From Isoetes taiwanensis (taxonomy: Eukaryota; Streptophyta; Lycopodiopsida; Isoetales; Isoetaceae), in NCBI GenBank assembly GCA_021234155.1, contig JAJEKV010000015.1:11864101-11928100 (forward strand): DNA of 64,000 nucleotides. The letters run 5' to 3'. The notes beneath the pieces are model-generated. The model was not told where the DNA came from. It did no database searches and worked only from the letters and a program-made list of their open reading frames with translations. The translations under genes were made by a program, and so were the position numbers. Each line of letters opens with the position of its first letter. Position 1 is the stretch's first letter. Below, piece after piece: positions 1-64,000 of this stretch.

Positions 1-540
1 AGAATTTCACGCCGGGCAAAGGAGGCCAAGCGTTCTTGGGAAATGTGCGATACATGCAATGTTCTCATGATTGTAGCCCTTCGTGTTCTTTTTCACGCGC
101 TAGGAACACTCAACGTTGAGCCGCACCCATCCACATTATTGATGAATCGGGTTATCGCTCAGTTTCATATGCCTCTATGGACAACATTAAACCAAAATCC
201 ACATCTAGTTTGGAGGAGACATCAAAGATCATCTACCTACATATTTAGATATCATAAACATCTTGAATATATACTTGAACCGAGAGATACTCTTAAAAAA
301 AAAAAAAATAATAATTGTATACCAACCTGATATCCATGACGAGCATCAGATCTGGTGGGTTGTTCAAATGTACCAAATCTTATCAGATGGTCTTCAACAA
401 CTGTTCTAAGTCATCTCTTCAGCCCCATACATCTTTTACAATCGCAAACTATTTTGTCCCTCTGCCAATTACAAAAGGTAAGTACTATATACCGCATTGG
501 ATAGTTTGAACGGCTGTGATAGATACAATATATGGTAGTA
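1..540. other. no gene recognised
   Basis: Short open frames exist but none has recognisable domains or convincing splice structure. There is a short A-run near 297-308. I see nothing else that can be supported. Confidence 0.5.
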
Positions 541-571
541 TAAACCCTAAACCCTAAACCCTAAATCCTAA
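541..571. repeat. interstitial telomere-like repeat (CCCTAAA)n
   Basis: About four consecutive units of the plant telomere heptamer CCCTAAA, the last one with a substitution. The tract is too short for a telomere. It is either an interstitial telomeric repeat or a telo-box cluster of the kind found in plant promoters. No start codon of a supported gene lies close by. Confidence 0.8.
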
Positions 572-574
572 ATG

Positions 575-960
575 GACAGAATTGGGCCCGGACACGTAGT
601 CCTCTCCACTCAAGGTGAAGCCGACCATGCCCTTTCCCGAGTACGACCCTTATATAAGTTTCAATTTCAATAAAGATCTTTTGAGACGCTGCTTAGCCCC
701 GATACATAGAGTCCCCTCCACTCAAGGTGAAGTCGACATATGACCTTGACTACGCGACACCTCAATTTTGTAATCTACATTGTACTTAGTAAGGTATGAA
801 GGTGAGTTTGGGCCTGGCACACCTGGTCCTCTCCACTCAAGGTGGAGGCGACCGTGTCCTTGACCAAAAACACCTGCGTTTTTTTACTACTCAAGATTAC
901 ACGCCCTCTCCTAGTTTATATATGTCTAGGCTACTAAATACAAGAATCAAGAACTTACAT
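575..960. repeat. imperfect tandem repeat, period about 110 bp
   Basis: The phrase CTCCACTCAAGGTG recurs near 603, 714 and 830, each time followed by a CGAC/TCGAC-containing stretch and a block of AT-rich sequence. The three units are diverged. A TATATAAG-like stretch lies near 652. Retroelement LTR debris is possible, but no TG..CA ends or partner LTR were found. Confidence 0.55.
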
Positions 961-1204
961 GTGACGGTTCAAGATATCCAAATCCCCCGGTGGTAAGACA
1001 ACATCAATCTGCTCCGCCATCTCCAAAGGCCGATCATGCCGATGACCATGGCGATCCATGTAGGGCAAAGAACAAGTATAAGATATGGTTAAAAAGAAGA
1101 ACACCAAAGGCGCTTAGGCTAGAAGAGGAGCCGAAAGAAAATAACAATGAAGGTCGAGAAAAAGTTGTTTATATAGAAATCTTTAACGTCGATATGCGAC
1201 GGCG

Positions 1205-1560
1205 TGACGTCCGGGCGACGTAGTGTCAACGGTCACATGCCGTGTCACCTACGACTTGGCAAAGACACCGCAAGTACGCATGCATGACGGTTTCATAATG
1301 CTTCAGACCACGCCGCATGCGACGATAGTCAACGGTCAAAATCCAGTCACATGCGACCGGCAAGACACGCGGCAAGTACGCATCGACGTGTCTCTGGGTT
1401 TGACGCCACGCCGCATGCGACGATAGTCAATCTGGTCAAATTCCGTGGCACATGCGACCCAGCAAAGACACGTGGCAAATACGCATCGGGCGTGTCTTAT
1501 GTTCTCAGACAATGTCACATGACGCCGCATGCGACGCCCGACATTTGTCATGACATTTGT
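1205..1560. repeat. tandem repeat, about 98-114 bp units with CGCCGCATGCGACG core
   Basis: The core CGCCGCATGCGACG starts at 1311, 1409 and 1523, and a diverged first unit begins near 1205. Between cores the units share GATAGTCAA, GGTCAAA, CACATGCGAC and ACGCATCG. The core includes the palindrome GCATGC. ORFs called here on both strands are by-products of the repeat. Confidence 0.7.
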
Positions 1561-1579
1561 CGTGACATTTGCCTGCTAT

Positions 1580-2500
1580 GAAATTTATGTATACCTATGC
1601 CGCTCGAGCAACCCGAAATCGAAGCAAGTTTTGTGTAACAACCTAAAATCTGCATACCTCAAAACACTTGAACATAGCTTGATTAGTCGCATCACGAGCA
1701 AATTATGCGTGACAAGTCCGACATTTGCCGACATTTGTCGACGACGATGCCGTGGGCGATGGCGCTTTTTAGGCAAATTTTGATCGACGCTTTGACACAT
1801 GGGACATTAATGCCTTGATTTGCAAGGAGTCGCCGGGCGCTTCTCCCACTATGCCGACACCAAGTTCCTCATTCGATTGCATTTTGTTGCTTCTCTAAAG
1901 ATGTTGGACTGAGGATATGGGAGTCCCACTTTTGACTACCCAATCTTCTCGTTGTAGAAATTCTAGGGTAAATCCATATGTCATTTCTAATTCCTTCTTT
2001 TTCTCTTTCTCCTCGATCAACCGTAAGCTAAATTATGAGCTCAAAAAATTCGATCAACCATCTCCAACTCCATGTCCATCACTAAATTCATCCGCTTTTC
2101 AAAATACCCATAGCACAAATAGGCCTATATATAAATTAAAACAAGCAATATTATTGTCATATCCTTATTCATCGTGGCATTCATCTTCTTGATATCCATC
2201 CCGATCATATTCATCTTCTTCATATTTTTATCTTCAAATTCCATTTTGAAAACCCGATTTCGTAAATCTATATCATATCATATATCCAGCTTTTTGTATT
2301 CTACATCATGCTTATATACATAAGGCAAGTGCCTCAAAAATTCGATCAACCATAAGCTAAATTCGAGCTCAAAAAAATTGGATCAACCAGAGCTAATCTG
2401 AGCTCAAAACTACCATATTATAGTTATATCAAAAGATAGAATTTAAGTTGCTTCAATACCAAATATCGACTCCAAACGTAAACAAAACTTTTCAAGAAAG
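1580..2500. other. no gene; short dispersed repeats
   Basis: AT-rich sequence without recognisable coding potential. A motif of the form TTCGATCAACC..AAGCTAAATT..GAGCTCAAAA recurs near 2013-2060 and 2335-2412, so part of it is a diverged local repeat. Confidence 0.45.
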
Positions 2501-2519
2501 GGTTGTTGCATCCCCGTGA

Positions 2520-2928
2520 TCAACACCGTAATTTCCAAAGACCAAAGAAGGATCCCTTCGCCAAATGATATAAATTTTTTACCTTGATATCTCTCTCAAA
2601 CGAAACCACATCATTCACTGCAAAATTCTTTGCCTTGACAAATCGCCCCAAATTTTTTGAAGACATAACTTTGGGAACTATCCCAATAACAAGATCTAAA
2701 TTTCCACATGCATTGATTTTCATCTTTTTTTTTCTCCACAATTCCATCGCAAGGCAAATGTGCTTCGCTGATTTTTGAATGACGAAATAAAACAAAAAAT
2801 CCAACGCAGAATCGCTTATCAAACTCAAGTCGCCCACTTGGTTGCACAAGCACGAAATGAAATGCCGCCTCAAGGACTTTCTTATCTAACCAATCTACAC
2901 TATCTTGAGAGCCAACTAGATCCACCAC
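2520..2928 (-). pseudogene. coding-like remnant, function unknown
   Basis: Two overlapping minus-strand frames (2520-2873 and 2611-2928) read as protein in different parts, which fits a frameshifted old exon. One frame ends with a stretch containing FVKAKNFAVNDVVSFERD. This faintly recalls the end of a plant B3 DNA-binding domain, where a GDVVSF-type motif is common, but the likeness is too short to name the gene. It has no start context, splice sites or intact neighbour. It could equally be random open frame. Confidence 0.2.
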
Positions 2929-3477
2929 GTAAATATCCGTGGAGTGTCTAGCATAATATCCTCTAGGTCAACTTTTGTGGCACGCATGGCTCAAGATCAA
3001 ACGTGAATCCAAGCTTCCTCAAAAAGATGACGCCGCATCATTTTCTATACTCCTTGCCAACCCCCGATTGTTTGCCCCTTTGATTGTTTGCCCTAAATCG
3101 CTTTTAAAAACAATGTGAACATGAATTGAAGGAAAAGTAGTACCATCCGCCAAGCTATCCGTGGTACATATACCATGAAGATCGAGAAGAATAAATTGTG
3201 TTGAACTTTGTAAGCAACGACATTGTGCTTACTACATATGGAACCATTTGTTTTGAATTACGTAAGCCATCCAAGAGGATGAAAAGAAGCAGCCCCCGTG
3301 CTAAGGGGCACAATCGTCAACATTAGGTGGTTTAGAATTATTCGATGAAGCTCAATCCATTAGAAATGCTCACACTAAAAGTTCATGTGCTTGTCGGGGC
3401 TTAAGGGCACAATGAAGATGGTGCCTTTCGAACATGCGACCTTTCTACGACACATATGTCACATACGCCACATATAC

Positions 3478-3500
3478 GAAAGTTCTAGAATGTTCTAGAA
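3478..3500. promoter_or_regulatory. HSE-like array of alternating GAA/TTC at 5-bp spacing
   Basis: GAA, TTC, GAA, TTC, GAA occur at 3478, 3483, 3488, 3493 and 3498, which matches the consensus heat-shock element layout. A nearby stretch (3556-3590) also contains TTCTAGAA. The same decamer-like pattern recurs at 50.3 and 51.3 kb away from any recognised promoter. It may therefore be a degenerate simple repeat and not a working element. Confidence 0.3.
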
Positions 3501-3634
3501 AGTTTTAAAAGTTTTAAAATATAAGAGAATCTTGGTGAGCCTAAGGAATCCTTCTAGAAAATTCCGTATCGTTGTAGAAAGTTCTAGAATGAATGTTGCG
3601 CAGAGAATACACTTATTTTCTTCCCAAAGCCGAG

Positions 3635-4238
3635 CTATGTTCCAATTCCACTTTCCATGTATGGATCTCCCCAAACAAGGCCATCAACAGTGTAGCCACA
3701 TAGTATCTCGGCTTTTTCAAAAATCCTCATCAATGGGGTCTCCGCTTCATATGGAACTTGTGCAATTGAAACGCAAATTCCTCCACCATCATATATCACA
3801 AAATCATCCGTGACGCTTATGTGTAAAGTTGCAAGTTCAAGCATTGCCGCCGATTCCAACCTTGATGTTGATCTTTCAACTTCCATAGTGCCATTAGAAT
3901 TACTTGTATACCCAAAGATGAGATTTTAGATCATAACCTTCTTCCCCTCGTATTGACGTATCCATATGTGCTTCTTTGGTTTGTCGATATAGTTCCCGAC
4001 AATATTTTTCCAGCTCTTGCAAGCTCTCAAAGCCCCCAAAAACTATTTTCCCGCAGCCTCGGTTCAAGAGTCTAGATGAAGGAGGTAAACCTAGAATCCG
4101 CCATCGACGCCTGGACAAGCGGCCGCAAGTCATATTAAACACTATAATGCTTCTAAGACAAAAGGTAAAAGTGTGGGATTTTTCTTGTGTTCTTGCACAA
4201 AATTTTAAGGCTTTATCATGTTCTTCTCTCAAGAACAA
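3635..4238 (-). pseudogene. hypothetical protein remnant, two abutting frames
   Basis: A minus-strand frame 4238-3900 ends in stops and a second frame resumes at about 3895 and runs to 3635. The second part reads like genuine protein (ATLHISVTDDFVIYDGGG, then VPYEAETPLMRIFEKAEIL and GLVWGDPYMES). The abrupt frame change around 3890-3905 suggests a broken ORF or a missed intron. I do not recognise the family. No membrane segment or signal peptide is evident. Confidence 0.3.
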
Positions 4239-4489
4239 TGATTGACAACAAGCCTATTGTCAAGTTACCTTCAAGGATTGTAAACTTGGAACAACTAGAT
4301 TTTTGACACGCATAACGCCGGGCTTTATAATGAACAATTTATAGCGGTAGCACATCTATCGTGATGATGCATGCGCGGTGCAACACGCTTTAAATGAAGT
4401 TTGTGTTGGTCGCCGAGTCTTTTTTCGCATTGCATCAATCGCATGTGTATTGAATTTGTAATCCTAAAACCATTAACCTTCGTGGTATA

Positions 4490-4850
4490 AAAAATATACG
4501 CCACATGCAACCACCTACGCCACATATACCGCATCGACGCGTCATATACGCCACATATACATACCGACGGTCATATAATGACATATATATACGACACATA
4601 TACGCCACATACGACACATACGTCCACATATACGACGCCGCATGCGACGGACGCCAGAACATCCACCGCATGCGCTGCGCCACCGCCGCCCACCGCGCGC
4701 AAGCGCCCACCTAGCGTGGTGTCGACGCCGCACTACACGCCGCGATGACGCCGCGATGCGACGCGGTTCGCGCGACGCCGCCGCCGCACGCCGCGCCGAC
4801 GATGACGCATTTGCGACGGCCCACGCCGCATAGACGCCGCAAAGCCCACG
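4490..4850. repeat. ATACGCCACAT / CGACGCCGC simple-sequence tract
   Basis: 4500-4640 is a degenerate array of ATACGCCACATATACGAC-type words. It passes into a GC-rich array of ACGCCGC and GCGACG words (4630-4850). The string CGACGCCGCATGCGACG at about 4632 matches the core of the tandem repeat at 1.3-1.5 kb. Open frames in this tract (Arg/His/Tyr-rich) are repeat artefacts. Confidence 0.65.
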
Positions 4851-4859
4851 CCGCTAAAT

Positions 4860-5520
4860 GTCCATTCTCTTGTTGTGCATGCCCATTTCGCACTTGATAA
4901 AGCATTTATAACGGCGAACCCTTTTCTTCTTCGTAAGGAGTTCCTTGCCATGATCACATTGCTTGAACTGACCAAACCCGAAGAACATAATAGTTTTTCA
5001 TATTGTTGGCATTGTTGAAAAAAATATAAGATCACATTGTGAAAACTATATAAAGTGCACAAATTCTCGCTATCGACTACATAATGCAGCCCCCGTGATT
5101 CTCACTTATGGCCCCGCAACCCCTCGTTGGACGTAGATACCAAAACGTAAAAACTGAAATGATTATGACCGACATGTTAAGATAGACAAACATTTTTTTC
5201 GTATCACATTAGATCGATAAAACAAATATATCGAAGTTTATTATACAAGATACACTCACATCACTTCATCGCTTGACATTGAAGGCCATGACCGGTTCTT
5301 GAAGCCATCGAGATGAAGTCGAAGTCAGTAATTCCGCACTTCAAGAATGAAATATCACCTAAGCCATCCATGAGACACCTAAAGGCTCCAACGTGTCTCT
5401 AAGATAAACGCTATTACTTGAACAGCTTATCACTACAACCACTACACAAAATTTCTTTGCCTTCAATATCCGATATCGCACAACTTGCACTCAAAAACTA
5501 TTATCTTCATCCTTTCCCAT
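4860..5520. other. no gene recognised
   Basis: No domain, splice structure or repeat could be supported here. The 3' exons of the transferrin-like remnant at 5.5-5.9 kb would be expected in this interval on the minus strand, but I could not find them. Confidence 0.4.
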
Positions 5521-5529
5521 AAACAATTA

Positions 5530-5860
5530 GGTTTTGTTGGGAACCGCAAACCGAGTTTACCATAAAACCCACAGACAATTCCACCGCCACAGAAGGGAAT
5601 AACCGCATGGCGTGACTTCAAACCTTTAAAGATCGCTAGAGCCGATCGTTTTTCGATCACATAATTGTTTGGGAACAATTGCCACAGCATAATATGATTG
5701 AAGATGGTAGCAATATTCTTCAGCCATAATGGCCTTCATGGAATAGTTCCGAAAGGCAATGTATACCAGGCCTGCATCTAATGAGATTAGGTCTGCATTT
5801 TTATCCTTGATAGCCTGCATGCATGCAGACTTTGTATCTCTTCGATGTCAGAAAATTCAA
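5530..5860 (-). pseudogene. transferrin-like domain fragment
   Basis: Transferrins are two-lobed iron-binding proteins. Reading leftward on the minus strand, the frame at 5850-5690 gives SACMQAIKDKNADLISLDAG, then LVYIAF, IMAEEYC and YYAVAIVPK. This matches the conserved transferrin sequence in which a Cys and an (A/G)EAD-like segment precede LDxGxVYxA, xxAExY and YYAVAVVxK. Further left, GLKSRHAVIP corresponds to the family's GxxSCH segment with the Cys replaced by Arg. The following VGFMVNS-like stretch is in another frame, so a frameshift is likely. I see no other exons with confidence, so this is probably a gene remnant, though exons of a spliced gene may have been missed. Confidence 0.5.
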
Positions 5861-8800
5861 AAAAGCAGAAATGTGAAAGATCAAGTTAGGTTGGTTATGG
5901 TGTTTAAGATGGAAATGACATACCATGACGTTCTATTCTTTGTAAAATCTTAATATACTCTTTATAAAAACTTGTGCAATTGTTGCATACCAGTAGCTAT
6001 TGGCCATCTTCCATAGTCTACAAAATCAACAAAAAAAAGGAGCAATTAAAGTCTATTTACATATCTTCAAAAATGGCAGAATAAGGGAAGAATACCTACC
6101 TAAGTAATACTTTCTTAAGGAGTCTATGTGTTTACTGCATATGTGCTCCAAACGTAATCATAGAAAAATGCCCAACCATTCTGCTCTAAACTTCAAAAAC
6201 ACTTGTAAATGAGCTCAACTTATGAATGTTCTCATTCCTGCAATGCCAATCCAATATTAAATGTGTTAAAAAGTGTTCAAGCTATTCTAAATAACATACC
6301 TCATTCATATTCTATTCATATTCATATTCTATTCTATTCTATTCATATGCACTCCGTCGTAATCTTCTACTGTAATACAATATCATAATCGCGTTGCTTT
6401 TATTTTTGGTGGCGCACTCTCATGTGCCCATGTACACCGAAAATGTAAAACATCGAATTCGAAGTTAAGCATCGCCAATTCGCATCACCCGGTGATGCAC
6501 CAGAAATCAATCAAAGATGGTTAAGCTCCCCGATTATAACATTGTAAGGGGATTATGACATTGTGAGGGTAAGTTGTTTGGTCCAGCTTACCCCGTTTGC
6601 TCCAATGAGCTGCTCCTTTGCTCCAATGAGCTGCTCCTGGCATGTTTGATCCCGGTATGCATTGGACCAATACACAGGCATGTTATTTGCAGTGGACCAA
6701 GCATTTATTCATGCCGTGCAGAAGCTTAACAAAAAAGGCAGTGAAATATCTAAAATATGTTAGTTAGAGCATTGCGATGGCAAGATACCAACAGGATAGT
6801 CCACATTAAATAGATGCTTACATTAAAGTATAGCTTCATGTGGAGTGTTGATGTTATTATGCCTGTTCTTGTCTCCACGAATGCAAGTTGCAACCATAAA
6901 AGATGCTACCAACTGGAGCATTAAATGCACATGAGTGCAAGTTAAATCTAGGATGTAAACAGAACCTAAACAGAATCTAATTTATTCAAAGTGTAAGTAG
7001 AACAAAACTTGCTACTGGAGCATGAATATGGAATTCATCACAACTTAACATCTCTATTACTGTACTTAAACCCTCTAGCGTTATACCTTTTTTTTGCACG
7101 ATTTAGGCTCAGATCATGGAATATTATGTCTGCAATAATTTAGCACCAAAACCCTTAATGTTTTGGCATATAAGTTAATTCAATGGTAGCTCTATGTCCC
7201 TAATATTTCTGTTTTCTCAGCTGCAATTCAAACCTTAGATGTCGGTTTACTATTTCATGAAATATTATCCTGTTCATACCCTTAATACTAATATGTCTAT
7301 AATTTTGTTTTACTGGTTATACAGGTAATGGAGAGTCTCTCTTGGCCCCAAGGAAGTCTTAAAGGGAGATATTAGGAACAGAAGACAGATGATGGAACAA
7401 AAGATATAATATAGCATATTACCTCCATTTCACCAATGCAAATTGATTTTGCACGCTCCAGCTATACCTACATAGTCATTAAACAATACTTTAAAATATC
7501 AAATCAATGGTTAAAAGAATTCTCTACCACAGCGCCACTTACCTTGTTACAGCAGAACCTTAATTCTCCATTACTGAGAAGCTAACAGAAGGAAAACAGA
7601 CCCTGCAAAAACATGTACAAATTGTGAATGATATCTGCATGCAAATGTTTCAACCTAAATTATAGTTGATTGAACATATGCAGCATAACATTTCTAACAA
7701 CGAATGAGTTACTGTTTGCATAGGAGGAATGAGAGCATTATATTTGCTAGCACATAAGATAAAACCAAATTATGATATAGACATTGATCTGTGTGGTCAT
7801 CATAAGCCATGAAAACCACCAAGAGCGATTGAGTACCGCAGAACATTTCTGAATTCAAGAAGATGAGAGACAATCAAACAAACATTCAACAATGAGCTCT
7901 GCATTGATTTTGCTCTGCAAAATAAATAATAACATGGAGTTGAGAAGTAGAAGTAGGTGAGCTGGTTGCATCATCTCAACGATATTCACTGCGCTGAAGT
8001 GACCATTGCATGACTTTAGCTACTAAGAATTAATGCCAATATGTAATATTAAGTTGGAATTCCGGACTGAGTAGCCAAATCCAAAAATTCTAAGAACAGA
8101 TCGAATCATACCTTTGGGTTTTCAATGCGGGAGCCGCAGAACTGGTTGAGCTCTCAGAAATCCAAGCTTTACTGAGCCTTTTAGTGAAGAAGGATAAAAA
8201 CGTCAGTACATATTGGTAAAAGAAAACAGGAAAAATGTGCAAAGAATAGATGCTTGGTGCAAAGCAGCTAAGAAAAGCCTGAAGCCGGATGCTGTGCAGA
8301 ACTTTGGTTCACATATAAAATTCCATGCAGTATTTACTTTTTCATTAGAAATGCAAAGATACAATCTCAAAGATGTTAATTTACCTTCAGCAGACCGATT
8401 CTTCTCAAAAACAACAACAACATAAACAACTTGACTGGCTCAAGCTCAACCTGGGATGCAAACTCGTCTTACGCAGATCTTTTCCTTGTAATACACCAAT
8501 GAAATTCCTAAAGAAGAAGAGGGAACAGATCATTATGCAAAGTAGACAAACCGAAAAGAATAACCCTAATGTTGCCTGAAACAACCGCTGTTTGAAGGGA
8601 TTAAAGCAGGCGGGCATCCGGCTTACAAAAAATCTCATGCAAAAATAAGTTCGTGGATTACCGTAACGTTGTTCAAATTGTGTGCGCCTGATGAAGGTGC
8701 TCTGGTCGTGGAAGTGCTCTGTGCGATGAGGCTCTAGTGCCCACTCTGCCGTAGATGAGAAGGCATTACCCAGTTCAAGAGCCAGTGGCGCAATGGTGAG

Positions 8801-8900
8801 GCACCAGAATGGGAAATAAGAAAAATTGTAGAGCAGGGATGAGAAATCGTAGGGAATAGGAGATTTTTGGATCCATTCTTCTTAGGCGTTCGTATTCACA
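5861..8900. other. no gene recognised; AT-rich intergenic or intronic DNA
   Basis: No ORF here carries a recognisable domain. Minor simple repeats are present: an ATTCT/ATTCAT tract at 6301-6350 and a 22-bp tandem pair (TTGCTCCAATGAGCTGCTCC) at 6598-6640. The interval could be the 5' intron region of the transferrin-like gene, but I found no exons to support that. Confidence 0.45.
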
Positions 8901-11000
8901 GCTCGTCCAATTCAAAATTCCGCATTCAGTAAAGGGTAACTTGCTTGCATCCGCAAGGGGACCGCAAGGGGGAACGCAGGAGGAAGGGAACGCCGTATGC
9001 GGCGTAAGATGCGGCGTTCCCTTGGCACGGAACCCAACACGCTCCCAAAATAAAAAAGAAGATTTGATTTTTGCCTCAGTGCCCTTTTCTTAGCACAAAA
9101 CATATGGGAGAAGGAGTTTAATATCTTGAGGGTTTCCTTAAAAGCTCTTGGGTTTTGCTTCGCTTTTCCCTCCGCCCCCTTTTTTTGTATTGGTGTAACA
9201 ACAAGATGAAAAATATAGTAGGCAATTGGCATTGGCAAGGTCACTTGGACCGAGGAGACTTATAATGTTAGTAAACAAGATAAAGTAATGCAAATGCGCT
9301 TAGCCTAAAACCTAACTCTCTACCATGGTTTTAAAACTCGCACTAGTTGGTCATAGTAAAAGAAATTTGTAGTGCTCAGATAATATCCTCCAAGAACATC
9401 ATTGGCTGCATGGTGAGGTCCAGTAGCTGTGAAGCAATAATCTTGGCAAGGGTCGAATTACATCATTTTGTTTCGTCAATCTTTGTTCACATTTGTGACA
9501 AGTGTTGTCTTACACATTGGTTTGCAGTTTTTGCTAGTGATGCGATTTACTCATGGATATATATGCTTGCTTTAGAAATATAAGTATAGTTTATCTTAGT
9601 GGCACAACTAGACAATTTGGCATTTAGTTTAATTTGACATGTTTTAGGCCAAGCAATTTTTTGTACAGTCTTGAGAGATTATGGCTATACACCAAGAAGT
9701 TGGTTGCACAGTCTTGAGTTTTGAGTGATTAAGGCTCTACACCAAGCAGTTTGTTGTACAATTTTGAGTCTTGAGCATGCATGACAGTTTGAGATAGCGC
9801 ATGCTTTGAAAGGAAGAGAGCTATTTTTATGTCATGCCAAAATCACCTTAAATTACACCAATCCAACATTGCTTTATTGGCCCTTAACCACCTTACGTTA
9901 CACCAACATGGCAACTGGGGAGCCCATTCAGCCTCCGGAATGGAAAGCGGCGGGCTTGATTCCGCTCAACAAGTAAACGAATCAAATTTTGCATCCTCCC
10001 CGCTGTTATTTTGTGGGGGGAAACAGGTCGCCCGATTCAGACCCGCCCCTCCCGCCGCCGGGTCACGGACCCCCGGAATCATCTCCCCGCTTCCATCCCC
10101 CATACTTGCATCTAACCCCGAATCATCTCCCCTGGAATCATGCTTTGTTGGCTCTTGCATCTAACCATTTAAAATTGAATATGACTATGGGCACCCTAAA
10201 ATTCAAGGCATATTTTTCTAAGACTAGGTTGTTACCACTAAATCAAATGCTCAAATGCATCATATAAGAAAAAGTACATCCTTGTTCACATGTTACTCAA
10301 TTGGGAAAAATTGTTTGTTTTTAAGGGTTTCATATTTGTTTGGGTCTAGTACGAGTTTCATGTTTTTCAAAAGGAATTTGGCAATATTGTAGCTTACTTC
10401 ACACCTTTTGATGTATGATTAGTGTCTTTTGAAATGCTAGGCTCATAATAAATGGTCAATGTAGATGATTACTGCACCTAGCTTTATGCAAACGACCTAA
10501 AGATGTAGAATAGAATAGAATAGAATAGAATAGAATAGAGGTGACAATGTTTGTTAGAAGGGATAATTGAGCATGACATTATCATAAATTCAATTTTTAG
10601 TTAGAAAAACATGTCAATTCAATCCTTTAGTTAGAAACATAAAGTCAAAACTAGTAGGCATCTTCGATGACCCACATGGAGATGATAAAAATCTCCTATT
10701 TTGTATTAAAATTCATATAACTAGCAATCAACCTGTGATATGTGACGCTAAAAATACACTTCAATGCTGCAAGTATAAAACTGGTAGGATTTCATGACGA
10801 GCAGCTAGAAAAAGTGGCATTTGAGCATGGCTTAAAGACCTTGAGGTTGCATGGCTATTCAATATGTGAAAAGAAATTCATGAAGATAAGATGTGGTACA
10901 AATAAACAACCATCAAAGATCAGGTATATATTTCTTGACAAGTATGTTATTGTACATGTACATACATTGTTTTCATTAAGTTGAAAATATCAAATGCACA
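8901..11000. other. no gene recognised
   Basis: Short ORFs without domains. A TAGAA pentamer microsatellite lies at 10507-10540. Imperfect repeats of the form CCCCGAATCATCTCCCC and TTGCATCTAACC occur at 10060-10165. The interval lies downstream of the LRR gene's 3' end. Confidence 0.45.
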
Positions 11001-11007
11001 TTATTCC

Positions 11008-12807
11008 TCAAGCTCGTTTGCATGCAGGCAAGGGAGATCCACACAAACCAGCATTGCCGGCATAGCTAGAGGAATTGAATTTAGCAAGAACACCAACCTG
11101 AGGTATTTTGCCACTCAATTTATTGTATGACAGGTCAAGAAATTCTAGAGACTTAAGGGTAGCAAAAGACTGAGGAATTGACGCAGTCAAATTGTTTCTA
11201 GATAAATCCAGATGCTGCAGGCTAGTTAGATTACCGAGGCTGGATGGAATAGTGCCAGAGATGGAGTTGTGGTCGAGTTTGAGGACATTGAGATACTGCA
11301 TGCGGCCGAAATCGGGAGAGATGGATCCAGAGATGGAATTGAAAGATAGATCGATTACAGCAGGCACAAGTCCGTCTTCAATAGAATAGCCTGGAGGATT
11401 GAGTTTACTCAACCAGTTTGGAATTGAACCCTTCAGTCCACAGTGGCCCAATTCAATCTGAGAAAGACGAGGAATGCTTGCAATACCTTTTATGCTCTCG
11501 AAACTCAGCCTGTTTCCTGTCAGTCTCAACACTAGCAAATTATTCAAACCCTTCCAATCCCCAGTTATGCCTGTGATCTTGTTGTATCTCAAATCAAGCC
11601 GCACCAAGCTCCACAAACTGCTCAGATCCTCCTTAATTGGACCAGAGAGAGAGTTATTAGATGCATACAGTTCCTCCAGGCTAGAAAGGAGCCCAATAGA
11701 GGGCGGAAATGAGCCCGTGAATGCATTGTTCCTGATATCAATGTATGCCAGTTCCGTCATTTGGCTGAATATATCAGGAATTGGACCGGAAAGGCCTGTA
11801 TATGATACCCACAAAACTTCCAGCGATTTTAGGCCTTTGAATGAGGCAGGGATTGTACCAGTTATGCCAGGATTGTTGTGGAGGGCCAAAATCTTTAGAC
11901 TTGATAGGTTGCCTAACGTACTTGGCAATGGCCCTGTTAGATTGTTGTAGTGTAGCCGCAGTATTTGGAGCTTCGATAAATCTCCCAGTGCTGCAGGAAT
12001 GCCCCCATTTAAGAAATTCTGTTCCAGACTTAAGGTGTCTAGATTCTTCAGCAGCCCCAATGTCGCCGGAATGGTGCCAGATAATTTGTTGGAACCTAGA
12101 GATAACTCTTGGAGATTTGTTAGGTTGCCTAATCCCGCCGGAATAGAGCCTGAAAGCTTAGTCCTGTACAATTTAAGAGTTTCCAGATTGGCAAGCCTGG
12201 AAAAATCTGATGGAAAAACACCGCCAAGCCCACACAAATCTTCCCCTTCTGTGGAACTTGTACAGGACAGATCCAGGTGTTTGAGATTAGAAAGGCCAAA
12301 GAATTCCGCAGGGATGGGACCCTTGAGCCCTGTATTGGATGCCAGAAATTCTTCAAGCCCACGGAACGAACTAAAGAATGCCGGAATCGTGCCGGAGAGA
12401 TTGGGATTATCAGAAATAGAGAACTTTTTGAGCTTGGTAAGCTTGAAAAAGGAACTGGGTATTGCGCCATTGAAGCCTTTAGAGCTTGCATCTAGGATTT
12501 CAAGCTCTGTAAGACCTGATACAAGCTCCAAGGTAGAGACTGGCACAATGCTGCTGCCGTCGAAATAATTTTTGGAAATCCAGGGCATATAAAGGCCGAT
12601 TACTCGCCCTGCATCGTTGCAGGTAATCCCCTGCCATTTGCAACAGTTTGTGGTGTTCCATTGCGCGCTAAACTCCCTTAACTCTGATTTGAGCTTCAGC
12701 AAAATATTGCGCTCCGCCGGAGTACATTGAAGAGCTTGAACAGGGGCTGTTATCCCCCACAAAATTAACCCGATTAGGAACAACGCAGGCATCATTCGAA
12801 TAGTCAT
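11008..12807 (-). CDS. secreted leucine-rich-repeat protein (RLP-like, no kinase)
   Basis: Single-exon ORF of 599 aa. Residues 1-25 form a hydrophobic signal peptide (LFLIGLILWGITAPVQA). An LRRNT_2 cap follows, with a Cys pair in TTNCCKWQGITCND (residues about 52-65). About 18-20 plant extracytoplasmic LRRs run from about residue 90 to 570, with repeated LxxLxLxxNxLxGxIPxxLGxL units. The C-terminal cap has GLCGSPLPAC and the protein ends four residues later. There is no transmembrane helix, juxtamembrane region or kinase, unlike LRR-RLKs and typical membrane RLPs, so it should be a soluble apoplastic protein like PGIP/DRT100-type proteins, or an RLP that has lost its anchor. Likely role: ligand binding or protein-protein recognition at the cell surface; the partner is unknown. 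The frame is free of lesions. Antisense ORFs across it are shadows. Confidence 0.88.
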   Translation of the reverse strand: MTIRMMPALFLIGLILWGITAPVQALQCTPAERNILLKLKSELREFSAQWNTTNCCKWQGITCNDAGRVIGLYMPWISKNYFDGSSIVPVSTLELVSGLTELEILDASSKGFNGAIPSSFFKLTKLKKFSISDNPNLSGTIPAFFSSFRGLEEFLASNTGLKGPIPAEFFGLSNLKHLDLSCTSSTEGEDLCGLGGVFPSDFSRLANLETLKLYRTKLSGSIPAGLGNLTNLQELSLGSNKLSGTIPATLGLLKNLDTLSLEQNFLNGGIPAALGDLSKLQILRLHYNNLTGPLPSTLGNLSSLKILALHNNPGITGTIPASFKGLKSLEVLWVSYTGLSGPIPDIFSQMTELAYIDIRNNAFTGSFPPSIGLLSSLEELYASNNSLSGPIKEDLSSLWSLVRLDLRYNKITGITGDWKGLNNLLVLRLTGNRLSFESIKGIASIPRLSQIELGHCGLKGSIPNWLSKLNPPGYSIEDGLVPAVIDLSFNSISGSISPDFGRMQYLNVLKLDHNSISGTIPSSLGNLTSLQHLDLSRNNLTASIPQSFATLKSLEFLDLSYNKLSGKIPQVGVLAKFNSSSYAGNAGLCGSPLPACKRA

Positions 12808-12840
12808 CAGATGGTAATAACATGAGCAATTAAGCAGGCT

Positions 12841-12850
12841 GATTATATAG
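12841..12850 (-). promoter_or_regulatory. possible TATA box of the LRR gene
   Basis: On the minus strand the sequence CTATATAATC ends 34 nt upstream of the ATG at 12805-12807. The position would give a very short 5' leader, so the true promoter may lie further upstream. Confidence 0.35.
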
Positions 12851-12859
12851 AAATTGCAA

Positions 12860-13890
12860 GATAAAGTTCGTCGAAGCTGCTAATATAAAATTCGAGGAAG
12901 GACGTCAGTGAATCGGAGGCTAGCGGTTTGCGTGCGACTATTGCTGAGAGTTACAGGATGTCCGAAAACTTTCCCATTTGTCAAACATGTCAGGAAAAAA
13001 TGCTGATGTCCATCTGCTCATTTTGGCCGTCACAAATATCTTATTCAATCAGGAAAAGAACAGGCTTATTATTTTTGGGAGAATACATTACCAGAATGTG
13101 CTAGGTATCCGGCTGAATTGAGGGGTTTCCGGCCGGTAAACTAGCAGGCAAAGCCACCACAAGCGGCGTTAGCCCCGAGCATCGCCATCGCTTGCCAGTT
13201 TATCGACCGAAAATCCCGAAATCCGGCCGGCTACCAAACGTAAGCCGGTGTTTGGTCAAAATTCCGGTCTTATTTTCCTAGGTTGATTCTTAGGGTTCTG
13301 TGCTGATTCTTGCAAGCAAGGAGGTTTTATTTTGTTGATTCCTGTTGATTAGGGATGGCAAGGTTTCTTGCAATTGCCCAAAAGCTTAGATTTGAGCAGG
13401 ATATCGAAGTGGCGGATTTGCAAATGACACTGCTTCTTGCTCTGCCCCTGTTTCTTGCGAATCTGAAGAATAGATCTCATGTTCTACCCTTGTTTGTTGC
13501 ACCCCTGTTCTACCTTTCTTTGCGGATCTGAAGAACAGATCGCCTGTTTTTTGTGGATCTGAAAAACAAGGGATCTTCAAGCATCGCTCCGAATCTCTGT
13601 TGCCAATGAAGCTCTGAGCTATGAGGAATTTCGATCAAACGATGGTTTACAAGTGTTTATGGCCCTTCAAGCAGGACCAACTTGGAATATCCAAAGTGAG
13701 GCTAAATCCTAGCCATCACGATAGGAACCCTCGAACTAGAATACCACAATATAGAATATGCCCAAATAAATAAAACTTATCTATTGAACACATACTGGTC
13801 AACCTTAATTCCCACATCAAACATACATGTCTCTAACTCAAATACATTAACAATATTTATAACGAATAAATAGCTAATATCAATTTCATA
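12860..13890. other. intergenic; diverged short repeats
   Basis: No gene seen. CCGGCCGGTAA / CCGGCCGGCTAC words lie at 13123-13235. A degenerate repeat of GCGGATCTGAAGAACAGATC type occupies 13410-13570. The interval ends at the inverted repeat of the putative transposon. Confidence 0.4.
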
Positions 13891-13893
13891 AGT

Positions 13894-13918
13894 GGTGAAA
13901 GCATGTAGCTGGGGGCCA
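13894..13918 (+). repeat. left terminal inverted repeat
   Basis: Begins GGTGAAAGCATGTAGCTGGG and continues into GGCCA. It pairs with the inverted copy at 25241-25265 with mismatches at three positions (A/G, C/G, C/A). Confidence 0.65.
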
Positions 13919-14242
13919 GTTTTGCGCTGGCCAAGCACCCCCTAAGCACCCTCCAGACCTTTTTTTTTTTAAATATTTTTAAAATTCGTTTCCCCCGTCA
14001 TGCCCTTCACGTTCTTTGTGCAGCAGAGGCCTGTGCCTTTGCTGTGACCCTAGCTACATCGACCCACTGATCCAAGCAGTACTTCTACATGATGAACCAA
14101 ATGGCTATGATTCCGGCTTCTTTTTCAAACCCTTCATTCATTTCTTTGGATCAAACGGCTGCTATTTGGACGCCTGCCTCTGCTTTTATTTGCTTTCATT
14201 TGGCTTTATTCGGCTCATGCATGGTTTATTTTCTAGGTCGAA

Positions 14243-14674
14243 ATGAGGTTTGCAAGCACTATTGAGGAATTCAATGTTTATAGACCGCCTCAAACGGCCG
14301 GGGATCCGTGAACTTTAACTTGGGCTGATTGCCCCACATCTGATTTTCTTAGTGTTTGGAATCGTGAAGTAAAAGACAATAAGATCAAGCTCCACCAGGT
14401 AAAGCCAGAATTTGTAGATGATTTGCATGATTTGGTGCACAAGATTTATCAGAAAGGTTTAAAGAACAAGGAAGCTAGGACAGTTTTTGTTAGAGCTTTT
14501 GCATGGCAGCACATTCCAATGGCTCTTGCTCATCCTGCAAAATTCATAGTGAATTGGGCTAGATTTGCATGGAATAGAATGCAGCTTTCACAGAGAAATA
14601 CCCAAAAGAGAACTGACATGGAGGAAATTAATTTAAGGAACATTGCTTTGGCTATTTCAGCCTTAGAGGCGTAA
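14243..14674 (+). pseudogene. 5' part of the RING-like element gene, interrupted ORF
   Basis: From the ATG at 14243 the frame gives MRFASTIEEFNVYRPPQTAG, meets one in-frame TGA at 14309-14311, and then stays open to 14674. It includes WADCPTSDFLSVWN, a basic/helical stretch (VHKIYQKGLKNKEARTVFVR) and FIVNWARFAWNRM. Protein-like sequence continues in a shifted frame (TALASLQHDLKEKE, then LVKKVSGILQGYDLVSAIN up to about 14810) with further stops. It likely encoded the N-terminal helical half of the protein whose RING-like domain lies in the next exons. The single TGA plus later shifts indicate decay. I do not recognise the N-terminal family. Confidence 0.4.
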
Positions 14675-14997
14675 TTAGATGTCTTGGACTGCACTTGCTT
14701 CATTACAACATGATCTTAAAGAAAAGGAAACCTAATTGGTCAAGAAAGTTAGTGGGATTTTGCAAGGGTATGACCTTGTTTCCGCGATCAATTTCATTGG
14801 ACATACATGAAATTAGGAAAGATCTAGAAGGCTTGAGAGCCATTTGTCCGTGATGAGGATGTAGCTTTGAAACAAAAAACCATGAGGAATGTGCACTAGG
14901 TCTTTCCCCGCCACAATTTTGAAGAAAAAAAGGAGACGCATATCTCTACAGATTTAGAAGCAGAAATAAGTTAAGTGCAGTAATTTGTTTTAAGCAG

Positions 14998-16601
14998 GAC
15001 AAGCAAGATGACTTGAAAACTAACCTAGGGAACCTGCAGCATTTGAGGTCTTCATTCCTTACCACCACACTGATCAGACCTTCTCCTGGAAACTGGACCG
15101 TTGTAGATGGAACGAGTGGATGTGTAGTTTGTGGCATGGCATTTATTGTCATGCATGTACAGCTACAATGTGGACACAAGTTCCACCTTTGGTGCTTCCA
15201 GAAGTGCATGCAAAATTTGCAATGCAATGTTTGCAATCTAGAGCTGCCAACAGACTTGTATTCAGAGCTTGGTTATCTTAATTTTGTCCCTAACATGGAG
15301 GATGAGGAAGATAAAGATACTGAGACTGCAGCCACTAAAGGTACATGCAGTATTAATAACGATGAACATGTTGAATCTCCTCAGAAATTACAAGTGCGGA
15401 GACGTCCACAAACTCGATCCATGACAAGCCCTTTGAAAGGTTAGTTTTATATTCTTTATTTTATATTCAATAGTGCGGGTTGTTTAGTTGCATGTATGCA
15501 GCGCAAGAGAAACGTAACAAATGGTTAAAGAAGGCGCATCTTGAAGACGAGGGATTTGCTGAAAATGAAGAAGCTGATTTGGAGCAGCAGGTTTTGAGTA
15601 AGTGTTTAATAGTCAGTTCGATATTTTGTTGCATTTGTATTAAGACATAAGCAGGTCTGGAAGATAATTCGAGAGGCGTGGAAGAAGTTGCGGGCAAGGA
15701 AGCATCAACGGATAAAGTTTCTCAAAAAGATAAACTGCCTTACCCTTTCATTATGTGGACTAGTGGTTTCAGACTAGTGGTGTCAGACTAAGAGAAATTG
15801 CAGGAAATGAAGTTGTGCTGGGCGAGGAAGCATCACATGATGAAGCTCCACTAGAGCAAGCAGCAGCTGTTGAAGCTCCAACACAACAAGCAACCACCAA
15901 AAATGTTAAAGTTGGAAGAAAGGGCGTACCAAAACATTTCAGACCTTCAAATAGTTGTGATGCACCTGCTACAAGACAAAATCAAAAAAAGGTAAGGAAG
16001 CCTAGGGTCAATCAGAAGAATAAGAAGTCTACGAGCAGTGGAAAAATTATGGATACTCAACCAACTGCTGCTCCTGCAAGCACGAAGAAGAGTTCAGATG
16101 CTATACCAATTGCTACTTTGGATACAATAGGTTAGTACAGATAGATCAATGTTTTATTTCAAAACTTCAATTACATTAGCATGTATGTGAATGGCAAATA
16201 CAGGTGGCTCGTTTCAAGCAGAGTCCTGGAACTCTAGCCAAATTAAGAAATTGTGGTTTCCAACCCAGGTAGCTAATTGGCCAAGTACGAACCAGAATCC
16301 ATTTGGTTATACAAATTTTCATGCTCCAATTTGCAACTTTACCTTTGAAAGTCCACCTTTTCTTGTTCCAGACACTATTTTACCTTCTGCTACTGCAACC
16401 GATGAAATTCAATCTCCCCTCCATGGTGACAGTCCACCTTTGCATGTCGCAGACCCTATCTTACCCTCTGCTGCAGCTGACCAAGTGCAATCTCCCATCT
16501 GTGGTGACAGTCCACATGTGGCTGCAAATGAATCTGATACGGAAACGAACGCTGACAACGATATGCCTTTGGAGCAATTTACCAGGAATATCAGACTTTA
16601 A
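14998..16601 (+). CDS. RING-like zinc-finger protein, spliced, inside the putative transposon
   Basis: Exons 14998-15439, 15502-15597, 15655-about 15720 (donor unsure), 15804-16130 and 16204-16601. Codons join in phase at the introns after 15439, 15597 and 16130 with GT/AG borders, so splicing is credible. Exon 1 holds GCVVCGMAF, then LQCGHKFHLWCFQKCM and CNVCNLELPTDLY, a C-x2-C / C-x-H / C / C-x2-C arrangement typical of RING-type E3 ligases or related treble-clef zinc fingers. The rest is low-complexity: acidic (MEDEEDKDTE), basic NLS-like (KKVRKPRVNQKNKK) and Pro/Ser-rich C-terminal segments with repeated SPxxGDSP. The stop is TAA at 16599-16601. It converges on the DDE gene and may be a transposition accessory factor. 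A role in ubiquitylation is only inferred. The 5' part upstream has lesions, so this may be a decayed gene. Confidence 0.5.
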
Positions 16602-16607
16602 GTTACT

Positions 16608-16883
16608 ATGTTGTAAATCATCTGTATGTTTAAGTTACTATGTTGTAAATCATCTGGCTAACTTGTTATAAAGCAAAGCGGTTTGCAAACTAAAACAAGT
16701 GTACTCTATGCAAATTTTAAGAATAAAAGGTTGCAAACAGATTTTATGTTGTAAATCATCTGTATGTTTAAGTTACTATGTTGTAAATCATCTGGCTAAC
16801 TTGTTATAAAGCAAAGCGGTTTGCAAACTGAAACAAGTGTACTCTATGCAAATTTTAAGAACAAAAAGGTTTTATCCAGATTT
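16608..16883. repeat. 138-bp tandem duplication, 3' flank of the RING-like gene
   Basis: Two nearly identical units starting at 16608 and 16746, differing by a few substitutions and one A insertion. Each unit contains an internal doubling of ATGTTGTAAATCATCTG. It begins 6 bp after the stop codon, so it would lie in the 3' UTR. Confidence 0.85.
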
Positions 16884-17389
16884 TGCCTTAAGGCAGACAA
16901 AAGGTTAAGAACAGATGTTTCAAGAAATAAAGTTTGATAAATACTTAAGGCATGCAAATGGAATTGATTTACTTCAAGGGCATTTTCGAACCTTGATGTC
17001 AAAGGGCAAGTTATATCATTCCCTCATCTTTAAAAGTGGAGTTGGTACTGAACACATTACAATCTAATTTCATGCTGGGATATATGCTGTGTGTAAACAT
17101 AAAAGCCACTAAATTATATGTTCAAATGGATTCATTGACGTAAGGCCTGATAAAATTATGTCTATTATTGTTCTTATCCTGTATACAGATGTCTATTCTC
17201 CTGGTAAACTGTCGCTATCAGCAACATCGCCCCAGTAGTTTCGCTAGTTACCTTGCATATATTCTAATTCTCCATAGTTTCTCTAAGGCATTGCAATAAT
17301 TCCCCATATTTCCTATAACGCATTGCAAAAAATACCATGATGGCACAAACATTTCCACCTTATCAAACACGGCTTTACACGGCTAAACA

Positions 17390-18040
17390 GCTATTAATAT
17401 ATTCAATTTGAACAGAGAACAAAAACAGATTTAGTTTATCAACAGCTTTACACGGCTACACAACTATTTGAAGATCAAAAACAGATGACTATTACTTTAG
17501 AGTCTAGCTTAGCCAGCACAAACATTTAGAGGCATAACTTCAGAAATGGCTAGCTTTAGAGGCCTTTGCCTTAGCCAGCACAAACATTTCCATTTTACTT
17601 TATCAAACATTTCCATTTTACTTTATCAACAACTTTATAAGCCTACACGGCTATTATTCTATTCAATTTGAACAAAGAACATCTATTAATATATTCAATT
17701 TGAAGAACAAGAACAGATACACGGCTATTACTTTAGAGGTCTAGCTTAGCAAGCACAAACATTTAGAGGCCTAACTTCAGAAATAGCTAGCTTTAGAGGC
17801 CCTTGCCTTAGCCAGCACAAACATTTCCATTTTACTTTATCAAACATTTCCATTTTAACAGCTTTACAAGCCTACACGGCTATTACTATATTTTACTCTA
17901 TTCAATTTGAACAAAGAACAAAAACAGATACATGGCTATTACTCTATTGAATTTCATCATGGATCAAAATGCTTAATGTGCATAATCAGTGGACAAGAAA
18001 TGGCTAGCTTTAGAGGCCTTTGACTTAGCCAGCCAGCCAA
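17390..18040. repeat. imperfect tandem/dispersed repeat cluster
   Basis: The words GCTTTACACGGCTA, CACAAACATTTCCATTTTAC, TTTATCAAACATTTCC, GCTAGCTTTAGAGGCC and TATTCAATTTGAAC recur in shuffled order three to five times. This is the junction zone between the two convergent genes of the putative element. No ORF is present. 16884-18400 is otherwise non-coding, AT-rich sequence. Confidence 0.7.
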
Positions 18041-21019
18041 TGAATATATTAATACAATAATGCAACTAAAGTACAGTTGAGCATCCTACAAGAAGAAAGA
18101 ATAATGAAAAAAATTATGTCAATGTTTCTATCCTGTAAGTAGCCTAAAGCTAAAAGTGGCCCGCAAAATATACAGAAATTCTAGCCTCTGGGGAACGAAA
18201 TTTTGAAGCTGAAAATGTCCAAATGCGGACATAAAATCTGTATTTTCCTTACGGCATACATGATGCAAGCACTTGATTCTAGCTCTGCCCAAACTCAAAA
18301 TTTATGACAGCAAGCTCGTGAACTATTTCTGTGTGAACCTGTACCTCAAAAATTATGACAGCAAGCTTGCCATTCCCCTGCACAAGACTTGTGAACTATT
18401 TCCTCCAAACTATTTCCTACAAACTATTTCCTCGTGTTGCCTGCAAAAATAATTTGAATATGTAACAAAAATTTGAGAAGCATACAACAAGTTGAAAAGA
18501 TGCCAGAAATTATAACAACCTTTGGAATTAGACTTCCTTCTAAGTGTCTTAGACTTCCTTCCAACCGTCATCTTCTTATTAATCTTCCTTGCAACTGTCG
18601 TGTTATTACTAACCTTCCTTGCAATTGTCTTCTTTTTTCTAGCTACTACCTTCTTCCGCACAGCATTTAGAATCTCTTCTCTTCTCTCAATTGTATTCTT
18701 GCTTGTCTTGGAGCTGCCAAGAGCTAATGTCTCAGAATCTGGTGGTGGCAAGAAATCCATGATATGCTCGTGTGTTGGTAGAGGTAAATGGTAGACATTA
18801 TCTTCACCTGTATTCTATATTTGCAGATATTACGAGATGCGAATAGCAATTCACATCTGGCATATGGGTTAACAACTCGTATCTACCTTCTCCAATATAC
18901 TTGTAATACTTGCCGGTAAGAATGACCTCTTGTCTACTGAATTTTGATCCCCAGTGATCCTTGAATGTTGTTTCCACTATGTGTTTAGGTTCGGTGCATT
19001 TAACAATCCAGAAATCAACATTCTCTTCATTATTGGCTTCCGCATTGATGACGAAATTGTCTCCAACTTGTACAAGTTCCGCTTTCCACTGATTATCTCC
19101 TTCATACTGTTTCAATCTCTTTATGTGCTTGCACCTGTTCCATAATCCCATCCAGCAGCTAGTGCAAAAGCAAGATATAGGTCTGTGGGCCACCATGGTA
19201 GGTTTGTTTTGGCAGATTGGCCTGATAGTGTTGAATGTTTTTTGTGCCCTTCAAGGTGTCACAGTCATATGTCACTTCCCTACAAACCTCACCTAACTTT
19301 ATGAGCCAAAATACCCTGAAGACATTCATCATAATAGCATTAAAAACACGTATATATGTGCATGCTTCTAAATTTCTAGAATTTGATCATACCTAGTGAT
19401 TAAGTTGTCTTTCACACCTCTTTTCACTTGGAAATACAAAATCAAAAATTGTACAACGTCCTCTGCATTCCTTAGAGGCGTGCTCTCCCTCTTCAACATT
19501 TCAGCTGTAAGTATTCTCTTTATGACGGCACCAGCACCGTCATGCTCCCCGTTGCCATGGCAAGATGCAAAGAAATTCCACGATATCTTTATTGCATTAG
19601 ATTGATAAAATCTTCCTAAGTGATAAAAGGATCTAGAGGACTTGAATTGCGTTGCGCAACCATCAGACCAGAAGACATGGTTTGTGTAGCATATACCTTT
19701 TTCCTTCAAATAATTGGCATGCTTCTGTAGGCAGTGTTGTACGAATAAGCTATCATGCTTTCGATCATCTGATATGTAAAAGTGAGTCTCTTTCACCAAC
19801 TTACGATCGCCAATTGAAAGATTTGGAGTCTCGTCTTTCTTTGCATGTCTGTAAGTAATGTGCACTAGTATAGAAACTGATCATTCCTCCAATGCATCGT
19901 CTGGATCTCCTGCTGAATTTTGAATGTATAGTTCTCAGCAAAGTCTATAATAGATACAACAGTATCCTCTGGAAATGTTTGCAAGCATTCCCTAAATTGA
20001 TCTGCCTGCCACCTTGCCGTATAATTATGGGGGATGAATTGTTTGATAACTGCATCAGCATGCTCCATAAATTCATGTACTGACGTGCTCTTATAAGCCA
20101 ACTTCATAACATCCTTCGTGGTGACTACTAGCTTCTCCCCTTTGCCTGTATCTTTTACGTGAGTTTCTGTTGTCTGCAATGTAAGAGCAAATGTAAAGGT
20201 CATAATCATATTTCTTAAGTTCACATTTAAGAAAATCAGTGCAGCTAATTAATTGAAGCTTATGTCAACCATACTAGGCAGTAGCTACCACTCTGGTTCC
20301 CATGTCTCTCTCTTTGCTTATTGGTTCATATCTTGTGGTTAGATAACAATTTGAAAGACACTAGAGAGCATAGATCTGAAAGAAGGCAACAAACTGCCAT
20401 GAACAACCTTTTCTAAATATCCACTCAAGTTACCACGTTTCAGCATATTTTGCAACAGCAATAAATACTCTTGTTTAGCAACCCTAAGTGTCCATAAGCG
20501 GATCCCTGGCAATAATTTACTGAGCTACCCTGCATGCATGTCTTATCCATATGTAGCAAAATAACAGGGGGTTTCTTTTGTATTTTTATACTTTTTTCCT
20601 TAAGGTTTTTATATGATTTGATGACGGTATTCCATGAGACATACTAATCGGTACAACTAGAGTGCACATATGTTGGCATTGATTTTGGTGCCAGTTTCCA
20701 ATGGTTCACCTATGAATTTCGAAAGCTGAAGCATGCAGGGCTCGACCTAATCCATTTTAGGGTTCTATGTTTTCGTGCAAAATCTCTTTATTAAAGCAAG
20801 ACCCAAGAAGGCCAAGGAACTTTGCATACAGGTCGCTTTTCTTTGATTTGTGTAGCCGAATGCAGAGCCGAAGAAGCATAGCAGAGCAGAGCCGAAGAAG
20901 CAGAGCCAAAGGATGGGCTCTATTCTGTTTACAGCCCTTTTATTTCTTCTGCCCCTTTTTCTTTTTCTGGCGATGATGTGTGGTCAGACTCAAGGAGGGC
21001 AGACACAAGGAGGTAAGAC

Positions 21020-21505
21020 TTACCGTTTTTTACAGAGGGATTCTATGGAGCACACCTGCTTTTGATATGTCGAATCAGGCACCGCTCTGTTGGCAACTAT
21101 CCTGGCTAGCCAGCCCGCAGGGCCCCCTTTTTTTTTAATTCTATGATTGCTGTGGTGAGTTTCAAGCCTTTCATTTTTTGATTCGACACAGATGGGTTCA
21201 CTGCTTTGTCTAGACATAGTTATATTGCCCTGGCTTTCGGATTCTGTCTCCCTGCCAGAATACTCAGATCCGCTTGCAGCAGAGGACCCAATAACTGCAC
21301 CGAAAATTGCTCTCACCTTCTTGCTATCCCTCGTCCCAGGCCTAAACTCTCCAAGCAAACCACAGGAACGCCCATTTTCTTCCGACCCAGCATTCGATTC
21401 TTCATCATCCTCCCTGCTGCTGCATTCTTTGGTCCTCTTCTTCCTCGCAGGCATTGATTGACATCTTCTAAATTGCAATGCGTTTGTATTAACCCTTGGA
21501 TCCAC
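21020..21505 (-). other. 161-codon ORF inside the DDE gene's large intron
   Basis: Open minus-strand frame rich in Ser, Glu, Arg and Lys (MPARKKRTKECSSREDDEES, AASGSEYSGRETESESQGN). It is low-complexity without a recognised domain. It sits within the 3.4-kb intron of the DDE-like gene. It could be a relic exon of another gene carried by the element or chance. A plus-strand frame over the same bases is less protein-like. Confidence 0.25.
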
Positions 21506-22965
21506 CCCGGAATGACCTAAAACTAGCCACTTCGATCCAATTGTTTCTATTTCAGGTAAACTCTTTCCAGAAACCTATGATTTTTACTACCCGTCTTTGA
21601 TTCCGAATCTTATGTTTATAGGCAAATTTTCTCCAGAAACGTGCTATTTACTGTGGCATTACACATTTTTCAATACCTAGAAGTATATCTGCTAGACTGC
21701 TTGATCATTGTAGAGCAGGGTTATCATGCTTTATTGTATTTTAAGGCAACGCCATGAACTGTGGAAGACTTTGATGTAGATGTAATTGTTGCTTTATATA
21801 TGCCTGCTAGATATAGACTTAAATTTGTTTTTCTTTTAACAGCATGGAATGTTTCGAGGGTGCAAAAACTGTGAGACTCCTGGGTCATCATGGGAAGTAC
21901 TTATATGCTGATGAGGATCAGACCAATGTCTCTCAAGATCGTGATGTTAGTAGCGAAATGGCAATCTAGCATGTTGAACATGTTCATAACACTACAAAAA
22001 TAAGGTTAAAAAGCTGTTACCATGGTTACTTAGCAGCCTGCAGTTCTCCTTTTCTGTTTGGAATGACTGGCAAGAAAGTATTGTTGAGGAACTTAACGTT
22101 GACGAGGAGGATTTTATAGTCTGTGGATGCATTCCAGGGACCAGAAAACTTTATCCGTTAAGATTGGAACTTCCACCAAACACAGCTCCAATGCTATTAC
22201 TGTAGTCAAAGCTTCTTCACCAGGTTCTTCTTCCTTGCTCTTGTTCTGCATGGGCTGCTGTATACCCTTGGCAATGCAAAAGTGTGTTAGTTTATTTCCT
22301 AGACTAGGCACTTGCTTTTACAAGAGCAGTAGTATGTTGCATTCTAGTATTTGCATTGCCAGACTAAATGGCGTTACTCATTTTATGAGAATTTGGATGT
22401 TCTGACATATTCTTTCTTTTGCAGAATTTAAGGACTTACGTAGTATTTCCGTGACAAGATGTTGAAGGTGGATTTTGACTTCTGGAAACATCATCATAAC
22501 CTCAATTTACTATTATTATTTTAGATAGTTAACTACTCATTTATGCAGGATTTTAGTGTTCATATGAATATGACTGGGGATATTTCTATAATTTTGTTTA
22601 TGTTTGAAGCTATAGAAGTGTTAACCAACAAATTTTGCATTTTTTGGTGTTTAATATTAACAAATTTCAAAATCCAAATGGGTTGGAAACAAAGGAGCTC
22701 TGGGTGGATTTGTTTTTAGAGTTCCTGGTCCCTAATATTATACTACATATTCTGAGGTTAGCCTATGGATGTGGAGTCTAATGCAGTGTCCATGTTTTGA
22801 AACCATAACAAACAAGTACTTTAACTATGTGGCATATTTTAAAACACTCTCTATAACTTGAGTATGTGATTTGGCAAATTCTAAAATGCTTTTTATAACT
22901 TGAGTATGTGGTGCAACACCTCAGTTTTTTTTCAATGCGTTCATCTTGTTTTCTTTGTCTGATTT

Positions 22966-23095
22966 TGTTAGGGCCCGAAGGGCCCAATTTTTTTTTTTTT
23001 AACTACCAACATGTAATTAACATTATTAACACAAGCCCATAAAGTTTTCCTATGTTTGCTTTAGTTAGGGCCCGAAGGGCCCAAATTTTTTTTTA
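22966..23095. repeat. duplicated GGGCCCGAAGGGCCC motif with poly-T
   Basis: GTTAGGGCCCGAAGGGCCCAA occurs at about 22968 and 23065, each followed by an 8-13 base T-run and an AACAATTAACAC-type stretch. The unit is about 97 bp and diverged. GGGCCCGAAGGGCCC can form a short hairpin. It lies in the intron of the DDE-like gene. Confidence 0.7.
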
Positions 23096-25240
23096 ATATA
23101 ACAATCAACACACAACTACCATTATCATTATTAACACAAACCATTGCATTTAATACATTTAAATTAAAATCCCCCTTAAACCCCCTTTGGTTTGGGTGCA
23201 TATTCACACGGGGGGTTACTCCGGGCAACGAGAGCTGTCGGATGGGCATATGTGCCCTTTATTCCTTTATCTGGACCGTACATAGCGATCCTCGTTTGTG
23301 GGGTATGCATGTACAAGTTTTTGTATACTGTATATTGAGATTTACAAAATACTATAAGGATTGAGAGAATGTACCCCTATGCAAGCAACACTTACAGCAA
23401 CAACTTTATAAATACTTAAAAATATGCTACCTTATAAGATCAAATAACCTGAACGACCTAGTTGAGCATCCTGCAGATCTACAAACTCTAAAGATCAAAG
23501 AAAAGAATATCAATGCATGTAACTAATTGAATGCTCACCTTCTCGAAGTTCTTCCAATCAAGCTTGATTGACTTGCTCCTCTCTTTGGGACATCTTTGGA
23601 ACGATTTCAGTCCACAAGCATTACAATCCATGGTCAAACATGTAGACTTATACCAAGCTGCTGACTCGTCCTTAGGACACACCATAGTTTTCCACATTTC
23701 ACTGGTGCTGTTGAAAGTATGATTGCTCGCTGCACATATTGGGCCTGGACCACAGATATTACATTTGCATGTACTCCTAACACCATGCATGTTAGAATCT
23801 CGTCTTAGCTTGTTGATTGCCTGCCTATTCGCATGTGGTATATGCAGCAGCAGGTCTCCCTCTCTTTAAGCCTTTTTACAAACTTAGGCTTCAAAGTCTC
23901 GAACAACCTGAGACCTATTTTCATGTCTGGATATTGATGCTTAAACCTCCTATAAAACGTGACCTGAAATGTAATAAACAATATAAGACAGAGAGAAGCT
24001 TTTTATTGTGAAAACATAGAAGCATTTACATACCTGACTCTCCTCCAAAAAATGAAGTGGCTGTAGGTTATAAGGCTTGGGAATATTATTTCTCCTCAAT
24101 TTCATAACTTGCCTTTTATTTGGGCATATCCTAGTTTCAGAAAGTTGTATACCTTCTCGCGATCTTCATCCGATAGTCTATCAGATCTGCATTTCCTTTT
24201 GAACATAGACCACGGGCCTCCAAATTCAGTAAACTTCCTCCTGTCCAATGCGGCATAGACAGCCTTTCTTCTCATGTTCAAAACCTTTGCAACTGCTGAC
24301 CGATTGGTAGATCCATTAACTGCCATCATCAAGGTGGATGCTCTTGCTTGATTGATGTCTTGTGTCCTAGCACGCTTATTAGCTTCAAGAGTTTCCTTCA
24401 TATTCTCAACAACATGTTGGTACACTTGTAATTTCTTGTTTCCAATGATCCCAAACTCAGGTAGGTGTTCAGCTGCCCTGGATATGATTTCCTGTCTATC
24501 AGCAGGATGTACCTTGAGGCAAACCTTGTTGATGTGATCAACAATAATTCTAACATGTTTTTGTTTCTGCCTGGTAGTCAGCCTTTCCTTCACCTTGTTT
24601 GTTTCTAAAGCCAACTTTTTAGATTCCCTCTTCCTCTTTCTTTGCAATTTCCTTTTAGCAGATAAAATTCTTCTGCATGCAGTATTAGGAGAAATGCAAT
24701 TGCAAACTTTCTTGCACTCAACCAAACATACCTGAGGGGTTTCAGGAACCTTGTCATCAAGAATTGGAGATAAGACAATCTCAGACATGTCTGCATTGAT
24801 GGGATTTCGAAATTGCATGCCATTGCAACAATCTTCCTCTTCATCCACACTAAAATTTGGAATTCTATCTTGGATGTCAATTCCCAAAGTAGAAGCAAGC
24901 TCTTCTGGATCTTGGCCTCCAAATCGAGTGGCAAATTCGGCAGCATACCTTGCAACCAGATCCATTCACATCCAAAAATGAAAAAATGACATAACCAAGA
25001 ATTGTCCATTCGATTTGGAGCCGGCAGAATCGGGAAGAGCGGGAGACCTAGCCTCTGAGTCTGGATCAATGACATGGCCAACTAACTTCCTAAATTGGGG
25101 GAGGAATTGAAGTTCTCTCCTCCCGGGCTGGCCCTAAGAAATACGAACGAGACGTCAAAACCTAGTTCTGAAGGGCCCGAAAATATTCATGGGAAAGTAC
25201 CAAGCACCCCCAAAGCACCATATGTCATTGACAAAAAAAA

Positions 25241-25265
25241 TGTCCCCCACCTACACGCTTTCACC
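25241..25265 (-). repeat. right terminal inverted repeat
   Basis: Read on the minus strand it begins GGTGAAAGCGTGTAGGTGGG and continues GGACA, matching the left end at 22 of 25 positions. A subterminal direct copy of CAAGCACCCCC(A/T)AAGCACC lies 20-40 bp inward at each end. Confidence 0.65.
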
Positions 25266-25899
25266 CTAAGCTCCTTGAAATCGAACCCAAGCATGCCCAC
25301 AAAGCTAGAAAATTTGAAATCATACTTGTCCAAGAACCTGCTTGAGATTACTAAGCCGACAAGAACGAAGCAAATGAAGTGGAAAAATGGAGAAGCTTAG
25401 AGCCACTTGTGCAACTGAAAAACCCAGAGAGAAGCTTAGCACTGTTTTGAAAACTTTGCAACGAGCGATCTGTTTGCAACAGCCCAGCTAAACCTGGTTA
25501 TAAACCTCAAAGATCTCGCTACCTATTCGGCCAAAATACCAACAGTACAAAATAGCCCTAATCCTACCTTTCCCATACACATCTCCAAAAATCAATAATA
25601 GCAACTTCCATTGATATACGGTTCCTAAACCATTGTAAACTGGGTGCCTAAACCATGGCCGGCTTTCCAAGCTCTTCATTCTTTACAAACATCCTTACCA
25701 AAAGGTCTTGGAGAGTCAAACTCTTTGACTCCTCCTTGGGTTTACAAGCCATATTGTTTGCCCTTCCATAAAAATCTATAGATATAACATAAGATTGTTA
25801 ATAGATAAGGGTGCCTATTCGCATAAAATATGTAAAAATATTTGACGTGCAGAGCGAGCTCCTAGGTTTTGGTCGCGATGGGGTTTAGAGGGTCGAGAA

Positions 25900-26400
25900 G
25901 TCAACTCCGAAGGTTTGATACAAGGGGCTGAAATTAGAAGGAAATGTTTGTTATCTTCACTTCCATGGCGATTCTGGCTTGCTACATGGGGCAGCCAAGT
26001 TGTGGATAAGGTCGGGCGATGGCAGTCAAGTTTTGCCTTACAAAGGTCAAAGATGGAGTCCCTTCAGAGTTTTTCTCAAGGCTTAGAGACTTTTTCCAGA
26101 ATAAGGTCGTGATGCAGACGTGTGCCTTGTCTTCAAAAGGGAAATTAAAGAAAACTACCAAATTGCATTATTTTTGTTACAATAGAAGCTTACAAATTTA
26201 TATTTGAAGGTAATACATATTTCTAGTTTTATTTTTTGTGGATTTGTAACAGGGCCAGGACCGAGGCCTAAGTGCATGTTAAATTTTTGAGTAAGTTCGA
26301 TGTTTTCCGTAAGGCATTTACTCTTAAGCCTTTGTGATGCTACCTAGTTTGGTAGGTGTTCAATTCCCCAGTTGTTGTGTATTGCTTTCAAATCACCTTT
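25900..26400 (+). repeat. interspersed repeat family R1, copy A
   Basis: Shares ordered blocks with 36.1-36.3 kb (GGTC(A/G)AAGATGGAGT, GTCTTCA(A/G)AAGGGAAAT, TTACAATAGAA) and with 42.82-43.02 kb (AAGGTAATACA..TTTCTAG, AGG(G/C)C..GAGGCCTA, GGTGTTCAATTCCCC). Near the right end GTTCAATTCC resembles a tRNA B box, so this may be a tRNA-related SINE or a MITE-like repeat. The ends were not defined. Confidence 0.55.
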
Positions 26401-26674
26401 TCTCAGATTCATGCTATGGTAGTAACTAGATTGAATCAGGCCTAGAAGGGGCCATTTTCCTGCATGAAAACAAGTGTAGTACACCTTACTAGGCAGCATA
26501 AAAGATAGGGCAGATCTGTCTTCACTAGCAAGGCAGTCCTGTACACATATCCTGTATTGTATTTGTGTGCTGGTCAAATGTGTATTTAGCTAATTCCCTA
26601 AGGTTTGCATGACCCTACATTATTGAGCTACATTAGCATTTCACCCCATCAAATGCTGGACTTGATACCAAATG

Positions 26675-26886
26675 CAGGGATAGGTTCTGTACGTACAAAA
26701 TTCAAATTCCTGACGTATAAAGTAAAAAAATACGTATTTTTTAATAAAATACATATTTTTTAATAAAATACGATTTAACGTATTAAAACCTCGCCGTAGG
26801 GAAAAATTTCAGACTGTGAAAAGCTTCGTGAAAGCTGTAGACGCTGATTTTTTTTCGCGTCTGTAAAAGGAAAAAACTGCAGACGC

Positions 26887-26918
<32 letters not shown>

Positions 26919-27215
26919 GCTGAAACCTTCAGATCTTCGCGACGCGAAAGTTTTTGGCGTCACGCTATCTGAAGGTTTTCTACAGATGAAAAAATCCGTA
27001 AAAAAAAAAAGTTTTTTTTTTTTTTTTTTTTTTCGCGTCTGTGAAAAAAATTTTCACAGACGCTTTTCCGCGTTGTTTTCGCACGTCGTGAAAATTTTCC
27101 GACGCCGGAATTTTTTTTTGCCGTATTTTTTACGTTTTATACGGCAAATATGTGCCGTATCATACAATTCATACGTATTCCGTATAAAACGTACAACGTA
27201 TTGAACCTATCCCTG
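26675..27215. mobile_element. hAT-type MITE (541 bp) with perfect 8-bp target duplication
   Basis: The element starts CAGGGATAGGTTC and ends with the inverted GAACCTATCCCTG, and similarity continues inward (RTACGT). Both sides are flanked by ACCAAATG (26667-26674 and 27216-27223), a perfect 8-bp target-site duplication. CAGGG termini with 8-bp duplications are characteristic of the hAT superfamily. The interior has no ORF. It consists of foldback arms: GCGTCTG / CAGACGC words, an A-run of about 29 at 26889-26917 and a T-run of about 22 at 27012-27033, so the whole element can form a long hairpin. It appears inserted into a SINE-like copy. Confidence 0.88.
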
Positions 27216-27223
27216 ACCAAATG

Positions 27224-27415
27224 TAACATTCTTAACTGACATGCCCTTAACGAACTGGGCAAAACTGTCGAGATATTTACGAGTAGTCGCTTCTACCTAT
27301 TTATGCCGTTGTCTCAGGAACGCGACACCCAGATCTACTCGAGCGATCTCCATGGGTCCCTTGCAATCCCTCCCAGTAGAACTATGCTCATCGTTGAGCA
27401 TCACAAGACTATAGA
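27224..27415 (-). mobile_element. SINE-like repeat, copy A (interrupted by the MITE)
   Basis: Read on the minus strand it parallels the copy at 27440-27660 block by block (CCCATGGAGATCGCTCGAGTAGATC, GCGACTACTCGTAAATATCTCGAC, GTTCGTTAAGGGCATGTC). It is cut at its left end by the MITE target site. Confidence 0.5.
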
Positions 27416-27439
27416 CCACACCATTCCATAGTGTCTAAA

Positions 27440-27665
27440 AACAAGTCATGACTTACCATCCAACAGTATTTTGGATCATACTTTCCATGGAGACTCGAAC
27501 TCGAGCCCTGCTCTGTTAACGTTCCTAATCGACATGCCCTTAACCAATGAGGCAAAATCATCTAGACATATATGAGTAGTCGCTTTTATCCATTTATCCC
27601 GGTATCTGAAGAATGCAACATCAAATCCACTCGTGCAATCTCTCATGGGTCTGTTACATCCTAGC
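27440..27665 (-). mobile_element. tRNA-derived SINE-like repeat, copy B
   Basis: On the minus strand GCCTCATTGGTTAAGGGC resembles a tRNA A box and GAGTTCGAGTCTCC a B box, spaced as in a tRNA head. Upstream blocks match copy A. It lacks acceptor-stem pairing, so it is not a tRNA gene. Confidence 0.5.
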
Positions 27666-27669
27666 TATT

Positions 27670-29600
27670 TGTTTGGTTCGTGCCATGTCTTGTAGATTAG
27701 AAAACGGATTAATTTTGTACAGAAATGTCTTGGGAAGGTTAAAAAGCTAATTTAGGGCAAAATTAGTGTGAAGTGGTTAAAATAGGGTTTATAATTCTCA
27801 GGCACCTCCACTCAAAATTGTCCAATCTTGCTCTGAAAAATAAGAAAATAGTGAGAAAAAATGTGAAATATTCTCCATTTGCACGAAGCTTCTTACCTCA
27901 GCCATAGTTCTTCAATATTCTTACTGTTGACAGTTGATGATCTTTGTCCAAATCGGAGGGAAAACAGATTGCCCTTAGATTTTGGCAATGAATCGCGCCA
28001 AATCAACTTCGAGCATTGTCCCCCAAATTTTGGCGCTCGATTTGAAGGTTCTTTGGCTAATCCCATCTGATAGAGTGCACAAACCTGAAGCTAGTCATGA
28101 GGTGAAATAGGCAATCTTCGTCATGATACATGCCTCACCTATTCACCAATCCGCCATTATTACGTATACCAACTTTAGAGGAGCATTTTTTGCCCAAGCC
28201 TGCATGTTCGAAATTAGGTTTCGAATCAAATTTGGGAACGGCTTGGAGGGCCCTTAGCCGATCCCACCAAACTTCTAATGGCTGTGTAATGGAATGTGTA
28301 ATTTTAGGGCATATTGAATGTGGATAAAAAAATGCAATGTTTTAACATGTGTGACTAGAAGGCTTACCTCTAGTTGTTGCCAAATTTGTCTCTACCTCGC
28401 AAGCTTGCAAGCAATTAGAAGTTGTAAAGAGGTTATATAAAATACATAATGAAGCTGCAAAAGAGAGTTTTGAAAGCAACCTTTTTTGGACAAATGAGAT
28501 TCATCAAGATTTGTAAATAACTTCTAAAATAGCTATGGTAGTTGAATGTCTAGCCATTTACCCAAAATGCCCAGAAGGATTCCCGTTCTTGTTTTGGAGA
28601 AAGATTATAATGATGCCTACAGAAGTGGAAGTATCACACCATCTCACCATCTGAGGTGAGGGCTCATATCATTCAGCAGACTTTAGATTAATCATTGAGA
28701 TATATATTATGCTTAAGAATAGGTTGCATAGCGTTTCATAATAACACATGATTCTAAGAGGCAATTTCTACATGTCGTTTGTTATATCTTTGATATTGAC
28801 AATGTGTGTGCTCAAGCTGTCGATTCCACGAAGCTGTTTACTTCATGTAGTTTCTGTCATCTTTTAAGTTTTTAAAATAGAGTTTGTGCCTAGATTAGAG
28901 ATGAACTTGATGCTAATACATGTTTGTGCTTTATCAATTTCGCATGATATACAATTGTCTGCAGTATCATGCTCTACTAAGTGGGATGATATAGATGGGT
29001 ATTATCTGGTTCTTGAATATTCATTTAACCAAGTTCTAACATGTTAATGCAAATCATACTGGTGAATACAAAGAATAAGTCATTATCCACTTATTGCTTC
29101 ACCTTTGCAATGATACCTAGGGTCACCAATGTTCCTCCTATATTTTCTCTTCTATAGAACATGTTGTGCTTCCTACTTTTGTTGGTCACTAAGGGTAAAG
29201 CACAGTTTCATTAAATTGTGACATTTTGTGATTCCAATTAGGGACGAAATTATTTTTAAAACATTTTTTAAGGTGTTTTATACGATAATGTAGCATCATT
29301 TAGCATTTTTTTTACATATATTTTGTCCAAAGTTGGCGCCATTAATATCAGAGGCAAACAAAAAAACAACTAAAAAACAGCATTGCAACTTAAATTAGCA
29401 AGATTTACATATTTTTACACAAATAACAACATCATTAATTTCTCAAATTGAGAAATTTATACACATACACAAAACTTGTATATGAAGCAGCACATGAATG
29501 TTGACTTGTTAAAAAAATAATTTATGAAATTCATCGCTAAATTGAATCAGAGCCGCTAGTAGGAACAAGATTTCCTTTGTCAACATTCATAAGAAGGTCA
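27670..29600. other. no gene recognised
   Basis: Long AT-rich stretch without domain-bearing ORFs or defined repeats. A plus frame at 27879-28070 is short and anonymous. Confidence 0.45.
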
Positions 29601-29642
29601 AATCTCACCTCACCAAATGCCTCGTCGTCAAAGTTGTAAGTT

Positions 29643-29736
29643 GTCGTAACTGAACTCTACAGTGGTACCAAGCTGTAGTGGTATCAAATGTCGTAACTGA
29701 AATCTACAGTGGTACCAAGCTGGACCAAGCTGACTC
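29643..29736. repeat. 47-bp tandem duplication
   Basis: GTCGTAACTGAA(C/A)TCTACAGTGGTACCAAGCTG begins at 29643 and again at 29690. Confidence 0.75.
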
Positions 29737-29793
29737 CACACCAAATCTCCTGGCATACCTTCCAAGCTATATCTGAATCTACTATCTTTCTTA

Positions 29794-29910
29794 TTAGTTA
29801 GGCTTCTTAGCTGTCTTAGGTTTGTTTCCGATCGAATATTCCTCGTCATCTAAATCAAAAGAGACCTCTTTTTTTTTACGAGCCCTCTCGGACTGGAATG
29901 TGATGTATTG
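29794..29910 (-). other. possible terminal exon, gene unknown
   Basis: After a TTTATTTCAG acceptor on the minus strand, the frame reads QYITFQSERARKKKEVSFDL, then DDEEYSIGNK and ends PKTAKKPN-stop. The acidic patch flanked by Lys-rich ends is protein-like and could be the last exon of a nuclear protein. No upstream exons were recognised. Confidence 0.25.
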
Positions 29911-30139
29911 CTGAAATAAACAGCTAGACATCATGCAAAAGAAAAAAATAAGACAGAGAATTAGATATACTGAGGTTGCCAATGGCAGGCGCCATTGGCC
30001 ATATCAACATGTAGATTTTTTATATAGACTTGTTAAAAACAAAAGCTACATGAAACATTTACACAACGATGATTCATGCTACCTTCTTATAAAATATGGA
30101 TGTTGGGATTGCAGGCCATGGCATCATTTACAATCCCAA

Positions 30140-31290
30140 CATACACATTCACCATGTAGACCAACATGCTACTAACATTTGCAGAAGAGAGTCGTGTTGG
30201 TCTTCTATCAATAGTGCACGCCAAGGATGCAAATGGCGCCATGGCACCATTTGCATGGCTTGACATGCATACTTTGATAGCATACTAGCATCGTGGTGTT
30301 TTGTTCTAAAACTAACAAGCATCAATATCAACATCATCCACGCAGGTCTACTATAGCAAATGCATGTTGAGGATACAACGAACGCCATAGTGCCATTTGC
30401 ATCTCAGGGCGCCATTTACATACATGCTCTCAATAATGCATGTTGAGATGCAAATAGCGCCATTTACATAGCTTGGCATGCATACTTTGATAGATGCAAA
30501 TGGCACCATTTGCATCCTCAAGGCGCCATTTACATGATATCAATAACACGTGTTGAGGATGTATATGGCGCGATGGAGCTATTTGCATGGTTTGGCATGC
30601 ATACTTTGATAGTAGACTAGCATCATGGTCTTTTGTTCTAAAACTAACAAGCATCAACACAGCATCAACCATGTAAATGGCGCCATTTGCATCTCAATAT
30701 GCATTATTGAAAGCATGTATATGGTGCCCTGAGATGCAAATGGCACCACTTGCATCCTCAAGGCGCCATTTACATGATATCAATAACACGTGTTGAGGAC
30801 GCATATGGCGCCATGGCGCCATTTGCATTGCTTGGCATGCATACTTTGATAGTAGACTAGCATCATGGTCTTTTGTTCTAAAACTAACAAGCATCAACAT
30901 CAGCATCAACCATGGAGGCCTGCTATACCAAATGCATATCGAGGATTCAAATGGCGTGCATCCTTGGCATAGTCCGCTTTACCACATGCTGAGGAATGCA
31001 AATGGCGCCATGGCGCCATTTGCATTCACCAGCATGCATCTGGTCTGGTATCGAAATGCATATTGAGGATATAAAAAAAAAAGGGAGAGAGAGAAAATTT
31101 GGCATGCTCAAAATGCGTGTTGAGGATGCAAATGCGCCACTTGCATCCTCAATGTGCCATTTTTTATTTTATTTTTTTAAGCATGCTGACGATGCAAATG
31201 GCGCCATTTGCATCCCCAACATGCATTTGCTATATCAAACCAAATGCATGCTGGTGAGTGTAAATGGTGCCAAAAAGTGACAGGAAGGTT
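30140..31290. repeat. palindrome-rich satellite built on ATGGCGCCAT
   Basis: The word GATGCAAATGGCGCCATTTGCATC and variants occur more than ten times; the 22-bp ATGCAAATGG-CG-CCATTTGCAT is a perfect palindrome. Longer higher-order units repeat: a CTTGGCATGCATACTTTGATAG block near 30260, 30470, 30590 and 30830, and GTCTTTTGTTCTAAAACTAACAAGC near 30295, 30630 and 30870. Spacing is irregular (about 120-335 bp), so this is a scrambled array. ORFs rich in Met, His and Cys here are repeat artefacts. Confidence 0.85.
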
Positions 31291-31299
31291 GCAGAAATG

Positions 31300-32450
31300 C
31301 ATATTGAGGGGCTTAATGCCTTTTGTGCCATCAATATATATTTTTGCAATGTTCTAGTTCTAAAAATAACGAGCAAACACCATGCATTAATGCATTTTAT
31401 GGAGGCAAATGGTGCTACGGCTCCATTTTCCTAAAAAATGCCTTGTTGCATGTTGTTTACTCCACTAATGTATCAAGAAAACATCGAAATCCATCAAACA
31501 AATATATATTTGAGAAACCGGTGATATATTTGCCTAGAAAAAATCAAGTAAAAGAAGAAGACCTACTTTGCCTTGGAGACTTGCCTTCCTGATTCTTTGT
31601 ACCTTTAGTGTCTAGAGTGACGAAATTAAGGGCACTAGGCGCTAGGTGCTAGGCACATTGCTAACAACTGCTGAATTCAAATGAACAACATTGGGATAGA
31701 AAGAGAGGACTATGCAGGCGGCAGTCCAACAGACCATCTAGCATGCTATCCAGGAGGCGGTCCAAACAGGAGAAGGTAGGAGGAACTCAGTGGCGGGCAA
31801 CAGTGCCTGAGCTAGGTGGCACTGGCAGTCGAAGCTGGGAGGGGTTGTAGTGGAGTAGGCGCCGCATACATGGAGGTTGCGGAGCAAGAGTGGGGAGTGT
31901 GGTCGATATGGCGGAGCCCCTGGAAGCCATGATGCATTTGGCAGACCTGTGAGGTGGTCTTAAATAGAATGCCCGTTTAAATTTGAAACCGCCCAAATTC
32001 AAGAACCCTGCCCAAATTCAAAACTTGAAATCCCAAATTTAAAATTACCACCTAAAAGACGAAGCCAGTTGATTCACCCTCGTAGCAAACGATTCCAGCT
32101 CCTATTTGGTGTTGCAGTTGCTGCTCAGTATATCATTTCTTTGGGCGCCTATATAGATCCTTTTATAGGCGGATGCATGATCTTCGACGGTTCTTTACCG
32201 ATCGGCGCTTCTAGGCGGCTTCTTGCAATCATTTATTTGCAGTTGCATTAGCTGTTTGCACAGGTTTTTTTTTTTTTTGGTGCTTCTCTTTGAAGTATTG
32301 CAGATATCTTACAAGAACCAGATACTCCTCTCGTTGATAGTTTTTTCCACCAAAATGGTGACCAACATACCCAGGTAAGTCCTCTAAAATGCCTTCTTTA
32401 CTGTGTTATTTTGTTATTGGATGCATTGAATTCTTTCTATATTTAATTAG
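31300..32450. other. no gene recognised
   Basis: A GGCGGTCCAA / GGCGGCAGTCCAA pair occurs near 31717 and 31755. ORFs at 31787-32002 (-) and 32069-32251 (+) carry no recognised domain. Confidence 0.4.
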
Positions 32451-32479
32451 ACATCATTTATAATATCTATGTTCATTTT

Positions 32480-33255
32480 GAAATGTCGTCATGGAACCAT
32501 TTCGGGGCTCCAAATGGATCCATGGCGCTATTTGAGAATTGTAACTGCCCCCCCCCCCAACAACAACAAAACCCCTTGGCACCCCTCCAAATGACACCAT
32601 GGAACCACTTAGAGCCCCAAATGGCTCCATGGCACCATTTGTGGGGTATACATGCCCTCTTGGGGGGGTGCCATTTGGGGACGGGAGGCATGTATATTCC
32701 CCAATTGGCGCCATGGAGTCATTTGGAGGGGTGCCAGCTATACCCTCCAAATGGCGCCATGGAGCCATTTGGAACCCATAAATGGTGCCATTTGGGGGGT
32801 GCCAGGAGGGGCATGTATATGCCCCCCAAATAGTGCCATCGAGCTATTTGGGGCTCCAAATGGCTTCATGGCGCCATTTGGGGGGTGCCAGAGGGGTCAG
32901 ATATACCCCCAATGGCACCATGGAGACATATGAAGCCTTCAAATGGTTCCATGGCACCATTTGGGGAGTGTCAACGGGGGCAAGTATACATATGAATGCG
33001 GCAAATATATATATGAATGAATGGCCATGATGCCATTTGGGGAGTGCTAAGGGGAGCAAGTATGCATGTGATGGAGGAAATATCCTCCATCACATGTACA
33101 CCTGCTCCCTTGGCACTCCCGAAATGGCTGCATATGGCTCCATGTGGCACCATTTGGGGAGTGTCAGTAGGAGCAGGTATCCATGTGATGGAGGAAATGG
33201 CAATGTAGTTGGGTTGTCTGAGAGGGAAAATGGCGCCATGACACCATTTTCATGG
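32480..33255. repeat. array of CCAAATGGCGCCATGG words
   Basis: Dozens of copies of CCAAATGG(C/T)(G/T)CCATGG-type words alternate with C- and G-rich runs (TTTGGGGGGTGCCA, CCCCCCAAAT). The core ATGGCGCCAT is shared with the 30.1-31.3 kb array but the linkers differ. All ORFs in this tract on both strands (Met-Ala-Pro-Trp-rich) derive from the repeat. Confidence 0.8.
33032..33128. repeat. long inverted repeat (hairpin) in the array
   Basis: CATGTGATGGAGGA at 33065-33078 is exactly inverted at 33083-33096 around a 4-bp loop. Weaker complementarity extends outward to about 46 bp per arm (CCATTT(G/C)GGGAGTGC). A third, direct copy of the arm starts at 33183. Confidence 0.8.
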
Positions 33256-33342
33256 CATTGCTTTACCCTTTAGATGCAATTTTCATGTATTTTTTGCTTG
33301 TTTTTTTGTTTTTGCGTGCAAATTTCAATTTCAATTGTATAA

Positions 33343-33535
33343 CCTATTCGTTGTAAAGAGACCCACCCTTCATGACAAGGATGTAGATCCATTGAATGTA
33401 GCAATAGAGATCACAAAATCTGTGGTGCCATCCATTGAACTTCCAATCCTATGCTAGTGTGCAGATAACATTGGTGACACAATAGGTGCATTTATTCAGA
33501 TGCCAAAGCAGGATGTAAGACTGGTTGGGACATGT
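33343..33535 (+). pseudogene. coding-like segment, possibly retroelement-derived
   Basis: One plus frame reads KRPTLHDKDVDPLNVAIEIT, KSVVPSIELPIL, a TAG, then ADNIGDTIGAFIQMPKQDVR. The IGDxIGxFI pattern faintly recalls plant LINE gag-like proteins. The in-frame stop and isolation suggest debris. Downstream, 33540-33710 holds two diverged copies of a unit ending ACAGAAGGTCTACAA. Confidence 0.2.
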
Positions 33536-33829
33536 TTTCTAAATATTCATGTATGTTACAAACATATGTATGATGTATGTATACTACTCGCATGTATCAA
33601 CACCCACAGAAGGTCTACAAATCTATTCATGTGTCTTAGATACATATGTATGCTACATGGATGTCGTACCCCTGTACCTAACATCTACAGAAGGTCTACA
33701 ATAAAAAAAATTCCAATTCAAAATGAAATTGTGCTTGGTAGGGGTTATTTTCGTGAGGCCTTATTAGATTTTGATGTGTTTGCATGCAGGAGCATCTCTC
33801 TTCCGATTAAGCAGCTTATAAATTTGTGA

Positions 33830-35100
33830 ATATTCCATGTGCAAAATGCTGTCCAACATTGTCCATGTTGTTTTAAGTGGAACTCTGAGAAGATTTTAGA
33901 GTTATCATTTTTATAACATTCAATTAAGTCTTGTCTTGTGTAGCCAGTTGTGATTTGTGGCGTGTAGGATGTCCATTGACGGCTTTGAATGGAATTTTTG
34001 TTGCAGCAAAGGATGATATTGATTGCTTTCCATATGAAAGCAAAGCTAATGATATTATCTTTCTCATCCATGTAAAGATTAAGGAGCTACCTTGCTCCCA
34101 AATAATTATTAGATAGATGGTGTTTTTACTTCATCCTACCAAATAATGACCATTCATTGAACTATTGTTGGAGAAGACTGAGTATAACACCTTCAAACTT
34201 GCGCAAATCTTCATCCCATTGCCTTTTGTACAACTGTTGGGTTTAAACTATCTATCTATCTATCTATCATTAAAAAATGCATTTCTGTAATCTAAGATTT
34301 TGGGATCTGCCAAGATAAAATTTAAGGAGACAGAACATATCTTTATGAATTGAAATATCTTCATTCATTGATCAATCTAACACACATAATATACGAATGC
34401 GTTGAAGCTCTTATCTAAACTGCAACTGTACGTACTGCATATTTCGTCACTTGTGGCTAAAATTGATAGAAAACAACTGACTCAAAGGTTTTTGCTTTTG
34501 CCAATGCTTGAACTATATCTGGCTTCCCTTTTCATATATGCAAGAGTGCAATAGCCAAACAAACATCTGGTATAAATTTTTGCCTGGGTATCTGAGAATG
34601 GAGTTTCTGCGTTCAAGAAGCTACAAAGACCATGGCTTCAATATTAGCTGTTTTGTATATTTTGAAACATGCCCTCGACAGTATTTTTGAATATCAGCCA
34701 TTGAGAGGTCCCTGACAAACAGATTGACTGACATGACATTGTTTTAGTTTTCATTTTTGCAAGCTAAGAGTTGAGGTTTACATATTAATCTATGAGGAAA
34801 TTCCTCCAGAAAATAGATAACAGATAATAAAAACTAAAATTTAGAAACCTGGATATTAGAGGAAAAACAACCAGATCTTCATATGGCACTTCAAATTCTA
34901 AAGTTCTTCAGATCAACGTGTCCATTACAACTTGAAAAAAAAGACTACCTGACTGCAAAGATATCATCTAATCAAGACCAGTTAACTAATCTAGCCTACT
35001 ATAACCATCAACCTAAATAAAGACACAGCTAGGTATCAAAGCCGAGAAAATAATGTCAGTTCCATCTGCCATATCCACCAAAAGGTGGCTTAGAAATCTG
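33830..35100. other. no gene recognised; (CTAT)n at 34246-34269
   Basis: AT-rich DNA with a short CTAT microsatellite. The right part (34.9-35.17 kb) would hold the 3' UTR of the cupin gene. Confidence 0.45.
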
Positions 35101-35174
35101 GAATGGAAAGTTAGCTTCTGGAAAAACTTCTTACAGGGGCCAAAAAAGGGATCATGATTTTTCTTTGATTTTCT

Positions 35175-35726
35175 TCATTTCTCGCCCAAGATTTCAGCAA
35201 TAGTCTTTCTGCCTGGTGGAATGGGAGGCATTTTACCTTCCATACTGGTACCATAATGATGCTCAATGCTATCACATAAATGATAATATTTCTCAACCGA
35301 TTCCATGCAATCCCAAGTGCAAGACATACCCTTTGGAAACATGGCAACATCTCCAGCTCGAAATTCCAAGTATTCTCCATCTGCATTATCGGGATACACC
35401 CTAACCCTTCCTTCAGTAAGATAGCACATTTCAGCCATATCATATTTCCAAGGGAATTTGCTTGCTTTGCAGCTCCATCTTTTCCAAGCAGGAACATCTA
35501 AATCTGCCATTCGATAAGCAGAAGGATTTACCTCTATACGAATGCCATATTTCTCGATCAGATGGGGCGCTGGAGGAGGTTTGGGAGGGTCCTGCATCCT
35601 CCGTCGAGAACTAGCAGACATATCCCTGGTAAATTTATATGCAGAAAAACCCTGTGCCGAACCTCCCATGCCCTTTCCGGCGAGGCCATGGCCGAGCTCC
35701 ACTCCTCTGCTGGCAAAGCGAAGCAT
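35175..35726 (-). CDS. cupin_3 (DUF861, RmlC-like) family protein, probable organelle targeting
   Basis: Single-exon ORF starting at ATG 35724-35726 (MLRFASRGVELGHG), 183 aa. The first 45 residues are Ser/Arg-rich, lack acids apart from a few, and end in SASSRRRMQ, which resembles a transit peptide. From about residue 55 a small cupin_3 domain is complete: GIRIEVNPSAYRMADLDVPA, KFPWKYDMAEMCYLTEGRVR, then GDVAMFPKGMSCTWDC. This matches plant relatives of the EutQ/DUF861 cupins, which are usually about 100-140 aa when untargeted. The family folds as a beta-barrel; the reaction in plants is not established. It lacks the multiple His ligands of oxygenase cupins. The frame is intact and compact, so this is likely a working gene or a recent retrocopy. 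An alternative upstream TTG start is not expected in a plant. Confidence 0.82.
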   Translation of the reverse strand: MLRFASRGVELGHGLAGKGMGGSAQGFSAYKFTRDMSASSRRRMQDPPKPPPAPHLIEKYGIRIEVNPSAYRMADLDVPAWKRWSCKASKFPWKYDMAEMCYLTEGRVRVYPDNADGEYLEFRAGDVAMFPKGMSCTWDCMESVEKYYHLCDSIEHHYGTSMEGKMPPIPPGRKTIAEILGEK

Positions 35727-35739
35727 GTTTCCAAGGCCC

Positions 35740-35754
35740 AAACCCTAAACCCTG
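35740..35754 (-). promoter_or_regulatory. telo-box upstream of the cupin gene
   Basis: AAACCCTAAACCCT lies 14-28 nt upstream of the cupin ATG. Telo-boxes (AAACCCTAA) are common in promoters and 5' leaders of plant housekeeping and ribosomal-protein genes. Confidence 0.5.
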
Positions 35755-36099
35755 GGGTTTAAATATAGGAACCTTACAAAAAAGACTGTACCTCAAAAGG
35801 AGACGTATATCATAACGTTTGCAATTCAAGGTTAGAGTTAGACTATGTTAATTACTTAAGATTTGCAATGGGTTAGTGGAGTATATTCGTATGAAAATAC
35901 GTTTAAAAAATGGCCTGGCATGTGTGGGCGAAGTGATAGGGGTTTAGGGTTTTTTGTTCTATGGTTATGCAGGCCGGATTTAGAAAGAATGGGAGGACAA
36001 AGTTAGGCCACGAGCTGCCTTATCCATTCCTGCTACCCTGTGACTGCCAGCAGAGGTGCCTAGTGCAGTCAATTTCTGGCTTGAAGTTCGCTATATAAT

Positions 36100-36302
36100 G
36101 GCTTTCCATGGGATGGAGAAGACTCAGAGCTGCTTCCGGCTTGTTGGCTGAGAGGCGATGGCAGCGACAAGGGTCGAAGATGGAGTTCACGCACAGTTTT
36201 TTTCAGAGCTTACACTCCTTTTCTGGAACCACGATGTGCTATAAAAGTGCGCCATGTCTTCAGAAGGGAAATACAGAAACTATATGTTACAATAGAATCT
36301 TT
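36100..36302 (+). repeat. interspersed repeat R1, copy B, left part (split by the LINE)
   Basis: Blocks match 25.97-26.19 kb: GGCGATGGCAG, GGTCGAAGATGGAGTTC, GTCTTCAGAAGGGAAATAC and TTACAATAGAATCT. The right part resumes at 42822 after the LINE. Confidence 0.6.
36287..36302. other. LINE target-site duplication, left copy
   Basis: TTACAATAGAATCTTT. It is repeated with one mismatch at 42806-42821 (TTACAATTGAATCTTT). The adjacent T-run (to 36311) is the LINE poly(A) tail seen from the opposite strand. Confidence 0.65.
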
Positions 36303-36803
36303 TTTTTTTTTAATTGAAGGCTATATATATTAGAGTATAGTTAAGTAGTACAAAACCCTTTTTTCAAGGGAAGATTAACCCTTATAAAGATGAACCCTTA
36401 TAAACAAGTATGTCTATGCAAAAAGAAAAGTAGCAGTGATATCAGAAAACAGAGGTCTGTGTGATGTAAGCATTGAGCTTAGTGGACTGTCCTGAGATTC
36501 AGGTTAGTGCATTTCCTCGCCTTCCCCTTGAAGATGGTATGGAAGACGCAGTAGACACAAATGCACGTGCTTGCCATAGCCATATTATATCTTCCTTTGG
36601 CATCCTTTGCTGTGCAGAGAAGCTCCCTTCTAACATCGTAATTCTGGTCACAGCAACAACCACATGTGCAGAGAGTTTCTGCGTGTACAGATATCTCCAC
36701 TGCTCCGAAAAAATTGATCCATTCGTGATTAATGTCAGCCTTGTTTTTCTTCCATTCAAGCCGCCTAGTCATAAGAAAAAGAGTATCTGCAAAATTAACC
36801 AAT

Positions 36804-39800
36804 TCACCCATTAATATTCATAATCCAATTGATGTCGTACAATACCTGTTTAATGATTCTTTCTGGGGGGATTATTTCACAATCAAAGATAAAGGTATTT
36901 CTTCCTTTCCAGATCCTCCAAAGGAGGATATAAATCCTCCAATCAGTCGGGTTGGTAGGCATAAAGAAGTCCTTTAGGCATAAAGCTACCAGGTTTTGGC
37001 CGAGAATATTAGAGGCTAGTTCAAGAACCCATTCTGACCAAAGGCATGATCTAAATAGGTGTTCCTCATCCTCTTTAGCAGCAAGGCATCTGTCACATAG
37101 ATCCGAGTTAGTCATTGATAATCGAAATCTCTTACAATTGGTCGCCAGGCCTTTGTGCCATAATTGCCACATAAAAGCCTTGATCTTTGGGTTGATCGGG
37201 CTCCTCCACATAAAATCCAAGTTCTTTCTGGCTGTGTCAGGGGAGACTCCCCATTTTAGGTGAATAGTGATTTCCTGTTGACTCATCAAGAACCTATAGG
37301 CGAGATTAACAGTATAACCAGTTTTACCTTTGTGATTCCAGGGGTCAGGAGAGTGAGACCAATTGCCCTGCAAGACAATATTAATAATAGCTTCATATAG
37401 CATTCTAGAGTGATTATCCTCTTCAGCAAGCATAGAGTTCTGGAAAAGGATAATGCCATTGTCATCAAAGAGATGGCTGATAAGAGTAATCCCTTTATTC
37501 TTCCATAATTTGGCCTGTTCTGGAAAATGGCAAGCCAGGCATAAGTTAGGGTTATCAAGGATTAAGGCTGGGTTCCAGAAGATGGATTGCTCCATAGAGA
37601 GGCCTTTCTCCCAAGTATACATCTGTCTAACCTCCATCCAAGCATGGATCCATTTCCTGATTAAACCTGGAATAGTCGCAGGGATAGAGAAAGGAAAAAA
37701 GATGGAGTAGGGTAACTCCATTTTGAGGATCCTCCAACCATACGGATGGCATTTGTTGATGTAGTGCCTAATCAAAATTGAAATAGGATGCTTAATTCTG
37801 TCATAACAGGCCCTGTGAAAATATTTGGCAGCTAAAGCTAAACCCTGCTTTCTAATGTTCATGGTACCCAGACCACCATTCTTTTTGGGTTTGCAACATT
37901 CCTCCATCGAGACCGGATGCACACGCAATAAACCTGCCAATAATACTTTGAAGCTTGTTAGTTACCTTTTTGGGGGCCAGAATGACCGAGGATTGGTAAA
38001 CCTGAGAAGAAGATATAACAAAGTTGGCAATTATGGCTCTGCCATTTTTAGAAAGATATTTAGAATTTAAGGAGTCGACTTTTTTATAGAATTTATCAAT
38101 AATATCCAGCCATAGATCAGAGGCATTGCTTCTAATGGCAAAGGGGATCCCTAAAATCTTAGATTTAGTGCAGGGGGGAAAATACTTACAACCAAAGAGG
38201 TCAGCTGCTTGAGTACCTTTGTCGATCTCCCTAGATTGAATGGCAGATTTAAGAGGGTTAATTCTGCATCCTGAAGCTTGACCAAAATCTTGAAGAAATC
38301 TCTGGATGTTGATGATGGAATTATTGTCCATTGAGGTCAAAATGAAAGTATCATCAGCAAAATGTCCGTTGAGAATTTAGTCCACCTGGGGATTGTCAGG
38401 GAGCTGAAGACCTTTAACGGACTTGTTATTCTTGGCATCTTCCAATCTGCTATGTAAGGCTTCCATAACAATTAAAAAGAGAAAGGGTGCAAGAGGACAA
38501 CCTTGTTTTACCCCTCTTTGGATGGAGAAGAAGGGGCTGGTCTCACCATTTATGAGAAAACTGCAGATCTAGAGTTGTTAAGAATAGCTTTAAATATACC
38601 AATGCTTTCCTCACTAAAGCCAAGAGCCCTGCAACTTTTATGAAGAAATTTCCAGCTAACGGTGTCAAAGGCCTTTGTGATATCCAGCTTAAGAAGGGCT
38701 ATATCTTGCTTGGAGTCTTTAGCCCACTGGAGTCCTAGAATAGCAGTCACCACGTTATCCAAGATAAACCTGTCTTTGAGGTAGGCAGATTGGGTACTAC
38801 TAATAACCGAGTCCAAAACCTTTTTGAGTCTGGCAGCAATGGCTCCTGCAATTATCTTGTAAATAACATTAGTTAGAGAGATGGGTCTGTAATCAGCAAA
38901 AGAAGTGGGGAAATCAATTTTAGGGATAAGCGTGATGAGGCTGGTATTGATTCGAGCATCCAGGCGCTTGGTAATTCTGAATTCATTGGCTAACATGGTG
39001 ACACCTTCGTGAAGGATAGGCCAGGCCTTTTTAAAGAACTCAAATGCAGAGGCCATCGTGCCCGTGGGTTTTGCCATTGTCCATACCCATGACCACTTTT
39101 TAAGCTCACACTGCGTGAAAGGGGAGGAGATCATCTCATTCACGCGCTAACTTTACTTTCTAAATTAATAAAGGTATCCATCACAAAGATTCAGGTAATC
39201 GCGATTGGTACCCATAATATTAGTGAAATGATCTACAGCCGCTATCTTGAGATCATTGTCACCAGAGATAATAGAATCACCAACTTTAACCTCATGAATC
39301 TGATTTCTCTTGATTCTGGTTTTGGCCTTGATGAAGAAGTATTTAGAGTTGCATCTTTCGTCTTCTTTTAGCTCCTTGACTTTGGCTTTCATTTTCCATC
39401 CTCTTGCAATGTCGAGCTCTGCTTTTTCAATCTGGATCTTTATTTCATCCCCGCTGATCAATGGGAGGAGCTAAGCCTATTTCTAAGGGAGGCTAAATTT
39501 GCCTGGCTTCGATAGTGGATCTCCTTGCCCCATACTTTTAACCAACATTTGATATGCTTAGCCAGATTAATCCACCACCACATCCAACCACTGTCTCCAG
39601 CAGGTTTGGGATGGCAGTTAGATATGTCTTAGAGCTTGGTGAGGAAATCTTCATGGTCTAGAAGGTTGACATTCATCTTAAAAAAAGAACTTCCTAATAT
39701 TATGAATGTCTATATCACCTATATTAATCAGCTGAGGGTAGTGATCAGAGAGGGTATAGCCAGTAAGATTATCAACCCTACTACTATTGTTCCACAGGTT

Positions 39801-40436
39801 TTCACTGAGATAAAATCTGTCATGCAAGCAGCAAATAGGGTTAGCTCTATGATCTGACCAGCTGAAAGAGTTGGGTTTGGTTGTAGCCAGCCTGAGATTG
39901 TGGGTAGACAGAAGGTTGGCCCAGGCACACATCTCTTGAGGCAGAAGAGGCTTAAAATTTCTATTTTTCATATAGCTGTCAGTAACCATATTGAAGTCAC
40001 CACCTATCAACAAATCATCAATATCTAAGCTGGCTAAGCTAGAGCTAATTTTATTCCAAATCAAAGTTCTGTCAAAAGGATTATGATAAGAGTAAACATT
40101 AACTATAGCAATCTTACCCGACCCGAGCTTGCAAACCAAGATTTGCCATCTACCATTGTTGTCATGAATCATATGGTCAATTTGTAAATCATTTTTCTGA
40201 TTCCATGCAATAGCTATTCCTGCAGAAGAGTCATTAGCACTGATAGACCAAGTCTTAAAATTTGGGGGGAGAGCTCTGGAGATGATGATATTATGGTTGG
40301 GATCATGAATCTTATGCTCCTGGATGAGCAGGATATCAGGGTTGAGGGAAGACAGGCAAACTTTTAAACGCCCCCCCTTGATAGGATTGTTGATTCCCTG
40401 GAGATTCCAGGTGATGATTCTTAAAGATTTATACAT
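36804..40436 (-). pseudogene. LINE ORF2: endonuclease, reverse transcriptase, zf-RVT
   Basis: The N-terminal apurinic-type endonuclease (40436-39678) shows ITWNLQGINN, ILLIQEHKI with the catalytic Glu, LLIGGDFNMV and LSDHYPQLI. After a damaged spacer, 39461-39165 keeps KAELDIARGWKMKAKVKELK and SKYFFIKAKTRIKRNQIHEV. Reverse transcriptase (39143-38340) has SLITLIPK, FADYRPISLTNVIYKIIAG, AYLKDRFILDNV and LLKLDITKAFDTVSW. The FADDT catalytic motif lies near 38348-38362, with a stop just before it. 38340-36804 carries the thumb, then a zf-RVT domain (WRSPINPKIKAFMWQLWHKG, CDRCLAAKEDEEHLFRSC). Frames change several times, so it is inactive. Confidence 0.85.
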
Positions 40437-40751
40437 TAATAATTATAGAAACTTTTTGTCCATCCTAGAACGAATGGTAGAATTTCTGGGGCTGATCCTA
40501 GGATTTTTTCCGGCCCCTGCCTCTTTTATTTGTTATCTGCTTCCATCCTTCATCATCACAAGAATGTAAGAATTCGTCCTCAGGGCTATAATTCACGGAG
40601 TCAACTTCAGATTGGTAATCTTCTTTGAGAGATAAGGAGGGTCATAATACCAGTTTTAACCTTTATCTCCATGTTGATATTCCTAAGGAAGAAATTCCAA
40701 TTATTATCAAAATAAGGAGAGTTAGGCTCGGTATAAAGAGAGAACTCACTT

Positions 40752-42335
40752 CTATCCTCCTCCTGTGGCCTGGGATAACTTCATTAGTGGCTCATGGTTA
40801 TAGTCAACCCGACTCTCGCGCTTTCTTTTTGGGCACCATTCTTGTCTGGTGATGAGAGGAGGTTTGATATTAAGGGGTTCTTTATCACAAGAAGGAGGCC
40901 CCTTTTCTGAGTTTCTGAGGACCGGGAGTTTGGAATAAACAATATCAAGGTCCATAAATCTGTCCTTTGCAAGTTTAGTTTTAACCCTCCTCAGCCATTT
41001 AGAGTTAATCTCCTTGGAAATGCAGACTGAAGGAAAGTTAGTCTGAGGGATGCTAATGGATATGATTTCTCCAAGATTACCCGAAATAGCCTTAAGGTGA
41101 GATAGAGTCCATAAAGCAAGAGGCAAATTGGGTAAAGTGATCCAAGTGGAGGTAGAAATATGATCGGTATTACCTGGGGTAAAAAGCGGGTTCCATCGCA
41201 TAATATAGAAATCATTGTTACTAATTTTACCCAGCTTCTTTTTTAGAATGTAGGTAACACTAAAATTATCTCTGCATAAAATTTGGAATGTTTTGTTATC
41301 AATTTTGAGCAGAGAAAGAATGGGGATCTTATGGGTTTTGGTAAACCAGAATTTAAGGGCAGTTAATGGGGAAGTGGATGATCAAGCCTTTCTCAGAGTA
41401 TAAATTAACAGCCGTAGAGTCTTGGATACCCGAGAGATCTAAATAATCCGAATTAGCTTTAGAATTAACAATAGGGTTATCACAAGAAACTATGTTAAGC
41501 AAAGCATTTTTATAAGAAGGAAGAACTTGACCTTTAGCTTTGTCGCTTTTGCCCAGAACAGGAATCCGGTTACTGACACTCTGATCTCCAACGATGGTAC
41601 CTGGCTTGCTCATACCGCAGTTATTTAAGCTTTCGCAGTTCTTACAATCGCATTGGTTCGTCTGAAGAGGATTAAAATAACCATTTGAGTCTCTGATTTT
41701 GCTGCATTAGTATCTTTTTTGAGCCTGGTCTGGAAGATGCCATATTCCTGAGAGACGTCTCCTAAGATCAAATCCGCTACCAAGGAAGCTTGCCGAGAGC
41801 CCTGCTTATGGTGACTTTCACGACATGGTCCTCCGCTTCTCCCATCTCTTTGATCAGCTTTGATTGAAGCTTTGAGTTCCATTTCGTGTTCTCTAAGTCA
41901 ACTAGAGTATTTTTTGCAAATTGAGGAGCTCGTTCATGGATTTCTGAAAAACATTGTTCTTGAGGCTGCAACAGTCTGCTTCAGAGTGACCTTGCTTAAC
42001 CATTATTCTCTTACAAATATTTCTGGCCCATTTTTGAAGAAGTTCAAGGAAATTCCATGCCCGGCCTCGGCCGTTAGCTCTTCCAAATAAGTATAATCCT
42101 TTCTCCAAAGCTTTCATTTTATCTAGGGTTTCACAAATAACACCGTCCCCAGCACATCCATGCAGACCGCAGCCGCTCTTTGCTGATCTTGTATTATCGC
42201 AAAGGTCATATACATGATTTTCATTTTTCCCCACACCTTATCATTTTTGCTATCCAGCCAAAAAATCTGCGTCCATTCTCCATCTTCAATGATCTTTAGC
42301 CTTTTCTCTTTCAATTGGGTTTGTGGAAGGCTCAA
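40752..42335 (-). pseudogene. LINE ORF1 (gag-like, DUF4283-type)
   Basis: Three frames cover it. The first part (42335-41902) has EDGEWTQIFWLDSKNDKVWG and LYLFGRANGRGRAWNFLELL, which follow the GRGWxxF pattern of plant LINE nucleocapsid-like proteins. A middle part with Lys/Glu-rich helices lies at 41971-41353. The third part (41201-40752) contains MRWNPLFTPG, TWITLPNLPLALWTLSHLKA and ISGNLGEIISI, the typical DUF4283 segment before the missing or decayed zinc knuckle. The frames do not join, so the gene is broken. Confidence 0.6.
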
Positions 42336-42805
42336 GCTATTTTTCTCTGCTTTTGCTTGCCATTCTTAGTTCTCTCCCCGCGAATCTCCACACTAAAATC
42401 AGAATCGCTGAAAAATCAGGCGTGCCTGAGGTCAAGAAGTCCGGCCCAAAGTATGGGTTCAATCCCGAATCTTTCCAGAACCGAGATTTGAAAAAGGTTT
42501 CGAGAAAATCTCCCTAAAGCAAGGTAGCCCGAATTATGGGCAGAAACTCTTAAAGAACCTACTCTATCAAGGCACAGGATACAAAGGAAATGACTGCCCA
42601 AACCAGATCTGCTAAATCCTATTCTAGTCCTTGAATTGTACGTTTGAATGATAAACTATCTATTGCCGCAAATAAATACGCCATAGTCAAGGGATGTTCG
42701 AAGCCTGCACTCGAGAACAAATTTCCAAGAAGGCCTCATCCATCGTCCCTGGTTTTGCATCTGAAGTTTAGGTGCGCAAATGAGCTTCAACGCTCATCTC
42801 TAATC

Positions 42806-43025
42806 TTACAATTGAATCTTTATGTAAGGTAATACAGGTTTCTAGTTTTATTTATTTGTGTGTTTGTAAGAGGGTTAGGCTGGAGGCCTAGCTGCATGCC
42901 AAATTTTGTAGTATGAAGGTTCTTGTTGTTTTCCTTAAAGCATCATTCTTAGGCCTCTCTGGTGCTGCCAAATTTGGCAGGGGTTCAATTCCCCTGTGTG
43001 TTGTGTGCGATAAAATCATGGATTG
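42806..43025 (+). repeat. right LINE target duplication plus R1 copy B, right part
   Basis: 42806-42821 is the right target-site duplication. From 42822, AAGGTAATACAGGTTTCTAG and following blocks (AGGCCTA.CTGCATG, GGGGTTCAATTCCCC) match copy A at 26.2-26.37 kb, restoring the repeat interrupted by the LINE. Confidence 0.65.
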
Positions 43026-43029
43026 TATG

Positions 43030-44490
43030 TGGCACCTGGGCCAGCCCTTTTGCTTGGATTGATGCTCATCCTTGGTGGATGTCATTTTGGTGAAGCATTC
43101 TATACATCTTCTTTATAGATCATATCACCCTTCCGTGGGGGCAAGGCTTCGTGAAGAAGTCACTGCCAGTAGATGGAAGGCGGTTTGTATATTGGAAGTC
43201 AACTATGTATTTGTTTCATTCCTAAGTTTTTCTTGACCCTAAAGAATAGAGCCATATAAGTGTTTGACCCCGTCAAGCGCTTCAATGTGGGGACAGGATC
43301 CCACGTCTTGGCATATCCCAGGGAATATCCTTGCATCTAACGGTCCAAATTTAATTATACATGCGTTCAATGATAATTCATATCCATAAAGTTTGACCAA
43401 GGTTTTGGTTGGATTGATTTGATGATGGTCAACAACACTAGTTTCAAGAAAGCACATGGGATTTGTAGTTTGTTGAAGTTTTAGTAGTTAGAATCTCTTC
43501 ACCTGGAGATAGCATTTATGGATTTCTTTTGCAATGCTTTTAGAAATATTAAGACTCATGAAAGTCTTAACTACTTGAAAAATGCCTTATAATGAAAGAT
43601 TTAGGAGTTCTCATAGTAAAACATAAAGGAAGATAATAGATACCAGAGCTATAGCAGTTCTTACTCATGGCAGAGGAAGGGACATGTAGGTGTCGGTCCA
43701 GTCACAAATGATGAGGACGAGTGGCATTCTAATCCAGAAGTGGAAGATGAGGTGCCCACTCCACTAGCCTCTCCAAGATAACAAGGTTTAAAATGAAACG
43801 CACTTATTTAAGAAGTGTGTTTGAAAGATTCCTTTATAAAAATTGAAAACTTGAAAAAAACAGACAAAATAGGGAGCAAAATAGATTGTTGAGCAATTAG
43901 CATTCGGAATACCCCCAAAAAAGTAACATTTTTGAAGCCTTTTCATTTTTAAAAGAGGGCAAAAAAAAAAAATGCTTGTTTTGAGGAGAGAGACATTAAT
44001 TTTGAAAACTCAATAAGTACTTATTGTTGAAAATAGAAGGAAATATAGTTGGTCTTTTTGCAAGCTTAATATAAGTACTAATAAAATCAAACATAGGAAA
44101 GACAAAGAGTGTGAAATCATGGAGCAAGAAAGAGTTGTTCTAATTAAGCATTGTTGAAGAGACAAAGCTTTCAGTTTCAAAATTTTCATCAAAATATATT
44201 ATAATTCTTAGCACTTAGTTTACAATGAAAGTAGTTTATAATTCTGTCTGTATAAACTCATACCTAAGGTGGGGAGGTGGTTCTTCCCACCCACGTGACT
44301 CTCGCACTCTTTAGGATCCGGCTCTTTATGAGGACATAACAAATGAGACACCTACTTCTGATTCCAATCCCACCGGGCGCAGGGCGTGTTTCTTCCTCGC
44401 ACAGCTCCACAGTGCCTGTGTCGACAAACTCCACCTCCTCATCTTTTCTCCCCGTAATAGGAGGCTGGATTTCTGTGTAGGTGCCGCTAA
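43030..44490. other. no gene recognised
   Basis: AT-rich DNA with short A-runs near 43900-43975. A minus ORF at 44264-44563 has no recognised domain and crosses the CACTA end. Confidence 0.45.
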
Positions 44491-44650
44491 CACTACAAGA
44501 GGATGGGGAGTATAGTGTCAACCCTTGTGACAAGTTATAAGTGTAGTGACAATCTTGTGTCAACTGCTACTATCTTGACACAAAGTGCTTGTGTTGTGTC
44601 AAATTTATGTCTAGTGCATAGTGTCAAATATATCGTCCAATGCAATGACA
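44491..44650. repeat. CACTA terminus and subterminal TTGTGTCAA repeats
   Basis: After CACTACAAGA, the words GTGTCAA / TTGACAC occur on both strands at least six times (AGTGTCAACC, TTGTGTCAACT, CTTGACACAA, TTGTGTCAAAT, AGTGTCAAAT). Such subterminal arrays bind the transposase-associated protein in CACTA elements. Confidence 0.8.
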
Positions 44651-45527
44651 TCCTTTTGTCAACTTTTTATCACAATTTAAGTGGGTTATTGCAACAATTT
44701 TTTAACAATATTATAACTAAGATGTAACTACCTCTTCTTATGGCTTGTAACAAAATGGTATCTGAATTTTTATCTAATATTTCAACCGAATTGTGAGGAG
44801 CACTTGTCCAATTTAAATGGGTTGTTGCAACGATTTTTAAACAATAGTATAACTAAGTTGCTACAACATTTTCTTAAGACTTATAACAGAATGCCATCAC
44901 ATTTTATATCTAGTAATTCATGAAAATTGTGTTGTGTATCCATACATAAAATATAGTACTGCACCAAGGGATATTACTTGGTATGATTTGGATATCCGAG
45001 AACTAGCTGGATGAAGAGGAATAGTAATTGGTGAAGAGTTAGCAATATGGACAAGGGAGCAAACCTATCGAACGACAAGACTCATCAAATACGAGATACT
45101 TGTAATGTACATAACATATAATACAATCAAACTCTAGGAATAGAGTTAAATGATGAATAAATGAATTAATAGAATTCAAAAAGGTGAAAAAAATGCCACT
45201 TCAATCTAGACTGCTCTTGTATAGGCTGCATCTCGACTAATGCTTCTCTCTGTTCTCAACGGATGGAATGAGAAAGCGATGCTTTCCTTGAAGAACGATC
45301 TCGAAGGACGAGTGTGGAAAGAAGAGGGACTTGTAGCTTCTCAAAATATACAAGGCATTATAGTTCAATAATTTAGAGATGACAAATTTGAAAAGAAAAC
45401 ACTCAAGATCAAATAAACTAAACCATAATAGTAATAGTAATATAAGATTACAAAGTTGATTATTCATGTGTGAACACATCAACTTGTTCGCCTAGATCAT
45501 GCTCAATGTCATCTATCTCATCGTCGT

Positions 45528-48500
45528 CTAGACATAAACAAAGAGCCAAACCTCTAATTGCCTCAGAATGATCATGTGCATGTCCAAAATTTCTTCATCT
45601 TCGATATAATCCTCATCATAGCCACGAACATGGATTGGCTTAATTAAATGGAGATCGAGCACATAATTTACTTCTTCAGCTTGCTTCCTCCGTGAAAGTG
45701 CCAATGGCGATTCTACGTAAACATGCTCATTTGTATCATCCTCGTGCAAGTCACTTTCGATAACCTTCTCCCAAATATGCATTCTCCTCTTCAATAGCTA
45801 CTCCTTCTCCTTCTCCTTCTCCCTTCTCCTTCTCCTTCTCCTTTCTCCTTCTCCTTCTCCTTCTCCTTCATCATGCAATAATGTGCCATCAACATTATTA
45901 ACGATGTCAAAAAGACCACCACCATCAGCAACATCATCAATATCAGCTACGATAAAGCAATTATAATGCCGAGCTCTTGGTTGACAATGTACGACAATCC
46001 ACCGCTTTGTGTCATTAGGATTCTCATGGATAAATGTCTCGCTCAACCCGACTTGGAAACACGAAAAGGTTCTTTTCATTTCAGCCAATACTTTTGAAGA
46101 ATCCACTTCGAAACCGATGGATGAGTCCTAACTGCTTTGCCACGACCTCTATATACAACTTTGAACCATCGCGGCCTTCAAAACATTTACATGAAAGCTA
46201 CGATAATCTAACTCGATAATGTCTGTCAGGATTCCCACATAATCCAGATTATTCTCCAGAAGGTTGTGATCCCTCGGCATCGGATTGACTTTTCTGCGCT
46301 CAAATTTTATACCGATCCCCGAATCAAATGTAACTCTACACTTATCAACATTGTTGATGCGAAAATGCCGGGCCGATGCCCACATTGAAGTATAGAATCG
46401 CGCCTAGAAGCAAATTACAACAGCTATGAGTAATATAATATAAAGAGAATGAAACTTAGGACCAAAGGTTTATAGTTTTATACCTTCTTGCTACAACCAA
46501 GGGCAAGCTCGTAATCATCATCCGAATATCTTGGCCACGATCTTTAGCTTCATCCATATGAGCCAACAACCATGCATTATCCATAACATCCGAAAACTAA
46601 ATTGTCCCATTGATCATCCTCGTTGGTCTTCTACATGCATTCTCCTTCACGATTTCATACAAGTCTCTCCATGGTTGCAAACTTGCAAAGATATTAAGGA
46701 CAAATGTGCTTATAGCATTAAGCATGTCATCACCCAAACTTCGTTCTACTCCATTACCTTGTAATACTTCTGCCGTAATCTCTTTGGGTTCTTCGTTTTC
46801 CCATAATTTAGGACCACCTGGATGGCATGCGGTAGTGGCATCATTTAGATAAAATAATGTTTCTTGCACAAGATGTCCTTCAGCCATGCAACCCTCTGGT
46901 TTTGCCATTTGACGCACAAAGCTTTTGAGCACCTTCATATAGCGCTCTAGAAAAAACATCCATCTGCTAGGAGCAGGTCCCGCTAACCTTATCTCATTTG
47001 GAATATGCATCAATAGATGTACCTATATATGTAAGCAAATTGTTAATTGTACTTATAGTTGCTAGAAATAATATAATCACTTCCTCCTCCACTTTTAATA
47101 TCTCGGCCGCTTCAATTTCTTTGGAGGAGACCCACCTTGCAAATTTACCCAACCGAGATATAATGCTTCTTACTTGTGGGGTCAGGAAGTCACCTATCAC
47201 ACATAGAAATAAAAGCATAAAAACCAAAATATACCTGAAGAAACTTGTGCCAATCATGTGTCTTTAATCCAATGAGGCTACCTTTTTTAGTAAATGCCTT
47301 TCTCAAAGAAGCTCCATATCCAGTTGGCGTGCGCACCTTTGCTATCCTCGTCACTTCAACCTGTTGTTTCTTTCCTAGAACCCATGCACCTTGTTTCCAT
47401 GCCAGAGTCTTCTTGCCCATCCTCTTGATGGGCCAGTATTTCTTTTTTATTTTTTGCTCTTTCAGATCCATTCTAGCACCCAAGGTTTCCCATTCTCCTG
47501 TTAAATGCTGCCAAAGAGAATGAGCAACATTCTTGAAAATGTGCATAGGATCTAGCAAGTGAACCAACTCCAAGCCACTCCAGTATTCCAACCTATAAAA
47601 TATAGATAACCTCTTCATTCCAGGAGGAGTTTTCGCATTGGCATCTTTATAACCAGTCAAGTAATCCACATTGGGATTCATCTCTTGCCAAGCATCCAAC
47701 CAATCCTTGGGTGTCCATCGCTTTGGCTTCGACGTCTTATTAGAGCCACGTGCAGAATGGCCCTCTGGCAAATATTTTTTATGCCCCAAATATATTTGTT
47801 TTTTCAGATATTTTGATCTATAAGAAGTCAAGCTAGTCCCACAAGATGGGCATCCACATGCAGCACTTGTTTGTAGATCTGTAATGAGAATAAAAGGTAA
47901 AGTATTAAAATAATAATTGAACTTTGATACTTTTGCACTCTTACTATATCATACCTGAAGCTTCAGAAAAACCTGGATAATCATGAAGAGTAAAGCATAA
48001 CATCCCATGGAATATAAAGTCATGTGGAGATTTAGAAATGTCATACATATGCACTCCCTTCCACAAGATCTCAAGTTCTTCTACTAAAGGTTCTAAGTAT
48101 ACATCCATATTTTTCACTTTGTACTTTCCTGTAATAACCCATTTTATGCTTAATACAAAGTAAAAATAAACTTATATACAACATACATACCTGGAATGAT
48201 CAAAGTCAGCATGATGTGACCAGGCTTTGTGGCCATCCATGGTGGGATATTATAATTCACAATTGCCACAGGCCACACGCCATGTGAGGATGATCTACTC
48301 CCCCATGGGCAAACACCATCAATCCCTAGCCCAAGTCTAACGTTGTGAGGTTCTGATGCAAATATAGGCCACTTCTCTTCTATATATTTCCACAAAGCCC
48401 CATCAGCAGGTATTCTCATTTTTCCATCAGTGCTATGATGCCTTGCATGGTAATCCATGAAATCTGCTAGGGTTGGTGATCGAAACATATGACGAAGTCG

Positions 48501-49581
48501 AGGAATTATAGGCATGTGGCGTAACACCTTTCTTGCAACCTTGGTCTTCCTATCTTCTTCATAACGTGCTTCTTTGCATATTGGACATGCATCATGGTTT
48601 GCATAGTCTTTGCGAAATAAGATACAATCATTGACACATGCATGCACGATGTTATATTCCAGTCCTAAGGATCGTAATAGCTCTCTAGCTTCCCGCCTAG
48701 ATTTTGGAAGACAATGGCCATCGGGTAGTATCTTATCAAGCAAACTATAAAAACATCAAGTAAGCATATCTGTATATGAACCCCGCACCCACACTAAAAC
48801 AAAAGAATGAATTGCATGTACGTACCTGAAAAGTTCGGACACACTACTGTTGCTCCAACCAACTTTGTGTTGAAGATTTAGAATAAGCATACATGTGGCA
48901 AGGCGAGATATACGGGCATTTGGAAACAATGTCGTACTTGCCTCATTATGGAGATACGTTGCCTTATCAATACATGGTTCATCATCTACGTCATTAGCAC
49001 CGTCATTGTTTTCACGACTATTGGGTTCTTGACTTGTTGGGAAAAAAATTGTGATCATATCATGAATTGCCTCCTCACCAACAAAAGTACTTTGCATGCT
49101 AGACTCTTCACTAGGTGACTATATGGCCACATAAAGATGTATAAGAAGTGAATAGAAATGGAAGAATGAAGATACACAATACATGTTACAAGTGACGAAG
49201 AAATTTAGCATTTTCCTTCTATTTGGAACAAATAAAAACAAAAATGATACTCACAGTATTTGCATCATGTTCGAGGTTATTTTCTTCATCAAGTTGCGTA
49301 GGCCGACTACGACATAATCCATACTTTGCTTCATGATCCAATCGAACGCGATATGAACGGCTTGTCTTGCCATTACACCTGTTGCACCAACAAGTGCCTC
49401 GACGAAGGTAGAGAACTTCCGTCGGATCTCTCCTAGCCCTTTTCCTATACCTTCGTCGGGAGAAGGATGATGAATTTGATGAAGAAGACGTTGAAGAAGA
49501 TGATTTGGCTACCTGGCGTGGCAAACAATCATTCCCACTATTGTAGCTACTAGTCCCAGAGCTCGACATTTCATTTGACAT
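45528..49581 (-). CDS. TNP2-like CACTA transposase gene (multi-exon, possibly broken)
   Basis: The gene starts near 49579 (MSNEMSSSGTSSYNSGND). A Ser-rich, Arg-rich N-terminus leads to CWCNRCNGKTSRSYRVRLDH, like the transposase-associated domain. 49097-48830 matches the following spacer (ATYLHNEASTTLFPNARISR). The TNP2 core is at 48743-48150: LPDGHCLPKSRREARELL, YNIVHACVNDCILFRKDY, CPICKEARYEE, NVRLGLGIDGVCPWGS and YNIPPWMATKPGHIMLTLII. It continues at 48.1-47.9 kb and 47831-47190 (LIYLGH-type box, LDPMHIFKNVAHSLWQHL, GLKTHDWHKFLQ). DUF4218-like sequence is at 47013-46830 (SRWMFFLERYMKVLKSFVRQ) and DUF4216-like at 46385-45800 (YVGILTDIIELDYRSF, ETFIHENPNDTKRWIVVHC). Most breaks look like introns. 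The function is excision and insertion of CACTA elements in the nucleus. Activity is uncertain. Confidence 0.75.
45801..45870. repeat. CTTCTC hexamer microsatellite
   Basis: (CTCCTT)n-type pyrimidine tract. On the minus strand it encodes a Glu/Gly/Arg run at the end of the DUF4216-like ORF. Confidence 0.9.
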
Positions 49582-50045
49582 TTGTAAATGGATCTAGTAC
49601 ACACTGAAAACTATGGTAAGAATATTGCTTAGAAAAAAAAAAATCAAGTAAAACAACAACATTAACAAAAGTTTGAATCTAGAAGCTAGGAAGATTAAGT
49701 TCATTGATGTGTATACCAAGAGCTCAAACCTAGAACTTCAAAATGAAAATCCAGTGATTGACGTGTATATAACAAAATTCTACCAACGCCTCACCCAAAG
49801 GACTATCCTCCTATGAACATAAAGAAGATGTTGCATTTCTAAAGAATTTTCTAATTGAAAAAGCCCACCTGCCAAAGTGGCGGACCTGGCAAAGGGGTTG
49901 ACCCTGGCCAAGGGGCGAGCTGCAGAGGAAGGGGCGAGCCATAAAAAGTGTGAGAAATGGGCCTTGAAGTTAATGTAGAAAAAGATTGTAAAAATGCGTC
50001 TCGACAAAGTGAACAAGCAATAAATGACGATTAAAATGAGTCAAG

Positions 50046-50184
<139 letters not shown>

Positions 50185-50254
50185 AGAAAATTAATGCGTC
50201 CTATGGCGCATTGTTCTAGTTTTAGCATGTCCTTATATTCCCTCTAATTCTCCT

Positions 50255-50340
50255 GGATTCCCTTACATTCTAGAAGTTTCTAGGACATTCTAGAACTTTC
50301 TGGAACATTTTGAAACTTTCAAAACATCCTAGAATATTAT
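50255..50340. repeat. degenerate TTCTAGAANN decamer repeat
   Basis: CATTCTAGAAG, TTTCTAGGAC, ATTCTAGAAC, TTTCTGGAAC, ATTTTGAAAC and TTTC follow one another at 10-bp spacing. The same pattern appears at 3.48 and 51.2-51.6 kb. Confidence 0.7.
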
Positions 50341-50404
50341 AGTCTATTTTATGTTAATTAGAACATTACCCTTAAGTATATTTGAAACATAAATTATTCA
50401 TAGA

Positions 50405-50490
50405 ATTAATGCTTGGTCTAGTGGTTAGAGTGGGGGTTTGGGGGGCTGAGGACTAGGGTTCGAATCCCCCCAATAACATAAAAATTTTTA
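50405..50490 (+). mobile_element. tRNA-derived SINE fragment
   Basis: TGGTCTAGTGGTTAGAG is a perfect A box and GGTTCGAATCC a perfect B box, followed by CATAAAAATTTTTAAAA. No acceptor or anticodon stem folds convincingly, so this is a SINE head, not a tRNA gene. Confidence 0.7.
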
Positions 50491-50549
50491 AAAGCCTTTC
50501 CTTAAGGAACGAGCATTCAATATGAGCCTTAGGATCTTAGACCCGATCA

Positions 50550-50850
50550 ACGATCAAGATCTCACCATATAAAAAACAATATGAGCCGTAGGATCTATTA
50601 TATATAATTCCCAAAGCCACGTGGACCGTAGGATGTGTCCCCAAGCCACGTGAGCCAAGCCGGATCTCGGACCGACGGCCGGGATCGAATCAATCGGGAT
50701 CAGATCAATGCGGACCGTAGGGACCGCTGTACATATTATATGTAAACTCGAGGCCATTCGGGCGTAGGATACGCCCCAAACCCACGGAGCCGGATCTCGA
50801 TTCGGAATCCGATCCGGATAAGCGCGACAAACATAAGAACATATATAGAG
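50550..50850 (+). repeat. duplicated GGACCGTAGGATC-rich segment, copy 1
   Basis: Shares with 52060-52345 a colinear series: GGATCTCGGACCGACGGCC, GATCAGATCAAT, GGACCGTAGG, CATATTATATGTAAACTC, GGATAAGCGCGACAAACATA and AGAACATATATAGA. Within each copy CCGTAGGAT / CCGTCGGATC also repeats. Confidence 0.8.
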
Positions 50851-51054
50851 TAGATAGATAGATATCAGTATATATATATAATTATTAGGAGTGGCTTCCG
50901 GAAGCTTCTTTATATTCACCCCCCTCAGATCTTGGCCGTCGGTTTGCTCCCTTGCAATCTCGTCCGTCGGATCTGGTGGCTTCTAGAAGCTTCCCCCGGC
51001 CCTCTGGTGGCCCATCTCGACCGGCCCATTTGTTTGGGGATCTCCCAACTTTTA

Positions 51055-51165
51055 CCCAAAAATTTTTTATGCTAGGGAGGGAATTGAACCCCTGACCCCT
51101 TCACCCCCACAAGGGGGGTTTGGGGGGAACCCCTTAACCAACTTTCCACACTTCCATTCATGAAT
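51055..51165 (-). mobile_element. tRNA-derived SINE fragment
   Basis: On the minus strand GTTGGTTAAGGGG (A-box-like) and GGGGTTCAATTCC (B box) precede CATAAAAAATTTTTT, the same 3' end as the SINE at 50.4 kb. Confidence 0.65.
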
Positions 51166-51224
51166 ATAAGTGTGCTTTTTTCTTGTTAAGGTTACCTCCA
51201 ACCCTAATAATTCTAGAATATCTA

Positions 51225-51660
51225 GGATGGTTCTAGAATTTAGGGTTTCCACATATATCCCACATGCATAGATGCAAAAAAGAGCCTTTTTTCAGTATAT
51301 AAAGAGGCCATCCAGATGGGAATAAGCATTCTAGTTTTTGGCTAGAAAATTCTAGATTGGAGTTCTAGAATGCTCTAGGAAGATCTAGGATGTTCCAAAA
51401 ATTATGGAATGTACTGGAAAGTTCAGGGGGGGTTCTGGAACATAGAACCTTCTAGAACAATAAAAAAGAAGTTGTAAAATTTTGTAAAAAGTAAAAAAAA
51501 AAAGTTACGAAATTTGAACCTTATTGTACAAGAACCTATTCTAGAATATAGAACCTTCTAGAACAATAAAAAAAAGTTGTAAAATTTTGTAAAAAGTAAA
51601 AAAAAGTTACGAAATTTGAACCTTATTCTAGAAAAAACTATTCTAGAATTTAGGGTTTGC
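51225..51660. repeat. TTCTAGAA-rich, internally duplicated region
   Basis: CTAGAATTTAGGGTTT(C/G)CACATAT and the following CCCACATGCATAGATGCAAA appear at 51231 and 51642. AACAATAAAAAAAAGTTGTAAAATTTTGT appears at 51456 and 51563. Between these lie decamer-spaced TTCTAGAA words. Confidence 0.75.
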
Positions 51661-51703
51661 ACATATATCCCACATGCATAGATGCAAAAAATAGCCTCTT
51701 TTT

Positions 51704-51819
51704 CAGTATATAAAGAAGCTATCCAGATGAGAATAAGCATTCTGGTTTTTGGGTGGGGGTTCAGTATATAAAGAAGCTATCCAGATGAGAATAAGCATTC
51801 TGGTTTTTGGGTGGGGGTT
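51704..51819. repeat. perfect 58-bp tandem duplication
   Basis: Units 51704-51761 and 51762-51819 are identical, both starting CAGTATATAAAGAAGCTATC. A diverged third copy is at 51293-51345. Confidence 0.95.
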
Positions 51820-51899
51820 CTAGAACATAGAACCTTCTAAACATGCTAAAATTGGAACTTGCTCCGTAGGAACATGCACCGTAGGACGTATTAAATTCT

Positions 51900-52021
<122 letters not shown>

Positions 52022-52054
52022 AGTTTTTGAAAATACCAAGGCTTAAAGTTTGTT

Positions 52055-52350
52055 GAAAATACCAAGGCCCGAGCATGCAATGTGGGCCGTAGGATCTTGG
52101 ACCAAGGATTATGATCAATCTGGACTGTAGGATCATGTAGGATATATCTAAAACAACGTGAGCCGTCGGATCTCGGACCGACGGTCAGGATCAGATCAAT
52201 CTGGACCGTAGGACCGCGGTACACATATTATATGTAAACTCCCAGGCCATCTGGGCCGTAGGATACGTCCCAAACCCACGTGAGCCGTCGGATCTCGAAC
52301 GGACGGCCGGATAAGCGCGACAAACATAAGAACATATATAGATCAGATAT
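52055..52350 (+). repeat. duplicated GGACCGTAGGATC-rich segment, copy 2
   Basis: Partner of 50550-50850, offset by about 1.49 kb. TATACAAGTTTTTG occurs at both borders (52016 and 52347). Confidence 0.8.
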
Positions 52351-53390
52351 ACAAGTTTTTGTACTATAAGAGGTTGTACTACGAGGGATTTTGCAAAGTC
52401 AACAGGTTACAAAGACTTTATTAACATGTTACTGTTTTCTTGAGTAAGAAATTATACCATCTGAAACCTAAATAACATAAACTCCAAACACTAAACTTGA
52501 GAGTAACCCCTAAGATCCTAAACCCTTAAACCTAAACCAATACTAGTAGTCAATAGTTACTCCGACCATAAATCTTAAACCCCATAAAACTCATGTATCA
52601 AGGGACATTACAGACTGTGGGAACCATGGGTATGTACCTCTAGGAATACTTAGTTCCAACCAATTAACATATATTGAACATGTAGATGGTCAAATTCTTG
52701 ATCTACAACCATAGCCAACTTGGATCAAACTCCCAAGTCAATCTCGCTGAGAGCAATCTTATTTATGCAAGGGCGTTTGTTGAATGCCCTTATAAAAAGT
52801 AGGCTACTAAAATAGCATACAGAAAGTGTGTGTACCCACAAAATGGAATAAAATAGAATGCATAGATAGGTTGAATTATTAGAGCCAAAGATTGTTGCCG
52901 AAGAAACTTTAACTTGCATCCTTATATCAAGCATCCCAAGATTACACGAAATCGAATGTACGTACGTTGGGAAGTATAGATTTCCCAAGCTTCTATAAAA
53001 TTTCTAGGCTTATCCACATTCCATTTTGGCTACCCAATATTCTAGGAGATTCTAAGTTTTCTAAGAATCTATTAAGATTCTCCAAGATACTGCAATATTC
53101 TTTAGACTATACAAAAATTCACTGTGAAGCACTCCCAATGTGAAAGATATATCAAGATTCCATTAAAATCCCTTAGAAAACAATGATACCAGAACCTGAA
53201 GTTAAGGGATGTGACTCCAGATGATTCTTTTTTTTTTCTTTTTCTTTTTTTGAGTTTCAAAATTATAATAGTTTCGGCACAAGTTTAACATTCACAAATT
53301 GAGTACGTTGCAAGCGTATTGCACGTACTTCGTATAGGCTATTCAAAAAATAAGCCTATAGATGCCAATTCTATATATTCCATGTGAGGT
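52351..53390. other. no gene recognised
   Basis: Anonymous AT-rich DNA downstream of the GH17 remnant, with a pyrimidine run at 53227-53250. Confidence 0.45.
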
Positions 53391-53399
53391 TTATTATTT

Positions 53400-54575
53400 C
53401 GTGAGCATGCAAAATAACTAAGTAACTAACTCCTTTCGCATTTGTCAATAATACTTCTTGACCCTTACCAGAAAGATCTAGCTTGTATTTTGCCTGCCCA
53501 TCATATGTATATATTCCTCAATGCCTTTCAAAATTTCCAGGAGCTATGCTCTTCTCATCTTCATCTATCAGACTGAACAAATACACATCTAATGCACTTC
53601 CAGGTCTTAGAGGAGTACCTGTATTAGCCATAACATGCTTCACAAGCCCCTGGTTGAATTTGTGCGCATTTGTTACAGTGGCTTCAGAATCCCCATCTGT
53701 AGGCCATCCAACTTCTCCCACAATTATTGGCATATTAGGGTATCCTGCATCGTTCAATGCAGCCACTAACAGATCATACTTTGCATCAAACACATTTGTG
53801 TAGGTGTTGGATCCGTCCTGAATTACATTGGTAGAACCATCGAAATAAGCAAAGCTTTTGGGAAAGTTCGAATCTTGGTTTAAGCTGATGAAAGGGTAGA
53901 GATTAATCGTGAAGGCACTGTTAGAGCTATCCAGAATTTTCACTATGCTCAGCATAAGGCTTTTTATATCGGATCTGAAGATTCCCGTTGAAGGCATGTC
54001 ATTGGTACTCTGCAAAACTTCGGCATTGAGAGGTACAGTTATCTTGATTTTGCTAAGGCCGGCTCTTGAAAGAGCCGATTGAATATTTTGGAGTGCCGGA
54101 ACTGTCACCGATTCAAAGCTCCTGTTGTATGCTTTTAAAAACGGCTCGTTACCTACGGCGACATACCTGCACAGAGATATCGAACTATTTAACCCCAAAA
54201 CAAAAATACACCGACATAAACAATAAAGGCGCGGCTACGTAGAGCAGAGCTATGCCAAGAATCTTGAGAAGATATTAACTGTAAATGCAATGCATGAAAT
54301 GTTCCTTAATTCAGGTTGTTTCGCGATGCCAGATACGAATGCTTCAGAACAGAGCACTCAAGAAAAAGCATGGCTAAAAAAGCCATAGCCAGAAAAAGCA
54401 AAGCAATCAAATAAAACAAGAAACACCGACTTACTTGATATCGACATCATCGATGTAAGCATATCATTAGGTATTCCGACCATAACTTGCATATTTGATC
54501 CTTGAAGAGCGTTCATAGCACTAGAATCCGCATCAAAGAGCTTGACTTTGGTAATACCATTGGCTGGACCTGGCT
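53400..54575 (-). pseudogene. GH17 glucan endo-1,3-beta-glucosidase pseudogene
   Basis: GH17 enzymes hydrolyse beta-1,3-glucan (callose) in the wall or apoplast. The 5' piece (about 54570-54436) reads NGITKVKLFDADSSAMNALQ, then GSNMQVMVGIPNDML and, in a shifted frame, DDVDI. A GTAAGT donor (54435) and CAG acceptor (54167) join it to YVAVGNEPFLKAYNRSF, which has the acid/base Glu. About 25 residues normally present between NDML and VDI are missing. The 3' exon continues FTINLYPFISLN, VGEVGWPTDGD with the nucleophile Glu, and ALDVYLFSLIDEDEKSIAPG up to FERH, where TGA (ending at 53518) replaces the expected Trp codon. The frame then continues GIYTYDGQAKYKLDLSGKG to about 53405. Signal peptide and first residues were not found. 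Deletion, frame change and nonsense codon mark it as a pseudogene. Confidence 0.85.
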
Positions 54576-54599
54576 TAAGGCGGGATCGCAGACGAAGAA

Positions 54600-55740
54600 G
54601 CTGCCTTCAATAAATGAATATTGGCATATCCATTAATGGTCTTTGACACGTCTCTAGAGCATAGACATCCAATATTTAATAAACATCCAATATTTAATAA
54701 ACATTAAATATGAAATGCCCCCTTTTTTTTTTTTCTTGAAGGAAAATGCCCTAATTTCAAGGATGGACGGTCCAGATAAAATGCCCCAATTGAATCCCTA
54801 GATCTAACGGGCCACATCAAAAGCCCCAAATAAAAGGGGCTACTTGGGGTTGATTGAGGTGTCACCGTTTTGACCGTCCATCTCAGAGATGGACGGCCGA
54901 GATCAAGCTTTACCAGCAACTTCTTTGCACCTTTCTTAACCTTAAAATCAAGGGCCACGATTTCTCACGTGCCCGATCGACGGCCCAGGGATGGGGTGCA
55001 TGCCCCATGCATGCCCCCCCATCAAATCCAACGGCTATTGTGGCGACACCTCAAAAAATCGACGGCTGGGAATAATCTCTACCTACTTTCACCCCCCCAT
55101 AGGACCCATAATATAATTGTATATATATAGTAATAGATAATAGATAATAGATATCACCCCATAAATTGCTCAAGAAGGGAAACCCATAGTCAACAATACT
55201 TAACCTTATTCCTAGTTTAACCCAAAGAAAAATGCAAAATCAGGAAGCTTACCTGAAGATGTTTTACACAAGTCAAAGGTTAGTGAGTGAGATATCATCA
55301 CATGGTAGAGTCAAAGGTTAGTGAGTGAGATATCATCCCATGGTAGTACATGCCTAAACCAAATAACTTAAGCCCCATATTGAAATTGTTCCTGAGTTAA
55401 AAGCCAAGGAAGTAAAAGAAATATGGAGAGACAGGGAATGTAACCTCAGGCTGGGGTGCACAGGAAAATTGGAAAAGGGCAACGAATGGAAAAAGGAGAA
55501 GGAAATATCGCCCATGGTCACATTTCATTTGGAAATTCGAAATGAATCAAACAACCCCAAAGTATTGTCCATGGTTAACATTTTTGAGTTACATTTTGGG
55601 TGAACATATTAGGTAAACATATTGCCCCCAAAGCAAGTAAAAAACAACAGGGAAAAAAAAACAGAAAAAAGGGCGCGACATCATAGTGATCATACCAAAG
55701 TTTGGCGCCAGTCCGATCCTGATGGCCAAATCTTGCCATT
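54600..55740. other. no gene; short repeats
   Basis: CATCCAATATTTAATAAA is doubled at 54666-54703. GATGGACGG(T/C)C(C/G)(A/G)GAT words recur at 54760-54905 in direct and inverted orientation (GACCGTCCATCTCAGAGATGGACGG, 54869-54893, is close to a palindrome). AGTCAAAGGTTAGTGAGTGAGATATCATC is doubled at 55270 and 55310. Confidence 0.5.
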
Positions 55741-55763
55741 GCCCTCAAGTTCCTATATCTCTT

Positions 55764-58552
55764 ATGCCCTCGATCTTCAGTGTCCCTGCTCCAGTGCTCC
55801 TCTCAATCTCGCTGGTTCTTGTAACAAGTAAATATCACTACGTTTTTCTTATTCCTAACTTCTCGAAGGTATTTCCACTTTGGGATTTCACCGTTGTTTT
55901 TCTGTATTCTAGTGTCTGCAAATGGACCTGACAAAGGCAAAGGCCTAGCCACAGAGGCGTCCAATGCAGATAGGTTGTCCACGTTTCTTGCCAATGTTCC
56001 ACAAGATATATTAAGCGCGTTGATGATGGAGTTGGAAGATCGAGTACGAAGAACTCAAGAAGGGGATGATTCAAATGCAAAGACATCAAAATATGAAGAG
56101 AGGAATATTGAAAAGAAACAGAAGCAGAAAGAGAGGTGAGAGTTCTCTTGTTTTCTTTTTTAATGTTCTTATCTTATGAAAAGTGCTGTTTTAGAAATAT
56201 CTTCTGTCATGGTCTTGTAAACGAAAAGGCAACTCTGTTTTTAGCAAACAGAACGTTGATTGAAAATCCCAAAAGGAAACGATTCTTCTTTTGTATTTTG
56301 AATTTAAAGTCGGGCTAGCTTTCTGGATAAACAGGGATAAACTTTGTATCAGCTAAGGCTTCTGGGAAATTACTATGCTTATGCATGGAGAATGTAAGTG
56401 AGATCTACCCATGTTTAGAAACATGCCTAGTCAAAATATACTTTTATGGAATCACCTTTTTCTGGCAATCTCATGTGTGCTCATTATAGTCTAAAGTGCT
56501 AAAAGAGGACACTTATTGCAATCTACATGGATTAATTTACACTCTCAGTTGACCTGAACGTTTGTTTATCATGTCATTGTTCCACTTAAGGGAAAAGTTT
56601 GTGTTGAGTATAAAGACCTTGGATTGTTATCCACATCATACAATTGAGTTTGTTCCCTGAAGTGCGAGATGTACTGCCTGGCATCCCAGTTTGCATGGAC
56701 ATCATTTTAGTTGGTAATTATGATCTGAAGTAGAAATTGAGACCTGTGAAATGCGGCGGCCCACTATTAAACATTTATGTATATGCGCTCTGTAGTTTAA
56801 GGTACTTGACATGCTGACTGGTATATGGAAAAATAGAACTGCTTTATTCTCTTAACTGCTACTTAATTGCCCATGTTGGACCTTGATATTCTGTCTTGTT
56901 ACTAATGATTCTGGTTAACAGAGCCTGGATGAGATGCACAGTAGTCCTGGTTTGCATGCTGCAGCTGGAACTGGTCTTGCTGAAGAATGTGCAACCTTGG
57001 GAGACAAACTGGGAGGCAGATTCATTTGTTGCTTCCTTTCTTTGCGATAATGCCAGATTTATTGCTTGTTTTCTTTCTCTGCCTTGTTATAGTAATCCAG
57101 GAATTGATTGCAGAAATCTAGCCATGTTTGCTACAAACAGACAGTCCAATTTGATTGACTGTTCTTGCCTGTGTTTGTGGGCTGATGTATTTGCCATACC
57201 TTTATGTCTTTGTTGCTTTCTTTCTTTCGCTTATTATATTAACCTAAGATTTGATTCCGTACTTATATACTATTCTAACTAAAGTTGTTAATATATGTGC
57301 AGACCAAGGAAACGTCGTCAATCCCATAGTTCTTCCAGTAATGCAGAAACATCTGCACAAGGAGCACGCAGAAATTCAGGAAAACAATATGTCACCACAA
57401 AAAGGCATGTTGTGCTCAGTTGTTCATCATCATCCTCAGATGAGTCAAATGATGATGAACATGATGAGTCGACCGACCAAGCTGATATCGAAGCTGAAAA
57501 AGACATTTCAGAGGACATTGATCTCTCTTACAACATTCAATTCAGAAAGCTATCGAGGTCTCAGGTATGTCTGCAACTTACTTCAGTTCTTCTTTATTTT
57601 TCTTATGGATCAATCAAATGGAATAAGCCATTTTACTGTTTATGTCTCAATAACTTGCCCCCTTCCTTGCTCCTGAATAGCTTGCTGCAGAAAATTCTCA
57701 CTTTCCCCTGTTTCTATAATCCTGTCCACAGTCTGATCATCTGGCTGTTCTCCCGTTACAGAAAAATACCTTCTTTGCACTGTTTCTTTGTAATCTGACA
57801 TGATCTTTTCCCTCAAAATTTGAAATTCTCCCATTAGATCCTTCAGTTTCTTTCTTAAAGTTGATGTCATGGACGTTCTAGTCCGATCTGTGGAAGTTCC
57901 TTCAGTACAAATAGGAATACTACGACTTGCAATGTTCTTTTTATCCAACTCTTCCAATTGCCCCTTTATATAATCTTCGCAAACTTCAAAACTTGTTCTA
58001 TGTCTTTGTCCATGCGCTGACTCAGAGAATTCAAGGTTCCTGCCTTATGGACTGTCAAGCTTTCTGCATTTGTCTGCTTAAGACTTGCAAGCAAGTTTTT
58101 AATCTTTTCCATGCCTCCGTTTACATCTTCTACCTCTTCAAAGAACCGAGCTAGCTGCTTATCTGTGTCCGATACTACTTCGCTTTCTAATTCTATATCC
58201 TTAAAGCTTTCTTTCTTTAAGTCGCTCTATCGCCGAAAAGATCCGGCAAGCAAATTGTTCATTTTGTCCCTATTCTTTTAGTAAAATCTCATCAGGATTG
58301 TTATAATTCTAAAAATGTTGCTTCTGTAGGTATGCTACGAAAGGAGAATTGTTAAGGGATGAAGCCGGACGGGAATTCGAGCAAAAGGCATCAGATGCCC
58401 TGAAAACCTATTGTAGGGAGGTCGATAAACTCTTCAAGGAAATAAAACCACGTCACCTGCAGAGGACCTTGAAATACATTTATGAGCAGTTTGGCGATGG
58501 ATTATCCGAGATGGATGTCATCAAGTTCTTGAAGAAGCGGTGGAAACACTAG
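55764..58552 (+). CDS. multi-exon gene, nuclear-type protein of unknown family
   Basis: Exons proposed: 55764-55827 (ATG CCC..), 55913-56135, 57303-57564 and 58330-58552. The first three join in phase with GT/AG borders. Exon 2 encodes [20 protein letters not shown] and a Lys/Glu-rich helix. Exon 3 starts with PRKRRQ (NLS-like), followed by poly-Ser and a long acidic stretch ([20 protein letters not shown]). Exon 4 gives [20 protein letters not shown], then [20 protein letters not shown] and FLKKRWKH-stop. The exon 3 to 4 junction does not join in frame, so an exon was missed or there is a lesion. The charged helical layout resembles a chromatin or centromere-type protein, but I do not recognise the family. 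The last intron contains an antisense syntaxin pseudogene. Confidence 0.5.
57640..58262 (-). pseudogene. Qa-SNARE syntaxin (plant SYP1-type) pseudogene, truncated
   Basis: Plant SYP1 syntaxins mediate plasma-membrane vesicle fusion. From ATG 58260-58262 the frame gives MNNLLAGSF then a TAG, and continues [21 protein letters not shown] one-base shift occurs near 57960, before QLEELDKKN. Then come [40 protein letters not shown] and [20 protein letters not shown], ending QVIET. This is the Habc/linker half of a syntaxin. The SNARE helix and transmembrane anchor are absent and the sequence is uninterrupted by introns. It lies antisense in the last intron of the 55.8-58.6 kb gene and looks like a truncated retrocopy or gene fragment. 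Confidence 0.82.
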
Positions 58553-58594
58553 AGGTTAGTAATTATTTACATTTTTAATGCTTTTTTATGAATG

Positions 58595-58720
58595 TAAGTA
58601 CAATTTTTTGGGTTGCCCCTAGGGGGGCAAACCCTCGGTCATGTGGGTTTCTGGCATATTCTAAGCATATACCAGAATATACCTAAGATATGCCTGTGAC
58701 TGCTAAAAACCTTCTGTTCC
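58595..58720 (+). repeat. dispersed repeat, paired with 62.95-63.07 kb
   Basis: TCATGTGGGTTTCTGGCATATTC, CATATACCAGAATATAC and GACTGCT here correspond to TCATGTGGGTTTGTGGCATATTC, a TATGCTAG-TTTATACT stretch and AACTGCT at 62976-63052. Confidence 0.55.
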
Positions 58721-58800
58721 CTGTAAATGCTCGGTCACTTCCGTTGTGCGTCGCGGACGTTTGAACCGGATAACTGGCTAAGACAAACAGAGCATATATT

Positions 58801-58893
58801 AACAGAGTAAACCGGGATGCTTATGCAAACGAGTATGCTTGGAATAATTATAATCAGCAACCTGCTGCTGCAAATACAAATGCAAAGCAAGCC
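58801..58893 (+). other. Asn/Gln-rich coding-like stretch
   Basis: Open frame INRVNRDAYANEYAWNNYNQ, then QPAAANTNAKQAGSS and a stop. The prion-like/low-complexity composition recalls C-termini of plant RNA-binding proteins. No further exons are assigned. 58900-60080 is otherwise without recognised genes. Confidence 0.2.
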
Positions 58894-60080
58894 GGATCCT
58901 CTTAGGCAGATCTGGAGGTCATATGGTAAGCTCATGGTAAGCTATGGCAATGGCAAGGTTATGGATGACTGTGCTGGAGCTGGATGGATCTGGAACAAAG
59001 CAAAACCCTTCTGCGACATTGCTATGAGGTATTGCTATGCTTGCATCTTCATTTTTGGCATTTGTCAGATTCGAAGTTACCATGCTTGAAGCTCAAGATT
59101 TACTGGATGTCTTGCATGTTTAACATGATTTAGCTCTGCTTAGTTAGAGAATGGGCTAATTATCATACAAAAGTAAACTGGATTTCACAAAAGAAACCAA
59201 AATATTATACAGATATGTATTGACTCCAATGATTTCGCCGGTGCATCCCTTTGTGGTTCAGGGTAAGATAAGTGGAGAATAGCCCAAATGCATTTCTAAG
59301 CCAGATATCATTAAAAGTTTTGCATAGTGTAGAATTTCTTCTCTCCACTTCCATGTTTCTCCTTGCCAATGTCTGGAAAACGTCAAAGCTTTATGAGAGC
59401 TCAAGCTATATATTCAAGCTTCTGATTTGATGTGCCAAAGTCAGATTTAAATCCAGAATGAGGAACCTTTCATAAGATAGGAAAATTTTGTATATGGATC
59501 TTTTAGGTCATGGAGGACATCCGGTTTTCAATAAAACTTTCAATAAAATTTGCGTAGGTGTTCGTTGTGCTGCAGGTCTTGATAAAGAAAGCTTAGATTT
59601 TTACAAGCTAGACGCAACATATAGTGATGCTAGTCACACACCACAAAATTCTATGCAGAGAAAATTCTATCTGTGCAGACATATCAACATCTTGAGAGTT
59701 TGACGCTGCTTTTGTTATCTTGAAGCTAAAATTGTTGATGTATGCGCCAAAATGGAGAATTAACAGTATTAATAACCTAGATGCTAGGTAATATATCAAA
59801 AGATCTAGATATTTTAGAGGCACTGTCTGCAGATGTTTAATTGTAAGTGGGCTTATGTATGATTTGGTTGCAATCAGATGTGTATAATCCGGAGTTGACA
59901 TCTTAATAGCCTTGCAGAGGCTGTAGCTTGGAGGTTTGGGATTAACTGTGGTTGTCATGTATGAGAGAAGCTTGTAGTTAATCTGCTACAGGTTAATCTT
60001 ATCTACAGGTTTTGTTACTTGAGTACTGTAGATAAGATTGTAAAGCTTGCAGGAATTTGTTGATTTAGGAGATCCTGCCG

Positions 60081-60479
60081 ATGCAACTGGCCAGGCAAAT
60101 AGTGCTGGGAGACCTTAAAAAAATTGGCAGTTCCTGGTTCTGCAACGTTACAGCAGGTTGGGGAGATGGTGCTCATGTAGCAGAGTCTAATTGGGGTAAC
60201 TCCTGCTGGGCTGGTGCAAATGGGTGGAACGGTACTCATGGAGCTAGTTCTGAAGCTGCACAGAGATGGGGTGATTCCTATGGAACAGTTTCTGGTTCTG
60301 GATGGAATGTCGTTGTAGAGAGCGAATCCGCCAGTTCTGGTTGGAATGCTACTGGAGGGAATGCACCTGCCAATTCTGGATGCAATGCTTGTGGGGAAGC
60401 GATCCTGCTAGTTCTGGATGGTGTGCATTTTCTAGGATTCCCCATAGCCTGGCCTGATCATTTTTGGGTTTTATACTAG
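60081..60479 (+). other. GW/WG-repeat ORF (possible AGO-hook-like segment)
   Basis: The 132-codon frame contains a Trp/Gly-spaced core from about 60150 to 60370: AGWGDGAHVAESNWGNSCWA, GANGWNGTHG, RWGDSYGTVSGSGWN and SSGWNATGG. Six tryptophans lie next to a glycine, separated by Ser/Ala/Asn/Glu-rich linkers. This is the style of Argonaute-binding GW/WG platforms in plants (NRPE1, SPT5L-type) but also of some unrelated RNA-binding proteins. A CAG acceptor-like site at 60153-60155 suggests that the core may be an exon. No partner exons were recognised, so it may be a gene fragment. Confidence 0.35.
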
Positions 60480-60728
60480 TTCTTAAACTTAAATCCTCAA
60501 CTGGGTATCCGCAGCAAAAATTGCAGGAGGATGTTGTCCTAGTTAGTTGAACAACAATCTGCCCAAGAGCTAAGTCTTAAAATAAGTGGTACTGCAAAGG
60601 CTTATCTTCTTAGCCACATGAGTGGGAAAAGAAGTGGTTTCAAGAGGGCTGCATGTACACAGTCAAAATGCTGCAATAGGATTGATGCTAGATTACTCAT
60701 TCTTCTCGGTATGGAAAATCTTTTTCAG

Positions 60729-62152
60729 GTTCATTCTATTTCGGAAGGGTTCACAGTACACTCAACTAAGCTGGGGAACTTGCCTCTTTCTTCGCTTGCA
60801 CTTGTGCCGAGGAGTGATGGATCCTGTACGCATGCTTGATCTGTACCATGTACTGGATGTTGTTAATTGTTGTTTAACCAAGTCTGTATGATTCATCCAG
60901 CTTGTTTAGTAGGTTGTTCTTGCTGGCTAATATGACAACTGTGTTTATGCCTACTCAGTGGACTATGGACGGTCACTTGGGAAGGTCTGTTCTTTTTAGT
61001 TCTTTGTGTTCTGGTATTATTATAATCTCTGAGCCAGTAATTTGCTTTTGCAGGTTTGGGTGCATGATGATGCAGTTTCTTGCTTGCGTTTCAACACAAA
61101 TACTTCAAAGATGGTAACAACATCTTGGGATGGAACGGTAAAGATTTGGAATGTAGATGAAGGTAGAGGGGGATGTGAAATTGTAATTTGCAATAAAACT
61201 TTTCACTCTGTTTCTGGCTGTTGCATCTAAATTTCCTACATGTCTTAGTGGCTTTTTGCAAGTTCTTGAGGTATTTGTGATATGGCTTCGGTGATGAACA
61301 GTTTCTCTTTGTATTGTGTCTCCATGCACAAGTTTTCAAAGGCAACACATAAGGGTTGACCATGCTGTGAAAAGCAGCATGTTTTGTAGCCTTTGGATGG
61401 CATGCTGAAAATTTCAATGTCACTGGAAGTTTTCTGGTGGATTATTAAGGAGCATGAAATATTCAAGACAAAGCTTCGATAACTATTGCTAGGCATGTTA
61501 TACCCAAGGTGAGGATTTTCTCATTCACACTCTAGGCACTGTTCTATTACACTTGCCATTGTAAAGGACTCCATTTGCAAGTTAACAGGAGTTGGGACAT
61601 TCTGCTTCTTTATGATTGAAATTAAGGATACAGAATAGAATGTTGTTGGGCTTTTGTAAGATATTCTTATAGTCAAATAATAACCTCTGCTGTTTGATAT
61701 ACATTTAGACGAGAAAAGGAGAAGTCATATCAAGCATGGATTGCAAGAGCCCACTGAAGTGATGTGAGATTGCGAATGGGATTGCAGTTGCAGGAAGGTA
61801 TGTCTAGATGTATTTGTTTGAATCTTCAATCCATACGCCTTGATGTTTGATTTTATGCTAAAACTATGATTTCGTGTCATCATTGTTTTTAATTCAATTA
61901 TTTCATGCAGTGCAAGCGGGGGCGTCTACTTTTAGTCTCTTGAAAGTGCATGTTTTGAAATGGAAAATAGGTGTCTACTTTTAGTCTCTTGAAAGTGCAT
62001 GTTTTGAAATGGAAAATATTGATCTTTCTGAAGAAAATGGTCAAAGAAGTGAAATAAATGATATCTCCATTTGTAGTGGTATTACAGATGAAGTGAACAT
62101 AGCCTTGGCCTTTAAGGATTCTTCCATACAAGTTCTAAAGTCCGAAAGCTAA
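60729..62152 (+). pseudogene. C-terminal WD40 part of a FAN/BEACH-domain protein
   Basis: FAN-type proteins combine a BEACH domain with C-terminal WD40 repeats and act in membrane trafficking and signalling. Exon pieces in order: GFTVHSTKLGNLPLSSLALV (60729-60840), CVYAYSVDYGRSLGK (60933-60986), VWVHDDAVSCLRFNTNTSKM and TTSWDGTVKIWNVDEGRG (61056-61163), NGIAVAG joined to SASGGVYF across an intron (about 61772-61797 and 61911-61934), and NIALAFKDSSIQVL-KSES-stop (to about 62152). The splice sites at 60986/61056 and 61797/61911 are canonical and in phase. TGA follows SCTHA, TAA precedes YDNCVYAYS, and TAG stands where Trp is expected after GGVYF. The BEACH domain is not in the window. These lesions indicate a pseudogene. 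Confidence 0.65.
61924..62021. repeat. 49-bp tandem duplication in the last WD40 exon
   Basis: GTCTACTTTTAGTCTCTTGA and the following 29 bases start at 61924 and again at 61973, nearly identical. The duplication shifts the coding frame. Confidence 0.9.
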
Positions 62153-62159
62153 TGTAAAA

Positions 62160-63800
62160 TCAGAAGTATATCATATGTTCATTAGTACATTTTTCTTTTT
62201 GCTTATTCACACTTTACACATCCTGCAATGGTCAAGTTTAACACATATATGAATCCTTGCCAGACCTTTGGAATTCGTTAATAGCTGAAATCACTTAAGA
62301 ATTCGCACGACTATTCAACTTCGCATCAAGCATGAATAGGAGATTGTTAATACCATTAATAACAATATACACACCAATATACATTTGGAGACTTCTATAT
62401 GGTTTTGCCGAATATATTTTTCATTGTTTCAATAGAGAGTGGTGCTAAGTATAAATGGCATGAGGCGTATATTTGCATATGGGAGTAAACCGCCATTTAC
62501 ACCTCTTGCATAATCCAATTCTTACCTTATTCAATGTTGTTTAGTACTGTGGCAAGGTATTCTTGCAGTGAAAAGTCGTATGATTCAAGGAGTATGAGCG
62601 GTTTGTTGGTCTTGTTTCTATCTTCAGGCATTTTGAATGCCCTTTGTTGCAATGGTCTAAAAACAAAAAGAGGTGGACACCAATTTTGGAAAGTATTGGA
62701 ATGTAGACTTGATTCATCATTACACCAGACCTTGGAAAAACTGGTTTCCTGAACATGGCTCCATAGCCAGCTTTCACTGTATTTTTTATGCGTGCTTTGC
62801 ACGAGGGATTCAAGGTTCTGGCTCGTTGTAGGGCAGTTTTATAGGAGAGTAGAGGCTTCCCGGTATTGTGCAGCTATAGCTACAAATAAGTCGTGGGCTT
62901 TCTGGCGACCAAGTATCTTGGTTGCTTGTGATAGACGTCCATGCTTTTTTTTTTTTTTATGGTTTTGGGTCACCATTCTCGTTCATGTGGGTTTGTGGCA
63001 TATTCCATGTATATGCTAGTTTATACTCGAAATATACTAATAACTGCTCCAAACCCATTATTGATTGTAAGCTGACAGTGGCTTCTATTACTGGATACCC
63101 AATCTCGAAACCGGCTAACCGGAGAGGTTTCTTTCCTTATCAAATGGCTAAATCATCTTTGTATTGTCCTTCACTTCCAATATATCATCATAATGTGATC
63201 ATACTTGTTGTATCTGGCACTATGCTTGCCTCCAAGTTTCTGCTGCTTGCTATCAAATTTCTGTTGTCTGTGACATTAACAATGATGGCTTAAATCCAAT
63301 AGTCAATTGTGCATTCTCATTCTCCCTTATGTATCTTATCTCCTTTTTGGTTTGGGTTTGGTTTTCCAAGACTATAAAATATGTGATTCTAACACTTTTG
63401 TAGCAAACAATTTAGAAATTGGGTCATCTATTTCTGCTGGCGCTTATTTTTGTATAGCCACGTGGCATATGCCAATAACAAGAATTAACCCGGAAGGGAA
63501 ATCGGCTTGCAGAGATACATACCTAGCAAACCGTCGTCGCCAATATACGTTGCAAAGCTTCTTGTTGCCACAAATATTTTTGAGCAAAGCTTCTTGTTGC
63601 CGCATATGTTTTTTAATAGAGCTTCAACTTGAGAAGCATATTAAGCAGGATTTTTGTGCCTAAACTTGCAAAACTTTTAATTTTTGAACCGGACCAGTGT
63701 GTTACGAGGAGGTAACATCTGTGTTTAACATTAGTTTTGTTGAAATCAACGAAGTTAAAGAATCATGAACTTAATTCTTAGTTCGGAGCACTATACATAA
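62160..63800. other. no gene recognised
   Basis: Two overlapping minus frames at 62527-62813 are somewhat protein-like but in different frames and anonymous. A T-run lies at 62947-62960. 62950-63070 pairs with the repeat at 58.6 kb. AAGCTTCTTGTTGCC is doubled at 63555 and 63588. Confidence 0.4.
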
Positions 63801-63806
63801 AAGATT

Positions 63807-64000
63807 ATGCGCACATCCCTCCAAGACACCAGAGGGCAACCCTTTGTGCGCAGCACCTTGTTTGAGTTTAAAGTCACAGGAAAAATCTTCGGAGGAACGT
63901 GCGAAACAACAATGCACCGAAACCAATGCATGTTGATGATGAAAGTTGGAAGAGATTTGTCGAGCTCTGTGGTAGGAATTATCAAAGACAAAGAGATGCT
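63807..64000 (+). CDS. partial open frame running off the right edge
   Basis: From ATG 63807-63809 the plus frame stays open to the end of the window (64 codons): MRTSLQDTRGQPFVRSTLFE, FKVTGKIFGGTCETTMHRNQ, then VGRDLSSSVVGIIKDKEM. Composition is protein-like and better than the opposite-strand frame. No family recognised. Confidence 0.3.
   Translation, partial: MRTSLQDTRGQPFVRSTLFEFKVTGKIFGGTCETTMHRNQCMLMMKVGRDLSSSVVGIIKDKEM

Follow-up and report, generated by a model that had tools for sequence, protein, structure and literature searches.

We interpret positions 13893 to 25266 of the 64,000-nucleotide stretch of Isoetes taiwanensis DNA analyzed here (the window) as an inactive copy of a two-gene cut-and-paste transposon that is most likely Sola-like, a reading to which we give a probability of roughly 0.72, with Sola compared by its description only. 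The interval is one of many copies of a large, old cut-and-paste family in this genome, in which at least 183 matches to the transposase core were found (144 of 9366 candidates were scored). A two-gene DNA transposon with terminal inverted repeats had been predicted at this location, and the prediction is now supported by other copies with both ends, a constant duplication length, and empty sites.

The left terminal inverted repeat (13893 to 13917, forward strand) has the family form GGGTGAAAGC..., and the right one (25242 to 25266, reverse strand) has the form ...GCTTTCACCC. The two agree at 21 of 25 positions; the matched 25-bp ends of the original prediction therefore stand, while its count of 22 does not. 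Base 13893 is T in the window copy and its segmental duplicate and G in the other 15 of 17 copies. The predicted TAAG target site duplication is found on both flanks (13889 to 13892 on the left, with a matching sequence at 25267 to 25270 on the right). Direct repeats lie just inside the ends, CAAGCACCCCCTAAGCACC at 13932 to 13950 and CAAGCACCCCCAAAGCACC at 25201 to 25219, both on the forward strand. As predicted, they share one orientation, and their pattern has only two matches in the window, AAGCACCCCCTAAGCACC (13933 to 13950) and AAGCACCCCCAAAGCACC (25202 to 25219). These repeats are candidate transposase binding sites.

The left-hand 200 bases have at least 41 matches in this genome, against at least 40 for the right-hand 200. 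From these, 16 other copies were chosen as left and right matches in the same orientation within ∼20 kb of each other, a sample that omits at least one qualifying pair (C910). The search that had been proposed for copies with the same ends thus gave 17 copies at 15 independent sites, and their flanks diverge immediately outside the ends from site to site. The copies are 2.4 to 17.2 kb long, nested inserts included, and 19 to 25 of 25 terminal positions match between their two ends. At 14 of the 15 independent sites the 4-bp target duplication is perfect, with a sequence that varies between sites; chance would give 0.07 of 15. At the sole imperfect site, C1061, one base differs. Empty sites, a check named in advance, were found as joined flanks with a single copy of the duplication for at least 5 of 15 junctions among the matches listed (C1040a, C1040b, C1074, C1047, and C1034). 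The 15 junctions were queried pooled, as 8 and then 7, and 6 were searched again; the C1040a junction matched one site, on C921, at 100% over 180 bp. Altogether, the common ends, duplications, and empty sites rule out a chance inverted repeat.

The window copy is dead: its genes no longer have intact reading frames, and one intron holds a 2.8-kb insert. This later, nested insertion (20554 to 23374, in intron 2 of gene 2) is not transposon sequence; it is flanked by CCATATG and CCCTATG, contains DUF569 fragments, and had been missed in the original prediction. The full 11.4 kb can therefore be rejected as a single unit. Both predicted convergent genes are present, and a relative, C1034, has open frames for them. 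Splicing of both genes is suggested by the open frames and GT-AG sites.

Gene 2 lies on the reverse strand, and its start codon (24965) is 301 bp in from the right end. Comparison with C1034, in which gene 2 is open over 4 exons and 1063 amino acids, places exon 1 at 24034 to 24965 (with a helix-turn-helix-like stretch by eye), exon 2 at 23539 to 23963 (Cys-rich by eye), and exon 3, with the catalytic core, at 19393 to 20171, where the frame is broken near 19870. Exon 4 (18365 to 19315) encodes the C-terminal part of the transposase and lacks ∼62 bases at 19109 relative to C1034. The exon 3 core contains the motifs DFAENY (D1), SDGCATQF (D2), and HGNGEHDGAGAVIKR (D3). A structural model of low confidence (mean pLDDT, 54.8) shows strands and helices arranged in RNase H-like order; D77 and D171 fall at the ends of strands, and D212 immediately precedes a late helix. 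On this model, the catalytic triad is probably DDD, though the third catalytic position may be filled by E210 or E224 instead of D212. Retroviral integrase cores top the Foldseek list (best E value, 1.6e-3; none at or below 0.001), with Argonaute/PIWI, RuvC, RNase HII, and Hermes transposase further down, and the tool itself warns that low-confidence models can give meaningless matches. The 266-amino-acid core had no Pfam match at an E value of ≤5, and no relatives of it were found in NCBIfam, PDB sequences, plasmids, prokaryote contigs, or viral contigs. An IFT80 beta-propeller model matched 1 of 15 core members (7.7e-5), which we take as chance. A literature search for the core motifs found nothing. 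Between subfamilies, core dN/dS is 0.10, and both genes are under purifying selection at this distance.

Gene 1 starts ∼350 bp inside the left end, on the forward strand, has GT-AG introns, and runs toward gene 2. Exon 1 (14243 to 15439), placed by blastn of the C1034 exon at 93.9%, encodes a coiled coil and a RING-H2 domain and is frame-shifted here. Exons 2 (15502 to 15597) and 3 (15655 to 15729) are placed by comparison with C1034, and exon 4 (15804 to 16130) by a C1034 match at 15818 to 16117 with boundaries from GT-AG sites. Exon 5 with the stop codon probably spans 16204 to 16601, as judged from an open reading frame and an AG site. In C1034, 574 codons are open across the first four exons. 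The zf-RING_2 domain was detected in 11 of 14 gene 1 proteins at an E value of ≤1 (best, 9.3e-4), and profile matches were led by RLIM (2.3e-4), followed by RNF38 and Arkadia.

How closely is this gene tied to the transposase? Host sequence is a common cargo of plant DNA transposons, and gene 1 might be a passenger captured from the host, multiplied along with the element without contributing to transposition. Stops interrupt it in many copies, 60 of 91 gene 1 loci have no transposase partner among the matches listed, and dN/dS in four close pairs is 0.33 to 0.63, so constraint is weak or copies are decaying. Against this, 31 of 32 pairs of gene 1 and transposase within 20 kb are convergent. 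This comparison covered 91 of the 107 matches to gene 1 and 144 positions of the transposase, the latter from a listing shorter than the 183 core matches, with secondary pieces of a locus omitted. Between subfamilies, gene 1 dN/dS is 0.19 and 0.13. The partnership also extends to seven diverged families, six of them selected because both genes were listed nearby. Five of the seven have inverted ends that match at 24 to 25 of 25 positions and start with GGGT, along with 4-bp duplications, in end scans that favored 4-bp matches; C994 yielded no ends and C1018a a left end only. The subterminal motif is retained in C40 and C980, is partial or degraded in C1032a and C1018c, and was not found in C1090. 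The latter family was chosen from the transposase list alone, and its gene 1 is still recognizable at 24 to 32% identity. Gene 1 identities follow core identities with a rank correlation of 0.90, calculated over 15 non-independent pairs that include only 57 amino acids of C1090 gene 1. Given this co-occurrence over deep divergence, we consider a mere passenger improbable. A recurrent RING-H2 partner gene that is conserved in distant members looks new.

To which superfamily does the element belong? hAT duplications are 8 bp, Kolobok elements target TTAA, CACTA and CMC elements have CACT(A/G) ends, the ends of Chapaev and RAG1-type elements differ from those of the Isoetes element, and, to our knowledge, mudrB lacks a RING. 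The published descriptions consulted give TTAA as the piggyBac target, a 3-bp duplication for PIF/Harbinger, and TA for Tc1/Mariner. PIF/Harbinger, Tc1/Mariner, and hAT are rejected because the duplications here are 4 bp, piggyBac and Kolobok because TTAA is just 1 of 19 perfect targets, CACTA and CMC because of the GGGT ends and the lack of a Transposase_21 match to gene 2, and MULE/MuDR because of the 4-bp duplication (not 8 to 11) and the lack of a MULE transposase domain in the core. The original prediction had likewise set the element apart from hAT, CACTA, MULE, PIF/Harbinger, Mariner, and piggyBac, in agreement with its duplication length, varied targets, ends, and absence of a Pfam core match. 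A relative of another known group with short duplications or two genes (CMC/Chapaev, Academ, Ginger, or MuDR) is very unlikely. One parallel is maize MuDR, which is described as having two genes, each beside one terminal repeat, and a second gene product of unknown function that is apparently required for integration. However, its described duplications are 8 to 11 bp and its terminal repeats much longer than those here, and the core here has no Pfam MULE match. RING fingers are likewise reported in Chapaev and RAG1-type transposases, and a RING open reading frame or motif in a few MULEs, but the Chapaev and RAG1-type RING lies inside the transposase protein, whereas in Isoetes it is a separate gene. 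The core has no Pfam transposase match, although Pfam detects a separate CACTA relic elsewhere in the window, which matches Transposase_21 at 47190 to 48755. As for Ginger, the core had no Pfam integrase match, and the Foldseek integrase-core matches are weak and at the fold level only.

By description, Sola is the likelier fit. A review describes Sola elements as having a DDD transposase, 4-bp duplications, terminal inverted repeats of 11 to 1124 bp, and lengths of mostly 2 to 9 kb, with some over 15 kb; the Isoetes element agrees in its duplication and in its repeat and element lengths, and a DDD triad is probable from the low-confidence core model. In the publications consulted, Sola (Sola1/2/3) is reported in Physcomitrella, Azolla, Ceratopteris, and Capsicum, and thus in a moss and ferns. 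The suggestion of an undescribed plant superfamily is therefore unsupported, because Sola, with its 4-bp duplication and DDD transposase, has already been reported in plants, and the alternative suggestion of an animal-type superfamily not reported in plants fails on the same reports. It is nonetheless possible, though we think it distinctly less likely than a Sola affiliation, that the element represents a separate, undescribed DDD/E superfamily that shares only the 4-bp duplication with Sola. Its hallmarks would then be GGGT ends, 4-bp duplications, directly repeated subterminal AAGCACCCC-N3-AGCACC sites in some of the families, and a RING-H2 partner, perhaps a ubiquitin ligase kept throughout the lineage that controls the transposase or host silencing. 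Neither Pfam nor NCBIfam profiles nor PDB sequences match the core, the ends and gene pair stay together over deep divergence, and the Sola descriptions consulted mention no separate convergent RING-H2 gene; the literature searched turned up no account of a separate RING gene in Sola. However, the library nulls say little, since no Sola-named model appeared in any scan, and the 4-bp duplication and DDD triad are what the review gives for Sola, an element reported in seed-free plants.

With the Sola-like reading, the family's mobility may be explained as follows. The product of gene 2, an RNase H-fold and probably DDD transposase, would recognize the GGGT... ends and the subterminal sites, excise the element, and insert it into a target cut with a 4-bp stagger, a step that would leave 4-bp duplications without fixed sequence. 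The coiled-coil RING-H2 protein, read from the opposite end and a long-time companion of the transposase, would most likely aid transposition or serve as a ubiquitin ligase directed at the transposase or the host response.

Neither "Sola" nor "DNA transposon" occurs in the main text of the paper on the Isoetes genome. With sharply defined ends, relatives that have open frames, and known empty sites, the element is ready to be annotated and assayed. A transposon with two genes, one of them a recurrent RING-H2 partner, would be an uncommon case of an element whose putative ubiquitin ligase is encoded separately, with parallels in MuDR (mudrB) and RAG1 (its RING). The role of helper proteins in cut-and-paste elements would thus become testable in another system.

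When the same genome (1,658,258,908 bases in 1110 pieces) was searched with the outermost 200 bases of the transposon at 13893-25266, at least 41 matches to the left end (40 of 340 first-look candidates scored) and at least 40 to the right end (40 of 88) were found. We sampled 16 further copies with left and right end matches in the same orientation, no more than ~20 kb apart, omitting at least one such pair, on contig C910. With the window copy, this gives 17 copies at 15 independent sites; flanks are common to the window copy and C963:11792676-11804024, and likewise to two C952 copies (copies are named after their contigs). The left terminus is GGGTGAAAGC in 15 of 17 copies and TGGTGAAAGC in the window copy and its duplicate, and the right terminus is GCTTTCACCC in all 17; directly outside these ends, the flanking sequence changes from one site to another. 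The 4-bp flanks are identical left and right at 14 of the 15 independent sites, the exception being C1061 (AATA/AACA), and perfect duplications would be expected by chance at ~0.07 of 15 sites. Counting the diverged families, all 19 perfect targets are 76% A+T, with no evident consensus among them.

Empty sites were sought in the same genome for the 15 junctions by joining the 90-base flanks of each insertion and retaining a single duplication copy. Among the matches listed, at least five junctions matched uninterrupted sequence: C1040a at a single site, located on C921 (100% identity across 180 bases), and C1074 (96-98%), C1040b (98-99%), C1047 (94-96%) and C1034 (96% over 168 of 180 bases, junction spanned), the last four insertions being situated in repeats. 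These empty sites confirm the element boundaries and the duplication length. The original proposal of a TIR DNA transposon with matched ends and a possible target duplication is borne out at other loci: the copies share their ends, were inserted precisely with 4 bp duplicated, and show that the element has moved in the past.

The window element and the C963 copy are a segmental duplication: 13493-25666 and G000:C963:11792400-11804300, ~85 kb apart, are 94% identical, with the same flanks, duplication and nested insert. The C952 copies (7477800-7485400 and 7507700-7515300) lie ~30 kb apart, have their flanks and a TACA duplication in common, and are probably a second one. Two internally deleted derivatives, L020 (2.4 kb; G000:C985:5816400-5819300) and L018 (3.7 kb; G000:C1047:9199700-9204000), keep intact ends and perfect 4-bp duplications and are probably non-autonomous.

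Gene structure was read from C1034, a close relative whose exons are 89-99% identical to the window. Its transposase gene (gene 2) starts 301 bases in from the right end and is open for 1063 codons in four exons with predicted GT-AG introns. Its RING-H2 gene (gene 1) starts 380 bases in from the left end, compared with 350 in the window copy, and is open for 574 codons across the first four exons. As judged from its reading frames, the window copy is dead, because gene 2 has a frame shift near 19870 and lacks ~62 bases at 19109, and gene 1 is matched only as overlapping pieces with several stops.

A 2.8-kb nested insertion (~20554-23374) lies in intron 2 of gene 2, flanked by the near-identical 7-mers CCATATG and CCCTATG. 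It is also in the segmental duplicate and was not found in the 15 copies compared from other loci. A DUF569 beta-trefoil gene is represented in it by two pieces (Pfam E 5e-9 and 3e-8), and GGGCCCGAAGGGCCC palindromes lie near 22970 and 23067; the insertion looks like a mobile element that carries a captured gene fragment. Neighboring features, all on the minus strand, are a leucine-rich-repeat protein (623-aa open frame, 11008-12879) ~1 kb beyond the transposon's left end, an L1-type LINE remnant (36804-40442; Pfam endonuclease, reverse transcriptase and zf-RVT matches), a CACTA remnant (47190-48755; Transposase_21/tnp2, best E 3e-27), and two perhaps host genes, a Cupin_3 protein (35175-35744) and a glycosyl hydrolase 17 piece (53518-54234).

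The catalytic core of the transposase, exon 3 of gene 2, has at least 183 genome matches (144 of 9366 candidates scored), with full-length matches down to ~60% identity. Its conserved acids are D77 (DFAENY), D171 (SDGCA.QF) and E210/D212/E224 (HGKGEHDGAGAVIKRILT.EML). Proteins bearing comparable motifs are widespread in animals. Relatives of the core were sought in Pfam, NCBIfam, PDB sequences, plasmids, and prokaryote and viral contigs, and none were found. In a low-confidence AlphaFold2 model (mean pLDDT 54.8), strands and helices follow one another as in an RNase H fold; D77 and D171 stand at the ends of strands, and D212 lies immediately ahead of a late helix. Foldseek placed retroviral integrase cores at the top (best E 1.6e-3, none ≤ 0.001), and Argonaute/PIWI, RuvC, RNase HII and Hermes were also listed. 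Since the model is weak, we take this comparison as support for, and not proof of, an RNase H fold.

Fourteen gene 1 proteins align across ~400 residues, with 38-86% identity to C1034. The N-terminal region has no convincing Pfam match, and a further stretch, with weak matches to coiled-coil proteins, is a probable coiled coil. The C terminus has a RING-H2 pattern (C-x2-C, C-x-H-x2-H-x2-C, C-x2-C), cut short or broken in two of the 14. Pfam zf-RING_2 is found in 11 of the 14 at E ≤ 1 (best 9.3e-4, short of Pfam's cut-off), and in a profile search of PDB, gene 1 matched ubiquitin ligases, RLIM among them, with E values of 2.3e-4 and above.

Among the matches listed, 31 of 91 gene 1 loci have one of 144 transposase loci within 20 kb; 60 of the 91, and most of the 144, have no partner among those matches. 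The predicted arrangement of two convergent genes recurs in 31 of 32 pairs, and the lone exception, a C919 gene 1, also has a nearer convergent partner. C1090, a diverged family chosen from the transposase list alone (core 59-62% identical), carries a relative of gene 1 in convergent orientation (24-32% identical, E down to 2e-32), broken in that copy; its ends agree at 24 of 25 positions and its duplication is TAAT. In five of seven diverged families (C40, C980, C1032a, C1018c and C1090), both ends were found, flanked by a perfect 4-bp duplication; only the left end was found in C1018a, and neither in C994. The scan required a 4-bp match, so these duplications are not independent evidence for length; the GGGT ends, agreeing at 24-25 of 25 positions, are evidence for the ends. 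In comparisons between subfamilies, the core has a dN/dS of 0.10 (0.16 when C1034 is set against the window copy), and gene 1 has values of 0.19 and 0.13; synonymous sites are at or near saturation between families. In four pairs of closely related gene 1 sequences, dN/dS is 0.33-0.63. The two genes co-occur and are constrained between subfamilies.

The subterminal direct repeats noted at the outset, AAGCACCCCCTAAGCACC (40 bases in from the left end) and AAGCACCCCCAAAGCACC (47 bases in from the right end), are retained in all 17 copies, slightly altered in some. Both ends of family C40 carry AAGCACCCCATCAGCAC, and C980 keeps both sites; in C1032a and C1018c the second halves of the motif are degraded, and AAGCACCCC was not found in the C1090 stretches searched. 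The repeats would fit the role of transposase binding sites in some of the families.

How should this group be classified? A review describes Sola elements as encoding a DDD transposase and producing 4-bp duplications; most measure 2-9 kb and some >15 kb, and they are present in Physcomitrella and seemingly uncommon in flowering plants (PMC10741241). Sola has also been recorded in Capsicum, Ceratopteris and Azolla, and for Sola2 of amoebozoa the 4-bp targets are described as AT-rich (PMC3627910). The window element agrees with the described features that were tested other than the triad, whose third acid may be D212, as in DDD, or E210 or E224. Since this comparison is by description and not by transposase sequence, we call it a probable Sola-like variant with a new partner gene; that the group is a separate superfamily seems to us less likely.

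In the mechanism we propose, the gene 2 protein would bind the ends and subterminal sites and would cut and join with a 4-bp stagger, the three acids of its RNase H fold acting as the catalytic site. The product of gene 1 is probably a coiled-coil RING ligase and may assist or regulate. Maize MuDR likewise has one gene beside each end, and mudrB is apparently required for integration (PMC6446971, PMC8224964); the resemblance is in mechanism and not in ancestry. In the open-licence papers searched, we saw neither the window element nor a Sola with a separate RING gene reported. A RING-H2 gene as partner in a Sola-like element is probably new.
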